DNA from: Ruminiclostridium cellulolyticum H10
Lineage (GTDB): Bacteria; Bacillota; Clostridia; Acetivibrionales; DSM-1351
DNA length: 64,000 nt
Direction: 5' to 3'
Assembly (NCBI RefSeq): GCF_000022065.1
Contig: NC_011898.1
Span: 2,782,501-2,846,500, forward strand
Shown: positions 1 to 64,000 of the stretch, piece after piece
Layout of the letters: each line of letters starts with the position of its first letter
Numbering within the stretch: the first letter of the stretch is position 1
Made by a program: the position numbers and the translations under genes
The notes under the pieces: generated by a model
What the model was told of the DNA's origin: nothing
What the model saw: only the letters and a program-made list of their open reading frames with translations
The model's database searches: none

Positions 1-2
1 AA

Positions 3-590
3 TATGCTCCTAATCAAGATGCTGTAGAACATGGACAACTTCATGAAATTTCACATACTTATAATACAGACCTTAATCGTGTATGGAACTTTAATGATGA
101 AATATTTACTAATGTCCGTGCTACATATGCTGCTGTAGAAAATAATTTAAAAGTAGTTTGTGCTGATTCTTTAGAATCATATAATAGTCCATATCAGGGA
201 ATGAGGTATAAGCAATTATATGATTCCAGATTGGCAGAATATTTATCCAATCCAAATCAATACACAAGAGGTTACGAACTCTATGCTATGGCCGGTATTT
301 ATTTAAGAATGGTTTACGGTGATTCGTCAGCCGGTTTACCTCCACTTGGTTGGAATGTATTTAAAGAATTCTTTACAAATGGAATTCGTTACACTCCTAG
401 GAATACAATGCCATTAATCCCATCCTTAACTTATGAAAACGACTTTAAAGTTTTTAATGACGGTTTGGATATTATTGCACAGATTTCAGGTAAGAGAGTT
501 TCCGAGATTATTAACTATATTCCAAATGGTTTTTACTGGAACTGGTACAATTATCCTTCACAGTATCCTTTTAAAACTATAAAGGATTAG
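3..590 (+). CDS. M60-like zinc metallopeptidase, C-terminal part (5' end outside window)
   Basis: The reading frame is open from the window edge to the TAG at 588-590, so this is the C-terminal 195 residues or so of a longer protein. Near the edge it carries HEISH (codons from nt 42), followed about 15 residues after the second His by an acidic stretch, FNDE, ahead of a conserved-looking Asn. HExxH with a downstream Glu is the zinc site of gluzincin peptidases, and the spacing and the following NVRATYA-like helix resemble M60/enhancin-type peptidases, which are usually secreted and act on glycoproteins. No signal peptide can be judged because the start lies outside. The M60 assignment rests on motif spacing alone; another HExxH peptidase family is possible. 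A strong hairpin terminator follows directly, so it ends its transcription unit. Confidence 0.6.
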   Translation, partial: YAPNQDAVEHGQLHEISHTYNTDLNRVWNFNDEIFTNVRATYAAVENNLKVVCADSLESYNSPYQGMRYKQLYDSRLAEYLSNPNQYTRGYELYAMAGIYLRMVYGDSSAGLPPLGWNVFKEFFTNGIRYTPRNTMPLIPSLTYENDFKVFNDGLDIIAQISGKRVSEIINYIPNGFYWNWYNYPSQYPFKTIKD

Positions 591-605
591 ATAATTTTAA
601 GTATA

Positions 606-648
606 GATGTCGAATTAGTGGTAAGTACCGCCAATTCGGCATCTTTTT
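606..648 (+). terminator. Rho-independent terminator of the peptidase gene
   Basis: A 16-bp stem (606-621 with 628-643, some G-U pairs) closes a 6-nt loop and is followed by five T. It lies 16 nt after the stop codon. Confidence 0.9.
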
Positions 649-729
649 ATTTTCAGCAAATACGACAATTTATTAACAAGCATGAAACCTCCATGCAAAT
701 ATTATCCCATTTCAATTTGGTTACAATTA

Positions 730-759
730 TTGACAAATAGCTTCATCCTGGCTTAATAT
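730..759 (+). promoter_or_regulatory. Candidate sigma-A promoter
   Basis: TTGACA at 730-735 is a perfect -35 box. TAATAT at 754-759, 18 nt further on, is a weak -10. It would drive the short remnant at 811. Confidence 0.35.
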
Positions 760-810
760 GCTAATGTAAAGCAACTATATTTACAAAATCAGGTTAAAGG
801 AGTGTTGAAA

Positions 811-849
811 ATGACAGTAAAAATTAATAATGAGGTACTTGATATATAA
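811..849 (+). pseudogene. Truncated coding remnant, 12 codons
   Basis: An ATG follows a good RBS (AAAGGAG, 795-801) but the frame stops after 12 codons (MTVKINNEVLDI). The same frame continues beyond the TAA with plausible coding sequence (LNIEPESKLYIFF) before a second stop. This looks like the beginning of a gene interrupted by mutation or deletion. It could also be a tiny leader peptide. Family not recognised. Confidence 0.3.
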
Positions 850-979
850 CTGAATATCGAACCCGAAAGCAAATTATATATATTTTTTTGAACATGCTTT
901 TGTGGTCAAATCTATAGTGTATTTAGCATACACTTTTTGTAGCCGTCACTTGATTAGTAAATAATATGCTTTACAAATT

Positions 980-1003
980 ACACGATGGGTATCGTGTTTT
1001 TTT
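980..1003 (+). terminator. Small terminator-like hairpin
   Basis: A 7-bp perfect stem (ACACGAT, 980-986, with ATCGTGT, 991-997) has a 4-nt loop and a T run after it. It probably belonged to the gene whose start survives at 811. Confidence 0.55.
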
Positions 1004-1015
1004 ATTGCAAAAATA

Positions 1016-1044
1016 ACCGTGGTTACATGAATCACGGTATTTTT
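1016..1044 (+). terminator. Second small terminator-like hairpin
   Basis: A 9-bp stem (1016-1024 with 1030-1038, one G-U pair) has a short loop and is followed by ATTTTT. It lies in tandem with the hairpin 13 nt upstream. Confidence 0.5.
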
Positions 1045-1096
1045 ATGCCCTCTTAGGGATTAAAACAATATTAAATGTAAGGAGTTTAAATTATAT

Positions 1097-1565
1097 TTGA
1101 GTAATGTAACAATCATCTCATAAGAATTGGCTTGAGCACACTGCCATAAGCCAACTTAATAGTATCGCTTCTCTACCGGGCGTAGTAAATGCGGTGGGGC
1201 TGCCTGATTTACATCCCGGCAAAACCCCTGTCGGTATAGCTATAATCACGGAAGGAATTATATACCCTCATCTGGTTGGAAACGATATTGGCTGTGGAAT
1301 GGCCTTGTTTATGACTGAACTAGAAAGAAGAAAGTTAAAACTCGACCGGCTTGTAAAAAAGGCTGAAAGCCTTGAAAGCTTGAGAGAAATCTAGCTGCCG
1401 GGCGAATTTGAGGATATTAATATCTGCAGACTGTCAAACCTTATCCAAGAAAAGAATGATGCAAATTTCTCTGTCCAAAAAAGAAATATGTGGGAACAGC
1501 ATAATGCTTTGGAAAGAGGTAATCCAATACGAATTTATGAAGGAAAGGAATTCATAATAAAATAA
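1097..1565 (+). pseudogene. Broken rtcB-like RNA ligase fused to a prfH-like tail
   Basis: Translation from TTG at 1097 gives LSNVTIIS. The frame then breaks near 1118 and continues one frame over as SHKNWLEHTAISQLNS, followed by GLPDLHPGKTPVGIAI and GNDIGCGM. These are N-terminal signatures of the RtcB family variant that is found with peptide chain release factor homologue PrfH; the Asp/Cys of NDIGCG are metal ligands in RtcB. A TAG stops the frame at 1392-1394. The same frame then continues to 1565 with sequence ending HNALERGNPIRIYEGKEF, which resembles the C-terminus of PrfH. Most of RtcB and the GGQ part of PrfH are missing. I infer a frameshift plus a large internal deletion of an rtcB-prfH pair. 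No function is expected, although the 66-codon central frame remains open. Confidence 0.75.
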
Positions 1566-1611
1566 ATTAGTTAAGCCTTAGTATTGAATTATTATACTTT
1601 TTGCTTAAATA

Positions 1612-1662
1612 AAAGATGTGTACCAAATTTGATAATTACGTCAAAATCCGATACACATCTTT
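1612..1662. terminator. Bidirectional terminator between rtcB remnant and SLH gene
   Basis: An 11-bp perfect stem (1612-1622 with 1652-1662) closes a 29-nt loop. Both sides have A/T tracts, so it can serve the remnant on + and the SLH gene on -. It lies about 55 nt past the SLH stop codon. Confidence 0.65.
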
Positions 1663-1716
1663 ATTATTCAGTATATTACTTTATTAACATCTCAGAATAC
1701 TAGCTTTTTGTTGGTT

Positions 1717-4700
1717 CTATTCAACTAAACTGCTTATATGTTCAGCATTAACGGCAGAAAACGTGAATACCTTACTATCATCTTCCAGGTCAGCTTCTGA
1801 AATTTGGGCGTCGGTGAAGAAAAATCTCCATGTCCAAGTTTTACTGTCATAGTAGTTAATAACACCGTAGTAATAGGCCAGACTAGAATCACTTACACTA
1901 AATGCAACTTGTTCCGTTGGCGGAGTATACACCTGATTGCCAATCATAAAAGTAACAGTATCAGCCAGATCTTCAAATTTCATAAACCAACCGTATGGGT
2001 TACAATATACATTTGAAGAATTTGGGATTTTTATAGAGGCACCGGTTATCGCAGTTACATTTCCGATAGTAAAATATTCCTCTGATAAATCGCCGGCATC
2101 ATTCTGGTATAAATCCAGCATTCCGCTGTTCCCCAGCTCAATGTCACCGACCAATACTTTTCTCTTATTCTGTGAATTTACATCAATAGCAACGGTATAT
2201 GTATCTGTGCCGTTGATATTTCCAACCTCTGTCATTCCCTCGGAACCCTGTATATTGAGCTTAACTCCATCAGCTAAGGTAATGTTTCCTACCTTACCGC
2301 CCGTTACATATATTGCATAGGAATCTTTCAAAGCTTTAGTTACAATAATATCACCAATTGTGTTTCCGCCGCTGATGGTAAGTTTTGCAGTATCTGAATC
2401 TAAATAAACAGGAACACCGCTTGGTGCAAAGTGACCAACCAAATCAATTCCAATGCTTACGTCACCTACTACTTTTATAGCTTCTAAGGTTCCATTATCA
2501 CCGAATTTGAACATTAATGAATCTGTATAATTAACAGTTTCACCATTAGTCAACATACTGTTTATTCTGCCGGCCACACCTTGGGCTACCTTGTAGTATG
2601 TCTTTTCATCATTTGCATTGACTATCTCAACCCGGTCAGTATCAGCACTTGATACTTTGTAATAATCACCCGTTGGGGCAAAGTCTGTTGGCGTTTCCGC
2701 AGCTGAAAGTCTTGCCCAAACATCGTCTTCACTAAAGCTAATGTTTGAGTCAGCAGGAGTAATCGTCTTTGTTATTTGATATCCTTTATTTGGCTCTGTA
2801 CTAGAGTCTGTAACTAATTCACTATAAAAAGTAATTGAAGATACAGAATAACCTAAATCTTGAATTTTATCACTTCGTAATTTATAATGGTAATTTTGTG
2901 GCAACTGGTATTTAGCAACATATTCATCTGAATTGTTTACGATTGTCAAATTCCTTGAGAATTTTATAGTAGACTCAGAAGCCTTTCCGCTAACTGTACC
3001 GTTTATGCTTGCCCATCCCAAATCAGCGACTAATTTATTGGTTCCTGTTGGTGAAGTAAAGTTAGCATCACCTATTATTGCATTATAGTCCGCATCAGTT
3101 AAATTTATTTTTACATATGTTCCGTACAACAATTCATAAGTTCCGGGTTCATTTGGTTTTTCGGCCTTACGATATTTTGATAATTGATGTTTTTCGGAAC
3201 CAATCATAACACTTATTTTTGTTGTATCAATAGTCAAGTCACTTGCCAATGCACCATTATAGCCGGAATATGAGAATTGTATATTCTTGACTGCTGAATC
3301 CTTATTAAGGTTCGATACATATTCTACCTGCATGCCCGGCTCTGTGGGGGTTACTGCCTGAGCAACTGCAATATCGGTATAATCACTGATATCAGAATTC
3401 TGATATGCTTTATTACCGTCTGTAACAATAGCTTGTATTCGTGCAACATATGAGTTTCCGGCAACAATAATATTGTTCAACAATAATATCCCTTTAACGC
3501 TGTTTTTCGGAATTGTTAACGTAAGGATTTTATCTGTCGGTGTTCCCAATGCTGAGAATGGAGTAACTTCTATTAAATATTCTTTTACATTGCTGTCTTC
3601 TGCACCATTCGCTGTAGTGATTGTGTAAGCTAGCCCGCCTATTCCTGAAGTATTTGAGGATAGTGTTAGACTTGGAGTATTTAACTTTTCTAAAGCAGCA
3701 TTTGAATATGGATTTATACCAGTAATTGTAAGAATATTAGAGGTATTATCTGAAACATCTTCCATTACTATATAGGCTGTATATTTTTGACCGGCTGTCA
3801 GTCCTGTCAGATTAATCGTATAATACACAGGGTTTCCGGAAAATGCCGCTTTTATATTTGATGTTTTAATCTCCGCCACGGTAGGAATACCTGCACTTGC
3901 ATCTTGTAATAAACAATAGTATGTAACCCTACCAGTTTCTTTTGTAGCATGATATTTCAACGTAGCGGTTGTTCCAGCTGCTGAACCCAAATTCTCAACA
4001 GTTCCGTCAGAAAGTTCAGGCGGTGTCGTGTCAGCCGGTCCAACAGTTACGGTAGTTGTTGCCGTTTTAGTGGGATCTGCAGCTGAGACAGCTGAGATTA
4101 TAGTCGTACCTTCTGTTAATGGAGTTACTATACCATTATTTACGGTTGCAACCTTTGTATCGCTGGATGACCAGGTTACTTTTTTGTTTGTTGCATTTGA
4201 AGGGCTAATTATTGCTATTATCATTCCCGTTGGCCCACCTGCTGTCAATGTTATAGGCGTTGTTAAAATCCTAATATCACTGACTGGCGTTACCGGTGGT
4301 GTTGTGTCAGCCGGACTAACAGTTACGGTAGTCGTTGCCGTTTTAGTGGGATCTGCAGCTGAGACGACTGAGATTACAGTTGTACCTTCTGTTAATGGAG
4401 TTACTATACCATTTTTTACAGTTGCAACCTTTGTATCGCTGGATGACCAGATTACTTTTTTGTTTGTTGCATTTGAAGGGCTAATCATTGCTATTATCAT
4501 TCCCGTTGTTCCACCTGCTGTCAATGTCATAGGCTTTGATAAAATCCTAATATCACTGACTGGCGTTACCGGTGGTGTTGTATTATCACCGCCACTGTTT
4601 CCGCCATTACCGGGATTAGGTGTTGGTGTTACGACTGGCGTACCGTTTCCGGTACTATTATTTACAACTGAAGTTCCACCCGTTACAGGCACTCCTCCCG

Positions 4701-5982
4701 CTGTTGCCCCAGTTACTCCGGCTGCTGCTGTTATATGTGTGTTGGGTGTTGTAACACTAGAATTATTTGCACCTTCCTTGAGAAGGACTTGCTCTACAGT
4801 TCCTTCACCACTAACATTAGTTTCCGCTTCTGAAAATACTGTGTTAACAACGGCACCTTTTTCAGCCTTTATTGCAGTATTTTCTGCTGAATTATTTATA
4901 GAAACAGATTTTATCTTTGATTCCTTATCTACAAAAATACTAGCGTTGGCGCTTACAACCTTCGTATCTGAAATATTTGCTGCAATTACTTTAACAATTA
5001 CATCTGGAGTTGCTATCTCCAATGTTCCAACGGAACCTGTGACTATGATTTCTTCACCTTTTGCAATTTCAATTTCTTTTACAGTGTTGCCATCTAAGAT
5101 TACTATTCTCAGTTTATTATTGTTCTTTTCAATTTTGATATTTGAGATATTTGAAGATCCGGTAATATGTATGGAATTTTCGCCACCGCCCCTAACAACA
5201 GTGTTCCCCTTAACGGTTACACTATCAAGAGTGACATCCCCTTCTCCGACGCCTTCTGCAATAATCAGATTCTCTGTAATATTAACTCCCTTAAGTGTAA
5301 CGTCAGGTACCTTTATAATTACTGTTCCAGTCACATTGTCGTCATAAGTACCAGCTTTTGTATAATAACCTTTTACAATGTTATTTATGATTGCTACGAT
5401 TTCTGCTCTGGTAATATTTGCTTTGGGATTAAACTTACCCTTATTCCCATTTACGTAGCCCTTGGCTTCCATCCCAAATACAGAAGTCCTTGCCCAGGAT
5501 GATACTTCTTTTTCATCAGAGAATTGCGTTTTGGAAATAGTGCCTTCATTTACTGCAAATGCTTTTGCCATCATTACTACGGCTTCTTCCCTTGTAATCT
5601 TATCTGTCGGGCGAAGTAGTGTGGCTCCATTACCATTAATAATTCCTGCGGCATTTGCCTTTAGAACTGCATTGGTATAGAACTGCCCTGGTTTTAAATC
5701 TGAAAAAGTGTTCTTGGAAGCCGACTGGTAGTCCATAATGTTGTCAAGGATACATGCCATTTCTCCTCTGGTTATGGAATCATTAGGTCTGAAAAGTCCG
5801 TCATATCCGTTAATGACACCTTGTGTTGACCATTTGTATATAGCATCTGATGCCCAGTGGCCATTTAGGTCTTTGAACGTTTGTTGTACTGTTTCCATCG
5901 TTGTATCTGCTGCTGCAAATGATGTTCCAAATGAACTCATCAGCATGATGACAGCAACGATGATAGAAATTGTTTTCTTCAT
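1717..5982 (-). CDS. S-layer homology domain surface protein, 1421 aa
   Basis: A large exported protein anchored to the cell wall. Residues 1-24 form a signal peptide (MKK, hydrophobic core, ending near SFAAA). Three SLH domains follow at about 35-80, 93-140 and 150-200, each with the usual ITR(G/E/A)E turn; these bind secondary wall polymers. Residues 215-430 are Val/Asn/Gly-rich short beta repeats, then a Pro/Gly/Thr linker (about 435-480). Two nearly identical 92-residue Big2-like Ig domains (WSSSDTKVATV, then ADPTKTATTTVTV) lie at about 480-665. A fibronectin-like stretch and a long beta-rich C-terminal part without a recognised enzyme motif complete it. The ATG has a good RBS (AAGGAG) and a TTGACA promoter upstream. 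It is monocistronic, with a terminator after it. Likely structural or adhesive; no catalytic site seen. Confidence 0.9.
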   Translation of the reverse strand: MKKTISIIVAVIMLMSSFGTSFAAADTTMETVQQTFKDLNGHWASDAIYKWSTQGVINGYDGLFRPNDSITRGEMACILDNIMDYQSASKNTFSDLKPGQFYTNAVLKANAAGIINGNGATLLRPTDKITREEAVVMMAKAFAVNEGTISKTQFSDEKEVSSWARTSVFGMEAKGYVNGNKGKFNPKANITRAEIVAIINNIVKGYYTKAGTYDDNVTGTVIIKVPDVTLKGVNITENLIIAEGVGEGDVTLDSVTVKGNTVVRGGGENSIHITGSSNISNIKIEKNNNKLRIVILDGNTVKEIEIAKGEEIIVTGSVGTLEIATPDVIVKVIAANISDTKVVSANASIFVDKESKIKSVSINNSAENTAIKAEKGAVVNTVFSEAETNVSGEGTVEQVLLKEGANNSSVTTPNTHITAAAGVTGATAGGVPVTGGTSVVNNSTGNGTPVVTPTPNPGNGGNSGGDNTTPPVTPVSDIRILSKPMTLTAGGTTGMIIAMISPSNATNKKVIWSSSDTKVATVKNGIVTPLTEGTTVISVVSAADPTKTATTTVTVSPADTTPPVTPVSDIRILTTPITLTAGGPTGMIIAIISPSNATNKKVTWSSSDTKVATVNNGIVTPLTEGTTIISAVSAADPTKTATTTVTVGPADTTPPELSDGTVENLGSAAGTTATLKYHATKETGRVTYYCLLQDASAGIPTVAEIKTSNIKAAFSGNPVYYTINLTGLTAGQKYTAYIVMEDVSDNTSNILTITGINPYSNAALEKLNTPSLTLSSNTSGIGGLAYTITTANGAEDSNVKEYLIEVTPFSALGTPTDKILTLTIPKNSVKGILLLNNIIVAGNSYVARIQAIVTDGNKAYQNSDISDYTDIAVAQAVTPTEPGMQVEYVSNLNKDSAVKNIQFSYSGYNGALASDLTIDTTKISVMIGSEKHQLSKYRKAEKPNEPGTYELLYGTYVKINLTDADYNAIIGDANFTSPTGTNKLVADLGWASINGTVSGKASESTIKFSRNLTIVNNSDEYVAKYQLPQNYHYKLRSDKIQDLGYSVSSITFYSELVTDSSTEPNKGYQITKTITPADSNISFSEDDVWARLSAAETPTDFAPTGDYYKVSSADTDRVEIVNANDEKTYYKVAQGVAGRINSMLTNGETVNYTDSLMFKFGDNGTLEAIKVVGDVSIGIDLVGHFAPSGVPVYLDSDTAKLTISGGNTIGDIIVTKALKDSYAIYVTGGKVGNITLADGVKLNIQGSEGMTEVGNINGTDTYTVAIDVNSQNKRKVLVGDIELGNSGMLDLYQNDAGDLSEEYFTIGNVTAITGASIKIPNSSNVYCNPYGWFMKFEDLADTVTFMIGNQVYTPPTEQVAFSVSDSSLAYYYGVINYYDSKTWTWRFFFTDAQISEADLEDDSKVFTFSAVNAEHISSLVE
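4019..4570 (-). repeat. Tandem 276-bp repeat encoding two Big2-like domains
   Basis: Two adjacent units of 276 bp (about 4019-4294 and 4295-4570) are almost identical at the DNA level and encode consecutive 92-residue Ig-like domains of the SLH protein. The near identity implies recent duplication and makes copy number prone to change. Confidence 0.85.
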
Positions 5983-6023
5983 AGTACTTCACTCCTTATG
6001 GTTAATTGTTAAAGTACCTTTAT

Positions 6024-6052
6024 ATTTTGACATTTATTTTAATAATTGTCAA
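6024..6052 (-). promoter_or_regulatory. Candidate sigma-A promoter of the SLH gene
   Basis: On the minus strand TTGACA (6047-6052) is a perfect -35, and 17 nt further lies CAAAAT (6024-6029) as a 4/6 -10 box. The SLH start codon is about 40 nt downstream. Confidence 0.5.
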
Positions 6053-6287
6053 CCAAAATATGACAATATTTCCCCAAAATTTGTCTTTTACTAGTTGCTA
6101 AGCCGTGTAATATAGAACTGATTGAACACGACTCTATAGCTCTGGTAGAAATAGGATATTTTAATTCCTGTTTAGAATAAACAATAGGCTTAATTGTTGA
6201 ATAGCATATTCAAGAATAGGATTTATCAAATTCAACCATAATTCGACATTTTTGCAAATTTAATGTTAAAAGGTAGATGTAAAACGG

Positions 6288-6358
6288 TATTTAAAATTAT
6301 TGCCGGGCTGATCTATATAATACATAAAAATAGAACAATCCGGCAATAATTTTAAATA
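6288..6358. repeat. Perfect 19-bp inverted repeat with 33-nt loop
   Basis: 6288-6306 is an exact reverse complement of 6340-6358, with a GC core (TTGCCGG) at the inner end. It lies downstream of the phospholipase-like gene on the minus strand. It could be that gene's terminator with a long loop, but no clear U-run follows, or the remnant of a small mobile repeat. Confidence 0.6.
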
Positions 6359-6499
6359 TAATATTAAATTTTGAGATTTAAAACTTTGGAAATAGTTAGC
6401 CATTATTGAGTTTGAAAGGCTTGGTATACGAAATTATTTACAGTCCCAAAAAATTTTACACTCTCGTAAACCTGTCATTAGAACAACTAATAAATTCCC

Positions 6500-7474
6500 T
6501 TACCACCAATTATCATACTGTTTGTTACCATAAAAAGAGTATTCTCCTCCATTAATTGCACATTGATAAGCAAGATCTCCTTTAAAAAATTGATTATAAA
6601 CATTAGTTTCACCAGTAGTTTTTCCAGACACATATGCATAATATGCATAATTTCCAATAAGGAATTTACCTTCAGTACCAGAAAAACAATTACTTGATAC
6701 AATAAAGTCAGCGACCTTACCAATTGTTGTTGGATTGCTCTTGAAACGAGTTATAATTCTCCCAGCAACTTCTTTTGCTGCCATAATGCGACCTGTTTTA
6801 AAAGATGAAAAGTCAGCACCGATTGATTTATCAGAATTAAAAACACCATAACCGGTGTTTTCATGTGTAATACGTCTCCAAATGCCTGAGCTATCAGTTG
6901 TCCATGTACTATGAGCAAAAACGTCTGTAGCAACATGTAATGCTACTCCATATATAAATGCTCTTCTATTAGCAGCATTATTAGGTATACCTATACTATC
7001 AAAAATCTCATTCCATGTCCATCCACCGACACTTCCAGTTCCAACTCCCATTGTTGCATTACAAGTAATGTATCCATTAAGGTTAGTATAATCGTTTGCG
7101 TACATACCATAACTTTGAGATACGGTTCCTTTGGCTACGGCTTTGCCATTTCCTAGTAAATCCGCAATTTTTGTTAGGTATATGTAATTTCCAATATAAT
7201 TGGCATTATAACCGTCTTTGTCCTTGGTCCATAAAGTTCCATGTAATGTACCTTTTCCCGCTGGGTCATTATATTCATCTTCATCTGGAAATATGCTACC
7301 GAATTGCAGTGCTACTTTCTCCTCAGGACTGAGCGTAATTCCTACTGAAGCAGCAGCGTCAGTTACACAAGTTTTATGATCATTTTTACCCCATGCAAAA
7401 GCATTCATGCTTAGTGATAGTGTAGTCATAACAACTACGAAAAGAACTGCAATTTTTTTAAATTTTGTATTCAT
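6500..7474 (-). CDS. Secreted zinc phospholipase C/P1-nuclease-like protein
   Basis: This 324-residue protein has a clear signal peptide (residues 1-27, cleavage after NAFA). Cleavage would leave Trp28 as the first mature residue; in bacterial zinc-dependent phospholipases C the N-terminal Trp itself binds zinc. Further ligand-like residues follow the family order: His33, Asp64 (FPDED), His78 (TLHG), the HxxxDxxxH motif His180-Asp184-His188 (ALHVATDVFAH), then His204 next to Glu205. The fold is therefore predicted to be the trinuclear-zinc helical fold shared by phospholipase C and S1/P1 nucleases. The true substrate (lipid or nucleic acid) cannot be told. RBS AAAGGAGAG precedes the ATG. It is divergent from, and paralogous to, the membrane XRE fusion at 7873, which may control it. 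Confidence 0.7.
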   Translation of the reverse strand: MNTKFKKIAVLFVVVMTTLSLSMNAFAWGKNDHKTCVTDAAASVGITLSPEEKVALQFGSIFPDEDEYNDPAGKGTLHGTLWTKDKDGYNANYIGNYIYLTKIADLLGNGKAVAKGTVSQSYGMYANDYTNLNGYITCNATMGVGTGSVGGWTWNEIFDSIGIPNNAANRRAFIYGVALHVATDVFAHSTWTTDSSGIWRRITHENTGYGVFNSDKSIGADFSSFKTGRIMAAKEVAGRIITRFKSNPTTIGKVADFIVSSNCFSGTEGKFLIGNYAYYAYVSGKTTGETNVYNQFFKGDLAYQCAINGGEYSFYGNKQYDNWW

Positions 7475-7534
7475 TGAAACTCTCCTTTTTTTTGGTTAAT
7501 CTCTTAAGAATCAATTCATGCATACATGACATAA

Positions 7535-7544
7535 GTTAGCTAAC
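7535..7544. promoter_or_regulatory. Palindrome, possible operator
   Basis: GTTAGCTAAC is a perfect 10-bp palindrome 60 nt upstream of the secreted phospholipase-like gene. It overlaps a weak minus-strand -35-like TTGTTA. It is a candidate site for the neighbouring XRE-domain protein. Confidence 0.3.
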
Positions 7545-7798
7545 AAACTACATTTTATGAAAATCGATGATGTTTGTCTTAAAATTTAATTTAATATTGA
7601 ACACTTTTTATTGCTAAACCTAGATTTAACAGTGGTTAGGGATATGCGTGAAATAATTTTTATAAAGTTGGAAGACATTTATATTAATTATTGAAGATTA
7701 AATTTTTTAATAATTTAGACAATTTGATTTATAAAGTATACATAAGCAGTCCCAAAGAGTGAACAATAAAATACGTGTGCCAGTATTTGGAATAATTA

Positions 7799-7807
7799 TG
7801 TTATAAT
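7799..7807 (+). promoter_or_regulatory. Extended -10 promoter of the XRE fusion gene
   Basis: TGTTATAAT at 7799-7807 fits TGnTATAAT exactly; no good -35 is seen. The ATG at 7873 is preceded by a G-run RBS (about 7853-7860). Confidence 0.5.
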
Positions 7808-7872
7808 GTTTTTACATATTAAATAAGTTAAAATTTTTGTTTTAATTTACCAGGGGGGGGATAAAACATAAC

Positions 7873-9381
7873 ATGTCAAAACATGAACATAACTATAGTA
7901 ATGTACTTAGAAAAATAACAGCTGATCTGGAAATTAAAGATGTAGATTTAGCTGTAGGAATAGGAGTTACACCTTCTACAATTAGCAATTGGAAAAATTC
8001 AAAATCATTGCCATATGAAAAAGATATTAAAAGACTTTCTAAATATTTAATGCTTAAGCTCGAATCCAAAAATTTACATGCTAATTATATAGATAAATGT
8101 CTTAATGATGTAAAAGTAAAGATACCTGAGAGTAATTTTAATGATGCTTTAACTGCAAAAAAACAAGGGAAGTACGCGTTAACACTGTTTTTAATACTTA
8201 ATTCATTATGTAATTCAGATAGAAAAAATAAGAGTATAAAAGTCACTTCCAATATTAGTTGTGTAATAGAAAACAACGAGAATTCAGTAAATAATGTAAT
8301 AAATACTGAGGCATTATTAAGTTGCGATAAAAATTCAGAAATCGTTAGTAGAAAAAACAATAAGAAGTCTTTTATACCAAGGGCATTAATAATAATGTGT
8401 ATTGCTACATTAAGCCTTACTATACTGGTAATAGTACAGTTTAATATGTCATCACTTAAAACTAATGCCTTTGTTTGGAGTGATCAGGATTTAGTAACTA
8501 CGGGTATACAGATAGCACTGGATAATCCCCTTGAACATTCTCAGAAGTATTTTAATAATTTATATAATCTAAAAAACAACCCAGAAGAACAATTGGTGTT
8601 GAATTTCGGATATGTGTTTGCTGATATTCAAGCCGGAGAAATTGAGACGGAATTAGGAGGAATTTTCTATTACAATTATCCTTATGGCTATACAGCACTT
8701 CATGGAGGATACAATAATAGTAATTATATGAGTTGCTATATCTATTTAACAAAAGTTGCGAATGAACTTGGAAATGGAAATATACCTGAAAAAGCTTCAA
8801 CAACAAATACTCCAGGTTTATCTGATAATGACGTTCAAGCCTTAAACGATTATTTTGCCAATGGAAAAGTTGGCGGATATGAATGGGAGGATATTTTTAA
8901 CACAATTGGTATAAAATTTGAAACTTTAAAACCTTCTACATTAAATAAGTATAAAAAAATTTTTGTATTCGGATTAGCCTTGCACAGTGCTACAGATGTG
9001 TTTAGGCATAGTGCTTTTGAAGAAAGATCTAAAAATAATTGGACTCAAATTACCCATGATAAGGATGATAAAATATATAAATCCTTATCAAATGCAGACA
9101 ATCCATATTATGTTTATGGATGTAATATAAACAATCATATAGAAAATGGTTACAGTGACATCTATTATGCAGCACAGCAAATTGCCAGAAAGGTAATAGC
9201 ACGTTATGCTAAAGAAACTAATGGTACTATTTTTGATTTTGGTATGCCATTAACATACATTGAGGATAAGAATTTTAAAATAGCAAATTACTGCTTATAT
9301 GCAAAAGCAGCAGGAATAGCAACGTTATACTCAAAATATGAAGTAAATTTTGAAGTGGGAAATTATACATTATTAAAGTAG
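7873..9381 (+). CDS. Membrane-bound XRE regulator fused to phospholipase C-like ectodomain
   Basis: This 502-residue protein has three parts. Residues 8-65 form an XRE-type helix-turn-helix (VTPSTISNWKNSKSLP). Residues about 66-167 are a hydrophilic linker. Residues 168-190 are one strongly hydrophobic helix preceded by KNNKK, which predicts N-inside topology. Residues 200-502 resemble the secreted protein encoded next door: NAFVW (Trp202), Asp251, His277 (ALHG), HxxxDxxxH at His371-Asp375-His379 (ALHSATDVFRH) and His395. The first zinc-binding His of the mature paralogue is not conserved, and Trp202 cannot be a free N-terminus unless the protein is cleaved, so the domain may sense rather than catalyse. 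The domain order recalls ToxR/CadC-type one-component membrane regulators. I infer that it senses an extracellular ligand and regulates the divergent gene; this is not shown by the sequence. Confidence 0.7.
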   Translation: MSKHEHNYSNVLRKITADLEIKDVDLAVGIGVTPSTISNWKNSKSLPYEKDIKRLSKYLMLKLESKNLHANYIDKCLNDVKVKIPESNFNDALTAKKQGKYALTLFLILNSLCNSDRKNKSIKVTSNISCVIENNENSVNNVINTEALLSCDKNSEIVSRKNNKKSFIPRALIIMCIATLSLTILVIVQFNMSSLKTNAFVWSDQDLVTTGIQIALDNPLEHSQKYFNNLYNLKNNPEEQLVLNFGYVFADIQAGEIETELGGIFYYNYPYGYTALHGGYNNSNYMSCYIYLTKVANELGNGNIPEKASTTNTPGLSDNDVQALNDYFANGKVGGYEWEDIFNTIGIKFETLKPSTLNKYKKIFVFGLALHSATDVFRHSAFEERSKNNWTQITHDKDDKIYKSLSNADNPYYVYGCNINNHIENGYSDIYYAAQQIARKVIARYAKETNGTIFDFGMPLTYIEDKNFKIANYCLYAKAAGIATLYSKYEVNFEVGNYTLLK

Positions 9382-9451
9382 AATACGATTTTACTATCTA
9401 TAACGTAAGAAAATCAGAACTACCTTCTGTCCGAATTTTACGAAAATATCT

Positions 9452-9733
9452 CTATCTCATTCCACATCCAATTTTGCATGCAGTTTCAGTAGATATTATC
9501 CTGACTAAGTTGTTGATGCTACTGAAATTACCTCTTTCTATTTCTTTTTCTGATATGGAAATTCCAAATTGACTTTCTATATCTATGAATAAGACTAGTA
9601 AATCTCTAGGTTTTAATCCCCAGTCTTCTCCTAATAAATGTTTCTCATAATCCATAGTGCTCTTGGATTTAAAATCAATATTAAATCTTGTGAAAAATAT
9701 TTTTTGTAATCTTTGAAATATCTCTTCATTCAT
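9452..9733 (-). CDS. Carrier-protein-like maturation factor lacking the phosphopantetheine serine
   Basis: I place the start at ATG 9733 (residue 21 of the longest frame), because an AAGGATGG RBS lies just upstream; this gives 93 residues. The protein follows the acyl carrier pattern (LGEDWGLKPRDLLVLF, then FGISISEKE and a closing helix), but the DSL serine that would carry phosphopantetheine is replaced (GLKPRD). It is the last gene of the small RiPP operon. From memory it matches the 'peptide maturation system acyl carrier-related protein' that accompanies Clo7bot peptides. Its role may be docking rather than thioester carriage. The tail TACKIGCGM carries two Cys. Confidence 0.6.
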   Translation of the reverse strand: MNEEIFQRLQKIFFTRFNIDFKSKSTMDYEKHLLGEDWGLKPRDLLVLFIDIESQFGISISEKEIERGNFSSINNLVRIISTETACKIGCGMR

Positions 9734-9772
9734 ATATTTCACCATCCTTACTGTTAAGAATATATAAGAGAG

Positions 9773-9809
9773 AATATAATCGGATTGAAACACACAATCC
9801 GATTATATT
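9773..9809. terminator. Hairpin between precursor and carrier-like gene
   Basis: A perfect 15-bp stem (9773-9787 with 9795-9809) has a 7-nt loop. The T-run is on the + side, serving the convergent gene; on the minus-strand RiPP transcript the 3' flank is only CTCTCTTAT. It could stabilise the precursor mRNA or partly terminate after it. Confidence 0.6.
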
Positions 9810-9823
9810 TTTTAAATCTTTTT

Positions 9824-9985
9824 TTATGCTTGACGATCGGATATAAGGCCTATTTGTGGTGCATAGCTTGGCGGACCGCTTGTTGGACTAGGTCTGCAAT
9901 AATACTCACATGCACTGTCACAATTACATAAAAACGCCTGCAAGGTTTCTTTTTTGGTGACAAGCTTTTTCCCAAGTTTTCTCAT
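9824..9985 (-). CDS. Cys-rich RiPP precursor peptide, Clo7bot-like
   Basis: Start chosen at ATG 9985 because AGGGGGTG lies 5-12 nt upstream; the product has 53 residues. The leader is basic (MRKLGKKLVTKK), followed by ETLQAF and a cluster of four Cys (C20, C22, C26, C30), then a Pro/Ser-rich tail. The layout, with basic leader, a Thr/Leu-Gln-Ala turn before the first Cys and closely spaced Cys, is what I remember of the Clo7bot family of clostridial Cys-rich peptides. It lies in an operon with a radical SAM/SPASM enzyme. The likely product carries thioether bridges from Cys to alpha, beta or gamma carbons; which type cannot be told. Confidence 0.65.
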   Translation of the reverse strand: MRKLGKKLVTKKETLQAFLCNCDSACEYYCRPSPTSGPPSYAPQIGLISDRQA

Positions 9986-10082
9986 TAACTTCACCCCCTT
10001 TATTCTGAAATGTACTTTTATGTATGACCCCATCTGTTGTTTTGCTTAACAGATATTGGCAATCATCAGAGTTTTTTTAAAA

Positions 10083-11213
10083 CTATATTTTGTTAACCAA
10101 CTCTATTTCCGAGTACTTTTCAAGGATTGATTCCGAAAATTCCCCAATGCTTTGTGCATCCTTTGAATTAGATATATTGAACAAAATTTGATTCTGTGAA
10201 TTTAATACAGCTTTAAGTTCCTCAATATCTTTACTTGAAACATTAAAGTATTTAAGCCCTCTATGTAAGTACGATTCCGGCATGTTTAATTTAACATTAG
10301 CCACGTTCAAGCAATCAACGTCGTACCCGAATTTATGCTTAATTGAAGTATTAACATCTTCAAATAAACTATTATCATATTCATCATAGTAGACACTTAA
10401 AATACATACATCAGGTCGAACTGCACAAGAAACCATATACGCCAATATTCCAAAATCCTGAACAAACAGGTCGTTTAAAGGAATAATGCCTCCCGGAATC
10501 CCAATTATGAAAAGATCTGGCTTTTCATCCTTTTCAATGCTTTTTACATAATTATTAAAACAAACAACTTTTTGTGTTTCAGACATGGTTTTGTCAAACA
10601 TAAAATCAGGAAATGAATTAAAACCTGCACATTCACAATACTGTCTTGTACCTATCTGACTTACCTTATATCCTTTTTCCAGATAATACTTGCGTAGTGC
10701 CAATTGAATATCGAATTTATTAGTTTTCTCTCCCGTACCTAAAATAAAAATAACGGGAATATCAATAGTTTGAATAGTAATGATTGATTCTTCAATAAAC
10801 TTTTTATAAAACTTTTGAGATGATTCATTTTTATAATAACTGAACTTTACTCCCTCATAATTGCATAAGGTTTTAAGCTCAAGTTCTATATGCTCTTCCA
10901 AGGGTATAAGGCATATAATATCTTTCTTCTTATGAATACTCTCAAGTATTTTGGGATAAATATACTTATTAAAATCAAGTGGCAAGCTATAATCGCAAAA
11001 AACCACACAGTCACAGTCCTCCAGCTCGCTTTCAAAACATGACTTTACCGTTATCCCTATGTATTCTCCGTCATCAGCCCGGCTTGCATCTTTGTCTTTC
11101 ATTCCCCAACCACCCGGAGCAACTAATCTGAATTCTTTAAAATCCAGACTTCCATACCTTAAAAAAGGTGTAAACTGCCTGTTATAAGGATATACCAAAC
11201 CTACATTTCCCAT
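10083..11213 (-). CDS. RiPP maturation system protein with P-loop-like motif
   Basis: A 376-residue protein starting at ATG 11213 behind a GGAGG site, 14 nt after the radical SAM gene, so they are translationally linked. The N-terminal half opens with GNVGLVYPYNRQF. From about residue 155, FILGTGEKTNKFDIQLALR resembles the nucleotide-binding loop of DUF1611/dethiobiotin-synthetase-like P-loop proteins (GTGxxTNK). Cys-rich patches (QYCECAG near 190) may bind metal. From memory this corresponds to the TIGR04066 'peptide maturation system' family that co-occurs with Clo7bot peptides; its reaction is not known to me. A role in ATP-dependent processing or as a partner of the maturase is inference. 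Confidence 0.6.
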   Translation of the reverse strand: MGNVGLVYPYNRQFTPFLRYGSLDFKEFRLVAPGGWGMKDKDASRADDGEYIGITVKSCFESELEDCDCVVFCDYSLPLDFNKYIYPKILESIHKKKDIICLIPLEEHIELELKTLCNYEGVKFSYYKNESSQKFYKKFIEESIITIQTIDIPVIFILGTGEKTNKFDIQLALRKYYLEKGYKVSQIGTRQYCECAGFNSFPDFMFDKTMSETQKVVCFNNYVKSIEKDEKPDLFIIGIPGGIIPLNDLFVQDFGILAYMVSCAVRPDVCILSVYYDEYDNSLFEDVNTSIKHKFGYDVDCLNVANVKLNMPESYLHRGLKYFNVSSKDIEELKAVLNSQNQILFNISNSKDAQSIGEFSESILEKYSEIELVNKI

Positions 11214-11227
11214 CTTCCGCCTCCTGA

Positions 11228-12616
11228 TTAGTTAAAATTCACACCAATCTCCTTTAGTACACATATATCCTTTAGTCTGCCTTCAACATCAGCTTTTACC
11301 GAATTGCAATATGAGAGCTTTTGTTTGCCCGACAACTCTTTTAAATTGTCACATGAAACCATGCACAAGGAACAATAACGTATGGCCCAGCAATTTTTAC
11401 ATTTTTCCTCAGTCAGCTTTCCGATATTTAATAAAATTCTGACTTTGTCTATATCAATTCCTCTATCAATATGGCCGATTTTTACGACTTCTGATTCCTC
11501 GCTGACACGTTCACATGGATAAAATGTTCCGTCTACACTCATAAATAAGCGTTGAGAGCCCGGGATACACGGCCCTCCATGATGATATTTATCAGGCAGT
11601 GATTCTGTTATTTCCATCTGTTCGTTGAACATCTTTTCCAACATATTAAATCTGGAAGTAACTAATGGTGATACTTTTTCAGAATCAAAACGATTTATCT
11701 GTGAAAGAAATAATTTAAAAAACTCGTATCCCCTTTTTATGAAGTAATCTTCGGATATTTCAACATTCTCTTTCCTGTAGAACATATTTATTTCACTTGC
11801 ATTAATAATTGCATCCTGTATAACCTCATTTCCTGAGAGAAACTGACTTGTACAATTGTAGTCATTCTCAGGGTCGGCTACAACATTAAATATTACCTTA
11901 CTGAAATAATCCGGGTAGTTTTCCTTAATCTTCGTTATATTGCTGATAACTGTATCAAATGAACCGGAGTTATCCGCATATACTCTATTCTTATCGTGTA
12001 TATCCTTGGGTCCATCCAGACTTATCATAAGTACAACATCATTTTGATAAAAATACTCTATTATTTCCCTTGTAATTATGGTTCCATTAGTAGTGATGCT
12101 GAAATTAACATGCTTTCCTTCAAATTTAGTTTTAGCGTATTCTATGGATTCTTTTATTAAATCAAATTCGATGATCGGCTCTCCACCATAAAAACCTATG
12201 TTTACATAATCACAGTCAATGGAATGTTCCCATAGAAAATCAATGCCTCTTATGGCCATTTCTAAACTCATTTTTCTGTTTGAGTGTTGGCGGTTATTAT
12301 ATTTACCAGAGTATGGACAATATGTACATCGTAAATTGCACGCCTGTGTCACCTGAATAGTTATCATATTGATTTTATTGTTCAGATGGTATTCAAGAAA
12401 TTTGTCTTCAGGATGTATTATAGTCTCGACATGCTTGTCCGATAAAAAACCCTTTTCTATAAGGGACTGTACTTTGGGATGCTCCATATCATTTTTGTTT
12501 AATGCATCAGCTAATTCCTCTGATATGCCTATAATTGAATTTTTGTTTACATCATAAAAATATTTGCTCCCATTAGTTTCGAACATATGAATAAATGGCT
12601 GGTATTCTTTACACAT
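11228..12616 (-). CDS. Radical SAM/SPASM peptide maturase
   Basis: A 462-residue radical SAM enzyme. The N-terminal 80 residues (FIHMFETNGSKYFYDVN) look like the small substrate-peptide-binding region seen in SCIFF and related maturases. The cluster motif is C93-NLR-C97-TY-C100, followed by GFYGGEP (SAM binding). The C-terminal SPASM part contains PC, YPC and CKNCWAIRYCSLCMVSC, enough Cys for two auxiliary iron-sulfur clusters. Such enzymes form Cys thioether crosslinks in RiPP precursors. It is the first gene of the operon, behind the promoter at 12699, and the Cys-rich peptide two genes on is the likely substrate. Confidence 0.85.
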   Translation of the reverse strand: MCKEYQPFIHMFETNGSKYFYDVNKNSIIGISEELADALNKNDMEHPKVQSLIEKGFLSDKHVETIIHPEDKFLEYHLNNKINMITIQVTQACNLRCTYCPYSGKYNNRQHSNRKMSLEMAIRGIDFLWEHSIDCDYVNIGFYGGEPIIEFDLIKESIEYAKTKFEGKHVNFSITTNGTIITREIIEYFYQNDVVLMISLDGPKDIHDKNRVYADNSGSFDTVISNITKIKENYPDYFSKVIFNVVADPENDYNCTSQFLSGNEVIQDAIINASEINMFYRKENVEISEDYFIKRGYEFFKLFLSQINRFDSEKVSPLVTSRFNMLEKMFNEQMEITESLPDKYHHGGPCIPGSQRLFMSVDGTFYPCERVSEESEVVKIGHIDRGIDIDKVRILLNIGKLTEEKCKNCWAIRYCSLCMVSCDNLKELSGKQKLSYCNSVKADVEGRLKDICVLKEIGVNFN

Positions 12617-12867
12617 TTGTTTTCACTTCCCTGCTTTTCGGCAGATTTAGCAGCCGTTATTTTTGTACTAGTTCTAATGTTAAATACCTTCTATATTTAT
12701 TCTACACATTTAATCCATATAAGTCAATTAATGGCAATTATTTTATTAATGACACACCTAATTTACCTCAATCAGAAATTATTTTAAAAGTTTTCCTCAT
12801 AAGTCCTATTTCTTCTAGTGCCTTTAAGAATCCCCAAAAATAAAAGTAGGCAAGGTGGTTATAATCC
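12617..12867. other. Upstream region of the RiPP operon
   Basis: No gene is seen. It contains the RiPP promoter and, at its right end, one arm of the hairpin split by the insertion sequence. Confidence 0.6.
12699..12727 (-). promoter_or_regulatory. Sigma-A promoter of the RiPP operon
   Basis: On the minus strand TTGACT (12722-12727) and TAGAAT (12699-12704) are separated by exactly 17 nt. The first start codon is 83 nt downstream of the -10 box. Confidence 0.75.
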
Positions 12868-12930
12868 TGATGTGACCCCAAAAAGTTAGACTTTATTGCG
12901 TAACAGATTTTGATATTTGTTACGCATTTT

Positions 12931-13731
12931 TTATGCAGCCAAGAGCCTAAGTCTGTATTGAGCAGGACTCAGCCATCCTAGTTTCTCTTTAATTCTTTGC
13001 TCGTTATAATACTTTATGTATCGTTCTATTGCATTTTTTAAGTCCTCGTAGCTGTAGTACACAACTCCATAGTATATCTCTTGTTTTAGCAGACCAAAGA
13101 AGTTTTCCATTACTGAATTATCATGGCAGTTACCTTTTCTAGACATACTTTGAAAAATCCGTTCTTCTTTGAGACGATGTGAGTATACTTTCATCTGATA
13201 AGCCCAACCTTGATCTGAATGGAATGTTCTTCTATAAGGACAATCAGATGTGATTTCAATAGCTTTATTAAGTGCACTCATAATATTTACTGCAGATGGA
13301 TGTTTATCAATACCGAAACTTACTATTTCACTATTGTACATATCCATAAAAGGATCCAGGTAAAGCTTATGCATTGTCATATGTCCCTTGGAATCAACTT
13401 CGTAGTATTTAAACTCTGTTGTATCAGTTGTAATCTTCTGGTGTGGAATATGAGTATTGAAACGTCTACGGATTCTGTTAGGTGCAACTGTTCCAACTTT
13501 TCCCTTATAAGAACTGTACTTGCGACTTTTTCTGGTAAAAGAAGTAACTTGAAGACTAAGCTTTTGCATAATTCGCTGTACTTTCTTCTTGTTTACTATA
13601 AATTCTTGATTCCTGAGTTCACCATACATACGACGATATCCATAATTCTTATTATTCTCATGAATCTCCAATATCTTATCTTCCAGTTCTTTGTCTGGAT
13701 TCTCTCTATCAAATCTTTTCTGCCAATACAT
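12931..13731 (-). CDS. IS3-type transposase OrfB, DDE integrase core
   Basis: 266 residues from the first Met, but the frame is open further upstream (KAARIVYSLRGDFKLKDILA before Met), so it is normally made as an OrfAB fusion by a -1 shift at AAAAAG (13815-13820, minus strand). HTH_21-like region NYGYRRMYGEL, then the rve/DDE core: TTDTTEF, HSDQGW, and NFFGLLKQE with N-rich spacing (CHDNSVMENF). All three acidic residues are present, so it may be active. It ends with the usual YNxxRIKEKLGWLSPAQYR block. Confidence 0.9.
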   Translation of the reverse strand: MYWQKRFDRENPDKELEDKILEIHENNKNYGYRRMYGELRNQEFIVNKKKVQRIMQKLSLQVTSFTRKSRKYSSYKGKVGTVAPNRIRRRFNTHIPHQKITTDTTEFKYYEVDSKGHMTMHKLYLDPFMDMYNSEIVSFGIDKHPSAVNIMSALNKAIEITSDCPYRRTFHSDQGWAYQMKVYSHRLKEERIFQSMSRKGNCHDNSVMENFFGLLKQEIYYGVVYYSYEDLKNAIERYIKYYNEQRIKEKLGWLSPAQYRLRLLAA

Positions 13732-13772
13732 ATATGTTGCTTTAGGAAAGCCTACTACTGCGAGAATGTCTT

Positions 13773-14369
13773 TTAGTTTGAAATCTCCTCGGAGGCTGTA
13801 GACGATTCTCGCTGCTTTTTCAGAAGAGTTTCCTCCTCTAAACGCAGCCTCCTCAGTTCTTTTAAATAGGCATTCTCTATACGTAACTTTAAAAGTTCAT
13901 CTTCAAGCTGTTTAACATATTCAGCACTAGTATCAACAATAATTGATTCAGTTGCATTGGTATCTGTTACTTTTCTTTTTAGGCTCAATGGTTTCTTCCG
14001 ACCTTTCTTCTTAGGTCTCAAAGCATCCGGACCAGCAATCCGAAAATCGTTCACCCACTTAACAATCAGTGCAGGATTACGAATTCCTTCTTGAATAGCT
14101 AACTCTTGATATGAAACCTCACTTGTTAAATATAATTCTACAACATGAAGTTTATATTCGAAAGAGTATTTTTTTTGTTTGCGAGAACGCACCAAACCTT
14201 CGTCGCCAAAAGCATTATAATTAAGGACCCATTTCTTAATGTTGTTAAACGAGGGGATATCATACTGCTTTGCAAGATACTCGTATCCTCCTTCTCCATT
14301 TAGATAGGCTTTTACAATTTGTTTCTTAAATTCAAAAGAATATTTAGCCATAAAAATACCGACCTCCAA
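13773..14369 (-). CDS. IS3-type OrfA, DNA-binding part of the transposase
   Basis: 198 residues with two helix-turn-helix units (about 1-55, and 60-110: YSFEYKLHVVELYLTSEVSY) typical of IS150-type OrfA. A Leu/Ile heptad region (about 145-185: VKQLEDELLKLRIENAYLKE) works as a leucine zipper for multimerisation. OrfA binds the terminal repeats. The start lies just inside the 14406 end of the element. Near its end, CTGAAAAAGCAG offers the slippery site that leads to OrfB. Confidence 0.88.
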   Translation of the reverse strand: MEVGIFMAKYSFEFKKQIVKAYLNGEGGYEYLAKQYDIPSFNNIKKWVLNYNAFGDEGLVRSRKQKKYSFEYKLHVVELYLTSEVSYQELAIQEGIRNPALIVKWVNDFRIAGPDALRPKKKGRKKPLSLKRKVTDTNATESIIVDTSAEYVKQLEDELLKLRIENAYLKELRRLRLEEETLLKKQRESSTASEEISN

Positions 14370-14458
14370 TCGTTAGATTATGGTCTAACTTTTGGGGGTC
14401 GGTACACGAATTAATTTCGCCCTACTTTTTTAAGAATTTGAGAATCTATTAAAACCTT

Positions 14459-15262
14459 TTAATTTGAGTATTTACAATCCTCTTTAAGTATTTCAATACA
14501 CTCATCAAGTCCTTTTCCTTCATGTATTATCATACTTATAAGTTTAATAAGCAAGCCCGGATTATTATACTCAAAAATATTCCTTCCTATGGCCACTCCC
14601 GCTGCTCCTGCCAAAATTGAGTTATTTACCATGTTAAGCAGCTTTTCAGGATTGTTCATATTTTCACCACCTGCTATTAGCACAGGAATTTGAACATTCT
14701 TCACCAGCTCGCTTATTTCTTCCATAGTTTCAGGACACTCAACCTTTACAATGTCAGCCCCAAGCTCTTCTGCAAGACGGGCAGTGTGTGCGATATCCCC
14801 TGGTTTTCTTTGGTTTCTCTTAGCATATACCATGGCAAGCAGAGGCATCCCCCATCTTACGCAGGACTCGGATACTTTGCCAAAATCCTTGAGCATAGAG
14901 CTCTCATCTGTGTCCCCAAGATTAACGTGAATTGAAACCGCCTCAGCCCCCAATTGCACTGCTTCTTCAACAGAGCCTACAAGCACCTTACAATGGGAAT
15001 CATTATTGAATTTTGTCGAAGCTGATAGATGTAGTATGTAATTTCCATCCAAAAAAATTTCATCCTTACAAAGTCTTGTTAATATACCCTTATGAAGAAC
15101 AATCCCATCTGCACCACCACTTATAATCTGCCCTATGAGTTTTCTGTAATCTCCGAGACCTGTAATGGGCCCCAATGTCACTCCATGATCAATTGGAACA
15201 ATACATGTCTTTTTGCATGAAGGTTTAATCAGCCGTGCCAATCTTAAGGCTTTACCATCCAT
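14459..15262 (-). CDS. DeoC-type aldolase, GriI/ADH-synthase homologue
   Basis: A 267-residue TIM-barrel class I aldolase of the archaeal-AroA'/GriI type. Features include PIDHGVTLGP near the start (DHG loop), VSIHVNLGD, DIVKVECP (likely Schiff-base Lys) and AGAAGVAIGRNIF (phosphate loop). Family members join aspartate semialdehyde to a C3 or C6 sugar-phosphate-derived unit: 2-amino-3,7-dideoxyheptulosonate in archaeal aromatic synthesis, or the C7 precursor of 3-amino-4-hydroxybenzoate (GriI). The next upstream gene is the matching cyclase, so the pair most likely makes 3-amino-4-hydroxybenzoate for the NRPS/PKS product. It is the last gene of the operon; ATG with GGGAG upstream. The GriI role is by family and context. 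Confidence 0.8.
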   Translation of the reverse strand: MDGKALRLARLIKPSCKKTCIVPIDHGVTLGPITGLGDYRKLIGQIISGGADGIVLHKGILTRLCKDEIFLDGNYILHLSASTKFNNDSHCKVLVGSVEEAVQLGAEAVSIHVNLGDTDESSMLKDFGKVSESCVRWGMPLLAMVYAKRNQRKPGDIAHTARLAEELGADIVKVECPETMEEISELVKNVQIPVLIAGGENMNNPEKLLNMVNNSILAGAAGVAIGRNIFEYNNPGLLIKLISMIIHEGKGLDECIEILKEDCKYSN

Positions 15263-15314
15263 AATGAAATCGATCTCCCTTTTATAAATTATTATAACCT
15301 ATTTGTAAATTAAT

Positions 15315-16412
15315 TTACTTTTCCTGAATTGACTCATCAATTTTCAAGCCTACATGCCTGCCACCTTGGCATACATATGTAAGGAGTTCTTCACCTTCCT
15401 TTATTGTTGAAGCATTCCTGACCTCTCCATCGGCTCCGAAAATCCTTATATGCCAATCATCCTGTACCATCGTATTAATACGCTTTCCATCCACCTCAAC
15501 CTCAATCTTTAATAATGGCCTTTTCTCTACTTTTACCCTTCCGACCACTACCTCCCTTGTGTTGCCTAAAGTATCCACACACAGCAGTTTACTTCCGCCC
15601 TTTAATTCCGTAATGTACGAGGTTTCACCTTCGGGTGCCCATACATAGGAATGTACGGCACCTGCATTAACTCTGAAGGGACGTAGTTCCATATATGGTA
15701 GGAAGTGAGTTTCTGAACTGACCAAAAGCCCCCCTTCTGAAGTTGAGCCGATGAGCATTCCTTCATTTTCTTTCAATAGTCCGGTGGTGTCTATACATGC
15801 CCTGTAGCCAATTCCAATATGCAACACCTCGGTAACCCTACCTTTAGCCAGCTGAATTTTAGATGTTCCCATTTTTTCTATAAATGTGTTTACTTTGATT
15901 ATTTCACTATGATCCTCATTACTGAACACAACCCCATCGCTGCCCACTTCCATTACCCCGAAAGCCAACTCCATATCTTGGCAGCTGTTAACTATTTTTA
16001 AGACCTTGGTATTTTGGGATTGGAGCTTTGCTACCAGCAGTTCCAAGGGTATATTTGTTGTGTCAGAAAATTCTGCTACAACATAGTCGAAATTTGAACC
16101 AGCCTGCCATGCTTCATCCATACTGTTTCTATCAAATATCCGGTGTAAAAGGGCGGTCTTGAAACCTTTTTGAACTGATTTCTGCAGTAACTGCCTATCC
16201 GCTGACAAAACTATGTGCTCCTTGTTTAAATCCTCCATGTCTTCTTCGCTATTTATTTCAATAATCAGATTCATTTTATGTGGTGGTGTTATGGTATCCA
16301 ACATACCCCTTTTAATTAGTAAGTTCTCAAAATTTAGGATATAAATCATATTTAAAATAGCTTCTTCGTTTTTTAAATTCCTACCATCAAACCAAATCAT
16401 ATCTTTTTTCAT
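15315..16412 (-). CDS. 3-dehydroquinate synthase II family enzyme, GriH homologue
   Basis: I choose ATG 16412 (residue 23 of the longest frame), because AAGGGG lies 8 nt upstream and the longer form would overlap the carrier protein gene; the product has 365 residues. MKKDMIWFDGRN opens the NAD-binding part, and the C-terminal half (GSTSEGGLLVSSETHF, RPFRVNAGAVHSYV, CQGGRHVGLKI) is diagnostic of archaeal-type dehydroquinate synthase II/GriH. AroB' cyclises the aldolase product to dehydroquinate; GriH converts it to 3-amino-4-hydroxybenzoate. Pairing with the GriI-type aldolase and the lack of other shikimate genes favour the second role. It lies in the middle of the operon's tail. Confidence 0.8.
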   Translation of the reverse strand: MKKDMIWFDGRNLKNEEAILNMIYILNFENLLIKRGMLDTITPPHKMNLIIEINSEEDMEDLNKEHIVLSADRQLLQKSVQKGFKTALLHRIFDRNSMDEAWQAGSNFDYVVAEFSDTTNIPLELLVAKLQSQNTKVLKIVNSCQDMELAFGVMEVGSDGVVFSNEDHSEIIKVNTFIEKMGTSKIQLAKGRVTEVLHIGIGYRACIDTTGLLKENEGMLIGSTSEGGLLVSSETHFLPYMELRPFRVNAGAVHSYVWAPEGETSYITELKGGSKLLCVDTLGNTREVVVGRVKVEKRPLLKIEVEVDGKRINTMVQDDWHIRIFGADGEVRNASTIKEGEELLTYVCQGGRHVGLKIDESIQEK

Positions 16413-16461
16413 AATTTTAACCCCTTGTAAATGTTGTTTTTTAGCACCTGTTTTCGAAATA

Positions 16462-16716
16462 TCATATTTTGCTTTCAACGTAGTCCACGATATCTCTTAT
16501 AGTAGAAAACTTGGCAAAGTCAAGATGCTCATTATCAAATTCAAACCCAAATTCATTTTCAAGCATCACCACTAATTTTACAAATTCTACCGAATTCAAA
16601 CCAAACGTAGCCAAAGTCTCATCCACTCTGATATTATCGGCAATATCCGAAGCCTTGTAATTTTCCTTTATAACCTTTTTTAATCTCGTTTCCACCATTT
16701 CTGACATAACCCTCAT
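16462..16716 (-). CDS. Free acyl/aryl carrier protein
   Basis: 84 residues forming a four-helix carrier protein with FGLNSVEFVKLVV; Ser42 is the phosphopantetheine site. The start may be residue 1 or residue 4 (ATG ATG-spaced; AAAGGA lies 2 or 11 nt upstream). It lies between the last PKS and the GriH/GriI pair. It may carry the aryl amine, serve as a partner for the terminal BtrH-like domain, or carry a starter unit made elsewhere. None of these can be chosen from sequence. Confidence 0.85.
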   Translation of the reverse strand: MRVMSEMVETRLKKVIKENYKASDIADNIRVDETLATFGLNSVEFVKLVVMLENEFGFEFDNEHLDFAKFSTIRDIVDYVESKI

Positions 16717-16774
16717 ATTCCTTTCTGAGATATAGATTTTTATATTTTTTCGGGTTCCCCACCCTGTTTACAAA

Positions 16775-19700
16775 CTATATTATGGATATATTCTTTAGTG
16801 CTTCAAAAAACTCATCACTGGTTTTACTTATGTTATTAATATTGTTAACTACCGTATTATCAAGTTTTATACTCCTCCCCCTTATCAAACTGGCAGCACA
16901 GATATTAATCAAAGCATTTGATGTCTCCAATATATCGTTGGACATACCTATAAGCTCTTTATGCTCTTTATCAAAGAAGTCTTTGAGTGTGCTGATTAAC
17001 AATTCCTTGCTTCCAAGAAAAAAGTACAACTTATTTAGTCCCTCAGCATCAAGTTGCTTGTCATCACTTGTCATAATATTTCTGATAAAGATTAAATCTT
17101 CGCTCTGCAGTTCATTTTGCGAAATATATTCCAATAATCCGGTTATCTTATTTGTAATCCCACCAATACCCACATCCTGATGCTTTTCCATTACAAGTAT
17201 TTCCATACCATTTGTGTTAGAGTAAATTTGTTCCAAAATATCAAAAGTGGTATAAAACCGTCCATAATCTATAATCTTTTCTCCATTTTGCATCAGGTGG
17301 TTGTAATCTATAACGGAATATAACCTTTTACTACTATCATAACCGTTAATCACAGCAAGATGGTTGGTGTGTTTGCTTAAATAGAAGGAAGAGTAGAATG
17401 TAAAGTATTCGTCAAAACAAACCAAAATAGGCTTGCCTTTATCTATATAGCTGCAGATTGTTGTATGTAAACCTTCCAAAGTACGAACCTTCTTTACACT
17501 AGCTCTTAAACCAAAGCTTTCAAGAAGTTGGTTCTCTACAAGATTACCGTTATAAAAGGTTTGTTTACTGTAAATATCTCCTAAATATCCCTCTAGATTA
17601 AAACATCTCTTTATACCAAGAAATAATTTGAACAGTCTTAACAATTCTTTGTTCTGCTGCCCTAGCAGTAGTCCAAAGCCTCTGTCCAGGCAATTCATTT
17701 GCCGCCACATTAATCCGCTGATCTGATTGACTATGGATTCCTCAATTTCTATTTTACCTATTTGTGGTAAAATATTTACCGTTGCTGCACGTTCCGTACG
17801 TACTTCTACATTATCCCCGTCATTCACCGAGATTTTCTCTCTAGCCGACTCAGGATACTTTTCACTGATAAACATAGCCAAATCGACAATGCTGAAATGT
17901 TCAAATAAATTATTTATATCAATTTCAACATTTAACTGTTCTTTAAGTTTACTTGCCATATTTATGGATAACAACGAGTTTCCGCCCAAATCATAGAAAT
18001 CATCGTGAATGCTGAGCTCACCTATTTCCAGAATGGCCCCCCATATGTTCCCTATTAGCTTTTCAAGCTTGGTATAGTTTCCGGACACTCCCCCTTTGAG
18101 TTTAACAGTGGGTAATGGACTCTCTTTTACAGAAATTAAGCTATTACTACTTACTGTACTTTCCAATTCAGCTGCTATATCCTTTTCAAGCTTGAAAAGC
18201 TGTATATCTTCTGATATACCAGACAGCATCTCGAAATCAAGTTCCCCTGCAATTACATGGGTTGATTCGGATTCTAAAATAAGCTCAAAATCACTTAATG
18301 CCTGCTCTACGGAAATCGGTTTAAATAAGGATTTGTTTTTATCCGCCTTGTATTCAGCAGCCATCCCGGTATCCTTCCATGCCGGCCAACTAATGGATAC
18401 AGTCCTTTTTCCCTGAGTACTTCTCCACTGTGCAAATGAGTCCATAAATGCATTTGCTGCTGCGTAATCCCCCTGACCGGGTACGTTTAGTATAGACATT
18501 ACCGAGGAAAATGTAACGAAAAAGTCAATTTCATCCTCCCTTGTAACATTATCCAGCATGAAGGTACCCTCTATTTTGGGAGACAACACTTTGCTTAAAT
18601 CAGCTTGTGACTTACCTGAAATAAGGCCTTCTCCGGCTAATCCCGCACAATGGATTATTCCATTGATATTATTGAATTTATCCCTTATTTCATTAATAAC
18701 ACCCATCATCTGATCCTTTACCGATATATCCCCTGGATAGCTAAAAACAGCCGTTCCATCAGCTTCAATACTATTTATTGCATTAATTCTTTGGCATAAT
18801 TTTGTATCAGCACCCGCTTTAAGAATTTCCGCCCATTCATGACGTTCAGGCATAGAGCTGCGATTTACCAGTGCTATATTTCCTGCCCCTTTTTGGGATA
18901 GATGTCTTGCAATTTCAAGGCCTATCCCACCAAGGCCTCCTGTAATTATGTAAACACCTTGACTTTTAATATCAATCCCTTTTCGGCTACCACCGCCCAT
19001 TTCCAATCTTGCAAACTCCTGAATGTACCTTTTTCCATCTCTAATTGCAGTCAAATACGATGTATTGTACCCATACACCTCACTGACAAGGCTGTTGGCA
19101 TCTGTGTCTGTATCAATGTCAACACCTCTGCACCTTATATTCTCGTATTCCGCAGATATTACCCTGCCCAGAGCAAATAATGCGGCATTGCCGGGATTGG
19201 CTTTTTTCTCCTGCTTGTCAACGCTGAAAGTATTCCGGCTTACCAATACCATCTCTACTGACTGCCCGGATTTCAGCTTCGCAAAACTTTTTACCATATA
19301 AAACAAACTGTATACGCCTGTTATATGGCTCAATTCAAGTTCTTCAGGACTATCTCCGTATTGTTTACTTCTATTGCCAAACAGATGGATTATTTTTGAT
19401 ATCCTCCTGTCACCCATATCTTCAAAAAGCTTATAATAATCTCTTTCGCATCCTGATATGGTATAGCTCAGTTCATTCTTTTTTTCATAGGATTCCCCAA
19501 GCATTACTTGAATAACATCTATTCCCTTGTCCGTCAGATTAGAGGCTAGACCTTCGCCAATGCCTTCAGCATCCATGAATATAGCTACTGTTTTATTTGT
19601 CAGGTTCATACTGCTTTTTGGTGCTTCGGTACATGGTACCCATCTGATTTCGTAAAGATTGTGTTTGTTTTTTTCCGGCGTAACCGCCTTTGTTTTCTCT

Positions 19701-21649
19701 CCTTTTTCGTTGTCTATCCAATACCTGTTTCTCTCAAAAGGATATGGAGGCAGATGAACTGTTCTGCCCCCTGTACCCTCATAAAACTTATTCCAGTCAA
19801 CATCTGCACCTATAGTATAAAGCCTGCATAATTCTTCTAATTCATGAACTTCGCCCTGCAAAAATGCCTTCAACTTTAAATCTGCTTTCTGTGATATTTC
19901 CCTTCTCTCGTGCTCTGTTATATCATTTGCTTCATTCAAGCCTTTTTTTGAAGATACTATCTTGTGTTCACCAAAATAAATATTCTGTACATGAGTTTGT
20001 TTTATGTCAATTACTTCCCTAAGTTGAATAAGCTTTTCCCTTAGCTCGTCCATACCTCTTACAATAATGGCTGCCCTGTAATTATAATGTCCCCTGCCCA
20101 CGGCTGTAGTGCTGCAAATATCCTTCAAAGAAGGCACTTCCGGCCTGTTGATAAATTTCAAATATCTTTGTACCAGCTCTTTCATAGAAAATTGGCTTTT
20201 AGCCGAGAGTGTAAAAACCATAGGTCTGTGGGATGCTGTCTCTGCTCTAATTTCCTTTTTTACTTCCTGTATAACCACATGGCAGTTTGTACCACTGAAG
20301 CCAAAGGAACTCACTCCGCATAGTCTTATATTCTGGTCTGCTTCCCAAAACGTCGTCTTGTCATTTACATAAACAGGTGCATTACTAAAATCTATATACC
20401 TGTTTGGATATTCAAAATTCAAGGTAGGCGGAATAACTTTTTTATTAATTGCTAAAACGGTTTTAATAAGCGATGCAATTCCAGAGGCACCTACCAGATG
20501 GCCCAAATTTGTTTTTACCGATCCAATTCCGCAAAATTGATTTTTTTTTGTAAACTTCCTGAAGGCTCTGCTTAAACCCTTAATCTCAATGGGATCCCCC
20601 AGAACAGTACCTGTTCCGTGGGTCTCAATATATGAAATATTTTCTGGATTTATCCGTGCTTCCTTCCAAGCCTTTATCAGCAAATCTTCCTGTGCTTCTG
20701 CCTTTGGAGCTGTAATCCCGTTTGATGCACCGTCATTATTAACAGCACTTCCCTTGATAACCGCATAGATTTCGTCCTTGTCCTCCATTGCCTTTTTCAA
20801 GGGTTTCAGTATTACAACACCTACTCCCTCTCCCCAGACGGTACCACTGGCCTTATCATCAAAAGCTCTGATGGTGCTGTCATTGGATTCTACAATCCCC
20901 ATCTCATTATTTTCAATGGGCTTGTAGATTATATGTATACCTCCGGCAATTGCCATCTGACATTTACCTGTTTTTAAAGCATTACAGGCTTCATGAACAG
21001 CTACCAGCCCCGAGGAACATGCAGTATCAATAACCAATGCCGGACCATTGAGGTTTAAAATATAGGATATTCTGCTTGCCAGGATTCCTGACCAAGAACC
21101 TGTTATAGCCAGCGGATCCCTATCTTGTATCATGTATTTATACGGTGAACCCCAGGTATGGTCATTCCCCGTATATACACCTGTGTTGGAGCCGTAAAGC
21201 CTGTCTCCCCCGTATCCTGCATCCTCTATGGCTTCCCATGCCGTTTCAAGAAATACTCTCTGTATTGGGTCCATATATTTGGCTTCTTTGGGTGAAATAC
21301 GAAAAAATGCGGCATCGAACTTGTCGATTTCTTTTATATATCCTGCCTTGCTGTAGCTACTGTCGGTACCTTCAGTTATTTCTACAGCAAAACTACCTCT
21401 GTCCGGTGGAATTTTGCCGATGCACAGCCTACTGTCCATGAGGTTTTCCCAATATTCCTCAAGATTCTCCGAACCCGGAAACTTGCCTGCCATACCTATA
21501 ATTGCAATTTCATCATTCTCAATATGCTGCTTGTTCTTTTGCAGTTCCGATAACAATACCACAGAATCCTGAGGGTCAAGCTTCTTGTCTGCTACCAGTT
21601 TATATATAATATTGTTAGCCGTTTTCACAGTCTGCACCAATCCCTTCAA
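16775..21649 (-). CDS. Final PKS module KS-KR-ACP with BtrH-like release domain
   Basis: 1624 residues. Short N-terminal helical docking region (1-45). KS at about 46-480 with Cys near 208 (DTACSSG), HGTGT and NLGHL. No AT; the KS-AT linker ends YPFERNRYW. KR with GGLGGIG near 908 and FSSVMSILNVPGQGDYAAAN. No DH is seen, so a beta-hydroxy group is expected. ACP with DLGGNS near 1221. Residues about 1300-1500 resemble the BtrH N-terminal acyltransferase family (C39-like fold): Cys1320 (QMNCLDRGFGLLLG), His1430 (TNHLAVINGYD), Asp1448 (YSVIDYNH), plus DKGKPILVCFDEYF. BtrH moves an acyl group from a carrier protein to an amine. The tail after 1500 is helical. No thioesterase GxSxG is seen. TTG start with a weak RBS; GTG at residue 5 or 8 is possible. 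Confidence 0.85.
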   Translation of the reverse strand: MKGLVQTVKTANNIIYKLVADKKLDPQDSVVLLSELQKNKQHIENDEIAIIGMAGKFPGSENLEEYWENLMDSRLCIGKIPPDRGSFAVEITEGTDSSYSKAGYIKEIDKFDAAFFRISPKEAKYMDPIQRVFLETAWEAIEDAGYGGDRLYGSNTGVYTGNDHTWGSPYKYMIQDRDPLAITGSWSGILASRISYILNLNGPALVIDTACSSGLVAVHEACNALKTGKCQMAIAGGIHIIYKPIENNEMGIVESNDSTIRAFDDKASGTVWGEGVGVVILKPLKKAMEDKDEIYAVIKGSAVNNDGASNGITAPKAEAQEDLLIKAWKEARINPENISYIETHGTGTVLGDPIEIKGLSRAFRKFTKKNQFCGIGSVKTNLGHLVGASGIASLIKTVLAINKKVIPPTLNFEYPNRYIDFSNAPVYVNDKTTFWEADQNIRLCGVSSFGFSGTNCHVVIQEVKKEIRAETASHRPMVFTLSAKSQFSMKELVQRYLKFINRPEVPSLKDICSTTAVGRGHYNYRAAIIVRGMDELREKLIQLREVIDIKQTHVQNIYFGEHKIVSSKKGLNEANDITEHERREISQKADLKLKAFLQGEVHELEELCRLYTIGADVDWNKFYEGTGGRTVHLPPYPFERNRYWIDNEKGEKTKAVTPEKNKHNLYEIRWVPCTEAPKSSMNLTNKTVAIFMDAEGIGEGLASNLTDKGIDVIQVMLGESYEKKNELSYTISGCERDYYKLFEDMGDRRISKIIHLFGNRSKQYGDSPEELELSHITGVYSLFYMVKSFAKLKSGQSVEMVLVSRNTFSVDKQEKKANPGNAALFALGRVISAEYENIRCRGVDIDTDTDANSLVSEVYGYNTSYLTAIRDGKRYIQEFARLEMGGGSRKGIDIKSQGVYIITGGLGGIGLEIARHLSQKGAGNIALVNRSSMPERHEWAEILKAGADTKLCQRINAINSIEADGTAVFSYPGDISVKDQMMGVINEIRDKFNNINGIIHCAGLAGEGLISGKSQADLSKVLSPKIEGTFMLDNVTREDEIDFFVTFSSVMSILNVPGQGDYAAANAFMDSFAQWRSTQGKRTVSISWPAWKDTGMAAEYKADKNKSLFKPISVEQALSDFELILESESTHVIAGELDFEMLSGISEDIQLFKLEKDIAAELESTVSSNSLISVKESPLPTVKLKGGVSGNYTKLEKLIGNIWGAILEIGELSIHDDFYDLGGNSLLSINMASKLKEQLNVEIDINNLFEHFSIVDLAMFISEKYPESAREKISVNDGDNVEVRTERAATVNILPQIGKIEIEESIVNQISGLMWRQMNCLDRGFGLLLGQQNKELLRLFKLFLGIKRCFNLEGYLGDIYSKQTFYNGNLVENQLLESFGLRASVKKVRTLEGLHTTICSYIDKGKPILVCFDEYFTFYSSFYLSKHTNHLAVINGYDSSKRLYSVIDYNHLMQNGEKIIDYGRFYTTFDILEQIYSNTNGMEILVMEKHQDVGIGGITNKITGLLEYISQNELQSEDLIFIRNIMTSDDKQLDAEGLNKLYFFLGSKELLISTLKDFFDKEHKELIGMSNDILETSNALINICAASLIRGRSIKLDNTVVNNINNISKTSDEFFEALKNISII

Positions 21650-21670
21650 AATTAAAAGATACCAGACGCA

Positions 21671-24600
21671 TTACATTAACCCTTTTGTTTTCATCAATTT
21701 GTCTACTTCTTCAATAGTTATTTCTCCCCTTGAAAGCTGCTGCATTATTTCCTCCATGCCTGCTTCCCCATCCTCTGTCATAATCTGCTGATTTTCAACA
21801 TCCGGCTGAATTTTTTCTTTCCCCGTCCTGCTTTCTATGTATTCGGACATAGCACTTATTGACGGGTAGTTAAAAATATCGGATATATCCACAATTCCGG
21901 GAAACTCTTTCTCTAAATTTTTTAATAGAAGTGTTGCCATTACAGAATCTCCACCCAAATCATTAAAATTATCATATACACTCACTTCCTCAAGTCCCAA
22001 GGCTCCTGCCCATATCCTGGCAACTACGGCTTGCACCGAACTTATCCCTTTATCCTTGCTCCCTTTTATCTTCAGAGGGGTTATTTCCCCTTCCCTTGCT
22101 GTGTTTCTTTGAGAATCTGTGTTACTGCGTACTTTGTATTTATGTATTTTCCCTTGTATTTTATTAGAAAACCTTATGGCTGTGCCTGAGTCCAACAAAG
22201 GAATTGTTTCAAAATCAAGCTGACCTGCAATTATTCTGGTAAGTTTTTTGGCAGTAATTTCTTCAAACATTTGTATTGCGTCAGATGTGGTGGCAGGTAA
22301 AAATACACCCCTAATTTTCCCGTTTATTATACCGTTATCAAAAGCCATTCCTGTTTCCTTCCACGCAGTCCAGTTTATAGAAACAGTTTTTCCTCCTGCT
22401 GTTTTTCTTCGGTAATCTGCAAATGAATCCATAAAAGAGTTTGCCGCCGTATAATCACTCTGCCCTGCTCCCCCGAGTATAGAATTGATTGATGAAAACA
22501 TTATGAAAAAGTCCAGATTATCCTCTTTTGTTAACTTATCTAAAATAAATGTTCCCTGTACCTTTGGCTTTACAACTCTGGTAAATATCTCCATGTCCTT
22601 ACGGATTATAAAACCGTTTCCGGCTATCCCCGCAGCATGGATAACCCCGTTAATCCTTCCGTATTTTCTTCTTATACTACTTAATACGTTTTTCATGTCG
22701 TTTTCATTCGATACGTCGGCACTGTAATACACAACTTGGGATCCACTTTTTTCAATATCCTTTATAAATTCAATCTTTTGGGCCAGCATAGTACCGCTAT
22801 TCTTCTTTAATATTTCATCCCATGCCTCCCTGTCAGGAATATAAGTTCTGGCTATGAGCACCAGAGATACCGGTTTTTTGGCAGACAAATACCCTGCAAA
22901 CTCCCTGCCTATACCTCCGAGCCCTCCCGTTATTATGTATACACCTTTTTCACATATTTCAATTTCTTCCGGCTCAGAATCTTCAAGGTGTACTTCATCC
23001 ATTTCCTGATGGTATCTTTCTCCGTCACGATACGCAATCAAGCTGCAGCTATCTCTTGAATTCAGCTCGGAAACAAGCTTGTTAACCTCAGTTGTTTCAT
23101 CAATATCAATACACCTGCATTTCAGGTTGCCGTATTCCTGCCCTGCAACCGTACAAATACCGGGTATTGTGGCATTATAATAATTGATTCTTCTTTCCAT
23201 GCCTGTCACCATATTTACGTAATCTGAAACAGCTATCAGCTCTACTTCGTTGCGTATCTTGTTACTAATTAATGACCTGATAAGGTATACAAGACTGTAT
23301 AAGCCTCTTTTCTGTGTTTCGGCAAGAGAATCACTGTCTTCCGGCAGCTTTTCCCAACCGATTGATGACAGATGGATTATTTGTGAAATACCTTCTTCAC
23401 GCAAATCCTTGATAAGCCTGTCATAGTCCTCCTCACCATACCCAATACTGTATCTTCCTGTGGCGAATTTTTCATAACATCCGCAAATATCGACCTCAAC
23501 TACATCGACTCCCAGGGTTTCTTTTATATCCATCCAGAGACTTCCCCGGTCCTTAAACAGCAAAACCTTTCCTGCTGCAGGCTTATACGCATTGTGTATG
23601 GACTCAACTCCCTTTGTGGTGTAGTTCTTAATCCAATTCATACGATGGAACATATTCACTTTTACTGATTTGTAATCAGGAGTAGTAAGCAGCTGATTTA
23701 CTTTTTTCAGAGTATAGTTTTCTATGTCTGCAAATACCCTGCCTTTTTCATCCATTAGAATTATGTCAAAAGAGGCAGTTTCCATGTTCAAATCTGCTTT
23801 TCCCTTTTGTCTGATAAGGCTGTACAGCTTATCCGGCATTTTTCCATATATTATCAGGCTTTTATATGACCAGGGAAGGTAAAGCCCTTCTCCTATACTT
23901 CCTATTGCAACATTTACCGCACTATCCATAAGTGCCGGATGAATTATACATTTGTCCAAATCCCCTGTAAATTCGTCCGGCAGCACCAAATATGCCAGTA
24001 CTCCATCATGTAACGTATAAACTTTTTTCAGGTTGTTCCATCTGGGCCCTGTATCAATAAGGCCCTTTCTTTTCCCTGTCAGTTCAATATCTTCTTCAAA
24101 TATAGCGCTACGTGCCATTTCATCCGGATTGTACTGGACTGAATTTCTATCTTCATCTAAAAATACTTTTCCTTGTACATGCCTAACCCATTTGTCTCCA
24201 TCCGGCCTGCTTGCAACATAAAAGCCTAAATATCCGTCCTCAATTTTCAGTACCGTCTGTACATCTCTTGCCTCATTTTCTCCCACAGCTAAAGGAAATT
24301 CAAAAATGATATCTCTGAATTCCAGATTCTCATAATACTTGTAATGCCCAACGGCCTCACTGACCATCTCGATATAACTTGTTCCCGGTACTATAAAGTT
24401 GCCGTTTACCTTATGCTCATTCAAAACCCAGTGCCTATTCACCTGAAAGTTGGTGCTGTATACGGCACCCTCCATTGTCTCTGTGCTACATGAATCCAGC
24501 AATGGGTATCCGAGTTTATTATAGCTTTGTTCGTATGCGTTTATTTCCGCTGCCTTTGGCGTATTCGCAGTCAGCCAGCAACGCAGCCGTTCAAAAGGAT

Positions 24601-26512
24601 AAGTTGGAAGACTTACTTTTTTCATACCTTTCCCGTCATAAACTTTATCCCATTGTATGTGGTCACCGCTTATATACGATTTGCATATTTCGTCCAGATG
24701 TTTGTTGTAAATGTCCCCTGAAGCTGATGTCAAATCAGGCAGGGTGTCAGCTTCAGGAGTCAGATTTTCAAAAGTGGATATTCCCGGATGGTCAGTGGCA
24801 TATTCTTTTGCAGAATATATACACTTTGTGTCAATATTGTATTTAATTGAGCCTGTGAGAAATGCAAGCTTTTGTTTTAAATCCTTTATATCAGTTGTAA
24901 TAATTGCGATTCTTACAGGGAAATGCGTCCTCCCCGTATTTGCGGTATAACATATATCCTCTAAAGTTACATTTTTAATATTGTCCAACATATGCCTATA
25001 GGCTTCTATATAACTCTGCAAAGCACTTACATGGTTTGCAGAAATTGTAAGTACATTTTTTCTGTATGGGATTATACTTTCCTCTGCCGGATATTGTGGT
25101 TTCTCCGATGAGGGGGCTTCTTCTAAAATCATGTGGCAGTTTGTTCCGCTCAATCCAAAGGAGCTTATCCCGCATCTTCTGGGAAACCCGTCTGTCTCCC
25201 ATTGTGTTAAACGATCATTAATATATACCGGGGATTCCTGTATGTTGGTTTTTCTGTTGGGCCTTTTAAAATGCAGCATAGGAGGTAATTCTTTATTTGT
25301 CAGAGCCATAACCATCTTGATTACACCTGCCATTCCCGATGCATTATCAAGATGACCGATATTTGTCTTTACTGTTCCCAAAGCACAAAACTGCTTTTTG
25401 TCTGTGTACCTCTTAAAAGCCGATTCAATTCCGTCAATTTCTAAGGGGTCGCCCAATTTTGTACCTGTTCCGTGTGCTTCTATATATGAAATTGTTTCTG
25501 GATTCACTCCGGCATCCTTCCATGCCTTTACTATGACCTCCTCCTGTGCGGCGGAGTTGGGAGCGGTAATACCTATAGAGTTTCCATCCTGATTGATGGC
25601 ACTTCCCTTGATTACCGCGTAAACGTTGTCCCTGTCTGCAATCGCCTTCTTCAAAGGCTTTAAAAGTATGGCCGCACAGCCCTCTCCTATTCCGGTTCCA
25701 TCAGAAGAATCATCGAAGGATCTGGCTTTTCCGTCCGAGGATGTTATTCCAATGCCATCCTGCCTGTTGATTTTTAAGGGCAGCAAATTGAGCTTGACCC
25801 CTCCTGCCAGAGCCGTTTCGCATTCTCCGTTCCTTATTGCCCGACAAGCCATGTGTATTGCAACCAGTGATGAGGAACATGCAGTATCCACCAGCATACT
25901 GGGGCCCTTCAAATCAAGATAATAAGATATCCTGCTTGCAATTATAGATTTTATATTCCCCGGTATTGCTATTCCTGATAATCCGGGATCTACTGTATGT
26001 ATAAATCTTTTATAACTTTCACCGAAATCGGAGCTGTAGCCAACGTATACACCCGTTTTGCTTCCTGACAGCCTGCCGTTTCCATATCCTGAATCCTCTA
26101 TAGCCTGATATGCCGTCTGCAGAAATAGTCTCTGATTTGGGTCTATCAGGCTAGCTTCCTTGGGTGATAATTTAAAAAATTTATAATCAAATTTATCTAC
26201 TTCATCAAGGAAAGCACCTATACTATATTCTATTTCTGACGGTTTCAGGTTCATGTGGCCCAGCAGTGCATCTGTGTCCTTTTTCCTTTCCTCCGGAAAA
26301 TCTGATACACAATCCCTTCCATTTCTGATATTTATCCAAAATTCGTCAATATTTGGGGCAAATGGTAATTTTGCTGCCATGCCAACAATTGCTATATCAT
26401 TATCACTCCTGATCTCATCATCTTTTAACAGCCTTATTATTTGGGCCGCAGCCTTTTTACTAATATTGCCGTTTCCTGTGTTTTCAACGATATACTGAAA
26501 TACCCTGTTCAA
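21671..26512 (-). CDS. Trans-AT PKS module KS-DH-KR-ACP
   Basis: 1613 residues from a TTG start behind AAAGGGGG. The N-terminal docking helices (MNRVFQYI, NISKKAAAQIIRLLK) match the helical tail of the PKS-NRPS upstream. KS at about 38-465 (VDTACSSSL near 211, EAHGTGT, NIGHL). A double hot-dog DH near 660-950 with an intact HxxxGxxxxP (EHKVNGNFIVPG, near 699) and HPALMDSAV. KR with GGLGGIG near 1199 and the FSSINSILGGAGQSDYTAAN active-site region. ACP with DLGGDS near 1520. The C-terminal docking tail (EEIMQQLSRGEITIEEVDKL) points to the next KS protein, encoded 21 nt downstream. With no AT it relies on the free transferase at 39547. Expected outcome: an alpha,beta-unsaturated two-carbon extension. 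Confidence 0.92.
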   Translation of the reverse strand: MNRVFQYIVENTGNGNISKKAAAQIIRLLKDDEIRSDNDIAIVGMAAKLPFAPNIDEFWINIRNGRDCVSDFPEERKKDTDALLGHMNLKPSEIEYSIGAFLDEVDKFDYKFFKLSPKEASLIDPNQRLFLQTAYQAIEDSGYGNGRLSGSKTGVYVGYSSDFGESYKRFIHTVDPGLSGIAIPGNIKSIIASRISYYLDLKGPSMLVDTACSSSLVAIHMACRAIRNGECETALAGGVKLNLLPLKINRQDGIGITSSDGKARSFDDSSDGTGIGEGCAAILLKPLKKAIADRDNVYAVIKGSAINQDGNSIGITAPNSAAQEEVIVKAWKDAGVNPETISYIEAHGTGTKLGDPLEIDGIESAFKRYTDKKQFCALGTVKTNIGHLDNASGMAGVIKMVMALTNKELPPMLHFKRPNRKTNIQESPVYINDRLTQWETDGFPRRCGISSFGLSGTNCHMILEEAPSSEKPQYPAEESIIPYRKNVLTISANHVSALQSYIEAYRHMLDNIKNVTLEDICYTANTGRTHFPVRIAIITTDIKDLKQKLAFLTGSIKYNIDTKCIYSAKEYATDHPGISTFENLTPEADTLPDLTSASGDIYNKHLDEICKSYISGDHIQWDKVYDGKGMKKVSLPTYPFERLRCWLTANTPKAAEINAYEQSYNKLGYPLLDSCSTETMEGAVYSTNFQVNRHWVLNEHKVNGNFIVPGTSYIEMVSEAVGHYKYYENLEFRDIIFEFPLAVGENEARDVQTVLKIEDGYLGFYVASRPDGDKWVRHVQGKVFLDEDRNSVQYNPDEMARSAIFEEDIELTGKRKGLIDTGPRWNNLKKVYTLHDGVLAYLVLPDEFTGDLDKCIIHPALMDSAVNVAIGSIGEGLYLPWSYKSLIIYGKMPDKLYSLIRQKGKADLNMETASFDIILMDEKGRVFADIENYTLKKVNQLLTTPDYKSVKVNMFHRMNWIKNYTTKGVESIHNAYKPAAGKVLLFKDRGSLWMDIKETLGVDVVEVDICGCYEKFATGRYSIGYGEEDYDRLIKDLREEGISQIIHLSSIGWEKLPEDSDSLAETQKRGLYSLVYLIRSLISNKIRNEVELIAVSDYVNMVTGMERRINYYNATIPGICTVAGQEYGNLKCRCIDIDETTEVNKLVSELNSRDSCSLIAYRDGERYHQEMDEVHLEDSEPEEIEICEKGVYIITGGLGGIGREFAGYLSAKKPVSLVLIARTYIPDREAWDEILKKNSGTMLAQKIEFIKDIEKSGSQVVYYSADVSNENDMKNVLSSIRRKYGRINGVIHAAGIAGNGFIIRKDMEIFTRVVKPKVQGTFILDKLTKEDNLDFFIMFSSINSILGGAGQSDYTAANSFMDSFADYRRKTAGGKTVSINWTAWKETGMAFDNGIINGKIRGVFLPATTSDAIQMFEEITAKKLTRIIAGQLDFETIPLLDSGTAIRFSNKIQGKIHKYKVRSNTDSQRNTAREGEITPLKIKGSKDKGISSVQAVVARIWAGALGLEEVSVYDNFNDLGGDSVMATLLLKNLEKEFPGIVDISDIFNYPSISAMSEYIESRTGKEKIQPDVENQQIMTEDGEAGMEEIMQQLSRGEITIEEVDKLMKTKGLM

Positions 26513-26554
26513 AAAGCATCCCCCTTTCAGCCCTCAAATTTGTCATGAGCCACG

Positions 26555-29500
26555 CTAAATATCATCTAATTTTGACAACACTTCATCAATTAATATATCT
26601 CCGCTTTCAAAGCCGTCCAGTAATTTGATAATGTCATCATCACCATCGTCTGAGGTTGGAACAGTAACATTTTCATACTTCTTTTGTTCTGAGCCTTCCA
26701 TAAAGTCTGCCAGCTTTGATATTGTTGGATATTTAAAAATATCAATAACCTTGATTTTTCCGGGATATTTTTCATCAATCATTGAATGCATCTGGTTTAC
26801 CAGAAGAGAATTCCCGCCCAAGGAAAAGAAATTATCTTTGGTGCCCACCTTCTTCATGTCAAGAAGCTGGCTCCATATACCTGCCAGAAATCTTTCCACC
26901 TCAGATTCCGGCACTGCATAATTCTCATTGCTTTGGAAAGGTTCGCCAATATCAAGTGCGGCAAGTGACTTTCGGTCTATCTTCCCGTTTGGTGTCAGTA
27001 TCATCTTTTCCAACCATATAAATTGTGCAGGAATCATATAGTCAGGTAGCTTCTTCTCCAGGCAGCCCCTCAGTTCTTCATAGGTGTGTTCTCTTGGGGC
27101 TGTATAGTAGCAGATAAGTTTACTTGTTTCTCCTGACTTCTTTGCCACTACCGCTGCCTGTATAATTTCTTCATTTTGCAGCAGAACATTTTCAATTTCG
27201 CCTATTTCAATTCTATATCCCCGTACCTTAATCATTCCGTCTTTCCTTCCCAGATACTCTATGGTGCCGTCACTGAGATATCTACCCACATCCCCGGTCC
27301 GATAAATAATACTCCCTTTCTCGCCATAAAGGGTGAAGACCTCCCTTGTTTTTTCCTCGTCCTTGTAATAGCCTCTTGTTACATTTAAACCACTTATATA
27401 GATATCACCCGGAATGCCTATGGGACACATTTTTTTACAAGAATCCAGTATTAAAACTTTGTTGTTGGAGATAGGTTTACCTATGGGTATTACTGTTGAA
27501 CTACCGGGATTATCCCGGACATCATGGCTTGTTACCCAAATAGTCGCTTCTGTAGGGCCGTACATGTTTACTATCCTTGCATGATGAAAATATTCCCGAA
27601 TATCTTTTGCCAGCTCGTAGGTCCACGCTTCACCGCCTATCATAATGCACCTTATACGTGAGAAAAGCTCCTGATTACCAAGGGTTTTCCTGCTCTTGAC
27701 AGCAGTAAGCAGTTGTATCATCAATGCCGGAACAGAATGCCATATGGTGACCTTACCGGCATCTATGTATTCCATGAAAAGAGAGCCATCCTTCATCCTG
27801 CTGTCAGGTACTATGCAAAGACACGTACCGCTTAAAAGAGAGCCGAATATTTCAAATACGGAAATATCAAAACTCATAGAGGTCACTAATGCCATTACAT
27901 CTTTATGGCTCAAACTCATATTTTCAATGCTCCAATTCAGATAGTTGACGGCATTTGCATGAGATACTCCAACTCCCTTTGGAAGCCCTGTGGAGCCTGA
28001 CGTATAAATTATATACATGAGATTTTTAGGGTTGGCTTTATTTTTGAGATTATACGGCGACAGGTTTTTTATATCCTCAGCCGTATACTTTATAAGCCCT
28101 GCTGTTTTGCCTGCTCCTTCGGACAGATTTATAACTACTTCCAGACTATTTTCTTCAGTATTTATCATTTCTGTTTTTTCAAAGGAGCTTTGGTCGATTA
28201 TCAAAAATCTTGTCTGGCTGTGCTTCAGCATATAATGTATTCTGTCTGCCGGATAATCAGGGTCAACAGGTACATATGCCCCTCCTGCCTTTAGTATTCC
28301 CAGCATTCCGATTATCATCTCAATGCTCTTGTGAACCATGATTCCTACCGATTCTTCCCTCTTTATACCTTCATTTTGCAATAACCGAGCAAGCTTGTTC
28401 GCCTTTTCATTCAATTCGTTGTAGGTTATACCTGTACCCTCACACATTACAGCTATAGAATCAGGCCTGAATTCAGCCTGCCTTTCGAAAAGCTCATGGA
28501 CGGTAAGTTTTCCTCTATCACCGAAATCGACATCTGTAGCATTGAAAACACCTTCTATTTTTTCCTTTTCTTCTTTTGTAATTATGTCAATATCTGATAG
28601 AGTAATATCAGGGTTATTCAGAACCTGCTCCAGAATATTCAGGAAATGCAAAGACATTCTTTCCACAGTCTCCCTCATGAATATTTTTGTGCAGTATTCC
28701 AGCCTGAAATGCAGGGTGTTTTCTTTTTCTACAGACTCTAATGTCAAATCAAATTTTGAGGATTTACTGTCAAACTCCCGGGACTTAAATCTCAGTCCCT
28801 CTTCTTCTATCTCAGGAAAGCTTGTGTTTTGCATTATAAACATAACGTCAAATAAAGGACTTCTGCTTAAATCTCTTGGGACATTCAATTTATCTACTAA
28901 TTCCTCAAACTGGTAGTCCTGATTTTCATAAGCATTTAAAGCATTATGGCGTACCTCCTGCAGGAAGTTGTGAAATGTTTTTGTTCCCTCAGGTCTGTTT
29001 CTCATAGCCAGAGTATTGATGAATACACCAAGCATATTTTCCAGATCAGCATTTCCACGCCCGGCTACAGGCATTCCAACAATAATGTCCTCCTGTCCCG
29101 TATACTTATAAAGCAAAACATTAAAAACAGCCAGTAGTGTCATGGAGGCAGTAGTCTTTTCACTGGTTTCAACTTCATGAAGCTTTTTTGACATTTCTTT
29201 ATTTAATTCAAAGTACACTGTGTCTCCTTCATAACTTTGCACAGTTGGTCTTGTATAATCAGCTGGCATATTAAGAACAGGGATATCTCCGCTAAACATG
29301 CCCATCCAGTAGTTTTCCTGCTGTTTATATCTTTCACTGCCGTACAGACTGCTCTTCCAAGAAACATAATCCCTGTACTGTACTGTTAATTCCTTAAGTT
29401 CCTTACCTCTGTATAGCTCTATAAACTCACGTGTAAGAATTCCTAAAGATATACCATCGCAAATAATGTGATGAATATCAAACATAATGGTCTTTCTGCC

Positions 29501-32500
29501 ATTGTCAGTCAGCAGCACCTTTACTCTAAAAAGCGGCCCGCTTTTTAAATTGAACGGTTTTATTAAATTCTGAATGTTTCCGTCTGAATCGTCTTCCTTA
29601 ATCTCAATATATGCAATTTCCGGCTCCATACACTCCTGTACTATCTGTACCGGAACCCCATCCACGGCGTCAAAGTAGGTCCTTAGTATCTCATGTCTTG
29701 CTACCAGATTTTTAATGGCCTGTTCAAAACGTTCCCTGTCAAACTCCCCTTCCAAATCCATTAAAACAGGTATATTATAGGCAGTACTTTCCCCTGTCAC
29801 AGCTTCCATCAGATAAATTCTTCTCTGAGCAGGTGACAAACTGTAAGAACTGCTCTTTTCAACCGGTATAATGGGTTGGTATTCACTGATATCAGTTCCA
29901 TTAATAGAACATGCCAGTTCTTTTATTGTTGGTGTTTTAAAAACCGCACTAAGAGGTATTTCCGTGCCCAACTCCTTGTATATTCTGGACACTAGGATTG
30001 TAGCCTTTAAAGAATGTCCTCCAAGTGCAAAGAAATTATCATTTACTCCCGCCCTTTGAATATTCAATACATCCTGGTAAATCCTCTGCAATGCCTTTTC
30101 AGTTTCATTTACAGCATCAACAAAGCCGTTGGTATTTAAGCCAGTCAGGACAGGACAGGGCAGAGCTTTTCTGTCTGTTTTGCCGTTTGGAGTCAAAGGA
30201 AGTTCTTCAAGTACCATAATATATGTGGGTATCATATATTGCGGAAGTTCATTTTCCAGATATTTTTTAAGCTCTACTTCCGTTAAGTCCCTGTCAGCTG
30301 TCACATATGCACCAAGTTTTCTGCTTTCACTATCTTCACCCTTCACATCTACTACTGCTTCCCTCACTCCTGAATATTTAAGCAGCAGTTCCTCTATTTC
30401 GCCTAGCTCAATCCTGTAACCTCTCAGCTTGACCTGATGGTCGATTCTGCGTATATATTCTATATTACCGTCAGGAAGCCACTTTACAAAATCTCCGGTT
30501 CTGTACATTTTTTTGCCTGGCATATATGGATTTTCTAAAAACTTCTCCAAAGTCAGTTCTGGTCTGTTTATGTATCCTCTTGATAATCCGTCCCCGGAAA
30601 TGCATAATTCCCCCGGGATGCCAATTGGCTGAAGGTTACCGCTTTCACTGACAATATAGACCTGTGTATTTGCTATGGGTTTTCCTATGTCAATTGTACT
30701 TCTGTCTGTCAGTTCCCGTATGGTAGACCATATTGTGGTTTCGGTGGGCCCATACATATTGTATATTCTTGCATTTGTACACCTTTTGACCTCGTCCAAC
30801 AAGGCTTGTGGAAAGGCTTCTCCTCCTACCATCAGCACCTGGGGCACTGACAGACTAGACCGTCCTCTGCTGTCACTCAAAAGCAACTGCAGACGTGACG
30901 GTGTCATTTGTAGCATTTCAATACTGTTTTGTTTAATTATTTCGCTTAACAGCTTTGGATCCTTTTGCTGTTCTTCACTTGCTATTACTACCTTCATACC
31001 TATACAGAGGGGCAGAATTGTTTCAAGTATAAATATATCAAAGGACATGGAGGTTAGGGCCAGAATTGATTTACCGCTGCCAAACTCAATTTTTTCAACC
31101 ATACCTTCAATAAAGTTACATACTGCTTGGTGCTCAATCATTACCCCTTTAGGCTTTCCTGTAGATCCGGAGGTATATATAACATAAGCCAGAGAATCCG
31201 GCCTGTTATTTATTGACAAATTTTCACAATTACCTGTATACAGTCCGTCATCATCCATATCAACTGAAATACCGTAAAAAGCAACTGTTCCTTTTAACTT
31301 TCCGCTGGTCAGTAAAACCTTTACCGAGCTGTCATTCAGCATATAATTTATGCGTTCCCCCGGGTATTCAGGGTCTATAGGCAGATATGCCGCTCCGGCC
31401 TTGAGAATACCAAGTATCCCCACCAGCATATTACATGAACGTTCCACCATGATACCAACTATATCACCCTTCATTACACCCTTTTCTAAAAGAGTCCTGG
31501 CAATACAGTTTGCCAATGAATTTATCTGGGCATATGTATAAATTGTATTCCCCTGTATTATACATTGAGAATGTGGTAAAGCCTTTGCCTGAAGTTCAAA
31601 AAGAGTATCTATGCTAGCAGTTCTGTCATATTCCCTTTCGGTAGCATTAAAGAGTGTTATGATTCTATTTGTCTCCTCCAGGGATAAGATTTCTATACCG
31701 TCAATACTCATATCACTTTCTATCAAGAAGGCATTAATAATATTTGTATAATATACTGCAAATCTTTCAATAGTTTGTTTTTCAAAAAGATCGGTGTTAT
31801 ATTCGGCTCTGATTTCTATACGGTTATCCTCTTCCCTACAAAGCATACTAAGTTCAAACATACTGCTGCCCTCAGTCTCAGGCGGAATTTTATCGTATAA
31901 TTGAAAAACAGTTGAAAAAATAGGACTTCTGCTCAAGTCACGCTCAGGATTTAATTTCGATATTATCAGGTCAAAGGGGTATTTTATATTCCGATATGCC
32001 TTCAGACACTTTTCACGTACACAGGTTATAAGGTCATTGAGTGAAGAAATATTTTCAAAATTTATACGGATTGATAAGGTGTTTATAAATACACCCATTA
32101 TATTCTCCAGCTCTTTGTTTTCCCTTCCTGTCACCGGTAAGCCTACAACTATGTCTTTGTCTGCAGTAATCTTTTTAAGCAGTACAAAATAAGCAGACAA
32201 TAGGGCCATATTCAGGGTTATATTATGTTGCCTTGCAAATTCTTTTAATTTGGCTGTTGTATTCCCGTCTATGCTAAATTTAATGAAACTGCCGTTGTAG
32301 GTTTGCATCTGCGGTCTTTTATAATCCACGGGAAGATTTAATACCGGAAGCGGTTTGTACAATTCCTGCAGCCAGTAATTTTCCATCTCCACAAACTCCG
32401 AACTATCCTGCCATTCAAGCTGCTGTTTTACCCAGTCCGTATACCTGAAATTCAGCGGCTCCAGTTCCACAACCTTTTCCAAGACAATTCCCTCATACAA

Positions 32501-35500
32501 TTTCATTAGTTCGTAACTGAATATTCCCATGCTCCATCCATCGGTAACAATATGATGTATATTGAGATAGAGGCAGTAGGAGGAACTACTCAACTTGTAA
32601 ACAACAACTCTCATGGGTGGATTGGACAGATTGAAGGGTTTTTTATTTTCTTGAGCTATAAGCTCATTGAGCACGCTCTCCTTATGAGGCTCCCCTGTTA
32701 AATCCACCACTTCAGGCTCATATTCATAAACGGTCAGAATTTTCTGGTAAGGCTCTCCATTTTCTTCTCCGAATACAGTTCTTAAGACCTCATGCCTCTG
32801 AATAAGCAGGTTAACGGCCTCTTTCAGTACCTGAACGTTCAACTCCGCATTTATAGATGATACCAGCGGTAGATTGTATACTGTCATTTGAGGATCATAA
32901 TTCTGTAAAAACCAAATTCTTTTTTGGATATTGGACAGTTCATAGTAAGTATGCTCCTTTTCGGATTCCCTGAGGTCTTTGACAGACACTTCCTTCTCAG
33001 GTGTCTTATCCTCAAGGAATGCTGCAAGCCTTTGTACTGTCAAGTATTCAAACAGGTCACTTATCCTGATGCTTGCATTGAGCTTCTTATTAATCTCATT
33101 TGCAATCCTCAATGCAATTATGGAATCCCCGCCCAGATTATACAGATTTTCGTATATATCAATCTCTTCAAGACCCAGCACTTCTCCCCAAACCGCTGCA
33201 ACGCCCTTCTCCATGGGTGTGTATTCCTGATTTTGCCTGCCTTTAGGAAGTACGATTTTCCTCTTTCCGGGTTGTTTTACCTGCTGCGGCATCTTTATAT
33301 AAGGCTTCAAACTGTTTTTTATTTCCTGGGATAACTGTATATATGCATTGTCCATGGCGTATTCAGCCATAAATTCATAGTCCAACTCTCCTATAACCAC
33401 CCTAGGCAGACTGGCAGTCAAAGCCCTGTCAAAAGCCTTTATGGCCTTTTCTTTTGAAATGAGCTTGAATATTCTTCTTCCATCAGACAGATTGTATTGG
33501 GAAGCCATACCAACCTGATTCCATCCGGTCCAATTAATCGAAATTACCTTTCTCCCTGTTCTGTTTTTATATTCTGCAAAGGAATCCATAAAAGCATTTG
33601 CTGCTGAATATTCTCCCTGTCCATGACCTCCTATGAATGAAGCTATTGAAGAAAACATAACAAAAAAGTCCAGGTTGTCGTTTTCCGTCAGTCTGTCTAA
33701 AATCAGTGTCCCGTTTACTTTTGGGGCAATGACCCTTTTTAGTGCTTCAGTATCCTTTTTGATGAGTATTCCTTCCTCAAACACACCTGCCAGATTTATG
33801 ACCCCATTAATGTTTGCATGATGCTTGCGTACTTCATCAAGAACCAGTCTTACTGACGCCATATCTGCTAAATCAGCACTGAAACACAATACTTTGCTGC
33901 CCATGTCTTTCAACTCTTTTATTGACTGGATTCTGTCAATGATGTTATAGTCTGTATCATTTATTCCCTCATAGGTGTTTTTAAGTAAATCGTCCCATAA
34001 ACTACGTTCAGGCAAAGGGGAGCGGTTAATCATCACCAGGTTCACTCTTTTCTCTGCTGCGAGATATCTGCATATCTCCAGCCCAATTCCCCCTAAACCT
34101 CCGGCAACAATATACACACCCTCCTCCCTGATTTGAATCTTATCTCCGCCGTTACTATACGGGGATTGTCTTTGCAGGTTCTGAATATACCTTTGTCCGT
34201 TACGATATGAAACATTAAATAAAAACTTCTTTTGGGCCAACTCAGAAATGATTAAGTCTGTATCCACAGCTTTGTCTATATCAATACACCTGCACCTTAT
34301 GTTGTCATATTCCTGACCGATTACCCTCCCCATTGCATATAAGGACCCACTGAGTGCATTTATTTTTTCCTGATATTCAACTACTTCCGAAGCATTATCA
34401 GCTATAATTACCAAATCAAGGTCATTTTGCATACTCTCGGATATGGCTTTTGTCAAACGGTGCAGATTGTAAACACCTCTTTCCATAGCCTCATCCAAGC
34501 CGTCTATATCCATATCGGTATCAAAATTCAAGGCAGACAAATATATAATCCGGTTAACAGCTCTGCCATTTAACTCTGAAAATAACTTTCTAAAGTCACC
34601 TTCGTCTGTGCCTGTCATATATTTGCTATGGTTTATCTGCCGGAAATCTATGCCGAATTCAACCTCCACAGTTTCCGTCCCGGCTGCTCTTAGTTTTTGT
34701 GCCAATTCCTCACCCATACCATATTCATCATTGAATATAATCGTAACACCTGAAAAATCAGCATTCTCACCTGTCAAAAATTCCTGCTCCTGTTTCTCCC
34801 ATCCGGTTTTATAAAAAAGGTTGTCAGGGTCTTCCGCTTCAAGCCCCGTATTATGAACCTTTTTAACAGAATAATCTTCTATTTCCGCCAGTGCTTTTCC
34901 ATATTCATCCATAAGCTTTATATCAAAGATAGCTATTTCATTATTTAAGGACATATTGTCTTTTCTTACTAAATAGCTATAAAAACTTCGGGGTAATGTT
35001 TCATATATCTTCAGGCTTCCATAGGACAGAGGCAGATACAGCCCTTCTCCCACACTCATGTTAGCGATATTAACTGCACAATCCATAAGTGAAGGATACA
35101 TGTGGTACTTGCTCAGATCCTCCGAATATTCTTCTCCCAGTTCAAAACACGCCAAGGCCATTCTGTCCCCAGTGTACATTGCCTTTAGGGTATCCCATCT
35201 GGGTCCTAACCTGAGTATGCCCTCCCTGCTTCCCATATTCCCTATATCTATTACGTTAGGGCAGGCTTCTTTTATCTTTTCAAAGTCAAAACTAAGGGAG
35301 CTTGCATCCTCTTTGGGAATTCCCGCTACTGCACCTGTAGAATGCTTCAGCCACTGTCCATTTTCCTTCTGTTTACTTGCGATGGTATATTCAAGGGTAT
35401 CTTCATCCCTTTTTATTATTGTATGTACTTCTTTTTCTTCATCAGCTTTTAATATAAGTGGATGTATAAATGTTACCTGCTGCATTTTCAAAGGATGGTT

Positions 35501-37651
35501 TCCGAAATGCTTTCGGCTCGCCTCCCTGATCATTTCCAGATAAGTAGTACCGGGAGCAACATAATTGCTGCCTATTTGATGTTCATTGAGAACCCATTGC
35601 CTGTCCACTTTGAATGTAGTAGAGAATACATCCAAATCCACAGATTCAAGAATATGCTTGTCTATTAATGGATGCTTTGAATTGTGGCTGTTTGAATTTT
35701 CGTGCTCTATCCAGCACCTTTTTTTCATAAAGGAGTACCCCGGGAGGCTGACTTTTGCATATGATCCGCTTTTATAAAGCCTATTCCACTGCACATTCGC
35801 TCCATTTACATAAAGAGCACAGATATTTTCAAGGGAAACCTTTTTTTGCTGACTTTCATTGTTTATAGCCTCATTCAGATATGTTTCAGTTTGAAGGCTC
35901 AAATCAGCTATTTCTTCTTGGGAATACTCGTTATTTCCTCGTGACTCCTTTTCTTTATCAACAATCTTGTGTTTACCGAAGTAAACACCGTACTTTTCGA
36001 AATTTTCCAATCCACCCGTAGAAAGCTTTTGAATCTTTTCCTTGAGTTCATTTTTGCTAGTAATTACAAAGGCCAGTCTGAAATTGTAATGTCCCCGTCC
36101 GGTGTTTGTGGTGGAACAAAGACTCCCCAGACTGACTTCCCTCTCTCTGTTAAGGTATTTTTCATAATTTTTAAGCTGCTCCATCAAACCATTGATGTTT
36201 TGTGAGGATAGTGTAAAAATGTGGTAATTACAACCCGGTGATTCCTCCGGAATGGATTTTATCTGGGGTGGTTCTTCCAATACTAAATGACAGTTTGTCC
36301 CGCTTAATCCGAAAGAACTGATCCCACAACGTCTTGGTCCACCGTGATTTTCCCATTGCTCCAGTGAATCATTTATATATACAGGAGAATTTTGAAAATT
36401 TATTTTTTGGTTGGGTCTGTCAAAATGCAGACTTGGAAACAGTTCCTTGTGTTTCAGAGACAACACGGCTTTCAAAAGTCCTGCTATGCCTGCCGCACTG
36501 TCAAGATGTCCAATATTTGTTTTTACGGAACTCACAGCACAAAATTGTTTTTTGTTGGTATATTGGGCAAATGCCATTTCGATACCGTCTATTTCAACTG
36601 GGTCTCCTAGATTTGTCCCTGTTCCGTGGGCTTCTATATAGGATATTGTCTCAGGGTCTATTTTGGCATCCTTCCATGCTCTTATTATTACATCCGACTG
36701 AGCTTGAGCATTAGGCACCGTAATTCCCATTGATGTTCCATCCTGATTGACCGCACTGCCTTTTATTATTGAATAAATGTTATCCCTGTCTTCAATTGCT
36801 TTTTTCAGAGGCTTCAGAACTATTGCTGCTACTCCCTCTCCGAAGCCTGTTCCGTCTGAGTATTCATCAAAGGATCTTGTTACACCGGATGATGACTCTA
36901 TTCCTATACCGTTCTGAGGATTATTATCCACCGGCAATAAGATAAGTTTAACCCCACCCGCTATTGCTGTTTCACACTCTCCCTTTCTTAATGCCTGACA
37001 TGCTAAATGAATAGCTACAAGGGTTGATGAACATGCTGTATCCACAAGCATACTTGGGCCTTTTAAATCCAGTAGATATGAAATCCTGCTGGCAACTATG
37101 GATTTTATATTACCTGTTACAGAAAGGGCAGCCATTGAAGGGTCCATTAGCTGTACATACTTTCTGTAATCCTCATTAAAATCCCCGCAGTAGCCAACAT
37201 AAACCCCCGTTCTTGAACTCCTTAACCTGTCGCCTCCGTATCCAGAATCCTCTATTGCATTCCAGGCAGTCTGCAAAAAGAGTCTCTGGTTTGGGTCCAT
37301 AAGCCCGGCTTCTTTAGGTGATATATTGAACAGACTACAGTCAAACTTGTCTATCTCATTTAAAAAAGCCCCTTCATAATACACCGTTTCTTTCTCAGAT
37401 ATTCCCATGTAACGAAGTATGGTGTCGATATCCTGCTTTCTTCTTTGCGGAAACTTACCGACCAGATTATCACCGTTCCGCAGGCTGACATAGAATTCAT
37501 CCATATTGCCACAGGAAGCAAATTTACCGGAAATTCCTATTATAGCCACATCTTGTGTTGATACTTCCTCAAAGCTGATATTCTTAAGATCCGGCAATTT
37601 ATCTATTTTTATATCTTTCAGCTTCATTGATTTATTTATCATTTCATTCAC
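26555..37651 (-). CDS. Hybrid PKS-NRPS: KS-DH-KR-ACP-C-A-PCP-C-A-PCP
   Basis: 3698 residues. KS (about 32-460; Cys near 205). DH near 692 has HxxxS instead of HxxxG (EHQIGSNYVAPG) and YPSLMDCAV. KR near 1182 (VAGGLGGIG). ACP near 1505 (NLGGDS). C1 HHIVTDG near 1699. A1 near 2162 with pocket residues read by eye as D-I-L-Q-M-G-M-I-W, almost the glycine code. PCP near 2543. C2 HHIICDG near 2727. A2 near 3220 with pocket D-I-F-H-M-G-M-I-W, not assigned. PCP near 3612 (LGGNS). The tail after about 3665 (DIIKLLDGFESGDILIDEVL) resembles the docking tail of the next PKS. No epimerase or methyltransferase is seen. GTG start abuts the previous stop; ATG four codons in, behind AGGTGA, is an equally good start. 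Confidence 0.92.
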   Translation of the reverse strand: MNEMINKSMKLKDIKIDKLPDLKNISFEEVSTQDVAIIGISGKFASCGNMDEFYVSLRNGDNLVGKFPQRRKQDIDTILRYMGISEKETVYYEGAFLNEIDKFDCSLFNISPKEAGLMDPNQRLFLQTAWNAIEDSGYGGDRLRSSRTGVYVGYCGDFNEDYRKYVQLMDPSMAALSVTGNIKSIVASRISYLLDLKGPSMLVDTACSSTLVAIHLACQALRKGECETAIAGGVKLILLPVDNNPQNGIGIESSSGVTRSFDEYSDGTGFGEGVAAIVLKPLKKAIEDRDNIYSIIKGSAVNQDGTSMGITVPNAQAQSDVIIRAWKDAKIDPETISYIEAHGTGTNLGDPVEIDGIEMAFAQYTNKKQFCAVSSVKTNIGHLDSAAGIAGLLKAVLSLKHKELFPSLHFDRPNQKINFQNSPVYINDSLEQWENHGGPRRCGISSFGLSGTNCHLVLEEPPQIKSIPEESPGCNYHIFTLSSQNINGLMEQLKNYEKYLNREREVSLGSLCSTTNTGRGHYNFRLAFVITSKNELKEKIQKLSTGGLENFEKYGVYFGKHKIVDKEKESRGNNEYSQEEIADLSLQTETYLNEAINNESQQKKVSLENICALYVNGANVQWNRLYKSGSYAKVSLPGYSFMKKRCWIEHENSNSHNSKHPLIDKHILESVDLDVFSTTFKVDRQWVLNEHQIGSNYVAPGTTYLEMIREASRKHFGNHPLKMQQVTFIHPLILKADEEKEVHTIIKRDEDTLEYTIASKQKENGQWLKHSTGAVAGIPKEDASSLSFDFEKIKEACPNVIDIGNMGSREGILRLGPRWDTLKAMYTGDRMALACFELGEEYSEDLSKYHMYPSLMDCAVNIANMSVGEGLYLPLSYGSLKIYETLPRSFYSYLVRKDNMSLNNEIAIFDIKLMDEYGKALAEIEDYSVKKVHNTGLEAEDPDNLFYKTGWEKQEQEFLTGENADFSGVTIIFNDEYGMGEELAQKLRAAGTETVEVEFGIDFRQINHSKYMTGTDEGDFRKLFSELNGRAVNRIIYLSALNFDTDMDIDGLDEAMERGVYNLHRLTKAISESMQNDLDLVIIADNASEVVEYQEKINALSGSLYAMGRVIGQEYDNIRCRCIDIDKAVDTDLIISELAQKKFLFNVSYRNGQRYIQNLQRQSPYSNGGDKIQIREEGVYIVAGGLGGIGLEICRYLAAEKRVNLVMINRSPLPERSLWDDLLKNTYEGINDTDYNIIDRIQSIKELKDMGSKVLCFSADLADMASVRLVLDEVRKHHANINGVINLAGVFEEGILIKKDTEALKRVIAPKVNGTLILDRLTENDNLDFFVMFSSIASFIGGHGQGEYSAANAFMDSFAEYKNRTGRKVISINWTGWNQVGMASQYNLSDGRRIFKLISKEKAIKAFDRALTASLPRVVIGELDYEFMAEYAMDNAYIQLSQEIKNSLKPYIKMPQQVKQPGKRKIVLPKGRQNQEYTPMEKGVAAVWGEVLGLEEIDIYENLYNLGGDSIIALRIANEINKKLNASIRISDLFEYLTVQRLAAFLEDKTPEKEVSVKDLRESEKEHTYYELSNIQKRIWFLQNYDPQMTVYNLPLVSSINAELNVQVLKEAVNLLIQRHEVLRTVFGEENGEPYQKILTVYEYEPEVVDLTGEPHKESVLNELIAQENKKPFNLSNPPMRVVVYKLSSSSYCLYLNIHHIVTDGWSMGIFSYELMKLYEGIVLEKVVELEPLNFRYTDWVKQQLEWQDSSEFVEMENYWLQELYKPLPVLNLPVDYKRPQMQTYNGSFIKFSIDGNTTAKLKEFARQHNITLNMALLSAYFVLLKKITADKDIVVGLPVTGRENKELENIMGVFINTLSIRINFENISSLNDLITCVREKCLKAYRNIKYPFDLIISKLNPERDLSRSPIFSTVFQLYDKIPPETEGSSMFELSMLCREEDNRIEIRAEYNTDLFEKQTIERFAVYYTNIINAFLIESDMSIDGIEILSLEETNRIITLFNATEREYDRTASIDTLFELQAKALPHSQCIIQGNTIYTYAQINSLANCIARTLLEKGVMKGDIVGIMVERSCNMLVGILGILKAGAAYLPIDPEYPGERINYMLNDSSVKVLLTSGKLKGTVAFYGISVDMDDDGLYTGNCENLSINNRPDSLAYVIYTSGSTGKPKGVMIEHQAVCNFIEGMVEKIEFGSGKSILALTSMSFDIFILETILPLCIGMKVVIASEEQQKDPKLLSEIIKQNSIEMLQMTPSRLQLLLSDSRGRSSLSVPQVLMVGGEAFPQALLDEVKRCTNARIYNMYGPTETTIWSTIRELTDRSTIDIGKPIANTQVYIVSESGNLQPIGIPGELCISGDGLSRGYINRPELTLEKFLENPYMPGKKMYRTGDFVKWLPDGNIEYIRRIDHQVKLRGYRIELGEIEELLLKYSGVREAVVDVKGEDSESRKLGAYVTADRDLTEVELKKYLENELPQYMIPTYIMVLEELPLTPNGKTDRKALPCPVLTGLNTNGFVDAVNETEKALQRIYQDVLNIQRAGVNDNFFALGGHSLKATILVSRIYKELGTEIPLSAVFKTPTIKELACSINGTDISEYQPIIPVEKSSSYSLSPAQRRIYLMEAVTGESTAYNIPVLMDLEGEFDRERFEQAIKNLVARHEILRTYFDAVDGVPVQIVQECMEPEIAYIEIKEDDSDGNIQNLIKPFNLKSGPLFRVKVLLTDNGRKTIMFDIHHIICDGISLGILTREFIELYRGKELKELTVQYRDYVSWKSSLYGSERYKQQENYWMGMFSGDIPVLNMPADYTRPTVQSYEGDTVYFELNKEMSKKLHEVETSEKTTASMTLLAVFNVLLYKYTGQEDIIVGMPVAGRGNADLENMLGVFINTLAMRNRPEGTKTFHNFLQEVRHNALNAYENQDYQFEELVDKLNVPRDLSRSPLFDVMFIMQNTSFPEIEEEGLRFKSREFDSKSSKFDLTLESVEKENTLHFRLEYCTKIFMRETVERMSLHFLNILEQVLNNPDITLSDIDIITKEEKEKIEGVFNATDVDFGDRGKLTVHELFERQAEFRPDSIAVMCEGTGITYNELNEKANKLARLLQNEGIKREESVGIMVHKSIEMIIGMLGILKAGGAYVPVDPDYPADRIHYMLKHSQTRFLIIDQSSFEKTEMINTEENSLEVVINLSEGAGKTAGLIKYTAEDIKNLSPYNLKNKANPKNLMYIIYTSGSTGLPKGVGVSHANAVNYLNWSIENMSLSHKDVMALVTSMSFDISVFEIFGSLLSGTCLCIVPDSRMKDGSLFMEYIDAGKVTIWHSVPALMIQLLTAVKSRKTLGNQELFSRIRCIMIGGEAWTYELAKDIREYFHHARIVNMYGPTEATIWVTSHDVRDNPGSSTVIPIGKPISNNKVLILDSCKKMCPIGIPGDIYISGLNVTRGYYKDEEKTREVFTLYGEKGSIIYRTGDVGRYLSDGTIEYLGRKDGMIKVRGYRIEIGEIENVLLQNEEIIQAAVVAKKSGETSKLICYYTAPREHTYEELRGCLEKKLPDYMIPAQFIWLEKMILTPNGKIDRKSLAALDIGEPFQSNENYAVPESEVERFLAGIWSQLLDMKKVGTKDNFFSLGGNSLLVNQMHSMIDEKYPGKIKVIDIFKYPTISKLADFMEGSEQKKYENVTVPTSDDGDDDIIKLLDGFESGDILIDEVLSKLDDI

Positions 37652-39523
37652 CTAAGTATTATTTTTTGAATCATTATTTATGGCCAAACTCAGAAACCTT
37701 CCTTCTTCACATACCATAAGCTTTTTGCTGACAAATTCATTGAGGATTTCACGCAAGCCGGTTTCATTAAGTCTGGAACTGAACCTCTCCAAAATCTGTT
37801 CAAAAGAACATATACTGTCACATAAAATGTAAACCTCACTGTTGAGATCTGTATAAATATATCTTCTTTCCACGTTGTCCGATTCATTGAAGTCAAGCGG
37901 ACGGCTGTCAACTATTTCTATACCTTCATTGCATGTATTGTATTTACAAATTATTCTATTATCGGTGTTTATACCTTTCCAGAAATTTACTAAACGAATA
38001 AGTGAAGTATGATATTCCTCATCCCATTCTGAAAAACTGTCACATTTGTAGTCGAAGGTAAATACTATATTCTCCAGGTTAATTCTGTCAGCGGGGTATA
38101 TATATTTGTAAAATGAGCTGGGTCTTACTTCACTTATACCGTATTTTTCAGGATTACAGAAATACGGACTATGCCTTTCAAGATCAACAGTGGTTAATCC
38201 CGGAGGTGGCTGCAGGTGGGTGATCAAAGGAATAAGCTCCAACATCTGATTATAAGAAGAGCCCTTCTCACCGGGGATTTTATATAATATATTCCACCGT
38301 ACATCAATACCCAATTCAGCACAGAATTTTAAGAGCTGAATATTCTGCAGCGAAGTCACACCTTTATTCATTAATTTGAGCAATTCTGTACTTAGGTTTT
38401 CTATTCCGGGTTGAACAGAATAAACTCCAATTTGTCGTAATAGTTCAAGTTGGTTTTTACTTGTATTTGCTTTAACTTCAAAAAACATATTAAAACTCTG
38501 CTCCATTTCCAGTATTTTAGGAAATAGTGTTTTATAATAATTTACGTCTAAGATACTATCTGTAAAGAAGAAGGAATTACTGTTATATTTATGTGACAAA
38601 TATTTAAGTTCATTAATAATTTTATCCGGTGATTTAGATTTAAACTCGTACCTACCGAGAGTACTACTGCAAAATGTACACGGATTTTTGTTTCCCCACC
38701 AGCATCCTCTTGAGGTTTCGAATAGAACAATATTTTCAAATTTTCCATTTAATCCGTATTCCTCAATCTGACTATAGTAATCGGTAAAATCAGGAGTGGG
38801 GATATCGTCCATAGCTATACTAGTCGGAAGATCATCGCTTAAAAATACTTCATTACCCCTTCTATATGAAACCCCGGGAAGCTTTTCATAGCATTTTCCT
38901 TTGTCTATATTCAGTGCAAGTTTCGGGAACACCTCTTCTCCTTCACCATCAATGATATAGTCTATCCAATCAAAATCTTGAATCATCTGCTTTCCCTGTA
39001 TGTCTCTGACATTTGCCCCACCAAAAATTATTTTTATTTCAGGATTAATTTCTTTAATCTTCTTTGATAGCAATAATGATGAAATCTGTCCAAACATCCT
39101 GCATGTAAACCCTACGATATAATAGTCGTTCCATGGGATATCGTTAATACATTCCTCTATATATTGGGGAATGATATTTAAGATTTCATCGAGTTCTGTT
39201 TTCCTTTTCCTCATAGTTGCACCTGCTTCTGTATAGCCTGATTCAAGAATCAAAAATTTAGAAAAGTCTGAGAAATCGTTTTTTAGTTCGCCGGTACCGT
39301 ATTTACCAAAAAGGTACTGGGAAAAAATCCATTCACCTATGTAATAAGTGTTGTTTAAATAGTTATAAGTACTTAAATCCATATCTTTTGCCAATTTTAA
39401 GTTGAGATAAAACACATCACAGCCAAAGCCTGCACCTTGGATTGCACTTTTTAAAATACTCAGAGCCAGAGACCCTGTTCTTATGTCATTCCATGGCATA
39501 ACCACAAGAGCGATTTTTTTCAA
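37652..39523 (-). CDS. B12-type radical SAM enzyme, RiPP-maturase-1-like
   Basis: 623 residues from TTG 39523 behind AGAGGTGAG. The N-terminal 240 residues have the Rossmann-like pattern of a B12-binding domain (VGFTCRMFG, IIFGGANVRD, DYIIDGEGEEVFPKL). The radical SAM centre near 274-286 reads SRGCWWGNKNPCTFC, so the cluster motif is Cx7CxxC rather than CxxxCxxC. The RGCWWG...CxFC form is what I remember from 'ribosomal peptide maturation radical SAM protein 1' (TIGR03975). Finding it between NRPS and PKS genes suggests it acts on the assembly-line product, for example C-methylation or another C-H change; no cMT domain exists in the PKS modules. The exact reaction is unknown. The C-terminal 120 residues may be a winged-helix substrate domain. 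Confidence 0.75.
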   Translation of the reverse strand: MKKIALVVMPWNDIRTGSLALSILKSAIQGAGFGCDVFYLNLKLAKDMDLSTYNYLNNTYYIGEWIFSQYLFGKYGTGELKNDFSDFSKFLILESGYTEAGATMRKRKTELDEILNIIPQYIEECINDIPWNDYYIVGFTCRMFGQISSLLLSKKIKEINPEIKIIFGGANVRDIQGKQMIQDFDWIDYIIDGEGEEVFPKLALNIDKGKCYEKLPGVSYRRGNEVFLSDDLPTSIAMDDIPTPDFTDYYSQIEEYGLNGKFENIVLFETSRGCWWGNKNPCTFCSSTLGRYEFKSKSPDKIINELKYLSHKYNSNSFFFTDSILDVNYYKTLFPKILEMEQSFNMFFEVKANTSKNQLELLRQIGVYSVQPGIENLSTELLKLMNKGVTSLQNIQLLKFCAELGIDVRWNILYKIPGEKGSSYNQMLELIPLITHLQPPPGLTTVDLERHSPYFCNPEKYGISEVRPSSFYKYIYPADRINLENIVFTFDYKCDSFSEWDEEYHTSLIRLVNFWKGINTDNRIICKYNTCNEGIEIVDSRPLDFNESDNVERRYIYTDLNSEVYILCDSICSFEQILERFSSRLNETGLREILNEFVSKKLMVCEEGRFLSLAINNDSKNNT

Positions 39524-39546
39524 AGTAACTCACCTCTCAGAATTGT

Positions 39547-40818
39547 TTATTGGTTTGGCATTATAAAATCTGCGAAAAGGTGCCTTGTTCCTGTTTCGTC
39601 AAAAACTTGGTTATATCTCTCAACCTGTTCCTGCACCGGTGTTTTTTTAGTTTCAAAAACCGACTTCAACATTTCCAAAGCTTCCTTCATTTGCTCAAGT
39701 GAAGGCTTGTCACCTGTCTTATCTAGTTCTTCCTGCAACCTCTGGATTCTTCTGTATGGTTCTATTACACCCTTTTGATATTCTTCGTTATTCCAGTTTT
39801 TGTTTTTTGTGCAGACAGCTATTGCAAGGCACCTTGTAACAACTGTAGGCTGAGGTAAATTTTCACTTCTGTTAGATGTATTGTTTGTAATTATTTTTCT
39901 AAACTTTTCTATATCCTCAGGCTTATCATATGAAAACGCCTTTATATCCGGTATGTTCTTTATGGCAAGATTCGCAAGAACCGTCTTGGGCCCGATTTCC
40001 ATTACGGTCCTTACACCGTTTTCATAAAGAAATTTCATTGTAGATTCCCACTGAACAGGCTGAACTAATTGTTCTGTAAGCAAGTCAACTAATATGTCTT
40101 TACTTTTATGCGGTAAACCTGTTACGTTAGAAATAACCGTACCCTTAAAATCACCACAAGGATAACTCTCCAATACCTCTCTGAACTTTCCTTTGATGGT
40201 TTCCATTAGAGGACTATGAAACGGAGCACTTACTTTAAGCGGAACAACCATGGCATTAATACCCTGAAGCTCAAGAGAAATCTTTTCCACCGCACTTTTA
40301 TGTCCTGAAATAACAATCTGACTGGGAGAATTATAGTTTGAAATAACAACTATATTATTATCATTTGAATACTCCTCACATTTAGCCTGCAAAATATTTT
40401 TATCGATTCCGCTAACTGCAGCCATTGCTCCAACGCCCGAAGCAGCCGCCTCCTGCATAAGCCGTCCTCTTTGCCTGACTATTTTTACAGAATCAGCAAA
40501 GCTGAATATTCCGGCACAGGCAAGAGCTGATAACTCTCCCAGGCTGTGCCCTGCATAATATGTAGGCAATATTCCGAATTCCTTCATGTAAACCTCATAT
40601 GCAGCGATACTGCAAGTAAGTATTGCAGGTTGTGCATTTTCGGTTTTAGTCAGTTCATCAAGACTTCCGCTGAAGCACAGTTCCTTTAAATCAAAACCTA
40701 AAGCATCATTAGCCTCGTCAAATACGTGTTTTGCAACTGAATAGTTATCATATAGTTTTTTACCCATGCCTTCATATTGCGAGCCCTGTCCCGGAAATAA
40801 CAAAGTAATATTTTTCAT
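39547..40818 (-). CDS. Trans-acting malonyl-CoA:ACP acyltransferase
   Basis: 423 residues. FabD-like fold with PGQGSQ near the N-terminus, catalytic Ser92 (GHSLGE), Arg117 (RQRGRLM, carboxylate binding for malonate) and His201 (PFHSPLM). A ~110-residue C-terminal extension after about 310 (CLAIAVCTKNKNWNNEEY, then helices) matches extensions found on stand-alone ATs of trans-AT PKS systems. It is the only AT in the window, so it should load malonyl units on all four PKS ACPs. The ATG directly abuts the TAA of the large NRPS, with AAGGATG inside that gene's end, so translation is coupled. Confidence 0.92.
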   Translation of the reverse strand: MKNITLLFPGQGSQYEGMGKKLYDNYSVAKHVFDEANDALGFDLKELCFSGSLDELTKTENAQPAILTCSIAAYEVYMKEFGILPTYYAGHSLGELSALACAGIFSFADSVKIVRQRGRLMQEAAASGVGAMAAVSGIDKNILQAKCEEYSNDNNIVVISNYNSPSQIVISGHKSAVEKISLELQGINAMVVPLKVSAPFHSPLMETIKGKFREVLESYPCGDFKGTVISNVTGLPHKSKDILVDLLTEQLVQPVQWESTMKFLYENGVRTVMEIGPKTVLANLAIKNIPDIKAFSYDKPEDIEKFRKIITNNTSNRSENLPQPTVVTRCLAIAVCTKNKNWNNEEYQKGVIEPYRRIQRLQEELDKTGDKPSLEQMKEALEMLKSVFETKKTPVQEQVERYNQVFDETGTRHLFADFIMPNQ

Positions 40819-43800
40819 TTAAATCATCCTTTCGAATACAATATTAATTAAATTTATATACTTGCCTATTAATTCTTCAATTTTGTGTTTTTCTATTCTT
40901 GCTGCATTATACTCTGTAGTAAGAGAAATAACGTTTTTATCAATTTCGGGGTTTATGATAATATCGTATATCCTGCAATCTGCCATACCCCTAGAGTTTT
41001 CACTGCTAAACAGCATTGTTGCAGTGTCTTTTTCTTTATTCGGAGCTACGGTTTTCAACATATCGGTATCATATGAATTTTGTGTATCTTCACACAAGTC
41101 GCTCACTAATGTGAACAAGCTATCCAATTCATCAACTTCACCTATATTCATACCTAAAGGAAGAATCCTGTTTTCGTTATCCGTTATTGTATGAACTACT
41201 ATTCTTTCTTCTTCAGAAACCTGATAAAGAAGATAGAAATATAAAGCTAGCAGGATTTCCTTCAATCCTTGTCCCGAATCTAAAGAGAAGTTGGTAATTT
41301 TATTACTCAAATCACTTGTAAAGGAATATTTGAAAGCTTTATTTTCATATTGTTCGTGCATACTGCCGGTAAAATAATCTTGGGGTAATCGAGTTGCCTC
41401 CAATTCCAATTTATTAACGGCCTTTTTGTCATCCTGAGATATGAATTCTGAAAGCTTTGCTATAGTATTGTGTATGAAAAGTTTTGAAACATTAATTTTA
41501 CCCGGATAGTGTTTTTCCAGTTCTTCATGCATTCTTACCAGTAAAATTGAGTTTCCTCCAAGTTGAAAAAAGCTGTCATTTATACCTATCTGATCACATT
41601 TGAGTATACTTTTCCATATTTCTGCTATTTTCTTCTCAATCTCCGAATTTGCTTCCTTGTACTCTGAATCAATATTGGGACGGGCTGTGCCGGCAGCGGG
41701 CAAAGCTCTGCGGTCTACTTTTCCATTGGGTGTCAACGGTATTGAAGCAAGTCTGACATATATACCGGGAATCATATAGTCCGGCAAATCCCTGCCTATG
41801 TGCTGCATTATTTCAGAAACAGTTATTTCCTCAGATGAAACGTAGTAGCAGATAAGCTGTTTGTTTGAGAACTCATCCTCTTGTGCTATTACAACACACT
41901 CATTAATCAGATTATATTTTAATATGCATTTTTCAATTTCGTCTAATTCAATTCTGTAACCCCTGATTTTTACCTGATTATCTATTCTGCCCATAAAAGC
42001 AATGCTTCCGTCAGGCATCCACTTTGCAAGATCCCCCGTTTTGTACAGTCTTTTTCCGGGAACCAGTTCACTTGAAACAAACTTCTCTTTTGTCAACTCG
42101 GATCTGTTCAGATACCCTCTTGCCAGGCTGTCTCCACCAATACAAACCTCTCCGGCAACACCTATTGGCTGAAGGTTATCTCCATTCATAATTAGTATTT
42201 GCGTATTTGCAATGGGTCCTCCGATACTTACACAGGAATTCTTCGTCAAATCCTTTATAGCTGACCACACCGTGGTTTCTGTAGGCCCGTACATATTATA
42301 TATTTTACCTTTGTATACTTTCCTCAACTCACGGAGTAATGTTTCTGGAAACGCTTCACCACCGATCATGACTTGTTTTACACTATTAAAACAGCTAAGA
42401 TTTTTGAGCTCATTCATTAGTATCTGAAGTGTGGAGGGTGTCATCTGCAGCATATCTATGTTTTTACCGGTAATCAAACCTCTTAACATTCTCGGATCCT
42501 TCTGATGATCTTCATCCGCAATCACTACCTTTAATCCATGGCACAGCGGTAACAGGGTTTCCAAAACAAAAATATCAAAGGATATGGTAGTCAGAGCCAG
42601 AATGGAACTTCCTTTTTCAATTCTTATCTTATCTGTTACTCCCGTCATAAAGTTGCAAACTGCATCATGACTTATCATAACTCCCTTGGGTTTTCCTGTT
42701 GAACCTGATGTATACAGTACATATGCTAAATCCTTTGGATTATTTATGTTTGGCAGATTTTCTCCGCTTTTTTGATTTATGCTCCCATGAGCAAGGTCTA
42801 TAACTTCCCCGTGAAAACTGATTCCTGAATTGAGATTACTATTTGCAAGCAGGATATGTGCGTTACTATCCTCCAAAATAAATCTTAAACGCTCTTCAGG
42901 ATATTCAGGGTCTAGAGGAAGGTAAGCGGCGCCTGATTTAAGAACACCCAGTATTGCAGCAAGCATTTCTAATGACCTTGATACCAGTATTGCAACAAGG
43001 CTGTCTCTTTGGACACCTCTGTCTCTTAGAACTTCTGCAATTCTATTTGCTCTGGTGTTTAAATCCATGTACGTTATTTCTTCACTATTGCAAATGGCTG
43101 CGATAAAGTCTGGATTTTGTATAACCTGTTCTTCAAATAGTTCATGAATCGTTTTGTTTTTTGGATAATCTGCTTTCGTATTATTAAACTCATACAGAAT
43201 CTGTCTCTTTTCAGTGTCACTTAATAAACTTACTTCCGTGATGGGTGTATCAAGGTTTAAGGTTAATGCCTTAATAATATTTTTAAGATGTTCAGCCATC
43301 CTCACAATCGTTTCTTTTCTAAACAACCTTGTACAGTATTCCATAATGAAAATAAGCTTTCCGTCGTCCTCCTTAACTTCAACCGTAATATCGAATTTAG
43401 ATGTTCGGTTATCCATTCCGTAGGGCATAATTGACAGTCCATCAACAACCCTCTCGGATATATTCATATTCTGCATGGTGAACATGGTATCAAACAAAGG
43501 ATTCCTGCTTAAGTCCCTATTTAAATTCAATTTATTTATGAGTACGTCGAATTGATATAATTGATTTTCGTACACCTGTATTGTATTTTCTTTTACATCG
43601 CTCAGGAACATCCCCAACGTCTTATTTCCGTCTACGTTATTTCTCATGGCAATAGTATTTGCGAACATGCCTACCACATTTTCCAATTCAGTTTGTACTC
43701 TACCTGCAATCGGTGAACCTACTATAATATCGGACTGACCCGAATATTTTGACAAAAGAATATTGTATGCAGAAAGCAGTAGCATAAACAAGGTTGTACC

Positions 43801-46800
43801 GGTTTTATTTGCTGTTTTCTTTAACAACTGTAAAAGTTCACCATCAAGCTCAAAGCTTAAAGTGTCTCCTTCAAAGCTTTGTGTAGAAGGCCTGGTATAA
43901 TCAGTAGGAAGGTTAAGCAGGGGCAATTCACCCTTAAAGTAATCCAGCCAGAACTCTTCTTGTTTTTTTATAATATCTGTTTTTAACAGTTCATTCTGCC
44001 ATGTTGAAAATTCCTTGTACTGTACTTTTAGCTCACGTAATTCCTTTCCACAATATGCGTCAATAAACTCATTTACCAATATTCCTATTGATGTGGCATC
44101 TGATATAATGTGATGAATATCATATAACAAAATATGCTTGTCAAGATCAATTTTAATCAGAGCTACCCTCAGCAGAGGAGCTTTGGATAAATCAAAGGGT
44201 TTTACAAACTCTTTAAATATTTCTATTATCTCGTCTGTGCTCTCCTTCGTTCCAGGTACTTTTTCCACTTCAAGGAAGGTTACCTTTAAGTCAATTTTAT
44301 CCTTAACTATCTGAACTAATTCTCCATTGACAATACTAAAAGCCGTTCTTAGTGATTCATGCCTCTGAACCAGTTTATTAAAGGCCCTTTCAACCTTCTC
44401 TCTGTCCAGTACTCCATTGATTATTGCCGCACCGGGAATATTGTATGTAGTCTTTGCATCTTCAATCTGATTAAGTATAAACAAACGTTTTTGAGCAGAA
44501 GATGCCGGGTAGTTTTCTTTTTTGCCAACGGGCTTTATGGGTTTGTAGTTTTCTTTGACAGAGTCCGTAATAAGTTTTGCCAGTTCACGAATTGTAGGGT
44601 AGCTGAATACTTCTCCGAGTTTGACTTCAACCTGGAATGCTTTATGTATCCTGGATACTAGTGAAGTAGCTTTTAATGAATGTCCTCCCAACTCGAAGAA
44701 ATTTTCATTCACACCTATTTTTCCTATTTCGAGAATCTCACTCCAAATCTCAGTCATTCTTTCCTCTACTTGGTTTGTGGGAGGTTCATATGCTGCTTCT
44801 TCCTTCACATCAACATTTTTGATAGACAGGGCTTTCCTGTCAACTTTTCCGTTTGGTGTATGAGGAATACTTTCCACAGGGTAAAGCAGTGAAGGGATCA
44901 TGTATTCCGGAAGTTTACTCTTTAACATCAACTTAAACTGCTTGTTTTCTATGACCTCTTCATTCTCAGGTACATAAAATACAACTATGGTATTTTCCTG
45001 ATTTGGTTTTTCCAGAACTATTGCTGCACATTCCCTGATACCCTTCAAGCCACCAACTACAGATTCAATCTCTGTCAGTTCTATACGCATACCACGAATT
45101 TTGACCTGGGTATCTTTCCTTCCAAGGTGTTCTATGGTACCACTTGGTAATAATCTGGCAAGATCCCCGCTTTTGTAGGCAATAACCTCTCCCGTTTCGG
45201 GATTCCTTTCAAATTGATGGTTTGTCTTTTCATCCAAATTCCAATACCCTTGTGACAGATAGTGACTGTGATAAACCAACTCTCCGCACTCATATATACC
45301 CGCAGCCTTATTATCGTCATTTAGCAGTTGTATGCTGACTCCTTCCAATTCATAGCCTATAGGCACAGTCCGCGTATTCACCTGGGTATTTTTATCTACC
45401 AGATAGAAGGTCGCAACTAGTATTTCCGAGGCACCGAACAAATTTACAAATATACAGTCGTCGCTGAAAAGTAATTTATATTCCTCAATATCACTACTAT
45501 ATACAACTTCACCGCCCAAAATAATTAGCCGTGTATCAGAAATACGTTTTGTTTTGTCAATGGATTTAATAAAATACCTGTAAATCGAAGGGACTGTGTG
45601 GAGTATTGATATACTGTTTTCCTCAATCCAATTTGACATATTTTCAATACTACCCTTGTTTTTAAGATCGTATGGGTATATTCCTGCACCATTGAGAAGT
45701 GCACTGAAAATATCAATAGCTGCGACTGTATGACTATATGATGTTGTTAGTCCTAGCCTGTCAGCATGGCTAATTAAAAGCTCTTCTGCATAGTTCCCCA
45801 CAAGTTCCATTATGTTTTTGTGGCTTTGCATTACTCCTTTTGGTTTTCCGGTAGTACCTGACGTATATAATATGTAAGCAGTCTGCTCTGGTTCAATAGC
45901 TATTTTCGGATTATTTGCAGGAGAAATTAAATCTACTTTATCAATATTGATAAGATAAACTTTCCTGTTCAAAATATGAACTAATTCCTCTGCATATTTC
46001 AGGTTTTTATCATTTGTTACAAGAATTTCGGCCCCTGAATCTTTAAATATATCAACCAGTCTCTCCTCCGGGTATGCAGGATCAAGTGGTACATAACTCC
46101 TTCCTGTCTTCAGAACTCCAAGTATACCGATAATCATATCAGCACCGTGTTCAAATAATAATGTTACCCGGTCATTACTTTTAGATTTTTTAAGGATAAT
46201 ATTGGCAATATTATTTGCACTATCATTCAATTCTCCATATGTAACAAGCCTGTCATGAGTCTTTACCGCTGTACTTTCCCTGTGCTCCTCTACTTGCTTT
46301 TCGATACTCTCTACTAGAGTTTTGTGTTCTTTTATTGTGCCGCTTTTCTCAGGCCCATTATTCTTCAGGACTATGGGATTCCTTTTATTTACTATGGATT
46401 CCCTGCTAAATATATAATAGTCCCTTATTAATTTCTCAGGCTCATCTGCAATAATACCCAGTAGCTTGACATACTCTCCCATAATATATTCTATAGTTGA
46501 GCTTTTAAAAAGGCTGGTTCTGTAATTGCAATAAAATTTCAACCTTTCATCTGTTTCACTTGCATATAATACAATATCAAACTTGGCTACATTGTTCTTT
46601 ACCTCATAGGGATACAGATTAAAATCTGTTTCGTCCGACATGTAATTATTATCGGAATCATTCATGTTGTAAAAATTCAGTACAGTATCAAACAGGGGAT
46701 TCCTGCTCAGATCTCTCTTTATTCCAAGCATATCCAACAGCAATTCAAACTGAAAGTCCTGGTATTCAAAGGCTTCTAATGAATTTTTCCTTACTTCCTG

Positions 46801-49800
46801 AAGAAAATCCATGAATGTTCTGTTTTTTCCGGGGTTACTTCTGAGTGCAATAGTATTTATAAACATCCCCACTGTATTCTGTATATCTGCATGTTTTCTT
46901 CCTGCCGAAGGAACACCGACTATGATATCATCCTGCCCGGTTAGTTTTGAAAGAAGTACGTTATATGAAGACAGCAGAATCATAAACATGGTTGTGTTGC
47001 TTTCCGATGCTAAGTTTCTGATTTTTGATGTTGTAAATTCATCGATTTCAAATTCATATACTTCACCCTTAAAGTCCATTATAGGTGGTCTGGGATAGTC
47101 TATGGGCAGATTCAGCACAGGTATCTCACCCTTAAAGGTTTCAAGCCAGTAGCTTTCCTGACCTTTCATTATTTCTGACTTAAGGAGCTTGTTCTGCCAT
47201 ACAGAAAAGTCCTTATATTGAATTTTTACAGGAGGAAGATCCTTACCTTTATAAAGTGCAAACAAATCTTTCAGAAGAATATTAACGGATGTACCGTCAG
47301 ATATTATATGATGCATATCCATTATCACAACATGCCTTTTTTCCTCCAAGGGTATCAAACCTATCCTTATAAGTAGAGCTTTACTAAGATCAAAGGGACG
47401 TATGAAACCTGTTATCTTGTTGTCCAAGTCCTCTGATTCAACATCATTATTCTTAATTATTTCAAGACCAAATTCAACGTCCTTGTGAACCAGCTGGCAC
47501 GGCTCCCCATTTACAACCTCGAAGGAAGTCCTTAATATTTCGTGCCTTTGTAATAGTTCCTTTGCAGCACTTTCGAGCTTTCCAATATCCAAGTTTCCTT
47601 CTATTAAAACTGCTCCGTATATATTGTAGCTGGTTTGGGTATCTTCAATCTGATTGAGTATGAACATTCTTCTCTGGGCTTGAGACATTGGATAATATTC
47701 TCGTTCCGGCTGAACCTCTATTACATCATATACTGCTTTATTTTCTTTCTGGTTTATATAATTTGCTAATTGTCTTATTGTAGACATGGTGAAAATATTG
47801 GTAAGTGATACTTCTGTATTAAACTCCTTATTTATTCGTAAGGACAGTATCATTGCACTTAGTGAATTACCACCAAGATCAAAAAAGTTCTCAGTTACAC
47901 CTAAAATATCTGTATTTAGTATTTCCTTGAATATATCCGCTAATCTCTCTTCTAGCTCATTTTGTGGTTTCTGTCGTTCGGTTTCCGTCAGAGAAATTCT
48001 GTCAGGCTCCGGTAAGGCCTTTCGATTAATTTTGCCGTTAGGGGTCAGAGGCATCTTTTCTATTTGTACAAAACGGGACGGAATCATATAACCAGGTAAT
48101 GATTTTTGCAAGTAATCTCTTAATTCAGTTATGGATAGTCCGGTATCTGAAACAATATAAGCACATATATATTTTCCGCCTGTACTATCCTCCTTGGCAA
48201 TAGCAACTGCCTCCCTGATTGCAGGATGGCTCAAGATGGATGCCTCAATTTCACCCATTTCAATTCTATATCCTCTTATTTTAACCTGGTTGTCCACTCT
48301 GCCTAGAAATTCTATGTTTCCCTCCTGCGTCCACTTTGCCAAATCACCTGTACGGTATACCTTTCTACCAGATATACCTTCACACTCAATAAATCTCTCC
48401 TTGGTCAAGCCCGGGTCATTATAATACCCCCTTGTCAATCCTATGCCTCCAATGCACAGCTCTCCAACCATTCCTTGTGGAACAAGTTTTTGATTTTTAT
48501 CCAAAATATATATTTGTACATTATCTATGGGCTTTCCAATCGGGACAGCTGTTTCCTGCTCAATTATATTATTATCAATCCTATAAAAAGAAGCAATATC
48601 TGTACATTCTGTTGGGCCATAAGTGTTTACAATATCCGCACTGTATGCCATTGACTTTCTCCAAGGCAACAGTTTTCCCATATTTATAGGCTCCCCTCCC
48701 AGGAAAACTCTCGAAAGCGATTGGAGTCTAAGAAATCCTGAGTCTGCATTAAAGTCTATCAACGGATAAAATGCACTTGGGGTACAATTAATCATTGTTA
48801 CATGCTCTTTATTTATTACCTCCGACATACGTTCATAATCATACAATCCCGGGGAGAATATGCAGAGACATCCTCCAGTAACCAGAGTACTGAAAAAATT
48901 CTTTTGTGCCAAGTCAAAACTTGCCGGGGCAATAATCAAATTACAATCCTTTTCTCCAATGTCAAATTCTCTTACAAACCAATTCAAAAGATTCACAAAT
49001 GAATGACTCTTTACCATTACCCCCTTTGGGTTCCCGGTTGAGCCCGAGGTGTATATTACGTACATCAGTCTCTCAGGGTTATACTCAAGATTCAGATTTG
49101 TAACGGGCAGGTTGTTATTATCCAACACTTCACGCACAGCTATTGTTTCGGTATTTTCAAGGTACATATCCTCCGAAATTTTCTTCCCGGTGAGAAGCAT
49201 GGAGGTATTTGAGTTATTGATAAGAAAATCTATTCTCTCTTTTGGGTAATCAGGGTCAATTGGCAGGTAGGCTCCTCCTGCTTTCAGGATTGCCATGATG
49301 CCGATGACAAGCTCCATTGATCGTTCAACCATAATTCCTACTACAGAATCTTCTCTGACACCTTTTTCTATCAGATACCACGCAATTCTGTTTGACTTTT
49401 CGTTTAATTCATGATACGTCAATTGTTTTCCTTCAAATATCAATGCAATATTATGAGGCGTTTTCTGCACCTGTTCTTCAAAAAGCTGATGTATTCCACT
49501 ATAAAACGGATACTCACGTTTAGTACTATTAAGGTCGAATAAGAGATGTCTTTTTTCTTCTGTTGTCAGTATATCTATATCTGATAGCCTTATTTCAGGA
49601 TTCAAAACAACTTGATCCAGTATTTTGGTAAAATGTCGAGTAATTTTTTCCGCGGTTTCTCTCTTAAACAGTTTTGTACAGTATTCAAGAGAAAAGTGTA
49701 TTACTTGCCCATCGTCAAAAGCATTTAGTGAAAGGTCAAATTTAGTCTGTCCATTGCTGATATCATAGGGAAATAGTTTAAGATTTTCTAACTCAATTTC

Positions 49801-52800
49801 CTCAATATCATTGTTGAAGGAAAACATTGTATCAAATACAGGATTTCTGCTTGTATCTCTGTGTAAATTCAAATTATCAACAAGTTCTTCAAACTGATAA
49901 TCCTGATTATCGTATGCCTCCAGACAGCTTTCCTTTACCCTCTCCAGAAACTCTCTGAATGTACTTTCACTATCTATAGTATTTCTAATAGCAAGAGTAT
50001 TTACAAATACTCCTACAATATTCTCCAAGTCAGAATATGTTCTGCCAGAGACAGGAGTTCCTATAATAATATCCTCTTGCCCCGAATACTTTGAGAGCAG
50101 TACATTGTATGCAGTAAGTAATACCATAAAGAAAGTTGCCTTTGTACCTTCTGCCATAAGTTCCAGTTTTCTCTTGATATTATTATCAATATTAAATTCT
50201 ACTTTGTCTCCCTCATAACTCTTAACAGACGGTCTTGGAAAATCTGTCGGTAAGTTAAGTACAGGAATTTCACCTGAAAATTTATTTATCCAGTATTTCT
50301 CTTGCTTTAGTATCTCGCCTGATTCAAACAATTTGTTCTGCCACTCAGAAAAGTCCTTATATTGAAATTTCAGTTCAGGCAGTTCTTTTCCTTCATATAG
50401 TTGTAAGAACTCCTTTATAATAATATTAATAGATAATCCATCAGCAATTATATGATGCATATCAATTAACATAAGGTGCTTACTATCCGCCAATCTAATT
50501 AATCCTACCCTGAATAACGGTGCTTTCGCCAGGTCAAAGGGTTTTATAAAACTACCAATGGCCTTTAACAAGTTATAATCCGGCTGTATTTGTTCTATTT
50601 TAAATTCAGCACTAGCCGTAATTCGTTGGACAGGAACTTGTCCATTAAATTCGAAGACTGTCCTAAATGCATCGTGACGATTTATTAGTTCTGAAAATAT
50701 TTTTTCCATGTGTGAAATGTCAAGGTCACCTTCTATAATAAACGCTGCTGGCATATTGTAGCTGGTGTTTACTTCATCAAATTGATTTAATATGAAAAAC
50801 CTCTTTTGAGCCGAAGACAGGCAATAATAATCTCTTTCCTCTACAGGTTTCAAATTTATATATAAAGCCTTGCTTTTGCTGTCTATGTATTTAGCAATAC
50901 CCTCTATATTGGGAGTAGATAGTAAAATACTTATGGGAACTTCTACGTTTAAATCTTTAAAAATCCTGGAAGACAGAGTTATTGCCTTGAGAGAATGCCC
51001 CCCTAATTCATAAAAGTCATCTTTTATACCTAATTTTTCTATTTGAAATACATCCTGCCAGATTGGAACCAGTGACTGTTCTGTATTGTTTCTTGGTTCT
51101 ATATATTCTGTTCTCTTCTTTAAGGTATCCTTAGGATTTGGTAGTGCGTTTTTATCTAATTTCCCATTTATTGTAAGGGGCATTTTTTCAATTTGTACAA
51201 AATATGTGGGTATCATATACTCAGGAATTTTGTCTGAGAGATGCTCTCTTAATTGTGTTACTCCTAACTTCTCATTTGCTGTGAAATAAGCACATAAAAC
51301 CTTATTCTCAGAATCTTCTTTCCTGTCAGTTACTACAGCTTCCCTTATATTTTCATGTTTCTGTAGCTGAGCCTCAATTTCACCCAGTTCTATTCGGTAT
51401 CCTCGTATTTTTACCTGACCGTCTTTTCTTCCGATAAATTCAATATTCCCATCCGGCAGCCACCTTCCCAGATCCCCGGTTTTATACATTTTTTTATCAA
51501 CATTAAAAGGATTAGGTATAAAACGTTCCGAAGTCATTTGTTCCCTGCTCAGATATCCTACTCCCACACCTGTACCGGATATATATACCTCTCCTATACA
51601 GCCCCGGGGAATCAGTTCTTGGTTCTCACCTAAAATATAAACTTGAACGTTTGGCATTGGCTTTCCAATAGGTATGATTTTTGAACCCGCTAAATCACTG
51701 GGGTTCAAGGTATAAAAGGTGGAATCAACACAACACTCGGTTGGCCCGTATACATTGGTTATTTCAGGAGTATTGCCTTCAAATCTGCTGTAGAATTTCT
51801 CTACAGTTGTGTAGTGTAGGGCTTCTCCTCCGATTATAAAGTGTTTGACCTTCATATTTTTAATATCTGAGGACGCATTCAGGGCAAGCCCGGCCAAATG
51901 GTTTGGTGTGCCGTCAGATATGTCTATTTTGTTCTCAATATAAAACCCTTCAAGCTTTTTGCCGTCAGATCTCACATCATCAGGTACTATATACAAACTA
52001 TGCCCAAACAAAAGTGATGTAAATATTTGTTGTACAGAAGCATCAAATACGAAAGGAGCTACAATAGCAACTTTCAATCTACCAATATATTTTCTGTATA
52101 TATTCAGCTCCAGGCCGTTCACAAGGTTTACAACGTTTTCCAAAGTTATCATTACGCCTTTGGGCTCTCCTGTGGAACCTGATGTGTATATTACGTATGC
52201 CAGGTCGTCCGCACCTCTCGAAATCAGAGGATTATCACAGGATGAATTATTAAATGCTTTAGAATTTAAATCTATGATAATTCCGTTATACTCAAGTTCG
52301 TGAGAATGTGTATTCTGAACAAGCACAGCCTTTGCATCGCTATCCGTCAGCATGTATTCAATTCTTTTGACAGGGTAGCTTGGGTCAATTGGCAGGTATG
52401 CACATCCGGCTTTTAATATCCCCATTATTCCTATAATAGTATCTGCTGATCTTCCGGAAATCAGACCGACTATATCACCTTTTTTCAGTCCTTTTTCAAT
52501 AAGCATTTGGGCTGCTTTGTTTGCTTGAACGTTTAGCTGCTTATATGTCAAACTCTTTTCACTGCATACTACCGCAGTATCCTCAGGCCTTATTGCTGCC
52601 TGTTCTTCAAACATATCAATTATTGTTTTTTTATTTTCAAATTTGTAATCCGTATTATTAAAGGCATTAAGCAGGGTATCTTTTTCTTCTTTATTCAGAA
52701 TGCTGAATAATCCAATCCTTTGATCAGGATTTTTGAGGCATTCCTCCAAGGTGGTCATAAAATAGTTATATATTCTTTTTACTGTGCATTCATTATAGAT

Positions 52801-53409
52801 GGTATCGGAATATTCCAGCGTGAAATCTATTCCAATTTCACTATGTCTATAAGATATTATAAGATTATGCTTTTTATCTCGAACTGTTTTATTGTGGAGA
52901 TTTTGAGATAGAAAAAGTATATCATAGACATTTTTCTCTATGCCCAGTTCGCTTAGTATTTTTTCCAGGGGATACTCCTGGTTTTCATAGGCCGCAACCA
53001 CGTCTTCTTTGGTCTTTTTAAGTAATTCCTTATATGATTGGTTCCTATTAACCAGATTATGTATGATTATCTCATCATTAAAAAACAAGTCCTTACTGCT
53101 ACCCTTATAAACGGGGCTCAAAACGTGCAGACTATTCTTCCCAGAGTACTTATACAGGAAAACCTCAAAAGCGGTGAGAAGAATTATAAAGATAGACATT
53201 TCAGAGCCTTTACCTATTTTGATAATTCTATCCGTAATATCAGACTGAACAGTAAAATAAAGCTTTTTATTCAATTCTCTTTCAGTACTTGCGTTAAAAT
53301 CCAGTTCAATCATTCTGGTTAACTCTATATCTGATAGTTGTTTACACCAAAAATCCCTTTGTTCCCTATACTTTTTTGACGAAAGCAATATATTGTCATA
53401 GGTTTTCAT
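40819..53409 (-). CDS. Four-module NRPS flanked by half condensation domains
   Basis: 4196 residues. 1-275: C-terminal lobe of a C domain without the HHxxxDG lobe. A1 (near 411) pocket D-A-Q-D-I-G-V-V-D, close to the Gln code of lichenysin; PCP1 near 803. C2 HHIIADG near 986; A2 near 1455, pocket D-L-K-N-F-G-T-D-I, not assigned; PCP2 near 1845. C3 HHIISDG near 2030; A3 near 2520 is unusual (YSHTVAAIDIF without the pocket Asp; LFGASE for YGPTE); PCP3 near 2908. C4 near 3100 has HHIISDA; A4 near 3568, pocket D-I-L-Q-M-G-M-V-W, glycine-like; PCP4 near 3950 (LGGNS). From about 3965 to the end comes an orphan C-lobe-like domain (LPQDYF, LLALYFYLLYQV). No E, MT or TE domain. Good RBS (GGAGG). Pocket readings are by eye. 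Confidence 0.92.
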   Translation of the reverse strand: MKTYDNILLSSKKYREQRDFWCKQLSDIELTRMIELDFNASTERELNKKLYFTVQSDITDRIIKIGKGSEMSIFIILLTAFEVFLYKYSGKNSLHVLSPVYKGSSKDLFFNDEIIIHNLVNRNQSYKELLKKTKEDVVAAYENQEYPLEKILSELGIEKNVYDILFLSQNLHNKTVRDKKHNLIISYRHSEIGIDFTLEYSDTIYNECTVKRIYNYFMTTLEECLKNPDQRIGLFSILNKEEKDTLLNAFNNTDYKFENKKTIIDMFEEQAAIRPEDTAVVCSEKSLTYKQLNVQANKAAQMLIEKGLKKGDIVGLISGRSADTIIGIMGILKAGCAYLPIDPSYPVKRIEYMLTDSDAKAVLVQNTHSHELEYNGIIIDLNSKAFNNSSCDNPLISRGADDLAYVIYTSGSTGEPKGVMITLENVVNLVNGLELNIYRKYIGRLKVAIVAPFVFDASVQQIFTSLLFGHSLYIVPDDVRSDGKKLEGFYIENKIDISDGTPNHLAGLALNASSDIKNMKVKHFIIGGEALHYTTVEKFYSRFEGNTPEITNVYGPTECCVDSTFYTLNPSDLAGSKIIPIGKPMPNVQVYILGENQELIPRGCIGEVYISGTGVGVGYLSREQMTSERFIPNPFNVDKKMYKTGDLGRWLPDGNIEFIGRKDGQVKIRGYRIELGEIEAQLQKHENIREAVVTDRKEDSENKVLCAYFTANEKLGVTQLREHLSDKIPEYMIPTYFVQIEKMPLTINGKLDKNALPNPKDTLKKRTEYIEPRNNTEQSLVPIWQDVFQIEKLGIKDDFYELGGHSLKAITLSSRIFKDLNVEVPISILLSTPNIEGIAKYIDSKSKALYINLKPVEERDYYCLSSAQKRFFILNQFDEVNTSYNMPAAFIIEGDLDISHMEKIFSELINRHDAFRTVFEFNGQVPVQRITASAEFKIEQIQPDYNLLKAIGSFIKPFDLAKAPLFRVGLIRLADSKHLMLIDMHHIIADGLSINIIIKEFLQLYEGKELPELKFQYKDFSEWQNKLFESGEILKQEKYWINKFSGEIPVLNLPTDFPRPSVKSYEGDKVEFNIDNNIKRKLELMAEGTKATFFMVLLTAYNVLLSKYSGQEDIIIGTPVSGRTYSDLENIVGVFVNTLAIRNTIDSESTFREFLERVKESCLEAYDNQDYQFEELVDNLNLHRDTSRNPVFDTMFSFNNDIEEIELENLKLFPYDISNGQTKFDLSLNAFDDGQVIHFSLEYCTKLFKRETAEKITRHFTKILDQVVLNPEIRLSDIDILTTEEKRHLLFDLNSTKREYPFYSGIHQLFEEQVQKTPHNIALIFEGKQLTYHELNEKSNRIAWYLIEKGVREDSVVGIMVERSMELVIGIMAILKAGGAYLPIDPDYPKERIDFLINNSNTSMLLTGKKISEDMYLENTETIAVREVLDNNNLPVTNLNLEYNPERLMYVIYTSGSTGNPKGVMVKSHSFVNLLNWFVREFDIGEKDCNLIIAPASFDLAQKNFFSTLVTGGCLCIFSPGLYDYERMSEVINKEHVTMINCTPSAFYPLIDFNADSGFLRLQSLSRVFLGGEPINMGKLLPWRKSMAYSADIVNTYGPTECTDIASFYRIDNNIIEQETAVPIGKPIDNVQIYILDKNQKLVPQGMVGELCIGGIGLTRGYYNDPGLTKERFIECEGISGRKVYRTGDLAKWTQEGNIEFLGRVDNQVKIRGYRIEMGEIEASILSHPAIREAVAIAKEDSTGGKYICAYIVSDTGLSITELRDYLQKSLPGYMIPSRFVQIEKMPLTPNGKINRKALPEPDRISLTETERQKPQNELEERLADIFKEILNTDILGVTENFFDLGGNSLSAMILSLRINKEFNTEVSLTNIFTMSTIRQLANYINQKENKAVYDVIEVQPEREYYPMSQAQRRMFILNQIEDTQTSYNIYGAVLIEGNLDIGKLESAAKELLQRHEILRTSFEVVNGEPCQLVHKDVEFGLEIIKNNDVESEDLDNKITGFIRPFDLSKALLIRIGLIPLEEKRHVVIMDMHHIISDGTSVNILLKDLFALYKGKDLPPVKIQYKDFSVWQNKLLKSEIMKGQESYWLETFKGEIPVLNLPIDYPRPPIMDFKGEVYEFEIDEFTTSKIRNLASESNTTMFMILLSSYNVLLSKLTGQDDIIVGVPSAGRKHADIQNTVGMFINTIALRSNPGKNRTFMDFLQEVRKNSLEAFEYQDFQFELLLDMLGIKRDLSRNPLFDTVLNFYNMNDSDNNYMSDETDFNLYPYEVKNNVAKFDIVLYASETDERLKFYCNYRTSLFKSSTIEYIMGEYVKLLGIIADEPEKLIRDYYIFSRESIVNKRNPIVLKNNGPEKSGTIKEHKTLVESIEKQVEEHRESTAVKTHDRLVTYGELNDSANNIANIILKKSKSNDRVTLLFEHGADMIIGILGVLKTGRSYVPLDPAYPEERLVDIFKDSGAEILVTNDKNLKYAEELVHILNRKVYLINIDKVDLISPANNPKIAIEPEQTAYILYTSGTTGKPKGVMQSHKNIMELVGNYAEELLISHADRLGLTTSYSHTVAAIDIFSALLNGAGIYPYDLKNKGSIENMSNWIEENSISILHTVPSIYRYFIKSIDKTKRISDTRLIILGGEVVYSSDIEEYKLLFSDDCIFVNLFGASEILVATFYLVDKNTQVNTRTVPIGYELEGVSIQLLNDDNKAAGIYECGELVYHSHYLSQGYWNLDEKTNHQFERNPETGEVIAYKSGDLARLLPSGTIEHLGRKDTQVKIRGMRIELTEIESVVGGLKGIRECAAIVLEKPNQENTIVVFYVPENEEVIENKQFKLMLKSKLPEYMIPSLLYPVESIPHTPNGKVDRKALSIKNVDVKEEAAYEPPTNQVEERMTEIWSEILEIGKIGVNENFFELGGHSLKATSLVSRIHKAFQVEVKLGEVFSYPTIRELAKLITDSVKENYKPIKPVGKKENYPASSAQKRLFILNQIEDAKTTYNIPGAAIINGVLDREKVERAFNKLVQRHESLRTAFSIVNGELVQIVKDKIDLKVTFLEVEKVPGTKESTDEIIEIFKEFVKPFDLSKAPLLRVALIKIDLDKHILLYDIHHIISDATSIGILVNEFIDAYCGKELRELKVQYKEFSTWQNELLKTDIIKKQEEFWLDYFKGELPLLNLPTDYTRPSTQSFEGDTLSFELDGELLQLLKKTANKTGTTLFMLLLSAYNILLSKYSGQSDIIVGSPIAGRVQTELENVVGMFANTIAMRNNVDGNKTLGMFLSDVKENTIQVYENQLYQFDVLINKLNLNRDLSRNPLFDTMFTMQNMNISERVVDGLSIMPYGMDNRTSKFDITVEVKEDDGKLIFIMEYCTRLFRKETIVRMAEHLKNIIKALTLNLDTPITEVSLLSDTEKRQILYEFNNTKADYPKNKTIHELFEEQVIQNPDFIAAICNSEEITYMDLNTRANRIAEVLRDRGVQRDSLVAILVSRSLEMLAAILGVLKSGAAYLPLDPEYPEERLRFILEDSNAHILLANSNLNSGISFHGEVIDLAHGSINQKSGENLPNINNPKDLAYVLYTSGSTGKPKGVMISHDAVCNFMTGVTDKIRIEKGSSILALTTISFDIFVLETLLPLCHGLKVVIADEDHQKDPRMLRGLITGKNIDMLQMTPSTLQILMNELKNLSCFNSVKQVMIGGEAFPETLLRELRKVYKGKIYNMYGPTETTVWSAIKDLTKNSCVSIGGPIANTQILIMNGDNLQPIGVAGEVCIGGDSLARGYLNRSELTKEKFVSSELVPGKRLYKTGDLAKWMPDGSIAFMGRIDNQVKIRGYRIELDEIEKCILKYNLINECVVIAQEDEFSNKQLICYYVSSEEITVSEIMQHIGRDLPDYMIPGIYVRLASIPLTPNGKVDRRALPAAGTARPNIDSEYKEANSEIEKKIAEIWKSILKCDQIGINDSFFQLGGNSILLVRMHEELEKHYPGKINVSKLFIHNTIAKLSEFISQDDKKAVNKLELEATRLPQDYFTGSMHEQYENKAFKYSFTSDLSNKITNFSLDSGQGLKEILLALYFYLLYQVSEEERIVVHTITDNENRILPLGMNIGEVDELDSLFTLVSDLCEDTQNSYDTDMLKTVAPNKEKDTATMLFSSENSRGMADCRIYDIIINPEIDKNVISLTTEYNAARIEKHKIEELIGKYINLINIVFERMI

Positions 53410-53445
53410 AAATGGTCCTCCAATAAGACTTTCCTGATTTTATAT

Positions 53446-54552
53446 TCAAAAATTAAAGTCTATATCAAAATCATTGATATTTTTTTCTTCATCCTCGTTT
53501 ATACCGGATTTACTTTCAATATTGTTCAGGTCTATCCCTATATCTCTTGCAAGACGGTCCAACAAACCCTCCGGCGGATTAAATTCAAGGTCTTCTGCAG
53601 CTTGTTCCCTTGAAATTTCACCCTCTCTAATCAAAATTGAATACTCATCAGTGTATGCACTATAGTTCATTTTCCTTATATCCATATATGTATTAAGCCA
53701 GATCATCTCACAGTTTGTAGTTCTTGCAGGGTAGGTTGTCTTTAAGGGTTTCCAGTCAAATCTGTCCATGCATATTTTTTTCAGGACTTCCTTGTCCGTC
53801 TTGTAAAATTTAAAGATATAGAATGGGATTATAAGAATTTTTTCGGCATTTATACCCGCTATCAGGTCATTTGGGTCCTTAAATATTTTTTGTCTTCCCA
53901 GAAACTCATATTTTCTGGCAAACTCTTCAAAAAATTCCACATCTCCGGTATTTCTGATTACTTCTATCATTTTTTCCAACTGCTTGCTTCCTTTTTCCTG
54001 ATCTCCTATGAGAGCAGCCTGTCCTTTAGAATATCCGTTGATTATTAGAGGTATGTCAAAATTAGAAGCCAGTTCAAGAGCGTTCAGATACAGTATATTT
54101 CCGCATACATAGCAGGCGTTCAACCCCTGAATATTACACTCATTAAAGTATTTCCATAACTTTTTCATAAAGGTAAAGTCATTCTGCCACAAAATCATAT
54201 CTACGTTTAATTCTCGGCAAAGCTTTCTGACATTATCCGTTGCCGTTTCGTCCTCATATCCGTGGTCATTGTGGAATACAAGAGGTCTTAGTTTGAACTT
54301 TTCAACTATATTAATCAAGGCGACGCTGCTGTCAACTCCTCCGCTTAATGGTACAAGAACATCGTACTTACCCCTAAGTCCTTTGTATTCTTTCAGTCTC
54401 TCAGCAAGTTCATCCTCATTTTTGAAGTACAATTTCTCCTGGCTGCTATTTTTCTTTTCCATGAAATCATTACAGTAATTACAAACTCCCTTTTCGTCGA
54501 ACTCAATTCCTGAATATGTTTCAGGCAGAACACAGTTTTTACACTCTCTCAT
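53446..54552 (-). CDS. PP-loop ATPase of the amidotransferase/thioamide-synthetase type
   Basis: 368 residues. N-terminal Cys pairs C4xxC7 and C24xxC27 (CKNCVLPET, GVCNYC), a probable zinc site. PP-loop S70-GGVDSS that binds ATP and releases pyrophosphate. A further C147xxC150 (NACYVCG). This is the N-acetyl sugar amidotransferase (WbpG/PseA-like) layout, which activates a carbonyl as an adenylate before attack by N or S. Related enzymes of the alpha-ANH superfamily make thioamides (CtaC in closthioamide). No sugar genes are near, so here it probably turns a backbone amide, the Gln side chain or another carbonyl into a thioamide or amidine; this is inference. The C-terminus DFDIDFNF resembles the end of the PKS-NRPS upstream (DEIDFEF). 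It lies 36 nt ahead of the large NRPS. Confidence 0.75.
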   Translation of the reverse strand: MRECKNCVLPETYSGIEFDEKGVCNYCNDFMEKKNSSQEKLYFKNEDELAERLKEYKGLRGKYDVLVPLSGGVDSSVALINIVEKFKLRPLVFHNDHGYEDETATDNVRKLCRELNVDMILWQNDFTFMKKLWKYFNECNIQGLNACYVCGNILYLNALELASNFDIPLIINGYSKGQAALIGDQEKGSKQLEKMIEVIRNTGDVEFFEEFARKYEFLGRQKIFKDPNDLIAGINAEKILIIPFYIFKFYKTDKEVLKKICMDRFDWKPLKTTYPARTTNCEMIWLNTYMDIRKMNYSAYTDEYSILIREGEISREQAAEDLEFNPPEGLLDRLARDIGIDLNNIESKSGINEDEEKNINDFDIDFNF

Positions 54553-54584
54553 AAAAATCCTCCTGACAAAATTTTAAAAATTGC

Positions 54585-57500
54585 CTAGAACTCAAAATCA
54601 ATTTCATCCATAATGCTTGCTTTTTGGTTTAGAGAGGTTCCGTCTTCCCGTTCCTCTAAAAAATCAATGTCTTCTATTTTTATTTCTGGTTCTTCAATAA
54701 CTATTTCAAGTAATTCTTTATAGTATTTAATAAAGTTGTCCATACTGTCTGATCTAAAAAGTGCAGTTCTGTATCTGAAGTCGATTGCTATGTCCCCATC
54801 AACCTTCACAGCATCAATTGTTAAATCAAACTTACTTGTAGTAACGGGAATATTAACAGGCATCATCTTGAAATCATCTACATCGATTCTCTCTTCTCTC
54901 CGAGTCATAAGTGCAAAAGTTATGCTGAAAAGAGAATTTATTTTGGTGTTTTTTTGAGCCTCCAGCCTGCTTATCATCATTTCAAAGGGATAATCCTGAT
55001 TTTCGAAGGCTCCAAAGCAGTTATCCCTTACCTCTTCCAGAAATCCTGCAAAGGTTTTGTTACCGGAGGGGAAGTTTCTCATTGGAAGCATATTTACAAA
55101 CATGCCTACGGTGTTTTCAACATCGGTGTGAATTCTTCCTGATATAGGTGACCCGATAACAATATCCTCCTGTCCTGTATATTTGGAAAGCAGTATGTTA
55201 TAGGATGCAAGCAGTAGCATAAAAAGTGTTACTCCTTGTTTTTGACTGAATTTGTCAAGTCTCTCCGTCAAATCGGCACCCAACTTAAAACTAATACTTT
55301 TTCCTGTATAGTCAGGGACGCTTTCATCATGTTCCTTTTTGTCCACGGGTAAATGTAATACAGGTATATCCCCCGAAAAAATATTTAGCCAGTAATTTTC
55401 CTGCTCTAAAAATTCCTTACTTGAGAACAACTGATTCTGCCATACCGAATAATCCTTGTACTGGGTTCCGGGTTCAGGTAATTCATTATCTTTATATATA
55501 TCAATAAATTCCTTAATAATAATATCGCTGGATGCCCAATCGGTTACAATGTGGTGAAAATCCATCAGCAATAGGTATCTGTCCGATGAGAATTTTACCA
55601 AAAGAGTCTTTACTAATGGCCCTTTATTAAGGTTGAAAGGTTTGACAAAGTCCCTGATAATAGTTTCAGTTTTCTTTTCATCAGCCTCAAAATATCTGAA
55701 GTCGGGTTTGTAATCTTTATGCACTATCTGGGATATACTTCCATTTACTTCTTTGAAGGTTGTCCTTAAAGACTCATGTCTTTGAATTATCCTGCCTATA
55801 GAATTCTCAACACGTTGGATATTAAGCCTGCCTTCAACCATAAGTGCCACAGGTATGTTATAGGTTGTACCGATGTTTCCGTATTGCTCCAATATATACA
55901 ACCTTTTCTGACTGGATGACACAGGATAATAATCACTCTTTTCCGCCTTGCCAATAGGCAGGCTTTTCAATGATGCCTGCTTTGTTTCTGCAAATTCAGA
56001 ATCTATATACTTTCCCAGCTCATAAATGCTTTGATTGTTCATTACATCTGTTATACTGATATTTATTCCCCATGTATTGCGTATAACATTTGTTATTTTC
56101 ATGGCGAAAATAGAATCTCCACCTTGGTCATAGAAACTGTCATATACATTTATTTCGTTGGATTGGAATATCGATGCCCATATATATCCAATTGCTTGCT
56201 CCGTTTTTGTTATTTGATCGTCGGTTTTTCCGGTGAGCTTTATGTCCACAGTGTCCTGCTTGGTGGTTCCAGCTATAATATCAGACTTCCGGGTTTTCTT
56301 ACTCCTGTCAAGAACAGCACTTAATTCAGGCTCAAGTGTTACAGGAAGGGACTCCTTCAGTCCTGCCAGCAGGTTGTAATTCAACTGCCCTGCTATTACT
56401 CTCGGCTGCCCTGATTTCAGTACCTCATCAAACACCCTTACCCCATTGGCAGTACTTAATACCATAAAAACACCATCTCTGTCTGCATTATGCTCTTTAG
56501 CCATACCGGTTTCTTTCCATGCCGCCCAGTTTATACAAAATGTTGGCTGGTTTCTTTTATTCCTGTAATAACAATACGTATCCATATAATAATTAGCCGC
56601 AGTGTAATCACTTTGTCCTGCACTGGTTGTAAGTGTCTCCGCAGAGGAAAACAGTAAAAGGAAGTCCATATTTAAATTGCTTGTAAGACTGTCAATTATC
56701 CATGTCCCTTTGACCTTGGCAGCCATTACTTCTTTTATCCTCTTTTCATCCTTCGTTATTGCAAGTCCATTTCCGGCAATGCCTGCGCTATGGATTATTC
56801 CGTTAATTTTTCCGTAGTTTTTTATTACATCCTCAATTATTAACTTCATAGACTGCATATCAGATACATCACCGTTATAGTATGTTACCTTACTGCCAAG
56901 GCTTTCTATATCCATAATTGATTTGATTTTGTTGCAAAGTTTTAAATCCTTCTCTGTTTCCAGAATCGTGTCCCACTGGCTTCTTTCAGGCATTTCTGAA
57001 CGGTTTATCATAATAACGTTCAGGTTTGTACCCGAAGCCATATGTTTTGCTATTTCCAGCCCGATGCCTCCCAGACCGCCTGTTATAATATACACTCCAT
57101 TTTCCCTGATTTTTACGCTATTGCTTGGATTCTGCTCCCGTTTCACCCTCTTGAGCTGTTCAATGTACCTTCGTCCGTTTCGGAATGCAATCATACGTGT
57201 CTTATGTACGGTTTGGAACTCTGAAATAATGGACTCTGCCTCACAGCCTTCGTCCATATCTATACACTTGATTTTTAAATTTGGGTATTCCTTTTTTAAT
57301 ACAAAAGCCATGCCGAACAAGGCTGCATTCTCAGGATTTAAGCATTCCTCATTTCCGGTTACACTATTGACGTATGTGGAAAGTATTACTATTTTTATAT
57401 CCTTCCCTGTATTTTTTTGCATCCATGCTTTGGTGAGCCTGAATAAATTGTAAACACTATTTTCAAGCTTGTTCTCAAGTATCTTTATATCGGAGGTATC

Positions 57501-60500
57501 AGGCAAGCCTGAATCTGGTGAATACACAATATAGTTTATATCCTTGATACTTTCCTGCGAAAATAATTGATAAAAGTCTTCTTGTGAGTACCCTACAGAA
57601 TATTTGTCTTTTCCCAGTACACCGTATTCTTCTCCGGTATTAACCTCTATTACTTTGATTCCCTTTGCTTCAAGCCTGTTTATAATTTCATTGCAGCTTC
57701 TGCTCTTATCACTGAAAAACAAAGTACTTTTATTTCCGTCTAACAAATCAAATGCTTTATCCTGTGCAGTATCCGAATATTCAACCCACTCAATAGAGTG
57801 AAGTAAATCGGTTTTGTTTAAAAGTTGTCCGGCATCTTTTTTGGTTACATACCTGTCAACCTCCATTAAAACCCTTCTGTTTTCATCAACCAGAGTAATG
57901 TTATATTCAATTGTTCTGTCGGAATTATTCAATATTCTTACATGGCTTATGATCTTTGAAGATATAGGGTTGTGTATTTTAACTGAATTAAAATGGAAAG
58001 GAAAATAAAAACCAGCCTTCTCTGCCTGGTCTCCCGCAAAATTCAAGGCTGTGTCAAGCATTGGCGGATGTAACTGGAATTCATCAAAGTCACCCTTGTA
58101 TTCCTCCCCAAGCTCAAGATATCCCAGTGCTTCATTTGTACCGCTAAAAGCCTTTGTCAGGCATTGCCACCTTTTGCCCACTTCTACAACCGCATTTTTT
58201 TGTTTGTTTTCTATATCCCATTCATTGGTACATCTCTGTAATGCCTCTGTCATATCATATTTATCTGACAACTTTTCGGTGCCATAAATCCTGCCCTGTG
58301 CATGTTCAATCCAACCGTTTTCAGCTGTCTTGGATTTACTGGCTATTACAAATTTCAAGAAACCGTACTCTTTCATAATAACCGTATGAAGTTCAACCTT
58401 ATCCTCTTCGCCAACAATTAACGGAGTTAGCAGAGTAAGCTCTCTTATCTCCACTGCCTTACCCGGGTAGTATTTTTTTGAGGTTTGCATTGCCAGCTCA
58501 AGATAAGCTGTTCCTACAAGCATGTAGTTGCCCCCTACCTTATGTTCTCTTAACAGCCATTGATTTTCCACGCTTATCTCAGCAGTATAAACTTCCTGAT
58601 TTATGGTGTCAGAAATACGGTATCCCGGAAGCTTGTACCTTTCCCCATGACTTTCCTGTACACTCTCCTTCATTTGTCTCTTTGTATCAATCCAGAAGCG
58701 TTTTCTGTTGAAGGGATAAGTGGGCAGGCTTACCTTATTTTCAGATTTATAAAGGAAATCCCAATCAATATCCCCACCTGTTGTATATAAAATACATATT
58801 TCCTCAAGAGTTCCCCTGTTATAATTACCACTGGTTACAAGTTCTTTCAGCCTTTCAGACGCTGTTTTGCTTAATTCTCTCTTATCTGTTTCCGAAATAT
58901 ATCCGTCGTTTTTTATTCCTTCACTATTTCTTACCACTTTATGGTAACCATAGTATACGCCTTGCTCCCTTATACCTTTAGGCTGCAGGTCTGCAAGCTT
59001 GGATATTTTTTCCTCCATATCATGCCTGTTTTCCAGTATCAGGGCAATTCTAAGCGAATGATGCATTCTGCCCGTGTTCTGGGTAAAGCAGATATCTTCT
59101 ATGGACACTTCTTTATTCTTTTTCAGGTATTCATCAAAGCTTTTTAGTAAACTATACAGGGATTTCTCATTTTTAGCCGAAAGTGTTAAAACCTGTAGTT
59201 TGCTTTGTGGGTTTTCTGATTTTCCTTTGCTGTTAGGTGCTTCTTCCAAAATCATGTGACAATTTGTACCACTAATACCAAAAGAGCTTATCCCGCATCT
59301 CCTTGGGTAGCCCATTGTCTCCCATTCATGAAGACGGTCATTTACATAAACAGGCGAATCTTCAAACATTATTTTCCTGTTAGGCCTTTTGAAATGCAGG
59401 GTCGGCGGTATCTGACCATACTGAATACAGAGTACTGCCTTTATCAGTCCGGCAATACCTGCCACGTTGTCCAGATGCCCTATATTTGACTTTACAGAAC
59501 CTATTGCACAAAACTGCTTTTTATCTGTATATTTTTTAAATGCCCTTTTAATACCATCTATCTCTATTGGATCACCAAGTTTTGTTCCTGTCCCGTGAGC
59601 CTCAATATATGACAATGTTTCAGGATTGATGCCGGAATCTTCCCAGGCTTTAACTATTGCATCTCTTTGGGCAAGTGAATTAGGAGCAGTAATTCCTATA
59701 GAACTTCCGTCATTGTTAGCTGCACTTCCTTTAATAACCGCATAAATATGATCTTTGTCATTTAATGCCTGCTCCAGCGGTTTTAGCAGTACAGCAGCCA
59801 CCCCTTCTCCTATTCCTGTGCCGTCAGAGTTATCATCAAATGTTCTTGCCTTGCCGTCTGACGAAGCAATGCCTACATTCTCACTGTCATCTGTTTTTAA
59901 AGGCAGAAGCAATGTTTTTATTCCTCCTGCTACTGCTATATGGCATTCTCCGTTCCGTATAGCCTGACATGCCAGATGTACTGCCATAAGTGATGATGAG
60001 CAGGCCGTATCCACCAGCATACACGGGCCCTTTAAATCAAGTATGTATGCAATCCTGCTGGCCAGCATGGAATTCACATTGCCTGCCAGGGATTCTGGTG
60101 CAAGGGAAGCTTCGCTTTCCCAAAGAAGTGTTTCGTATGTGGGCTTTGAACCGCTGTACCCTATATATACACCTGTTTTGCTGCCCATAATTCTCTTGCC
60201 GCAGTATCCTGCATCCTCAATTGCCTCCCAAACATTTTCCAGAAATAATCTTTGGTTGGGATCCATCAGGCTGGCTTCTCTGGGTGATATATTGAAAAAA
60301 TCGTTATCAAATTTATCAAGTTCTTTAAAAAATGCACCCTTCAAATACTCGGTATTACCTTTTTTATTACTGAACTTACTTGCAAAATGCATACAATCAC
60401 TTTGCCTGGTGCCTGAGAGGTCTGTTATCAAATCTTTTCCGTCTTTTATGTACTCCCAATACTGACTAAGATTTTCTGCAGCACCAAACCTCCCCGACAT

Positions 60501-60605
60501 TCCTATGATAGCTATATCTTTCTTTGATATGTTCTCCTTGAGAATTCTATTTTCTGCAAGGGAAAACAATTCGTTCTTATTGAGATTAAGCAGTTTATTA
60601 ACCAA
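54585..60605 (-). CDS. Hybrid PKS-NRPS: KS-DH-KR-ACP-C
   Basis: 2006 residues from a TTG start (GGGGG 7 nt upstream), 15 nt after the preceding NRPS. KS about 30-460 (VDTACSSSL near 200, EAHGTGT, NIGHL). DH near 687 with EHKVGGNYMLVG, where the usual Pro of HxxxGxxxxP is Val, and HPPMLDTAL. KR GGLGGIG near 1178 with FSSAETLTTSAGQSDYTAAN. ACP near 1491 with DQGGDS. A complete C domain from about 1560, HHIVTDW near 1683, where the usual Gly is Trp. It ends in an acidic tail, MDEIDFEF. A terminal C domain requires an A domain supplied by the next protein; the large NRPS, which starts without an intact C, fits. No AT. Expected outcome: one two-carbon extension, then amide formation. Confidence 0.92.
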   Translation of the reverse strand: MVNKLLNLNKNELFSLAENRILKENISKKDIAIIGMSGRFGAAENLSQYWEYIKDGKDLITDLSGTRQSDCMHFASKFSNKKGNTEYLKGAFFKELDKFDNDFFNISPREASLMDPNQRLFLENVWEAIEDAGYCGKRIMGSKTGVYIGYSGSKPTYETLLWESEASLAPESLAGNVNSMLASRIAYILDLKGPCMLVDTACSSSLMAVHLACQAIRNGECHIAVAGGIKTLLLPLKTDDSENVGIASSDGKARTFDDNSDGTGIGEGVAAVLLKPLEQALNDKDHIYAVIKGSAANNDGSSIGITAPNSLAQRDAIVKAWEDSGINPETLSYIEAHGTGTKLGDPIEIDGIKRAFKKYTDKKQFCAIGSVKSNIGHLDNVAGIAGLIKAVLCIQYGQIPPTLHFKRPNRKIMFEDSPVYVNDRLHEWETMGYPRRCGISSFGISGTNCHMILEEAPNSKGKSENPQSKLQVLTLSAKNEKSLYSLLKSFDEYLKKNKEVSIEDICFTQNTGRMHHSLRIALILENRHDMEEKISKLADLQPKGIREQGVYYGYHKVVRNSEGIKNDGYISETDKRELSKTASERLKELVTSGNYNRGTLEEICILYTTGGDIDWDFLYKSENKVSLPTYPFNRKRFWIDTKRQMKESVQESHGERYKLPGYRISDTINQEVYTAEISVENQWLLREHKVGGNYMLVGTAYLELAMQTSKKYYPGKAVEIRELTLLTPLIVGEEDKVELHTVIMKEYGFLKFVIASKSKTAENGWIEHAQGRIYGTEKLSDKYDMTEALQRCTNEWDIENKQKNAVVEVGKRWQCLTKAFSGTNEALGYLELGEEYKGDFDEFQLHPPMLDTALNFAGDQAEKAGFYFPFHFNSVKIHNPISSKIISHVRILNNSDRTIEYNITLVDENRRVLMEVDRYVTKKDAGQLLNKTDLLHSIEWVEYSDTAQDKAFDLLDGNKSTLFFSDKSRSCNEIINRLEAKGIKVIEVNTGEEYGVLGKDKYSVGYSQEDFYQLFSQESIKDINYIVYSPDSGLPDTSDIKILENKLENSVYNLFRLTKAWMQKNTGKDIKIVILSTYVNSVTGNEECLNPENAALFGMAFVLKKEYPNLKIKCIDMDEGCEAESIISEFQTVHKTRMIAFRNGRRYIEQLKRVKREQNPSNSVKIRENGVYIITGGLGGIGLEIAKHMASGTNLNVIMINRSEMPERSQWDTILETEKDLKLCNKIKSIMDIESLGSKVTYYNGDVSDMQSMKLIIEDVIKNYGKINGIIHSAGIAGNGLAITKDEKRIKEVMAAKVKGTWIIDSLTSNLNMDFLLLFSSAETLTTSAGQSDYTAANYYMDTYCYYRNKRNQPTFCINWAAWKETGMAKEHNADRDGVFMVLSTANGVRVFDEVLKSGQPRVIAGQLNYNLLAGLKESLPVTLEPELSAVLDRSKKTRKSDIIAGTTKQDTVDIKLTGKTDDQITKTEQAIGYIWASIFQSNEINVYDSFYDQGGDSIFAMKITNVIRNTWGINISITDVMNNQSIYELGKYIDSEFAETKQASLKSLPIGKAEKSDYYPVSSSQKRLYILEQYGNIGTTYNIPVALMVEGRLNIQRVENSIGRIIQRHESLRTTFKEVNGSISQIVHKDYKPDFRYFEADEKKTETIIRDFVKPFNLNKGPLVKTLLVKFSSDRYLLLMDFHHIVTDWASSDIIIKEFIDIYKDNELPEPGTQYKDYSVWQNQLFSSKEFLEQENYWLNIFSGDIPVLHLPVDKKEHDESVPDYTGKSISFKLGADLTERLDKFSQKQGVTLFMLLLASYNILLSKYTGQEDIVIGSPISGRIHTDVENTVGMFVNMLPMRNFPSGNKTFAGFLEEVRDNCFGAFENQDYPFEMMISRLEAQKNTKINSLFSITFALMTRREERIDVDDFKMMPVNIPVTTSKFDLTIDAVKVDGDIAIDFRYRTALFRSDSMDNFIKYYKELLEIVIEEPEIKIEDIDFLEEREDGTSLNQKASIMDEIDFEF

Positions 60606-60620
60606 GTCAATGCCCCCAAA

Positions 60621-63600
60621 TTAATATTCGTTTACATTCAGCTCCTCAAGTATTTTTTCTAGGACTACCGTGTGTGCTGAAAACAATTTTTCCATGCTTC
60701 CCATACTCAATCTTGAATAATCGTATGTATAAATCAGCTTTATACTGTCAGCCTCCTCTGTCATTTTAACGTGAATGTCATAGGGTCTGTTCATTTCATT
60801 AGGAAGGTCGCAGTTTATGCTGAATAACGGCAGTACGGTGTTATGTTGTTTACCGGCTATATTTATCCTCTCTAAAGAACAAATATTTTTTTTCTGCGGA
60901 TAAATACGCTGTTGTCCGATTAATTCAACAAATTTCACAAGACTATCCGCTTGTGATAAGTCCGTGGTTATCAGGCAAATAGCATTTCCCCATTCACCTT
61001 TTGCATGAAGAGTTAGTTGATTATCCCCTATTATTTCGCAAAGAAGGTATATAAATGCTCCCATTACAATATCACTGGATTTTAAATCGTTTTTTCCTGA
61101 AATAGCTTTTAATGCACTGTATGTTTCACGGCTGAGTACATATTTGTATATTTTTTCCTCAAAGTCCTCATTTTCTTTGATAAAGTATTCTTCCGGCAGA
61201 ATAATCCCGGAGGCTTCAACCGCATTTGCAAATTCAGGTGCATCCTTTTCTGACGATATTAATTTAGCCAGCTTTGCGATTGTAGGAAAAGCAAAAATAT
61301 CGGAGACCGTTAATTTATCCGGATAAATTTCTTCTATCCGAGAGTACATCTCCATAAGTCGAATAGAATTTCCTCCTAAGTCAAAAAAGTTTTGATTTGT
61401 ACCTGCTACCTCTTTACCGAGAACCTCCTCCCACACTTTTATAAGCTCCTCTTCAATGTAGTTTGTCGGTGCCTCACACAAATCATTCAGTACAGTTTCC
61501 ACATCAGGCTCCGGTAGCATTTTCCTGGCAATCTTACCGTTAGGTGTTTTAGGGAATGAATCCAGTTTGATAAAGTGCTGAGGTACCATATAATTAGGTA
61601 ATCTTACTGAAAGGTACTCTTCCAGTTCCTTATTTTTAATATTTGCATTCAATACTGTATAAGCACACAAGGTTTTCTGTCCGTCAAGATCATTAACTGT
61701 AACTACAGCCTCAATCACATTGGTATGCATTTGCAAATGATGCTCAATTTCTCCGATTTCAATTCTGTAGCCTCTTATTTTAACCTGCTGATCTATTCTT
61801 CCAATAAACTCAATATTTCCGTCAGGCAGCCATCTAGCCATATCCCCTGTCCTGTACATAGTTTCACCAGGTATGAAGGGATTATCAATAAATTTCTCAG
61901 CTGTCAGCTTATCTGCATTGAAATAACCTTTTGCCAAACCGTGTCCCGATACACACAATTCACCCGGTACACCGATAGGCTGCAATTTATCATTCCTGTC
62001 CAGAATATAACACTTGGTATTGTTGATTGGTTTACCAATCAACACCTCCGTCCTGTCCTTGTCGAACTCATAAAATGACGTACAGACACTGTTTTCCGTC
62101 GGTCCATATTCATTTACCAGCCTTACATTGCCAAGCTTTTCAAAGTGTTTACTGACTAAGGTGCTGGTGAAGCTTTCACCTGCAATAGTGATAATTCTTA
62201 CATTCTTCATACTGTCTGAAATCTCATCCAGTAAAACTCTGTAAAAACTTGGTACAACCAGCAAGTTTGTAATTTTTTGCTTAATAAAAATTTCTCTAAG
62301 CTGAGGAAGGTCAAACCTGTCCTCTTGGTTTATCAATACAAGTCTTGCACCTGAGATAAGTGCTGTAAAAATATCTTCAACAGAGCTGTCAAATGAAAAA
62401 GACGGAATTTGAAGTACTGCATCATTAGGATTAAAACCGTAATACTTTCGTCTCCATTCAAGTGTGTTGACAATTGACTTATGCTCAATCATTACGCCTT
62501 TTGAATTTCCGGTGGAACCTGAAGTATATATTATATAAGCCAGATTGTCAGGCGATGGCTTTATATTGGGCTCAATACAGTCAAAGCATTCAATTTCCTC
62601 ATTTTTTATACAGATAGTATTGTATCCGCTGTCAATTCTTTCAGCTAATTCGTATGAAGTAAGTAATAAGTCTGTATTGCTATTATTTAACATATACTGT
62701 ATTCTGTGACTAGGGTACTCAGGGTCTATAGGCAGATATGCCGCCCCGGCTTTCAGTATTCCTATTACCCCGGCAACCATGTCTATAGAACGATTAACCA
62801 TAATACCCACTACACTGCCGGGCTTTACTCCTCTACTCTGCAAAAAACCCGCTATTCTGTTTGCCTTTGCATTTAACTCACAATAGGAAAGCTCAGTCTG
62901 TTCATGGACTATCGCTATATTGTCCGGAGTACGTCTTACCTGCTCAATAAAAAGCTCCACCAGAGTTTTATCCCCTCGAAGTGCGGTTTCGGTGTAATTA
63001 AATTCATACAGTATCCGATGCTTTTCGCTATCCGTCAATATTCCTATGTCTGCAATCGTCTTGCTTGCATCCTTTATAATTTGCCTGAGTATGTTCATAT
63101 AGTGCGTTATCATTCTTTGTGCTGTTTCCTGTTTGAAAAGCTTTGTACTGTATTCAAGGTAGCACGGTATGGTTTCGCCTCCGTCACCTATTTCCAGTGA
63201 AAAATCAAATTTGGACATATTGTACTTGAAATGGTAATAGTTAAATTTCAGATTATCTATAGCTATGTCGGGCAGTCCCATATTTTGTACTATAAACATA
63301 GTATCAAACAGTGGATTCCTGCTTGCATCCCTTTTTATTCCAAGGTCATTTACAAGGTCATCAAATTGATAATCCTGATTCTTAAAAGCATCCAGAACAT
63401 TTATTCTAACCTTTTCAAGAAAATCAGTAAATTTCATTTCGTATTTTGGACAGTTCCTTAGTGCAACAGTATTTACAAACATACCTATCATGGACTCCAC
63501 TTCCGGCAGTTCACGTCCCGCAACCGGAGAACCCACAATGATATCCTCCTGACCGGTATATTTTAAAAGCAGGATATTGTAAGCTGCAAGAAGTATCATA

Positions 63601-64000
63601 AATAGTGTAGTATTGGTTCTCGCAGAAAGTTCTCTTAGTCCGCTTATAATGTCACAATCCAATTCAAACCCTATTCTGTTGCCGTCAAAGGTTCTGCTGT
63701 GCAGCCTTGGATAGTCAGTCGGCATACCAAGTACCGGTATTTCTCCTGCAAAGGCACCAAGCCAGTATTCCTTCTGCTTCTTAATATGTTCTGAGTCAAG
63801 CATGTCATTCTGCCATTGTGCAAAATCCTTGTAACTCAGAATTATTTTGTCCAGTTTTTTACCCTTGTACAGGTCAACGAATTCCTTTACGATAATGCCC
63901 ATGGATATTCCGTCTGAAATAATGTGATGTATATCAAACATTAATATATGATTTTCCTGAGCCAGCTTTACAAGCTTTATTCTAAGCAGTGGAGCTTCTT
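60621..64000 (-). CDS. NRPS module C-A-PCP with orphan C lobe (5' end outside window)
   Basis: The frame is open to the right edge, so the N-terminus and any earlier modules are missing. Visible: C domain from the edge (HHIISDG near 63920), A domain about 62990-61500 (YTSGSTGNSKG near 62510; pocket read as D-S-E-L-T-A-E-V-C, not assigned but with the Asp expected for an alpha-amino acid), PCP with LGGNS near 61370. From about 61230 to the stop comes a ~200-residue orphan domain (LPEEYF, VMGAFIYLLCEII, RPYDIHVKMTEEADSIKLIY) that looks like the C-terminal lobe of a condensation domain. The same kind of end is seen on the large NRPS. The following gene is a PKS, so this end probably contacts its KS. 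Confidence 0.88.
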   Translation of the reverse strand, partial: EAPLLRIKLVKLAQENHILMFDIHHIISDGISMGIIVKEFVDLYKGKKLDKIILSYKDFAQWQNDMLDSEHIKKQKEYWLGAFAGEIPVLGMPTDYPRLHSRTFDGNRIGFELDCDIISGLRELSARTNTTLFMILLAAYNILLLKYTGQEDIIVGSPVAGRELPEVESMIGMFVNTVALRNCPKYEMKFTDFLEKVRINVLDAFKNQDYQFDDLVNDLGIKRDASRNPLFDTMFIVQNMGLPDIAIDNLKFNYYHFKYNMSKFDFSLEIGDGGETIPCYLEYSTKLFKQETAQRMITHYMNILRQIIKDASKTIADIGILTDSEKHRILYEFNYTETALRGDKTLVELFIEQVRRTPDNIAIVHEQTELSYCELNAKANRIAGFLQSRGVKPGSVVGIMVNRSIDMVAGVIGILKAGAAYLPIDPEYPSHRIQYMLNNSNTDLLLTSYELAERIDSGYNTICIKNEEIECFDCIEPNIKPSPDNLAYIIYTSGSTGNSKGVMIEHKSIVNTLEWRRKYYGFNPNDAVLQIPSFSFDSSVEDIFTALISGARLVLINQEDRFDLPQLREIFIKQKITNLLVVPSFYRVLLDEISDSMKNVRIITIAGESFTSTLVSKHFEKLGNVRLVNEYGPTENSVCTSFYEFDKDRTEVLIGKPINNTKCYILDRNDKLQPIGVPGELCVSGHGLAKGYFNADKLTAEKFIDNPFIPGETMYRTGDMARWLPDGNIEFIGRIDQQVKIRGYRIEIGEIEHHLQMHTNVIEAVVTVNDLDGQKTLCAYTVLNANIKNKELEEYLSVRLPNYMVPQHFIKLDSFPKTPNGKIARKMLPEPDVETVLNDLCEAPTNYIEEELIKVWEEVLGKEVAGTNQNFFDLGGNSIRLMEMYSRIEEIYPDKLTVSDIFAFPTIAKLAKLISSEKDAPEFANAVEASGIILPEEYFIKENEDFEEKIYKYVLSRETYSALKAISGKNDLKSSDIVMGAFIYLLCEIIGDNQLTLHAKGEWGNAICLITTDLSQADSLVKFVELIGQQRIYPQKKNICSLERINIAGKQHNTVLPLFSINCDLPNEMNRPYDIHVKMTEEADSIKLIYTYDYSRLSMGSMEKLFSAHTVVLEKILEELNVNEY

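Follow-up and report, generated by a model that had tools for sequence, protein, structure and literature searches.

A candidate 3-amino-4-hydroxybenzoate supply pair and a predicted cognate adenylation domain in the PKS/NRPS cluster CcelD of Clostridium cellulolyticum

The CcelD operon and its closing genes

CcelD is a silent, antibiotic-type PKS/NRPS gene cluster in a cellulose-degrading Clostridium. The window, i.e. the whole stretch of 64,000 nucleotides analysed here (NC_011898.1, positions 2,782,501 to 2,846,500), was matched to CcelD of Clostridium cellulolyticum by published primers. Expression of the cluster was reported to be silent or basal. The operon comprises 19 collinear genes on the minus strand and starts beyond the right edge of the window (loci L002 and L003). 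Its first gene encodes a BtrH-like protein, the second such protein besides that at the end of the last PKS, and no aminoglycoside genes were found in the operon. Nine adenylation (A) domains are encoded, seven of them inside the window, and one of these seven lacks Asp235. The operon closes with four collinear genes: the last PKS, a free carrier protein, a GriH-like cyclase and a GriI-like aldolase. With ATG 16412 as start of griH, they are separated by 58 (PKS/carrier), 49 (carrier/GriH) and 52 bases (GriH/GriI). The sequence-only reading had named all four correctly and placed them at these positions.

The GriI-like aldolase (14459..15262, minus strand) belongs to the DeoC/LacD family (PF01791, E=2.1e-47). 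It scores 289 bits against the NCBIfam model of the ADH synthase subfamily, NF005556 (cut-off 241), and aligns with the solved aldolase MJ0400 (2qjg, E=3.6e-63). In this alignment D25, H26, Y146 and K173 fall into identical columns; we take these residues to have catalytic roles in the aldolase. The predicted substrates are L-aspartate semialdehyde and dihydroxyacetone phosphate. Directly beside it lies its partner from the DHQS II family, the GriH-like 3-amino-4-hydroxybenzoate (3,4-AHBA) synthase (15315..16412, minus strand; PF01959, E=6e-104). ATG 16412 is the likely start codon and yields 365 aa, while the longest ORF extends to 16478. A sequence search among solved structures found no match for GriH.

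The same combination of an aldolase and a DHQS II-family gene is known from grixazone GriI/GriH, BagB/BagC, CrxI/CrxH and ClxE/ClxB. In Streptomyces griseus, GriI/GriH are reported to build 3,4-AHBA out of one C4 and one C3 metabolite (PMC8697445). Unlike the grixazone-type pairs, the pair studied here closes a PKS/NRPS operon in an anaerobic bacterium and stays below the cut-offs of the BagB/FevI (203 of 500 bits) and BagC/FevH (235 of 750 bits) models, which are narrow NCBI 'exception' models of characterised 3,4-AHBA enzymes. GriI and GriH most likely make 3,4-AHBA for their own assembly line, as the sequence-only reading had proposed.

An adenylation domain without Asp235

The NRPS encoded at 40819..53409 (minus strand) contains four A domains with the codes DAQDIGVVD, DLKNFGTDI, TVIHIGLVA (A3) and DILQMGMVW. 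The first code is presumably Gln-like and the last Gly-like, and the second is unassigned. A3 (44836..46323, minus strand) retains all core motifs including the motif A10 lysine. At the position aligned to GrsA Asp235, it carries Thr2561 (codon 45727..45729, minus strand). It is placed in a C-A-PCP elongation module between the condensation domain C3 (46420..47697, minus strand; HHIISDG) and a carrier domain with the motif LGGHS (44569..44760, minus strand), the predicted holder of 3,4-AHBA. The condensation domain of module 4, C4 (43195..44520, minus strand; HHIISDA), follows. Judged by its residues, A3 is an adenylation domain of the aryl-acid type. The earlier statement that the window contains no aryl-acid-activating A domain was wrong; A3 had been overlooked. 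The genetic context points to 3,4-AHBA as its substrate. 4-Aminobenzoate-activating A domains have Ala235 in their code. In the albicidin and cystobactamid synthetases, 4-aminobenzoates are internal NRPS residues (PMC7966384). An internal aminobenzoate is predicted for CcelD, too; in contrast to albicidin and cystobactamid, it would be 3-amino-4-hydroxybenzoate, and the A domain would read it with Thr235.

Residue 235 and GriH in related genomes

The Thr235 form occurs in four genomes, the own genome, G011, G023 and G249 (twice), and all four carry PF01959 above the cut-off. In G011 and G023, the gene for the Thr235 A domain adjoins griH, and on contig C196 of G249 it is about 7 kb away from griH-griI. 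The second Thr235 domain of G249 is located on another contig with no griH beside it, which was counted against the model. Other residues at this position are Ala (G006, G007), Gln (G029), Ser (G003) and Asp (G014, G163), and none of these six genomes has PF01959 above the cut-off. At the genome level, GriH is associated with Thr235 (4/4 vs 1/7; Fisher test, one-sided p=0.015; p=0.033 without the own genome). A small number of genomes and two independent changes of the residue underlie this association. In the A-domain tree, the Ala and Gln forms appear at two separate places among the Thr forms.

Two genomes illustrate the surroundings of this A domain. G029 (Gln235) shows the gene order of G011 (SIS, GT2, GalT, BtrH-2, A-PCP-BtrH-1) and encodes a chorismate lyase domain (PF01947, 1.8e-18) in place of GriH; the draft assembly is split into 790 contigs, and the relevant one stops 1.2 kb beyond the A domain, so that a griH gene may be missed. 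G027 encodes an A3-like module end followed by C, A (Gly-like), PCP, E and an extra C-terminal domain, and then directly GriH and GriI; as the A3-like A domain is truncated where the contig ends, G027 was kept outside the residue-235 count. In G009, a stand-alone A domain adjoins griH. A narrow A3 scan of the genome contigs with two peptide patterns, which are too strict to count absence, found one locus only, in G023 (Acetivibrio straminisolvens).

Prodrug features, sister cluster and remnant

The first module of the assembly line, C-A-PCP-E, has the A-domain code DLTKIGEVG, which we take to specify Asn, and an E-type motif, HHLIVDGVSWR. The operon also encodes a peptidase-ABC fusion, 1,032 aa in length, that matches the ClbP chain 4e6x at 2.7e-57 with an aligned HGG(S/Q)NPN motif. 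An Asn-specific module with an epimerisation domain and a ClbP/ZmaM-type peptidase, the two hallmarks of an N-acyl-D-Asn prodrug, are both present at sequence level. The ZmaM-type peptidase-ABC fusion is given as about 1,100 aa (PMC9889268). The CcelD cluster shares the N-acyl-D-Asn first module and the peptidase-ABC fusion with the zwittermicin, edeine, paenilamicin and colibactin systems, whereas the remaining assembly line is unrelated to theirs in order.

A sister cluster is found in G007, with matches of 49% for the first gene, 58% for the Asn NRPS, 55% for the peptidase and 44% for the C-A-PCP module (Ala235). It includes a free carrier as well as a BtrH-type domain in terminal position, in a genome without GriH. 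At the same site in G004, GriI (87%), GriH (94%) and the carrier (82%) are kept together with the final part of the last PKS (75%), and the rest of the cluster is deleted around an insertion. G004 had been considered as support for the use of the acid and was dropped, as it is a remnant after this deletion.

The free carrier and the BtrH-type release domain

The free-standing carrier protein (16462..16716, minus strand; PF00550, E=8.7e-10) has homologues in G004, G007, G011 and G023. The last PKS (16775..21649, minus strand) has the domain order KS-KR-ACP-BtrH. Its C-terminal BtrH-type acyltransferase domain, BtrH-2 (16778..17779, minus strand), matches PF14399 (BtrH_N) with 34.3 bits (E=3.3e-8) in one scan and 36.6 bits in another (cut-off 29.7). 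The C, H and D columns are conserved in 4/4 aligned BtrH domains (own, G004, G011, G029); the predicted model has a mean pLDDT of 50.8, and a sequence search among solved structures returned nothing credible. The domain shares PF14399 with butirosin BtrH and is likewise predicted to be papain-like and to use a carrier-linked acyl donor. It differs from the latter in its fusion to the end of a PKS, in the second BtrH-like protein encoded first in the operon and in the lack of aminoglycoside genes in this operon. A carrier-dependent BtrH-like acyltransferase at the chain end is predicted, in agreement with the sequence-only reading.

A proposed route for 3,4-AHBA

With a probability of about 0.7, we propose that 3,4-AHBA made by GriI and GriH is loaded by A3 and becomes an internal residue before glycine in a D-Asn-capped prodrug released by a BtrH-type domain. 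A3 would activate the acid and load it onto the carrier domain of its own module. C3 would join the growing chain to the amine of 3,4-AHBA, and C4 would transfer the aroyl group through its carboxyl to glycine, provided that the gene order reflects the order of assembly. The product would start with an N-acyl-D-Asn cap to be removed on export by the ClbP/ZmaM-type peptidase, which is fused to a transporter part. Finally, the last ACP would release the finished chain via the papain-like BtrH-type domain, and the acceptor in this step need not be 3,4-AHBA. A caution against this route comes from Streptomyces sp. CS057, in which an NRPS beside the 3,4-AHBA genes turned out to be uninvolved (PMC11429834); adjacency alone can thus mislead.

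One competitor, which we consider improbable, is that A3 uses another benzoate or a non-alpha-amino acid and that GriI/GriH serve a different product. Substrates in the A3 clade vary, as Ala, Gln, Ser and Asp forms at residue 235 indicate, and work on closthioamide in the same species presumably implies that 4-hydroxybenzoate is available. Against this competitor, Thr235 is confined to GriH-bearing genomes (4/4), and A3 and GriI/GriH are encoded in one operon, with the pair at its close. Much less probable still is that the pair represents the archaeal-type shikimate entry (ADH synthase and DHQ synthase II) and lies beside the cluster by chance. The NCBIfam names of both proteins do follow this route, and among 398 genomes sampled from the phylum, 19 have PF01959 above the cut-off (G120, G380 and G583, with scores below it, are outside these counts), 18 of the 19 without an A3-type domain. 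However, the own genome encodes an ordinary aroB and three DAHP synthases elsewhere, GriI/GriH are co-directional with 17 cluster genes at short gaps, and in the tree the own GriH clusters with those of G004, G011, G023 and G027 and is separated from the remaining sequences of the phylum; the 18 other genomes with PF01959 but no A3-type domain form a separate GriH clade. As aroB and three DAHP synthases are present and PF01959 is sporadic (3/11 genomes of the family, 8/58 of the order), the pair is dispensable for the shikimate pathway, and a role in primary metabolism was discarded on these grounds.

The remaining alternatives concern the chain end. The sequence-only reading had linked the two ends of its proposal: in the BtrH domain, free or carrier-bound 3,4-AHBA would accept the chain on its amine, and the chain would end as N-acyl aminohydroxybenzoate or benzoxazole. 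In favour of this reading, GriI/GriH, carrier and BtrH-PKS do adjoin one another, and BtrH proper is described as an ACP:aminoglycoside acyltransferase (PMC10318531). In G011 and G023, griI is located beside the free carrier and griH beside BtrH-type genes, the sole observation in favour of this grouping, and in G027 a C-terminal release domain that looks papain-like, with no Pfam family matched, lies just before griH-griI. However, the premise that the window lacks an aryl-type A domain does not hold. Since G007 has both carrier and terminal BtrH-type domain in a genome without GriH, the two do not imply a 3,4-AHBA acceptor. G011, G023 and G029 have fusions of an aryl A-PCP with a BtrH-type domain, and these suggest the opposite polarity with the acid as acyl donor; in the Thr235 A-PCP-BtrH fusion of G011, BtrH rather than a C domain may transfer the aroyl group. 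In the closoxazole pathway of Clostridium cavendishii and Pyxidicoccus fallax, a pair of the same enzymes supplies 3,4-AHBA, and the pathway relies on two AMP ligases plus an amidohydrolase, with no NRPS involved (PMC12118335). In contrast, neither a benzoxazole-forming amidohydrolase nor a stand-alone ligase was matched by Pfam among the scanned operon ORFs (the N-terminal half of 60621-68147 by motif reading only), and a benzoxazole product was rejected. Beyond the right edge, where the sequence-only reading had proposed to look for an aryl-AMP ligase, ORF scans of L002 and L003 gave no stand-alone one, and none was found left of the operon either. Altogether, the supply pair and the carrier-dependent chain end of the earlier proposal are supported, whereas the link between them is improbable. 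The same low standing applies to a double use of 3,4-AHBA, in which the acid would enter mid-chain via A3 and would serve a second time at release, either as acceptor or bound to the free carrier. The parts for both uses are present, and the carrier has remained beside GriI in G011 and G023 and in the remnant of G004; yet, this would require loading of the free carrier, and neither a further aryl-type A domain nor a stand-alone ligase was found in the operon and the 13 kb upstream of it.

Implications

Slightly better than even are, in our estimate, the odds for a wider proposal that includes internal 3,4-AHBA incorporation: in a clade of benzoate-activating A domains of anaerobic clostridia, residue 235 would track the genes that supply the acid (Thr beside GriI/GriH, Gln beside chorismate lyase, and Ala where both are lacking), and the CcelD member would place 3,4-AHBA within a PKS/NRPS product of the prodrug type that carries a D-Asn cap and leaves through a papain-like BtrH domain. 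A product of this kind was not found in the published literature searched. For a known silent cluster of a model cellulose degrader, the proposed route provides a concrete candidate substrate for one module. The natural variants of a single pocket residue (Thr, Gln, Ala) constitute a comparison set for the reading of aminobenzoates by A domains. The question of the acceptor of the BtrH-type terminal domain is now separate from that of 3,4-AHBA. If the proposal is true, 3-amino-4-hydroxybenzoyl as an internal unit would join the 4-aminobenzoates of albicidin and cystobactamid as a new element of such backbones.

An adenylation domain of the aryl-acid kind

The operon encodes nine A domains, of which seven fall inside the window. 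All but one carry Asp at position 235. The exception is A3, the third A domain of the NRPS 40819-53409: It has Thr2561 at this position, and SYSHTVAAID stands where an FDxx motif is usual; the remaining core motifs including the last lysine are retained. Its module is complete, comprising a C domain (C3, HHIISDG), A3 and a PCP, and is followed by the C domain of the next module (C4, HHIISDA). The sequence-only reading held that the window lacks an aryl-acid-activating A domain; A3, which is of the aryl-acid kind (Thr235), refutes this.

Residue 235 and GriH across genomes

The A3 core was searched in three overlapping samples. Nine of 58 genomes of the order had a match at E 1e-15 or better and seven of 391 in the class sample at 1e-20 or better, while R. 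cellulolyticum itself was the sole match among 398 genomes of the phylum sample. Residue 235 is Thr in R. cellulolyticum, G011, G023 and G249 (two copies), Ala in G006 and G007, Gln in G029, Ser in G003 and at an unrelated locus of G004, and Asp in G014, G163 and four further copies in G249. PF01959, the family of the cyclase GriH, exceeds the cut-off in all four Thr235 genomes vs one of seven others, G004 (Fisher test by genome, p=0.015; p=0.033 with R. cellulolyticum removed). Both the domain anatomy and this co-occurrence are direct observations. The PF01959 copy of G004 belongs to a same-site cluster remnant (C1, ~631-639 kb, locus L006), in which GriI, GriH, the carrier and the terminal part of the last PKS are intact; the remainder is deleted, and an insertion element is present.

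G011 encodes its Thr235 A domain as part of an A-PCP-BtrH protein, and 37 bases separate the end of this gene from GriH. G023 has the same gene order with broken reading frames, and in G249, an A-PCP is followed ~7 kb further by GriH and GriI. A G027 contig begins inside an A domain and continues with PCP, C, A (DILQMGMVW), PCP, E, a further domain, GriH and GriI; it is 48% identical to R. cellulolyticum modules 3-4 over 1,253 residues, the A core including residue 235 being missing. Two further loci were noted. The A3-related Ser235 domain of G003 (C30, ORF 7349-13492; L039/L046) is split by a ThiF/E1-type adenylyltransferase-like domain. G009, from the same genus, has a different GriH-GriI cluster (C1, L011, 14415-17924), in which a stand-alone A domain adjoins GriH and four NRPS A domains have the code DLYN..., presumably Cys-like.

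Two genomes provide natural swaps. Gene order in G029 is that of G011 (SIS, GT2, GalT, BtrH-2, A-PCP-BtrH-1), but the G029 A domain has Gln235. No PF01959 was found across its genome, and the SIS protein carries a fused chorismate lyase domain (PF01947, 67.4 bits, cut-off 22). The product of chorismate lyase is 4-hydroxybenzoate. G007 carries a sister of the R. cellulolyticum cluster (identities: first gene 49%, Asn NRPS 58%, peptidase 55%). Its C-A-PCP module with Ala235 is 44% identical to C3-A3-PCP3, and its genome likewise yielded no PF01959. In a tree, the Ala and Gln forms are separate, each placed among Thr forms. Swaps of this sort would be expected if A3-type domains consume a benzoate and the pocket shifts with supply.

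Acyl donor or amine acceptor

In a simple model of the sequence-only reading, the amine of 3-amino-4-hydroxybenzoate (3,4-AHBA), free or carrier-bound, attacks the finished chain in the terminal BtrH-like domain. In both G011 and G023, GriI indeed overlaps a gene for a free carrier, and in these two genomes as in R. cellulolyticum, GriH has BtrH-type or papain-like domains nearby, so that a functional tie between these genes and GriI/GriH may exist. However, A3 offers an aryl-type A domain in the window itself, and the proposed pairing fails in G007, where a carrier 43% identical to that of R. cellulolyticum and a terminal BtrH-type domain persist without GriH and the acid. Furthermore, a BtrH-type domain is fused behind A-PCP in G011, G023 and G029, which makes the acid a likely acyl donor there instead of an amine acceptor. 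Release by 3,4-AHBA is very improbable, and use of the acid both within the chain and at release is equally so.

Use of 3,4-AHBA within the chain by A3 calls for caution, too. In Streptomyces sp. CS057, an NRPS adjoining 3,4-AHBA genes proved irrelevant to the 3,4-AHBA products (PMC11429834). For A3 the case is better, because its type tracks GriH from genome to genome, yet it still comes from genomic context. PF01959 exceeds the cut-off in 19 of 398 phylum-sample genomes, 18 of them without an A3-type domain, and these GriH sequences fall outside the clade of R. cellulolyticum, G004, G011, G023 and G027. As 17 of the 18 have a GriI-like neighbour, the GriI/GriH pair alone is not diagnostic of in-line use.

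The operon and its probable prodrug cap

The window comprises bases 2782501-2846500 of a single-contig genome (4,068,724 bases). Within the KS gene 21671-26512, perfect matches to both published RT-qPCR primers for Clostridium cellulolyticum 'DKS3' occur at 25819-25839 and 25864-25883, which identifies the cluster as the CcelD described by Behnken and Hertweck; two primers directed at other clusters of this species had no match in the window. PMC3250452 lists CcelD as a trans-AT PKS/NRPS with three KS and reports it, like the other clusters there, as silent or basally expressed. Since six KS were counted in the operon (Pfam and motif), the published listing is incomplete.

GriI, GriH, the free carrier and the KS-KR-ACP-BtrH protein lie where the sequence-only reading placed them, with profile matches far from chance. 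With the GriH start taken as ATG 16412, the 3' gaps are 58, 49 and 52 bases, and 19 genes are co-directional with no gap above 58 bases. The genome has aroB and three DAHP synthases, so GriI/GriH are dispensable for primary aromatics. Immediately downstream of GriI, an IS3-type transposase pair (12931-14369) separates the operon from a locus for the Cys-rich peptide radical SAM maturase CcpM (11228-12616) and its partner TIGR04066 protein (10083-11213).

The 5' part of the operon lies beyond the right edge (L002, L003). Its first gene encodes a 330-aa BtrH/C39-like protein (L003:6296-7288), whose counterpart is also the first gene in G007 and is fused C-terminally to the aryl A-PCP in G011, G023 and G029. 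An NRPS (C-A-PCP-E) with the A code DLTKIGEVG, which we take to specify Asn, a KS-KR-ACP protein and a 1,032-aa peptidase-transporter fusion are also encoded there. The peptidase aligns with ClbP (chain 4e6x, 2.7e-57), HGG(S/Q)NPN included; a long peptidase joined in this way to transporter sequence is of the ZmaM-like kind (PMC9889268). Because an Asn-type C-A-PCP-E module and a ClbP/ZmaM-like peptidase occur together, the product is probably made as an N-acyl-D-Asn prodrug.

A further gene in the 5' part encodes an 812-aa PEP-synthase-like protein (L002:15972-18410), weakly similar to PigC, which is a prodigiosin ligase, and to rifamycin phosphotransferase. Candidate functions are those of a ligase or of a kinase for self-resistance. 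The operon also has two distinct genes for B12-type radical SAM proteins (37652-39523 in the window and L002:14273-15949), one of which scores above the cut-off of TIGR03975, a RiPP C-methyltransferase model (775 bits). In the NRPS at L002:8555-14236 (extended coordinates 72054-77735, minus strand), ~600 residues interrupt the A domain (code DGTITAEVA, presumably Tyr-like) close to the N-terminal end. They include a B12-binding region and a radical SAM stretch resembling CxxxCxxC, and such an insertion is unusual. Within the operon, a stand-alone PP-loop ATPase (53446-54552) shows a relationship to N-acetyl sugar amidotransferase, scoring 161 bits for WbuX, below the cut-off. Since other members of the superfamily install thioamides (closthioamide) or nitriles (albicidin), the product might contain either group.

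Proposed pathway and outlook

We infer every substrate and every bond of the following pathway. GriI and GriH would make 3,4-AHBA, as the pair does in Streptomyces griseus (PMC8697445). A3 would load the acid, C3 acylate its amine and C4 hand its carboxyl to glycine. The chain would proceed via three PKS modules and two more NRPS modules, the predicted BtrH domain would release it, and the D-Asn cap would be taken off during export. Searches of open-access full texts turned up no report of such a combination, with 3,4-AHBA entering mid-chain through a Thr235 module; internal aminobenzoates (albicidin, cystobactamid), GriI/GriH pairs and prodrug NRPS/PKS systems are each known separately.

Follow-up and report, generated by a model that had tools for sequence, protein, structure and literature searches.

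The window analyzed here, 64,000 nucleotides from the genome of the cellulose degrader Ruminiclostridium cellulolyticum H10 (NC_011898.1, positions 2,782,501 to 2,846,500), contains an open reading frame (ORF) at 16775-21649 (-) that encodes a protein of 1,624 amino acids, in which the ORF list and Pfam place KS, KR, and ACP domains ahead of a further C-terminal domain (Table 1). The KS match spans residues 46 to 413, and the active-site motifs of KS, KR, and ACP in this last module are all intact. As an earlier note on this DNA had claimed, a Pfam scan of the whole protein found no thioesterase (TE), reductase, or terminal C domain after the last ACP.

TABLE 1 Positions of features in the window
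Feature	Position	Strand	Basis
DhnA-type aldolase, candidate partner of 3,4-AHBA synthase	14459..15262	-	PF01791; PRK07226, 289 vs 241 bits
3-Dehydroquinate synthase II-type enzyme, candidate 3,4-AHBA synthase	15315..16478	-	PF01959, 348 bits; below BagC/FevH equivalog cut-off
BtrH/CtaG-like C-terminal domain, residues ~1285-1624 (~340 residues)	16778..17797	-	Pfam BtrH_N, AlphaFold2, Foldseek
Asp1448 codon, predicted third triad residue	17306..17308	-	20 Asp, 2 Glu; aligned with CtaG D144
His1430 codon, predicted catalytic base	17360..17362	-	His in 22/22; aligned with CtaG H128
Cys1320 codon, predicted nucleophile	17690..17692	-	Cys in 21/21 sequences covering the column; aligned with CtaG C11
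ACP feeding the terminal domain, residues 1199-1258, GGNS	17876..18055	-	PF00550; phosphopantetheine Ser motif present
KR of last module, residues 898-1093	18371..18958	-	PF08659
KS of last module and C-terminal linker	20030..21514	-	PF00109/PF02801/PF22621; Cys and both His motifs present
Penultimate PKS module, KS-DH-KR-ACP	21671..26512	-	Contains the KS3 primer sites
KS-DH-KR-ACP-C-A-T-C-A-T	26555..37651	-	Domain scan
Discrete acyltransferase serving AT-less modules	39547..40818	-	PF00698; FabD over cut-off
Four-module NRPS, C-A-T x4	40819..53409	-	Domain scan
Third A domain of four-module NRPS, Thr at Asp235 position	44770..46272	-	Alignment

The CcelD cluster

Two RT-PCR primers for CcelD KS3 (PMC3250452) match the window exactly at 25819-25883, which identifies the cluster in the window as CcelD of Clostridium (Ruminiclostridium) cellulolyticum H10, a cluster reported to be silent under standard culture (PMC3250452). 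The cluster spans approximately genome positions 2,796,959 to 2,873,087, some 76 kb, and continues upstream of the window. In the order of transcription, it begins with genes for a stand-alone C39/BtrH-like protein, a C-A-T protein with a second Condensation-family domain, a beta-lactamase-family protein, and an ABC transporter, followed by a PPDK-like enzyme, a B12-radical SAM enzyme, C-[B12-binding]-A-T, KS-KR-ACP, an NRPS, and KS-DH-KR-ACP-C. Next come an AANH protein, the four-module NRPS, the discrete AT, another B12-radical SAM enzyme, and KS-DH-KR-ACP-C-A-T-C-A-T, and the cluster ends with KS-DH-KR-ACP, the KS-KR-ACP-BtrH protein, and genes of the 3-dehydroquinate synthase II (DHQS-II) type and for an aldolase. 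With modules that lack an AT and a discrete AT in the same cluster, CcelD encodes a trans-AT PKS, the context in which the earlier note had placed the terminal domain.

The ~76 kb of this trans-AT NRPS/PKS cluster yielded no TE, reductase, or terminal C domain, and the rival releaser named in the earlier note, a TE elsewhere in the cluster, is among the enzymes looked for there. Two genes with PF00975 are encoded in the genome, and their positions, 776 kb and 3,034 kb, are remote from those of the cluster (2,797-2,873 kb); a free-standing TE encoded elsewhere in the genome may act in trans.

Several further proteins are encoded in or beside the cluster. The first cluster gene (L076:6095-7087 [-], genome ~2,872,095), about 26 kb upstream of the window, encodes a second, stand-alone C39/BtrH-like protein with a triad motif. 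One of the two B12-binding radical SAM enzymes (37652-39523 [-] in the window) scores 775 bits against a cut-off of 282 for TIGR03975, a family of RiPP radical SAM C-methyltransferases; the other lies at L075:14272-15948 (-). The beta-lactamase-family protein (L076:3-1535 [-]) has a signal-like start and hydrophobic C-terminal stretches and could be a ClbP-like prodrug peptidase or serve self-protection. The AANH/PP-loop protein (53446-54552 [-] in the window) has 22% amino acid identity to the thioamide synthetase CtaC, with which its ATP motif, CxxC motif, and a distant Cys align, and its best family is WbuX, below cut-off; judging from this resemblance, the CcelD product may carry a thioamide. 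IS3-type transposase genes (12931-14369 [-]) adjoin the aldolase end of the cluster, and a separate locus for a Cys-rich peptide (10083-12616 [-]) encodes a pair of RiPP maturases, TIGR04066 and CcpM (TIGR04068), each of which scores over its cut-off.

The terminal domain and its predicted catalytic triad

BtrH_N (PF14399) matches residues 1370 to 1448 with 34.3 bits when the whole protein is scanned and with 36.4 bits when the domain is scanned in isolation, against a cut-off of 29.7, so that the HMM search proposed in the earlier note returned a score over the curated threshold. The match covers model positions 54 to 133, the half that holds the His and the Asp. Peptidase_C39_2 (PF13529) is borderline, at 23.9 for the whole protein and 26.4 for the domain alone (cut-off, 24). 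Residues 1300 to 1500 had been described as BtrH-like; the membership stands by the curated score, whereas the extent given was too short (Table 1).

Two related assignments were rejected. A bacteriocin-leader Peptidase C39, which is linked to an ABC exporter and a double-glycine leader, does not agree with a domain placed after an ACP. Nor does the BtrH acyl-ACP:aminoglycoside acyltransferase proper, a stand-alone protein of an aminoglycoside cluster, agree with a domain fused to KS-KR-ACP in an NRPS/PKS cluster. RifF-type amide synthases of the NAT family (PF00797) and AdmF-type transglutaminases (PF01841) use a cysteine to make amides from thiotemplated chains. They belong to families other than that of the window domain, and the domain matches neither.

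Conservation of the predicted catalytic residues was counted in an alignment of 22 relatives, drawn from other genomes and from R. cellulolyticum itself. Cys1320, His1430, and Asp1448 lie exactly where they had been predicted, in the order of a papain-like triad, and are conserved in the relatives. The triad is preserved in relatives as distant as 15 to 35% identity, so chance is not the explanation. CtaG, whose gene was located in the R. cellulolyticum genome, has 17% identity to the domain in the alignment, and C1320, H1430, and D1448 pair with CtaG C11, H128, and D144 in the sequence alignment (His1430 by both hhalign and MAFFT). By this alignment, the triad appears equivalent to the catalytic residues of CtaG/CcbD-type enzymes.

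Predicted fold and structural relatives

With the 22-relative alignment as input, AlphaFold2 returned a model of the domain with a pLDDT of 82.5 and a pTM of 0.83, in which Cys1320 is predicted to open a helix and His1430 and Asp1448 to lie on neighboring strands. A Foldseek search of the PDB with this model placed CtaG of closthioamide biosynthesis first (E value, 3e-6; probability, 1.00), the matches being, by their PDB titles, the wild type and the variants C11A, H128A, and D144N. The next matches were AziU2-U3 and CcbD, among them a complex of CcbD with its PCP. For the CtaG/CcbD-type papain-like transacylases, the E values ranged from 3e-6 to 6e-4 at a probability of 1.00. The TM scores are moderate (0.38 to 0.58), with rmsd values of 6 to 9 Å, so the similarity is one of fold only. 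A sequence-profile search of the PDB with the 22 relatives gave nothing meaningful, neither CtaG nor CcbD; only the fold search matched.

The model thus supports a papain-like/C39-type fold for the domain, and the unrelated fold that would have counted against the earlier prediction was not seen. As the reference enzyme chosen there, BtrH is upheld by the BtrH_N family score, whereas CtaG, AziU2-U3, and CcbD are the solved structures closest to the model, and a BtrH structure is absent from the PDB hits of the Foldseek search. Predicted fold and conservation together make it well supported that the terminal domain is a BtrH-family cysteine transacylase.

Distribution in other clostridial genomes

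In at least five further clostridial genomes, architectures read from ORF lists and Pfam scans show the domain again fused to the C terminus of a PKS or NRPS protein. The architecture A-T-BtrH was found in G027 (twice), G001, Acetivibrio straminisolvens (G013/L041), and G029, and C-A-T-BtrH was found in G249. A 4,256-amino-acid PKS/NRPS of G022 ends in a BtrH-like region that scores just below the BtrH_N cut-off (29.2 versus 29.7). Close relatives of the window-type domain are rare, with two loci found in a pattern scan of genome contigs. A search of the open-licence literature brought up no report of a PKS or NRPS with a fused BtrH domain. The earlier note had viewed such a fusion as an uncommon off-loading mode; in clostridial NRPS/PKS clusters it recurs.

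The closest relatives from outside the genus (L005:568-2487, L006:1453-3429, and L041:8894-10964) have the BtrH domain fused to a weakly PKS-dehydratase-like domain and not to an ACP, and the L041 copy of this DH-BtrH gene is split over two frames. The BtrH-like proteins of L008, L018, and L020 have an extra C-terminal region, which in L018 weakly matches the ConA-like DUF1349.

The downstream DHQS-II/aldolase gene pair

Directly downstream of the BtrH-bearing gene are genes for a DHQS-II-type enzyme and a DhnA-type aldolase, adjacent to each other as in the GriI/GriH type. This pair, which points to an amine partner, had been missed in the earlier note. The two enzyme types make 3-amino-4-hydroxybenzoate (3,4-AHBA) in the closoxazole pathway (PMC12118335). 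The pair misses the equivalog cut-offs (BagC/FevH, 234.8 versus 750 bits; TIGR01949, 261.4 versus 299.45), so 3,4-AHBA is its likely, not certain, product. The genome also encodes an ordinary AroB, and the pair is therefore not needed for the shikimate pathway. The precursor genes are of the same kinds as closoxazole ClxE/ClxB; in contrast to what is proposed here, the 3,4-AHBA units of that pathway are joined by AMP ligases, and no PKS or BtrH-like enzyme has been described in it (PMC12118335).

The linkage of DHQS-II and aldolase genes to this type of domain is kept in three other genomes, adjoining in G019 and close in G001 and G013. The G019 locus (L004 / L023:57-3989) is a cluster remnant of KR-ACP-BtrH, DHQS, and aldolase genes, with 76%, 93%, and 88% identity, respectively, to those of the window, the rest of the PKS having been lost. 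G001 and A. straminisolvens carry genes for DH-BtrH, A-T-BtrH, DHQS, and an arylamine N-acetyltransferase-like protein in a row, with the aldolase gene about 8 to 12 kb away. In G024, a stand-alone BtrH-like gene lies near a DHQS/aldolase pair in a different cluster. Among 58 genomes of the order, the domain occurs in 10, DHQS-II in 8, and both in 7 (Fisher P = 3e-6, uncorrected for kinship). The linkage is not universal, since the DHQS/aldolase pairs of G032 and G249 have no BtrH-like gene among the surrounding ORFs of at least 200 amino acids. The C-terminal region of a G027 NRPS beside another such pair looked BtrH-like by eye; Pfam and hhalign (probability, 0.8%) argue against this, and it was not counted.

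Because the pair adjoins the BtrH-bearing gene and the linkage is conserved, 3,4-AHBA is the leading candidate for the acceptor of the terminal domain, an assignment that we make tentatively from gene context.

Proposed mechanism and alternatives

In CcbD, a Cys-His-Glu triad joins a carrier-bound acyl group to an amine by a ping-pong mechanism, giving an amide (PMC12945683), and CtaG has been described as a peptidyl transferase that moves a 4-hydroxybenzoyl group between two carriers, onto an amine borne by the second (PMC6772006). By analogy with these two enzymes, we infer acyl transfer and an amide product; the identity of the amine we infer from gene context. The terminal domain would be a papain-like, carrier-protein-dependent transacylase of the CtaG, CcbD, and BtrH kind, fused in cis as the chain release domain of the assembly line. 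With activation by His1430 and Asp1448, Cys1320 would take the finished β-hydroxyacyl chain from the adjacent ACP to give an enzyme thioester, and attack by an amine would then yield an amide. The most likely amine is 3,4-AHBA, free or carrier-bound, supplied through the two downstream genes. The neighboring ACP is suggestive of a carrier-bound acyl donor. Taken as a whole, this explanation is in our estimate a probable one, held with moderate confidence.

The known enzymes resemble and differ from the domain in several respects. CtaG is the nearest solved structure, with an equivalent Cys-His-Asp triad and a carrier-bound acyl donor, but it is a stand-alone enzyme of an NRPS-independent pathway with a carrier-bound amine acceptor. 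The lincosamide condensing enzymes CcbD and LmbD share the fold, a Cys-His-acid triad, and carrier-dependent ping-pong amide formation, but they are stand-alone, have Glu as the third residue, and use a sugar amine as the acceptor. BtrH of butirosin biosynthesis shares the Pfam domain and the proposed chemistry of an acyl-ACP donor and an amine acceptor, but it is stand-alone and acts on an aminoglycoside, whereas the window domain is fused behind a PKS ACP.

A somewhat doubtful alternative is that release does form an amide, but with another acceptor, such as a polyamine or an amino acid, while 3,4-AHBA is loaded into the chain by the third A domain of the four-module NRPS; p-aminobenzoate is built into the chain of albicidin in this way. 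Sitting in an internal C-A-T module, the third A domain must act on a substrate that carries a nucleophile, but its Asp235 position is occupied by Thr. Its identity to the A domain found in the A-T-BtrH proteins of G001 and G029 is 45 to 46%, against 29 to 32% for the other window A domains in the comparison. Judged by these residues and identities, this A domain may use 3,4-AHBA as an internal unit instead. Against this, the genes of the 3,4-AHBA type lie next to the BtrH-bearing gene and not the NRPS gene, and the code of the third A domain has so far no match to any known aryl-amine A domain.

That the domain acts like a TE, hydrolyzing the chain or cyclizing it to a macrocycle through one of its own amines or hydroxyls, is unlikely. 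Its position is that of a TE, its fold is that of cysteine proteases, and no other release enzyme was found, but its nearest characterized relatives, CtaG and CcbD, form amides with a second substrate. Less likely again is a CtaG-like condensation in which the chain passes to an amine on another carrier and is finished there. Such a transfer would suit the DH-BtrH protein without an ACP that adjoins an A-T-BtrH protein in G001, G013, and G029; the window cluster, however, has no further module after the terminal domain. It is most improbable that the domain is a decayed or noncatalytic leftover, as the fragmentary G019 locus might suggest, given a triad intact down to about 15% identity and an intact frame and module motifs.

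Implications for chain release in clostridia

Chain release sets the end group and the shape of a polyketide or peptide. In the preferred reading, amide release by a cis-fused transacylase, the chemistry is known, and what is new is its placement in cis at the ends of PKS and NRPS assembly lines. We suggest, as a possibility that we do not press, that papain-like release domains acting in cis form a class of their own that replaces TEs at the ends of clostridial PKS and NRPS assembly lines, and that one lineage caps its product with a 3-amino-4-hydroxybenzoate amide. For CcelD, a cluster reported to be silent, the reading predicts the end group of the product in a form that can be tested. If the domain forms amides, a fused, modular release domain whose triad is recognizable would give genome mining in anaerobes a new handle and might serve as an engineering part for amide end groups. 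Should the reading hold, it would extend the chemistry of CtaG and CcbD from stand-alone enzymes to domains of assembly lines.

Follow-up and report, generated by a model that had tools for sequence, protein, structure and literature searches.

A candidate thioamide-forming AANH enzyme and a possible docking tail in a trans-AT PKS/NRPS cluster of Ruminiclostridium cellulolyticum

The assembly line and the gene within it

The window considered here, a stretch of 64,000 nucleotides (genome positions 2782501–2846500) from Ruminiclostridium cellulolyticum H10, carries on the minus strand at positions 53446–54552 an ATG-initiated open reading frame (P0001) for an AANH (PP-loop) protein of 368 residues, with an AGGAGG ribosome-binding site 6 bases before the start codon. 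It is separated by 32 bases from the gene at 54585–60605 and by 36 bases from that at 40819–53409, all three being on the same strand. The suggestion in an earlier note on this DNA that a PP-loop enzyme lies between assembly-line genes is borne out to the exact limits of the reading frame, with PP-loop SGGVDS and PKS/NRPS genes on both sides.

These genes belong to a trans-AT PKS/NRPS cluster some 75 kb long, one operon-like run that extends past the window end. It comprises a C-A-PCP protein, transport and beta-lactamase-like genes, a PPDK-like enzyme, two B12-radical SAM enzymes, a free acyltransferase, six KS-bearing proteins and several NRPS modules; domain and gene-context calls beyond the searched models were made by motif or by BLAST with the window's own domains. 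Taken from the window's end inward, and all on the minus strand, domain calls give the window part (60621–63998) of a 2508-residue KS-KR-ACP-C-A-PCP protein, then a KS-DH-KR-ACP-C synthetase (54585–60605) that ends in its C domain and, on the other side of the AANH gene, a 4196-residue NRPS (40819–53409) composed of a half-C, A-PCP and three successive C-A-PCP modules. There follow a trans-acting malonyl acyltransferase (39547–40818; TIGR00128 above cut-off), a B12-binding radical SAM enzyme (37652–39523; Pfam PF04055, with PF02310 below its cut-off), a KS-DH-KR-ACP-C-A-PCP-C-A-PCP protein (26555–37651), a KS-DH-KR-ACP polyketide synthase (21671–26512) and a KS-KR-ACP polyketide synthase (16775–21649). 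This last has a BtrH_N/C39-peptidase-like C-terminal domain in place of the usual thioesterase, possibly an unusual release domain.

What does this line make? Its six KS match none of the KS counts of CcelA–D (16, 2, 1 and 3) in a published cluster list (PMC3250452), and no product of the cluster was found in the literature searched. By manual motif extraction, the A-domain code of the first module after the AANH gene is DAQDIGVVD, which looks Lys-like, and there is no Gln code among the readable A-domain codes of the cluster, several being unreadable. The Gln side chain, which the earlier note had entertained as a target, accordingly lacks support from the readable codes and has been set aside.

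Other genes deserve mention in their own right. The PPDK-like enzyme has antibiotic-phosphotransferase domains (L006:15572-18010), and another protein of the cluster joins a beta-lactamase-like domain to an ABC ATPase (joined coordinates 81937–85035); both may pertain to self-protection or export. At the cluster's downstream end are a DhnA-type aldolase and a 3-dehydroquinate synthase II (window 14459–16478), a pair of the 3-amino-4-hydroxybenzoate-making kind. A CcpM Cys-rich-peptide radical SAM maturase and its TIGR04066 partner (window 10083–12616 and 12931–14369) are parted from the PKS/NRPS genes by an IS3 transposase.

Family, kinship and cysteine sites of the AANH protein

An AlphaFold model of the focal protein, made from 44 natural homologues (mean pLDDT 90.3), has as its top match in a fold search the sugar amidotransferase LpNASAT (8WEX; Z 22.3 over 312 residues). 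Tied behind it at Z about 12 (11–12.5) are [4Fe-4S] LarE (8CP4), the tRNA thiolase NcsA (6SCY), the nitrile synthetase ArtA and other PP-loop enzymes, several non-sulfur enzymes sharing this rank with 8CP4 and 6SCY; YcfA is also among the matches. The best curated sequence model, TIGR03573 WbuX, likewise points to sugar enzymes (E 4.7e-47), but at 161.1 bits the protein is below the curated cut-off of 203.2 bits. Members of its own clade from the focal, L019 and L020 loci score 157–168 bits, CtaC 124 and five other assembly-line homologues (two of the focal clade and three outside it) 148–175, all below the cut-off; the four HisH/HisF-linked enzymes tested reach 295–356. HisH/HisF genes were found at about 20 other AANH loci. 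In the joined ~114 kb around the focal gene no HisH or HisF (match threshold E 1e-3) and no AsnB was found, and among the annotated genes of the cluster no glycosyltransferase or nucleotide-sugar gene was seen, so the earlier remark that sugar genes are missing holds good.

Homologues were sought in 84,980 scanned species genomes and by further genome searches. There is a sharp break in identity, with eight homologues at 49–59% and the next at 32% and below. Two of the eight are copies in a Ruminiclostridium relative and four are on contigs of three Aminicenantes MAGs; a Firmicutes MAG and a Spirochaetes MAG contribute one each. Together with the focal protein the eight form a nine-member clade (support 100/100), every member of which is beside or inside NRPS/PKS (thiotemplated) genes. 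In a 79-domain tree all HisH/HisF-linked enzymes fall on one side, and on the other fall CtaC, the focal clade and all but one distant row of the assembly-line AANHs, a split with which the TIGR03573 scores agree. Its support is 99 (SH-aLRT) in a quick tree and 91/90 in a careful one; an 18-row set containing both CtaC and the focal clade, in distinct subclades, has 83/85. To our knowledge CtaC is the sole characterised enzyme on the assembly-line side. The earlier note had looked to phylogeny for a verdict, and the best tree does part the focal clade from the HisH/HisF-linked enzymes. Yet an alternative tree in which the clade joins the sugar enzymes is worse by 7.5 log units, and the AU test does not reject it (p 0.38); the tree was discarded as proof of sulfur chemistry.

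Mutation of the PP-loop Asp or Ser kills CtaC, single mutations at its cysteines lower activity, and D77, S78, C154, C157 and C284 are all needed (PMC6772006); the residue numbering there is matched exactly by the protein of this same genome, which pins the latter down as CtaC. By alignment each of the five has an exact counterpart in the focal protein. D74 and S75 are in the PP-loop SGGVDS (residues 70–75; 54328–54345), C147 and C150 form a CxxC (54103–54114) that also aligns with the CxxC of PDB chain 8CNZ, mmLarE-[4Fe-4S], and C281 is in the motif TTNC (53710–53712), the three cysteines being putative Fe-S ligands. Separately, an N-terminal tetracysteine, C4/C7…C24/C27 (54472–54543), aligns with what is, in LpNASAT too, the zinc-binding hallmark of the family (PMC10607449), from which its identity as a zinc site is taken. 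The ‘extra CxxC pairs’ of the earlier note are thus part ordinary and part not: the tetracysteine is normal for the family, and C147xxC150 with C281 is a second site, for which profile alignment finds no equivalents in crystallised LpNASAT 8WEX.

The triad is kept in all nine members of the focal clade and in every complete assembly-line homologue aligned. It is absent from 13 of 20 HisH/HisF-linked homologues, but the other seven carry it, and for that reason it is no proof of sulfur transfer and was rejected as such. The conclusion that the focal protein is not a typical sugar amidotransferase is supported by its score below the cut-off, the lack of HisH/HisF, the CtaC-type cysteine site and its assembly-line ties.

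Placement in relatives, tails and half condensation domains

In two relatives the AANH is fused to an NRPS directly behind a C domain (C-A-PCP-C-AANH at L023, A-PCP-C-AANH at L024). At the focal locus and at L019–L022 the AANH gene is separate and follows that of a synthetase whose last domain is a C domain; the AANH gene of L011 comes after an A-PCP gene, and that of L013 is in a KS/ACP cluster devoid of NRPS modules, where it adjoins an AsnB-type gene. What these fusions, gene orders and contexts share is carrier-bound chemistry, most often beside a C domain, and action of the focal-clade AANHs on a carrier-bound chain is well supported.

The focal protein ends in a tail (residues 349–368; 53449–53508), predicted to be disordered (pLDDT about 40–50), with the terminus DIDFNF, and the preceding synthetase has a common DFxF ending (DEIDFEF; motif EIDFEF at 54588–54605). 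A survey of 1159 ORFs found twelve acidic FxF-type tails, all of them at the focal locus and L019–L022, the only other pattern matches being unrelated HLNF and YLRF endings. The bearers are synthetases ending in C, three of five AANHs and two B12-radical SAM enzymes. The 4196-residue NRPS that follows begins with a C domain reduced to its C-lobe (residues 1–235; 52705–53409), which aligns to residues 163–416 of a 430-residue full-C reference (E 2e-23). All seven NRPSs that start with a C-lobe alone are at these same five loci, and each is preceded by tailed genes, either immediately or across an intervening untailed AANH. In the focal cluster the tail is missing from those synthetases that are not followed by such an NRPS. 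As the five loci derive from a Firmicute and three Aminicenantes MAGs, the pairing is not one lineage's habit, and lateral transfer of these clusters among lineages is possible. From this co-distribution we propose that the DFxF tail docks onto the half-C. The tail is nevertheless absent from four separate AANH proteins and both fused ones among the nine clade members, and so the clade as a whole cannot depend on it.

The idea that DFxF tags proteins across the whole R. cellulolyticum genome was considered and rejected: a DNA pattern of DFxF followed by TAA or TAG gave 14 matches against 27 in the reversed control, with no enrichment outside the cluster, the focal gene itself being invisible to the pattern because it ends in TGA.

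AANH domains turn up in other settings as well. R. cellulolyticum has four homologues (G000:C1 1170200, 1213791, 2835949 and 3812237), all in thiotemplated clusters, and the one at 1213791 (L010:10753-11742) keeps the triad and is missing the tetracysteine. At L008:5830-12258 (G000:C1 1165829-1172257) another NRPS of this genome has an A domain with two insertions, one a B12-binding/radical SAM region and the other, near A8, an AANH whose degenerate PP-loop, SGGRGA, is without the catalytic Asp and Ser; this AANH may be an inactive relic or have changed function. NRPSs that contain an A domain and an inserted radical SAM region are also present in the focal cluster (L006:8155-13836, minus strand; joined coordinates 72054–77735) and at two Aminicenantes loci (L019:8997-14624 and L022:8860-12519), B12-binding being found where scanned. 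Sister AANH clades on the assembly-line side (L030, L039, L049, L055, L056 and L074; L034, L035, L040, L047, L053 and L060) have an AsnB-type gene nearby and mostly A, C or KS domains too. The AANHs of L043, L044, L048, L054, L107 and L108 are inside larger, mostly NRPS, proteins, and those of L069, L079, L087, L093 and L094 are proteins of 664–684 residues that have no triad and an unassigned N-terminal half.

Proposed chemistry and its counterparts

In the AANH family a PP-loop points to adenylation of an amide oxygen. On balance we lean towards the focal protein being a trans-acting, carrier-dependent AANH that is docked on the assembly line, works like CtaC and makes a thioamide. With ATP it would adenylate the oxygen of a fresh amide on the carrier-bound chain; a [4Fe-4S] cluster on C147, C150 and C281 would supply sulfide, and departure of AMP would leave the thioamide. 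Cluster and sulfide delivery are envisaged by analogy with CtaC, TtuA and LarE. The tail would bring the enzyme to the junction of the synthetase (54585–60605) and the NRPS (40819–53409) by binding the half-C at the N-terminus of the latter, a site that the upstream synthetase's own tail may also bind. Fusion, gene order and tail all suggest that the enzyme acts at the C-domain junction leading into the Lys-like module, and the likeliest target would be the junction amide between the polyketide chain and the first (Lys-like) amino acid. That sulfur rather than nitrogen is the atom inserted seems the better guess because no ammonia-supplying partner was found. A wider proposal is advanced only tentatively, and we would put it at rather less than probable: that AANH and B12-radical SAM tailoring enzymes are recruited to a defined NRPS/PKS junction by the DFxF tail that links synthetases, the half-C being the receptor, and that a C domain and an AANH together make up a unit for thioamide formation, which occurs as one polypeptide too.

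The thioamide-or-amidine idea of the earlier note gains an assembly-line enzyme with a CtaC-type site, two fusions in relatives and a shared tail, though neither triad (7 of 20) nor tree (AU p 0.38) decides between sulfur and nitrogen. Might ammonia instead attack the same adenylate, as in WbpG-type sugar acetamidino formation, to give an amidine on the assembly line? The fold closest to a sugar amidotransferase, the AU test's compatibility with kinship to the sugar group, the retention of the triad in one HisH/HisF-linked subgroup and the AsnB-type neighbour at L013 would all accommodate this. It is nevertheless unlikely, given that HisH, HisF and AsnB are all wanting within ~114 kb, that the protein is below the WbuX cut-off and that the HisH/HisF-linked subgroup without the triad shows that amidine formation has no need of one. 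Also unlikely, and slightly the more so, is that PP-loop chemistry on the carrier-bound chain gives a different product, a thioacid, nitrile or new amide in place of a backbone thioamide or amidine. AANH chemistry is diverse, as ArtA, LarE and YcfA among the fold matches attest, and the clade is in quite different thiotemplated clusters, that of L013 included; but a position immediately after a C domain, whether fused or separate, speaks for an amide that has just been formed, and the ArtA-type and QueC-type enzymes match only at the level of a domain and rank far below 8WEX.

That the substrate is a sugar or a free building block, with the gene present here only incidentally, is very improbable: the annotation name and the fold do match sugar enzymes, but natural NRPS fusions, placement conserved in a Firmicute and three Aminicenantes MAGs, the tail shared with a synthetase and the lack of visible sugar genes all run counter to it. 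Least credible is a structural or inactive docking factor, for which the L008 paralogue, shorn of its PP-loop Asp and Ser and still inside an A domain, is a precedent, since in the focal clade, which spans several phyla, the PP-loop (V/L variation only), the seven cysteines and most of the pocket residues are conserved.

The thioamide reading would, if true, give the closthioamide producer a second line for thioamides, this one modular, and the fused relatives would mark where in the line the modification occurs. The shared tail would offer a simple code by which tailoring enzymes could be attached to assembly lines, practical to examine as R. cellulolyticum is culturable, non-pathogenic and genetically tractable, with CRISPR editing published. 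Bacterial nonribosomal backbone thioamides are known essentially from closthioamide (PMC6772006), mutants of which yielded no isosteres. Dunbar et al. there described homologues of CtaC encoded close to NRPS genes, for the most part in anaerobes, with radical SAM genes listed among the clusters in a figure legend, so the association of AANH with NRPS is already known. The SGGVDS/TTNC clade, the fusions of AANH behind a C domain and the pairing of tail with half-C, in which tailoring enzymes also take part, were not found in the literature searched, the comparison being with work other than the 100 CtaC homologues in the supplement of PMC6772006; a phrase search for half condensation domains as docking partners gave nothing relevant.

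Of known systems the nearest is CtaC (Ccel_3258), the closthioamide thioamide synthetase of the same genome (PMC6772006). Both proteins are AANHs with the tetracysteine, PP-loop D/S and CxxC…C triad, both belong to thiotemplated pathways, and both are below the WbuX cut-off and on the same side of the tree. Identity is only about 20%, however, and CtaC has SGGKDS and SSGC where the focal protein has SGGVDS and TTNC. CtaC lacks a DFxF tail and serves a free-standing carrier, its pathway being independent of NRPSs, whereas the focal protein belongs to a modular trans-AT PKS/NRPS and has relatives that are fused to an NRPS. With WbpG, WbuX and LpNASAT (TIGR03573; 8WEX) it shares the overall fold, zinc tetracysteine and SGGxDS PP-loop, but it differs from them in model score, in lacking HisH/HisF, in the second cysteine site that 8WEX is without and in its assembly-line operons. 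The tRNA thiolases TtuA/NcsA and [4Fe-4S] LarE have the PP-loop fold and cysteines of the [4Fe-4S] sulfur-transfer type, a domain-level match (Z 11–12.5); they differ in acting on tRNA or cofactor, in their far lower similarity and in having no NASAT-type tetracysteine aligned. Finally, the proposed docking resembles the SLiM/beta-hairpin docking of NRPS and PKS-NRPS proteins (reviewed in PMC9113145), in that a short disordered C-terminal tail would bind the N-terminal domain of the next protein, but here the proposed receptor is a half-C, the donor ends in C rather than PCP, the pairing is known from co-distribution, and tailoring enzymes are tailed too.

Follow-up and report, generated by a model that had tools for sequence, protein, structure and literature searches.

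Split NRPS-to-PKS joints must hand the peptide from a PCP to a KS. The docking types covered by a review of the field are COM, PAX, betaHD, class 1, class 2 and trans-AT (PMC9113145). COM domains, a helix-hand system, connect the E and C domains of an NRPS, and helical PKS docking domains (class 1, class 2 and trans-AT four-helix) use paired short helices to link a carrier protein with the following subunit's KS (PMC9113145). In betaHD docking, a C-terminal donor peptide meets an N-terminal domain of about 60 aa with an alpha-beta-beta-alpha-alpha fold, typically on a C or Cy protein (PMC9113145, PMC13324335). The docking review (PMC9113145) contains no device of the kind reported here for the PCP-to-KS direction, and the word “lobe” is absent from it. 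A literature search, confined to open-licence papers, did not find an earlier description of a docking class based on a tail derived from the second lobe (C-lobe) of a condensation domain. The tail pairing reported here recurs in almost one hundred gene clusters from bacteria that are only distantly related, and it seems to represent a docking type not yet described.

The window analysed is a stretch of 64,000 nucleotides from Ruminiclostridium cellulolyticum H10. Tail 1 is a lone condensation-domain C-lobe of 192 aa (60624..61199, minus strand) that runs from LPEEYF at 61199 to 60624, in an ORF ending at 60621 on the minus strand. It was defined by own-genome search, alignment with the C-lobes of the window, AlphaFold2 modelling with structural search, and a tree. 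A spacer of about 20 residues separates it from the PCP directly before it (61257..61448, minus strand; Pfam PP-binding, E 2e-12, residues 851-914 of the translated stretch). The host protein is a KS-KR-ACP-C-A-PCP-tail hybrid of 2508 aa (G000:C1:2843121-2850647), the start of which lies beyond the window. The next gene, 54585-60605, encodes a KS-first PKS, and its KS (59256..60533, minus strand; phmmer KS similarity and sequence) is expected to take over the peptidyl chain from the PCP that precedes tail 1. The tail 1 ORF and the KS ORF are in one frame, with a single TAA and a gap of 15 nt (window 60605-60623). A reading of this DNA made from the sequence alone had described about 200 residues after the PCP that resemble only a second lobe, without an HHxxxDG lobe and followed by a KS-first protein, and this description held. 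The stretches LPEEYF, VMGAFIYLLCEII, RPYDIHVKMT and SIKLIY all lie in the ORF where they had been placed, neither a first lobe nor HHxxxDG occurs between the PCP and tail 1, the 192-aa tail is a second-lobe homologue, and protein 54585-60605 starts with a KS. The same reading had taken the tail 1 protein for the first NRPS of the cluster, which was mistaken because an NRPS with a tail of its own lies upstream at 2854554-2860235. Near the cluster end, the window also holds a transposase-like two-ORF insertion element (12931-14369).

Homology of the tail to condensation domains was assessed by sequence and by fold. Tail 1 alone fell below the threshold of Pfam Condensation and gave no match, whereas PF00668 matched 13 of 15 tails (best E 7.8e-12). 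A profile of the 15 tails matched the second lobe of solved C domains, with TycC matched at E 1.2e-8 in two consecutive pieces in order. In an alignment with the C-lobes of ordinary C domains from the window, two stretches had no counterpart in the tails: the GRxxxxLENxVGMFVNTLAxR segment and some 20 residues ahead of the FDL motif. In C domains, both stretches lie at the lobe junction. AlphaFold2 folded the tail with a pTM of 0.82, both with C-lobe rows in the alignment and with tails only, and a structural search aligned the tail with C, Cy, E and X domains over their second lobe. The model that included C-lobe rows matched the second lobe of SgcC5 (residues 221-458) with a VIA Z of 18.1, and the tails-only model matched residues 214-458 with a VIA Z of 18.5 (rmsd 3.0, 192 aligned). 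The possibility that the C-lobe rows had forced the fold was rejected, as the tails-only repeat gave the same fold. A confident unrelated fold would have refuted the sequence-only reading; a C-lobe was obtained instead. The likeness of the tail to the second condensation-domain lobe thus reflects homology, not chance. By sequence and fold it qualifies as a second lobe of the condensation superfamily, in the sense of homology only, and without a first lobe or HHxxxDG it does not qualify as a catalytic C domain (PF00668).

A whole-genome search with tail 1 returned three further tails (E 4e-8 or better), which brings the genome to four. Tail 2 is a lone C-lobe (40822..41388, minus strand; own-genome E 3e-9 and alignment) at the C-terminus of the four-module NRPS 40819-53409. 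Tails 3 and 4, both from the own-genome search, end the upstream NRPS 2854554-2860235 (G000) and the NRPS 1165829-1172257 of a separate cluster, respectively. Pairwise identity among the four is only about 20% in alignment. Each forms the very end of its NRPS protein, and the next PKS gene is KS-first in all four cases, with a stand-alone AT gene in between in two of them. A pattern scan of genome contigs with tail 1 alone as the query did not find relatives, and the alignment of 15 tails was too diverse for a pattern search. Profile searches detected tails in 10 of the 11 genomes of the genus, in 8 of the 30 genera of the order, in few genomes of the remaining class and phylum samples, and in a second family, f119 (53 of 245 genomes, 11 of 19 genera). 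At least 93 tails, including the genome's four, were found in total. Within the order, an E-value gap separates tails (4e-24 or better) from ordinary C domains (3e-20 or worse). At locus L048 (5114-5761) the PCP and the tail are on two ORFs, owing either to a frameshift or to a sequencing error in the draft genome.

A downstream KS-first partner was present in 49 of the 54 rows of the first set, and the remaining five comprise a duplicate record, a contig end and an orthologous group in three genomes. In f119, which took no part in forming the partnering rule except for locus L139, all 40 tails occupy the C-terminus of their protein, and a KS-first protein comes next in 35 cases. Over both sets, window included, a tail is followed by a KS-first protein in 83 cases and by a C-first or A-first protein in none, so that the tails satisfy the functional definition of a docking domain as far as placement at a subunit end and a single kind of partner are concerned. 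The three NRPS-to-KS joints that lack a tail have a short helix on either side, as judged from sequence, and helical N-termini and tails are mutually exclusive at a joint. The window itself offers a contrasting PCP-to-KS joint (26411..26641, minus strand) that has neither a tail nor a short motif, and in which the C-terminal helix DDDIIKLLDGFESGDILIDEVLSKLDDI of 26555 faces the helical N-terminus of 21671-26512.

The N-terminal extensions of 49 tail-following KS-first proteins were compared with those of 28 other KS-first proteins. The former are short (mean 31 residues) and carry a hydrophobic motif (MLDFNSIKL, KLLDLKGIKL, KLLNLNKNEL) with a consensus of about K-L-L/I-D/N-L/F-x-x-I-K-L, approximately KLLDLxxIKL or MLDFxxIKL, whereas the latter begin with a helical docking domain of about 40 residues, such as MELVKNYIYKQVANHSLSQGEAKQLLLEL. 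In the window, the short N-terminal motif MVNKLLNLNKNE of 54585-60605 (60570..60605, minus strand), recognised by this comparison and by an out-of-sample test, is the proposed ligand of tail 1. The N-terminal extension MNEMINKSMKLKDIKIDKLPDLKN of 26555-37651 (37580..37651, minus strand), the next KS-first protein after tail 2 and one classed with the tail-following set, is the proposed partner of tail 2. There are no binding data for either. The consensus is matched poorly by the tail-following N-termini of L046, L048, L136, L182, L197, L203 and L139. Because hand-made regular expressions for the motif separated the two classes of N-termini only moderately, they were replaced by leave-one-out profiles, which classed 71 of 74 N-termini correctly. 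The sole error in the helical class was a genuine short motif, belonging to L113's second KS protein. Without any adjustment, the profiles were right for 53 of 54 N-termini in f119 (34/35 tail partners and 19/19 others). The profiles were trained mainly on Clostridia, and many of the classified N-termini are mutual orthologues, which leaves fewer independent cases. Against the helical profile, tail-following N-termini scored near zero, with the exception of L212 (an artefact of an over-long start), compared with 21-50 bits for the other KS-first N-termini; by this measure, tail joints do not have a helical PKS docking domain. Mimicry of a C-A linker by the motif was considered and rejected: a profile of 20 linkers scored tail-following N-termini no better than other N-termini or shuffled sequences. 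Two successive KS-first proteins at L113 (4512-8372 and 8435-13243) carry short motifs (EKLFDLKRV and MEKLIDLKRG) after a single tail. This double motif could reflect a branch or the bypass of one PKS module.

Similarity among tails was correlated with similarity among the N-termini once KS identity had been corrected for (partial Mantel r 0.29, p 0.001), as it was for the motif part alone (partial Mantel 0.19, p 0.02), and this co-variation could be due in part to shared ancestry. The sequence-only reading had suggested that the tail is an interface that presents the peptidyl-PCP to a KS. That suggestion now has strong genomic support from the one-sided partnering, the distinct KS N-termini and the co-variation. 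We consider it probable that the tail is a C-terminal docking domain, derived from a C-lobe, that passes the peptidyl-PCP to the KS by way of a short N-terminal peptide. On this view, a monophyletic C-lobe domain attached after the final PCP of the NRPS subunit would read the short linear motif with which the partner PKS subunit begins, binding being inferred, and this reading would bring the peptidyl-PCP to the KS of that subunit. The tail would stand in for the helical docking domains that other joints in these assembly lines use. The proposal builds on established homology, fold, placement after the PCP, KS-first partnering, a distinct KS N-terminus, exclusion of helical docking, purifying selection (see below) and co-variation; binding between tail and motif, and selection of the KS through such binding, are inferences.

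Since a dedicated KS peptide, which the sequence-only reading had not mentioned, replaces the helical docking domain, the tail likely contacts this N-terminal peptide rather than the body of the KS, in the absence of binding or transfer data. The explanation that otherwise survives best is an NRPS-to-KS interface in which the tail touches the KS body or holds the PCP, and in which the short KS N-terminus is merely a plain lead-in where helical docking is needless. In its favour, carrier-protein sites of genuine C domains are formed in part by the C-lobe. Moreover, AlphaFold2 chains in which tail 1 was fused to the KS N-terminus, with the stop codon read as Gly, placed the motif at low confidence (pLDDT about 50-70, partly helical), so that the motif lacks a confident position on the tail. 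Against this stand a motif that is shared by the N-termini of tail-following KS proteins and is predictive across bacterial families, and the co-variation of these N-termini with the tails after KS correction, weaker for the motif alone. Contact with the KS body or the PCP is therefore regarded as unlikely, although it keeps some weight beside docking through the peptide.

A stand-alone trans-acyltransferase gene (39547..40818, minus strand; Pfam Acyl_transf_1, E 1.5e-41) and a radical SAM gene lie between tail 2 and the KS-first protein 26555-37651, and the gene order tail-AT-KS is common in relatives. The X domain is a catalytically dead condensation domain that recruits P450s, and the tail might similarly be a recruitment platform for a trans-acting enzyme, with the trans-AT as the obvious candidate. 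The AT gene between tail and KS in many clusters and the X domains among the tail's structural matches are compatible with such a role. However, an adjacent AT gene is missing from many clusters, the KS subunits that follow helical joints depend on the same AT without having a tail before them, and recruitment leaves the KS N-terminal motif unexplained. We consider this role very improbable.

In a tree with C-domain lobes, all 53 first-set tails fell into one clade (support 1.0), and dN/dS over the tail was 0.12-0.31 in seven close pairs; tails evolve under purifying selection. The single clade and these ratios argue that the tail is neither a scar nor junk that has been produced repeatedly. 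A functionless scar of a full C or E domain lost in rearrangement of an assembly line could account for a fragment of a longer known domain and for a tail 1 under the Pfam threshold, but it is largely refuted by this evidence, by the identical truncation in two distant families and by the strict KS partnering, and we give it scarcely any credence. Least credible is that the tail, a C-lobe without an N-lobe, is one half of a split condensation domain whose first lobe comes from another protein, as the GRxxxxLENxVGMFVNTLAxR and pre-FDL stretches are absent from tails and the next downstream synthetase subunit starts with a KS and never with the N-lobe that would have to be supplied in trans.

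Some operons have the tail-bearing NRPS as their final synthetase gene. In these, the PKS that comes first is KS-first, has no upstream partner and usually bears the motif, as in G975 (MAKLLKFDKRS), G910 (MAKLLNFDLKS) and G926 (MAKLLNFDIKS). G857 has three tails and three KS-first proteins of the short type, one of which (LLKQLLHTN...) matches the profile poorly. The first KS of the G004/G006/G007 group has a short, non-helical N-terminus that the classifier favours weakly, and contig C3 of G945 is a further exception, unresolved at a contig end. The pairing of a last tail with an unpartnered first KS thus suggests that the last synthetase of these operons hands over to the first.

A lone C-lobe also occurs in the opposite orientation. 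The NRPS 40819-53409 begins with one (52648..53400, minus strand; Pfam Condensation, E 8.7e-13, profile positions 186-354 only), and the acidic-aromatic C-terminus MDEIDFEF of 54585-60605 (54588..54611, minus strand) is its proposed ligand, without binding data. All eight NRPS proteins that start with a lone C-lobe are preceded by a protein whose last domain is a full C domain and whose C-terminus is acidic-aromatic; the tips include DEIDFEF (window), EEIEFVF, SDIDFSF and DEDFGDI. The loci are the window, L040, L102, L103, L104 and L126, with another in G857. Judged by sequence alone, the N-terminal C-lobe and the acidic-aromatic tip may possibly form a second docking pair that uses the same lobe reversed. 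Between the PKS gene 54585 and the NRPS gene 40819 lies a small gene (53446-54552), the ORF of which is in frame with the NRPS gene that follows and the product of which ends in DFDIDFNF (window 53449-53472). This end resembles that of the 54585 protein, which would allow a trans-acting enzyme to share the dock. The C-A-PCP proteins of L043 and L044 have an N-terminus of about 85 residues that resembles a classical beta-hairpin docking domain, and the preceding protein ends in EEYEF or EEFEF. It seems that betaHD docking coexists with C-lobe tails in the same clusters.

More broadly, Bacillota may use a separate C-lobe docking code for split NRPS-to-PKS handovers, with one motif-bearing KS subunit per tail even where gene order and chain order differ, and the mirrored use would make the C-lobe a general peptide-reading dock; we offer this wider generalisation tentatively, as something short of an even bet. 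Given one motif-bearing KS per tail, such a code could be read to order subunits. If the proposal is true, a pair orthogonal to helical and beta-hairpin docking explains the specificity of joints in clusters with many KS subunits, subunit order becomes predictable in non-colinear clusters, and engineers gain a new connector. Half of a catalytic domain would have been reused as a connector, as the whole domain has been in the X domain.

Compared with known systems, the tails are homologous in sequence and fold to the second lobe of PF00668 domains and differ from these by the missing first lobe, HHxxxDG and lobe-junction segments. The X domain of glycopeptide NRPSs (4TX3) is likewise a non-catalytic domain of condensation fold that serves as a recruitment platform, but it is whole and two-lobed and recruits P450s, whereas the tail has a single lobe and precedes a KS. 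COM domains (PMC9113145) share with the tails their position as docking elements at the ends of NRPS subunits, although the tails join a PCP to a KS. Helical PKS docking (PMC9113145) serves the same step from carrier protein to the KS of the next subunit and is present at other joints of the same clusters, but relies on paired short helices, unlike the tails. The SLiM/betaHD pairs of TubC, EpoB, Bamb_5915 and the rhabdopeptide system (PMC9113145, PMC13324335) resemble the proposed tail pair in that, at carrier-protein joints of hybrid lines, a folded domain of one subunit recognises a short disordered peptide of the other. The tail is not itself a betaHD domain, being C-terminal, 190 aa long and of C-lobe fold, and the arrangement is inverted: the folded C-lobe is at the C-terminus of the donor, the peptide is at the N-terminus of the acceptor, and the acceptor is a KS.
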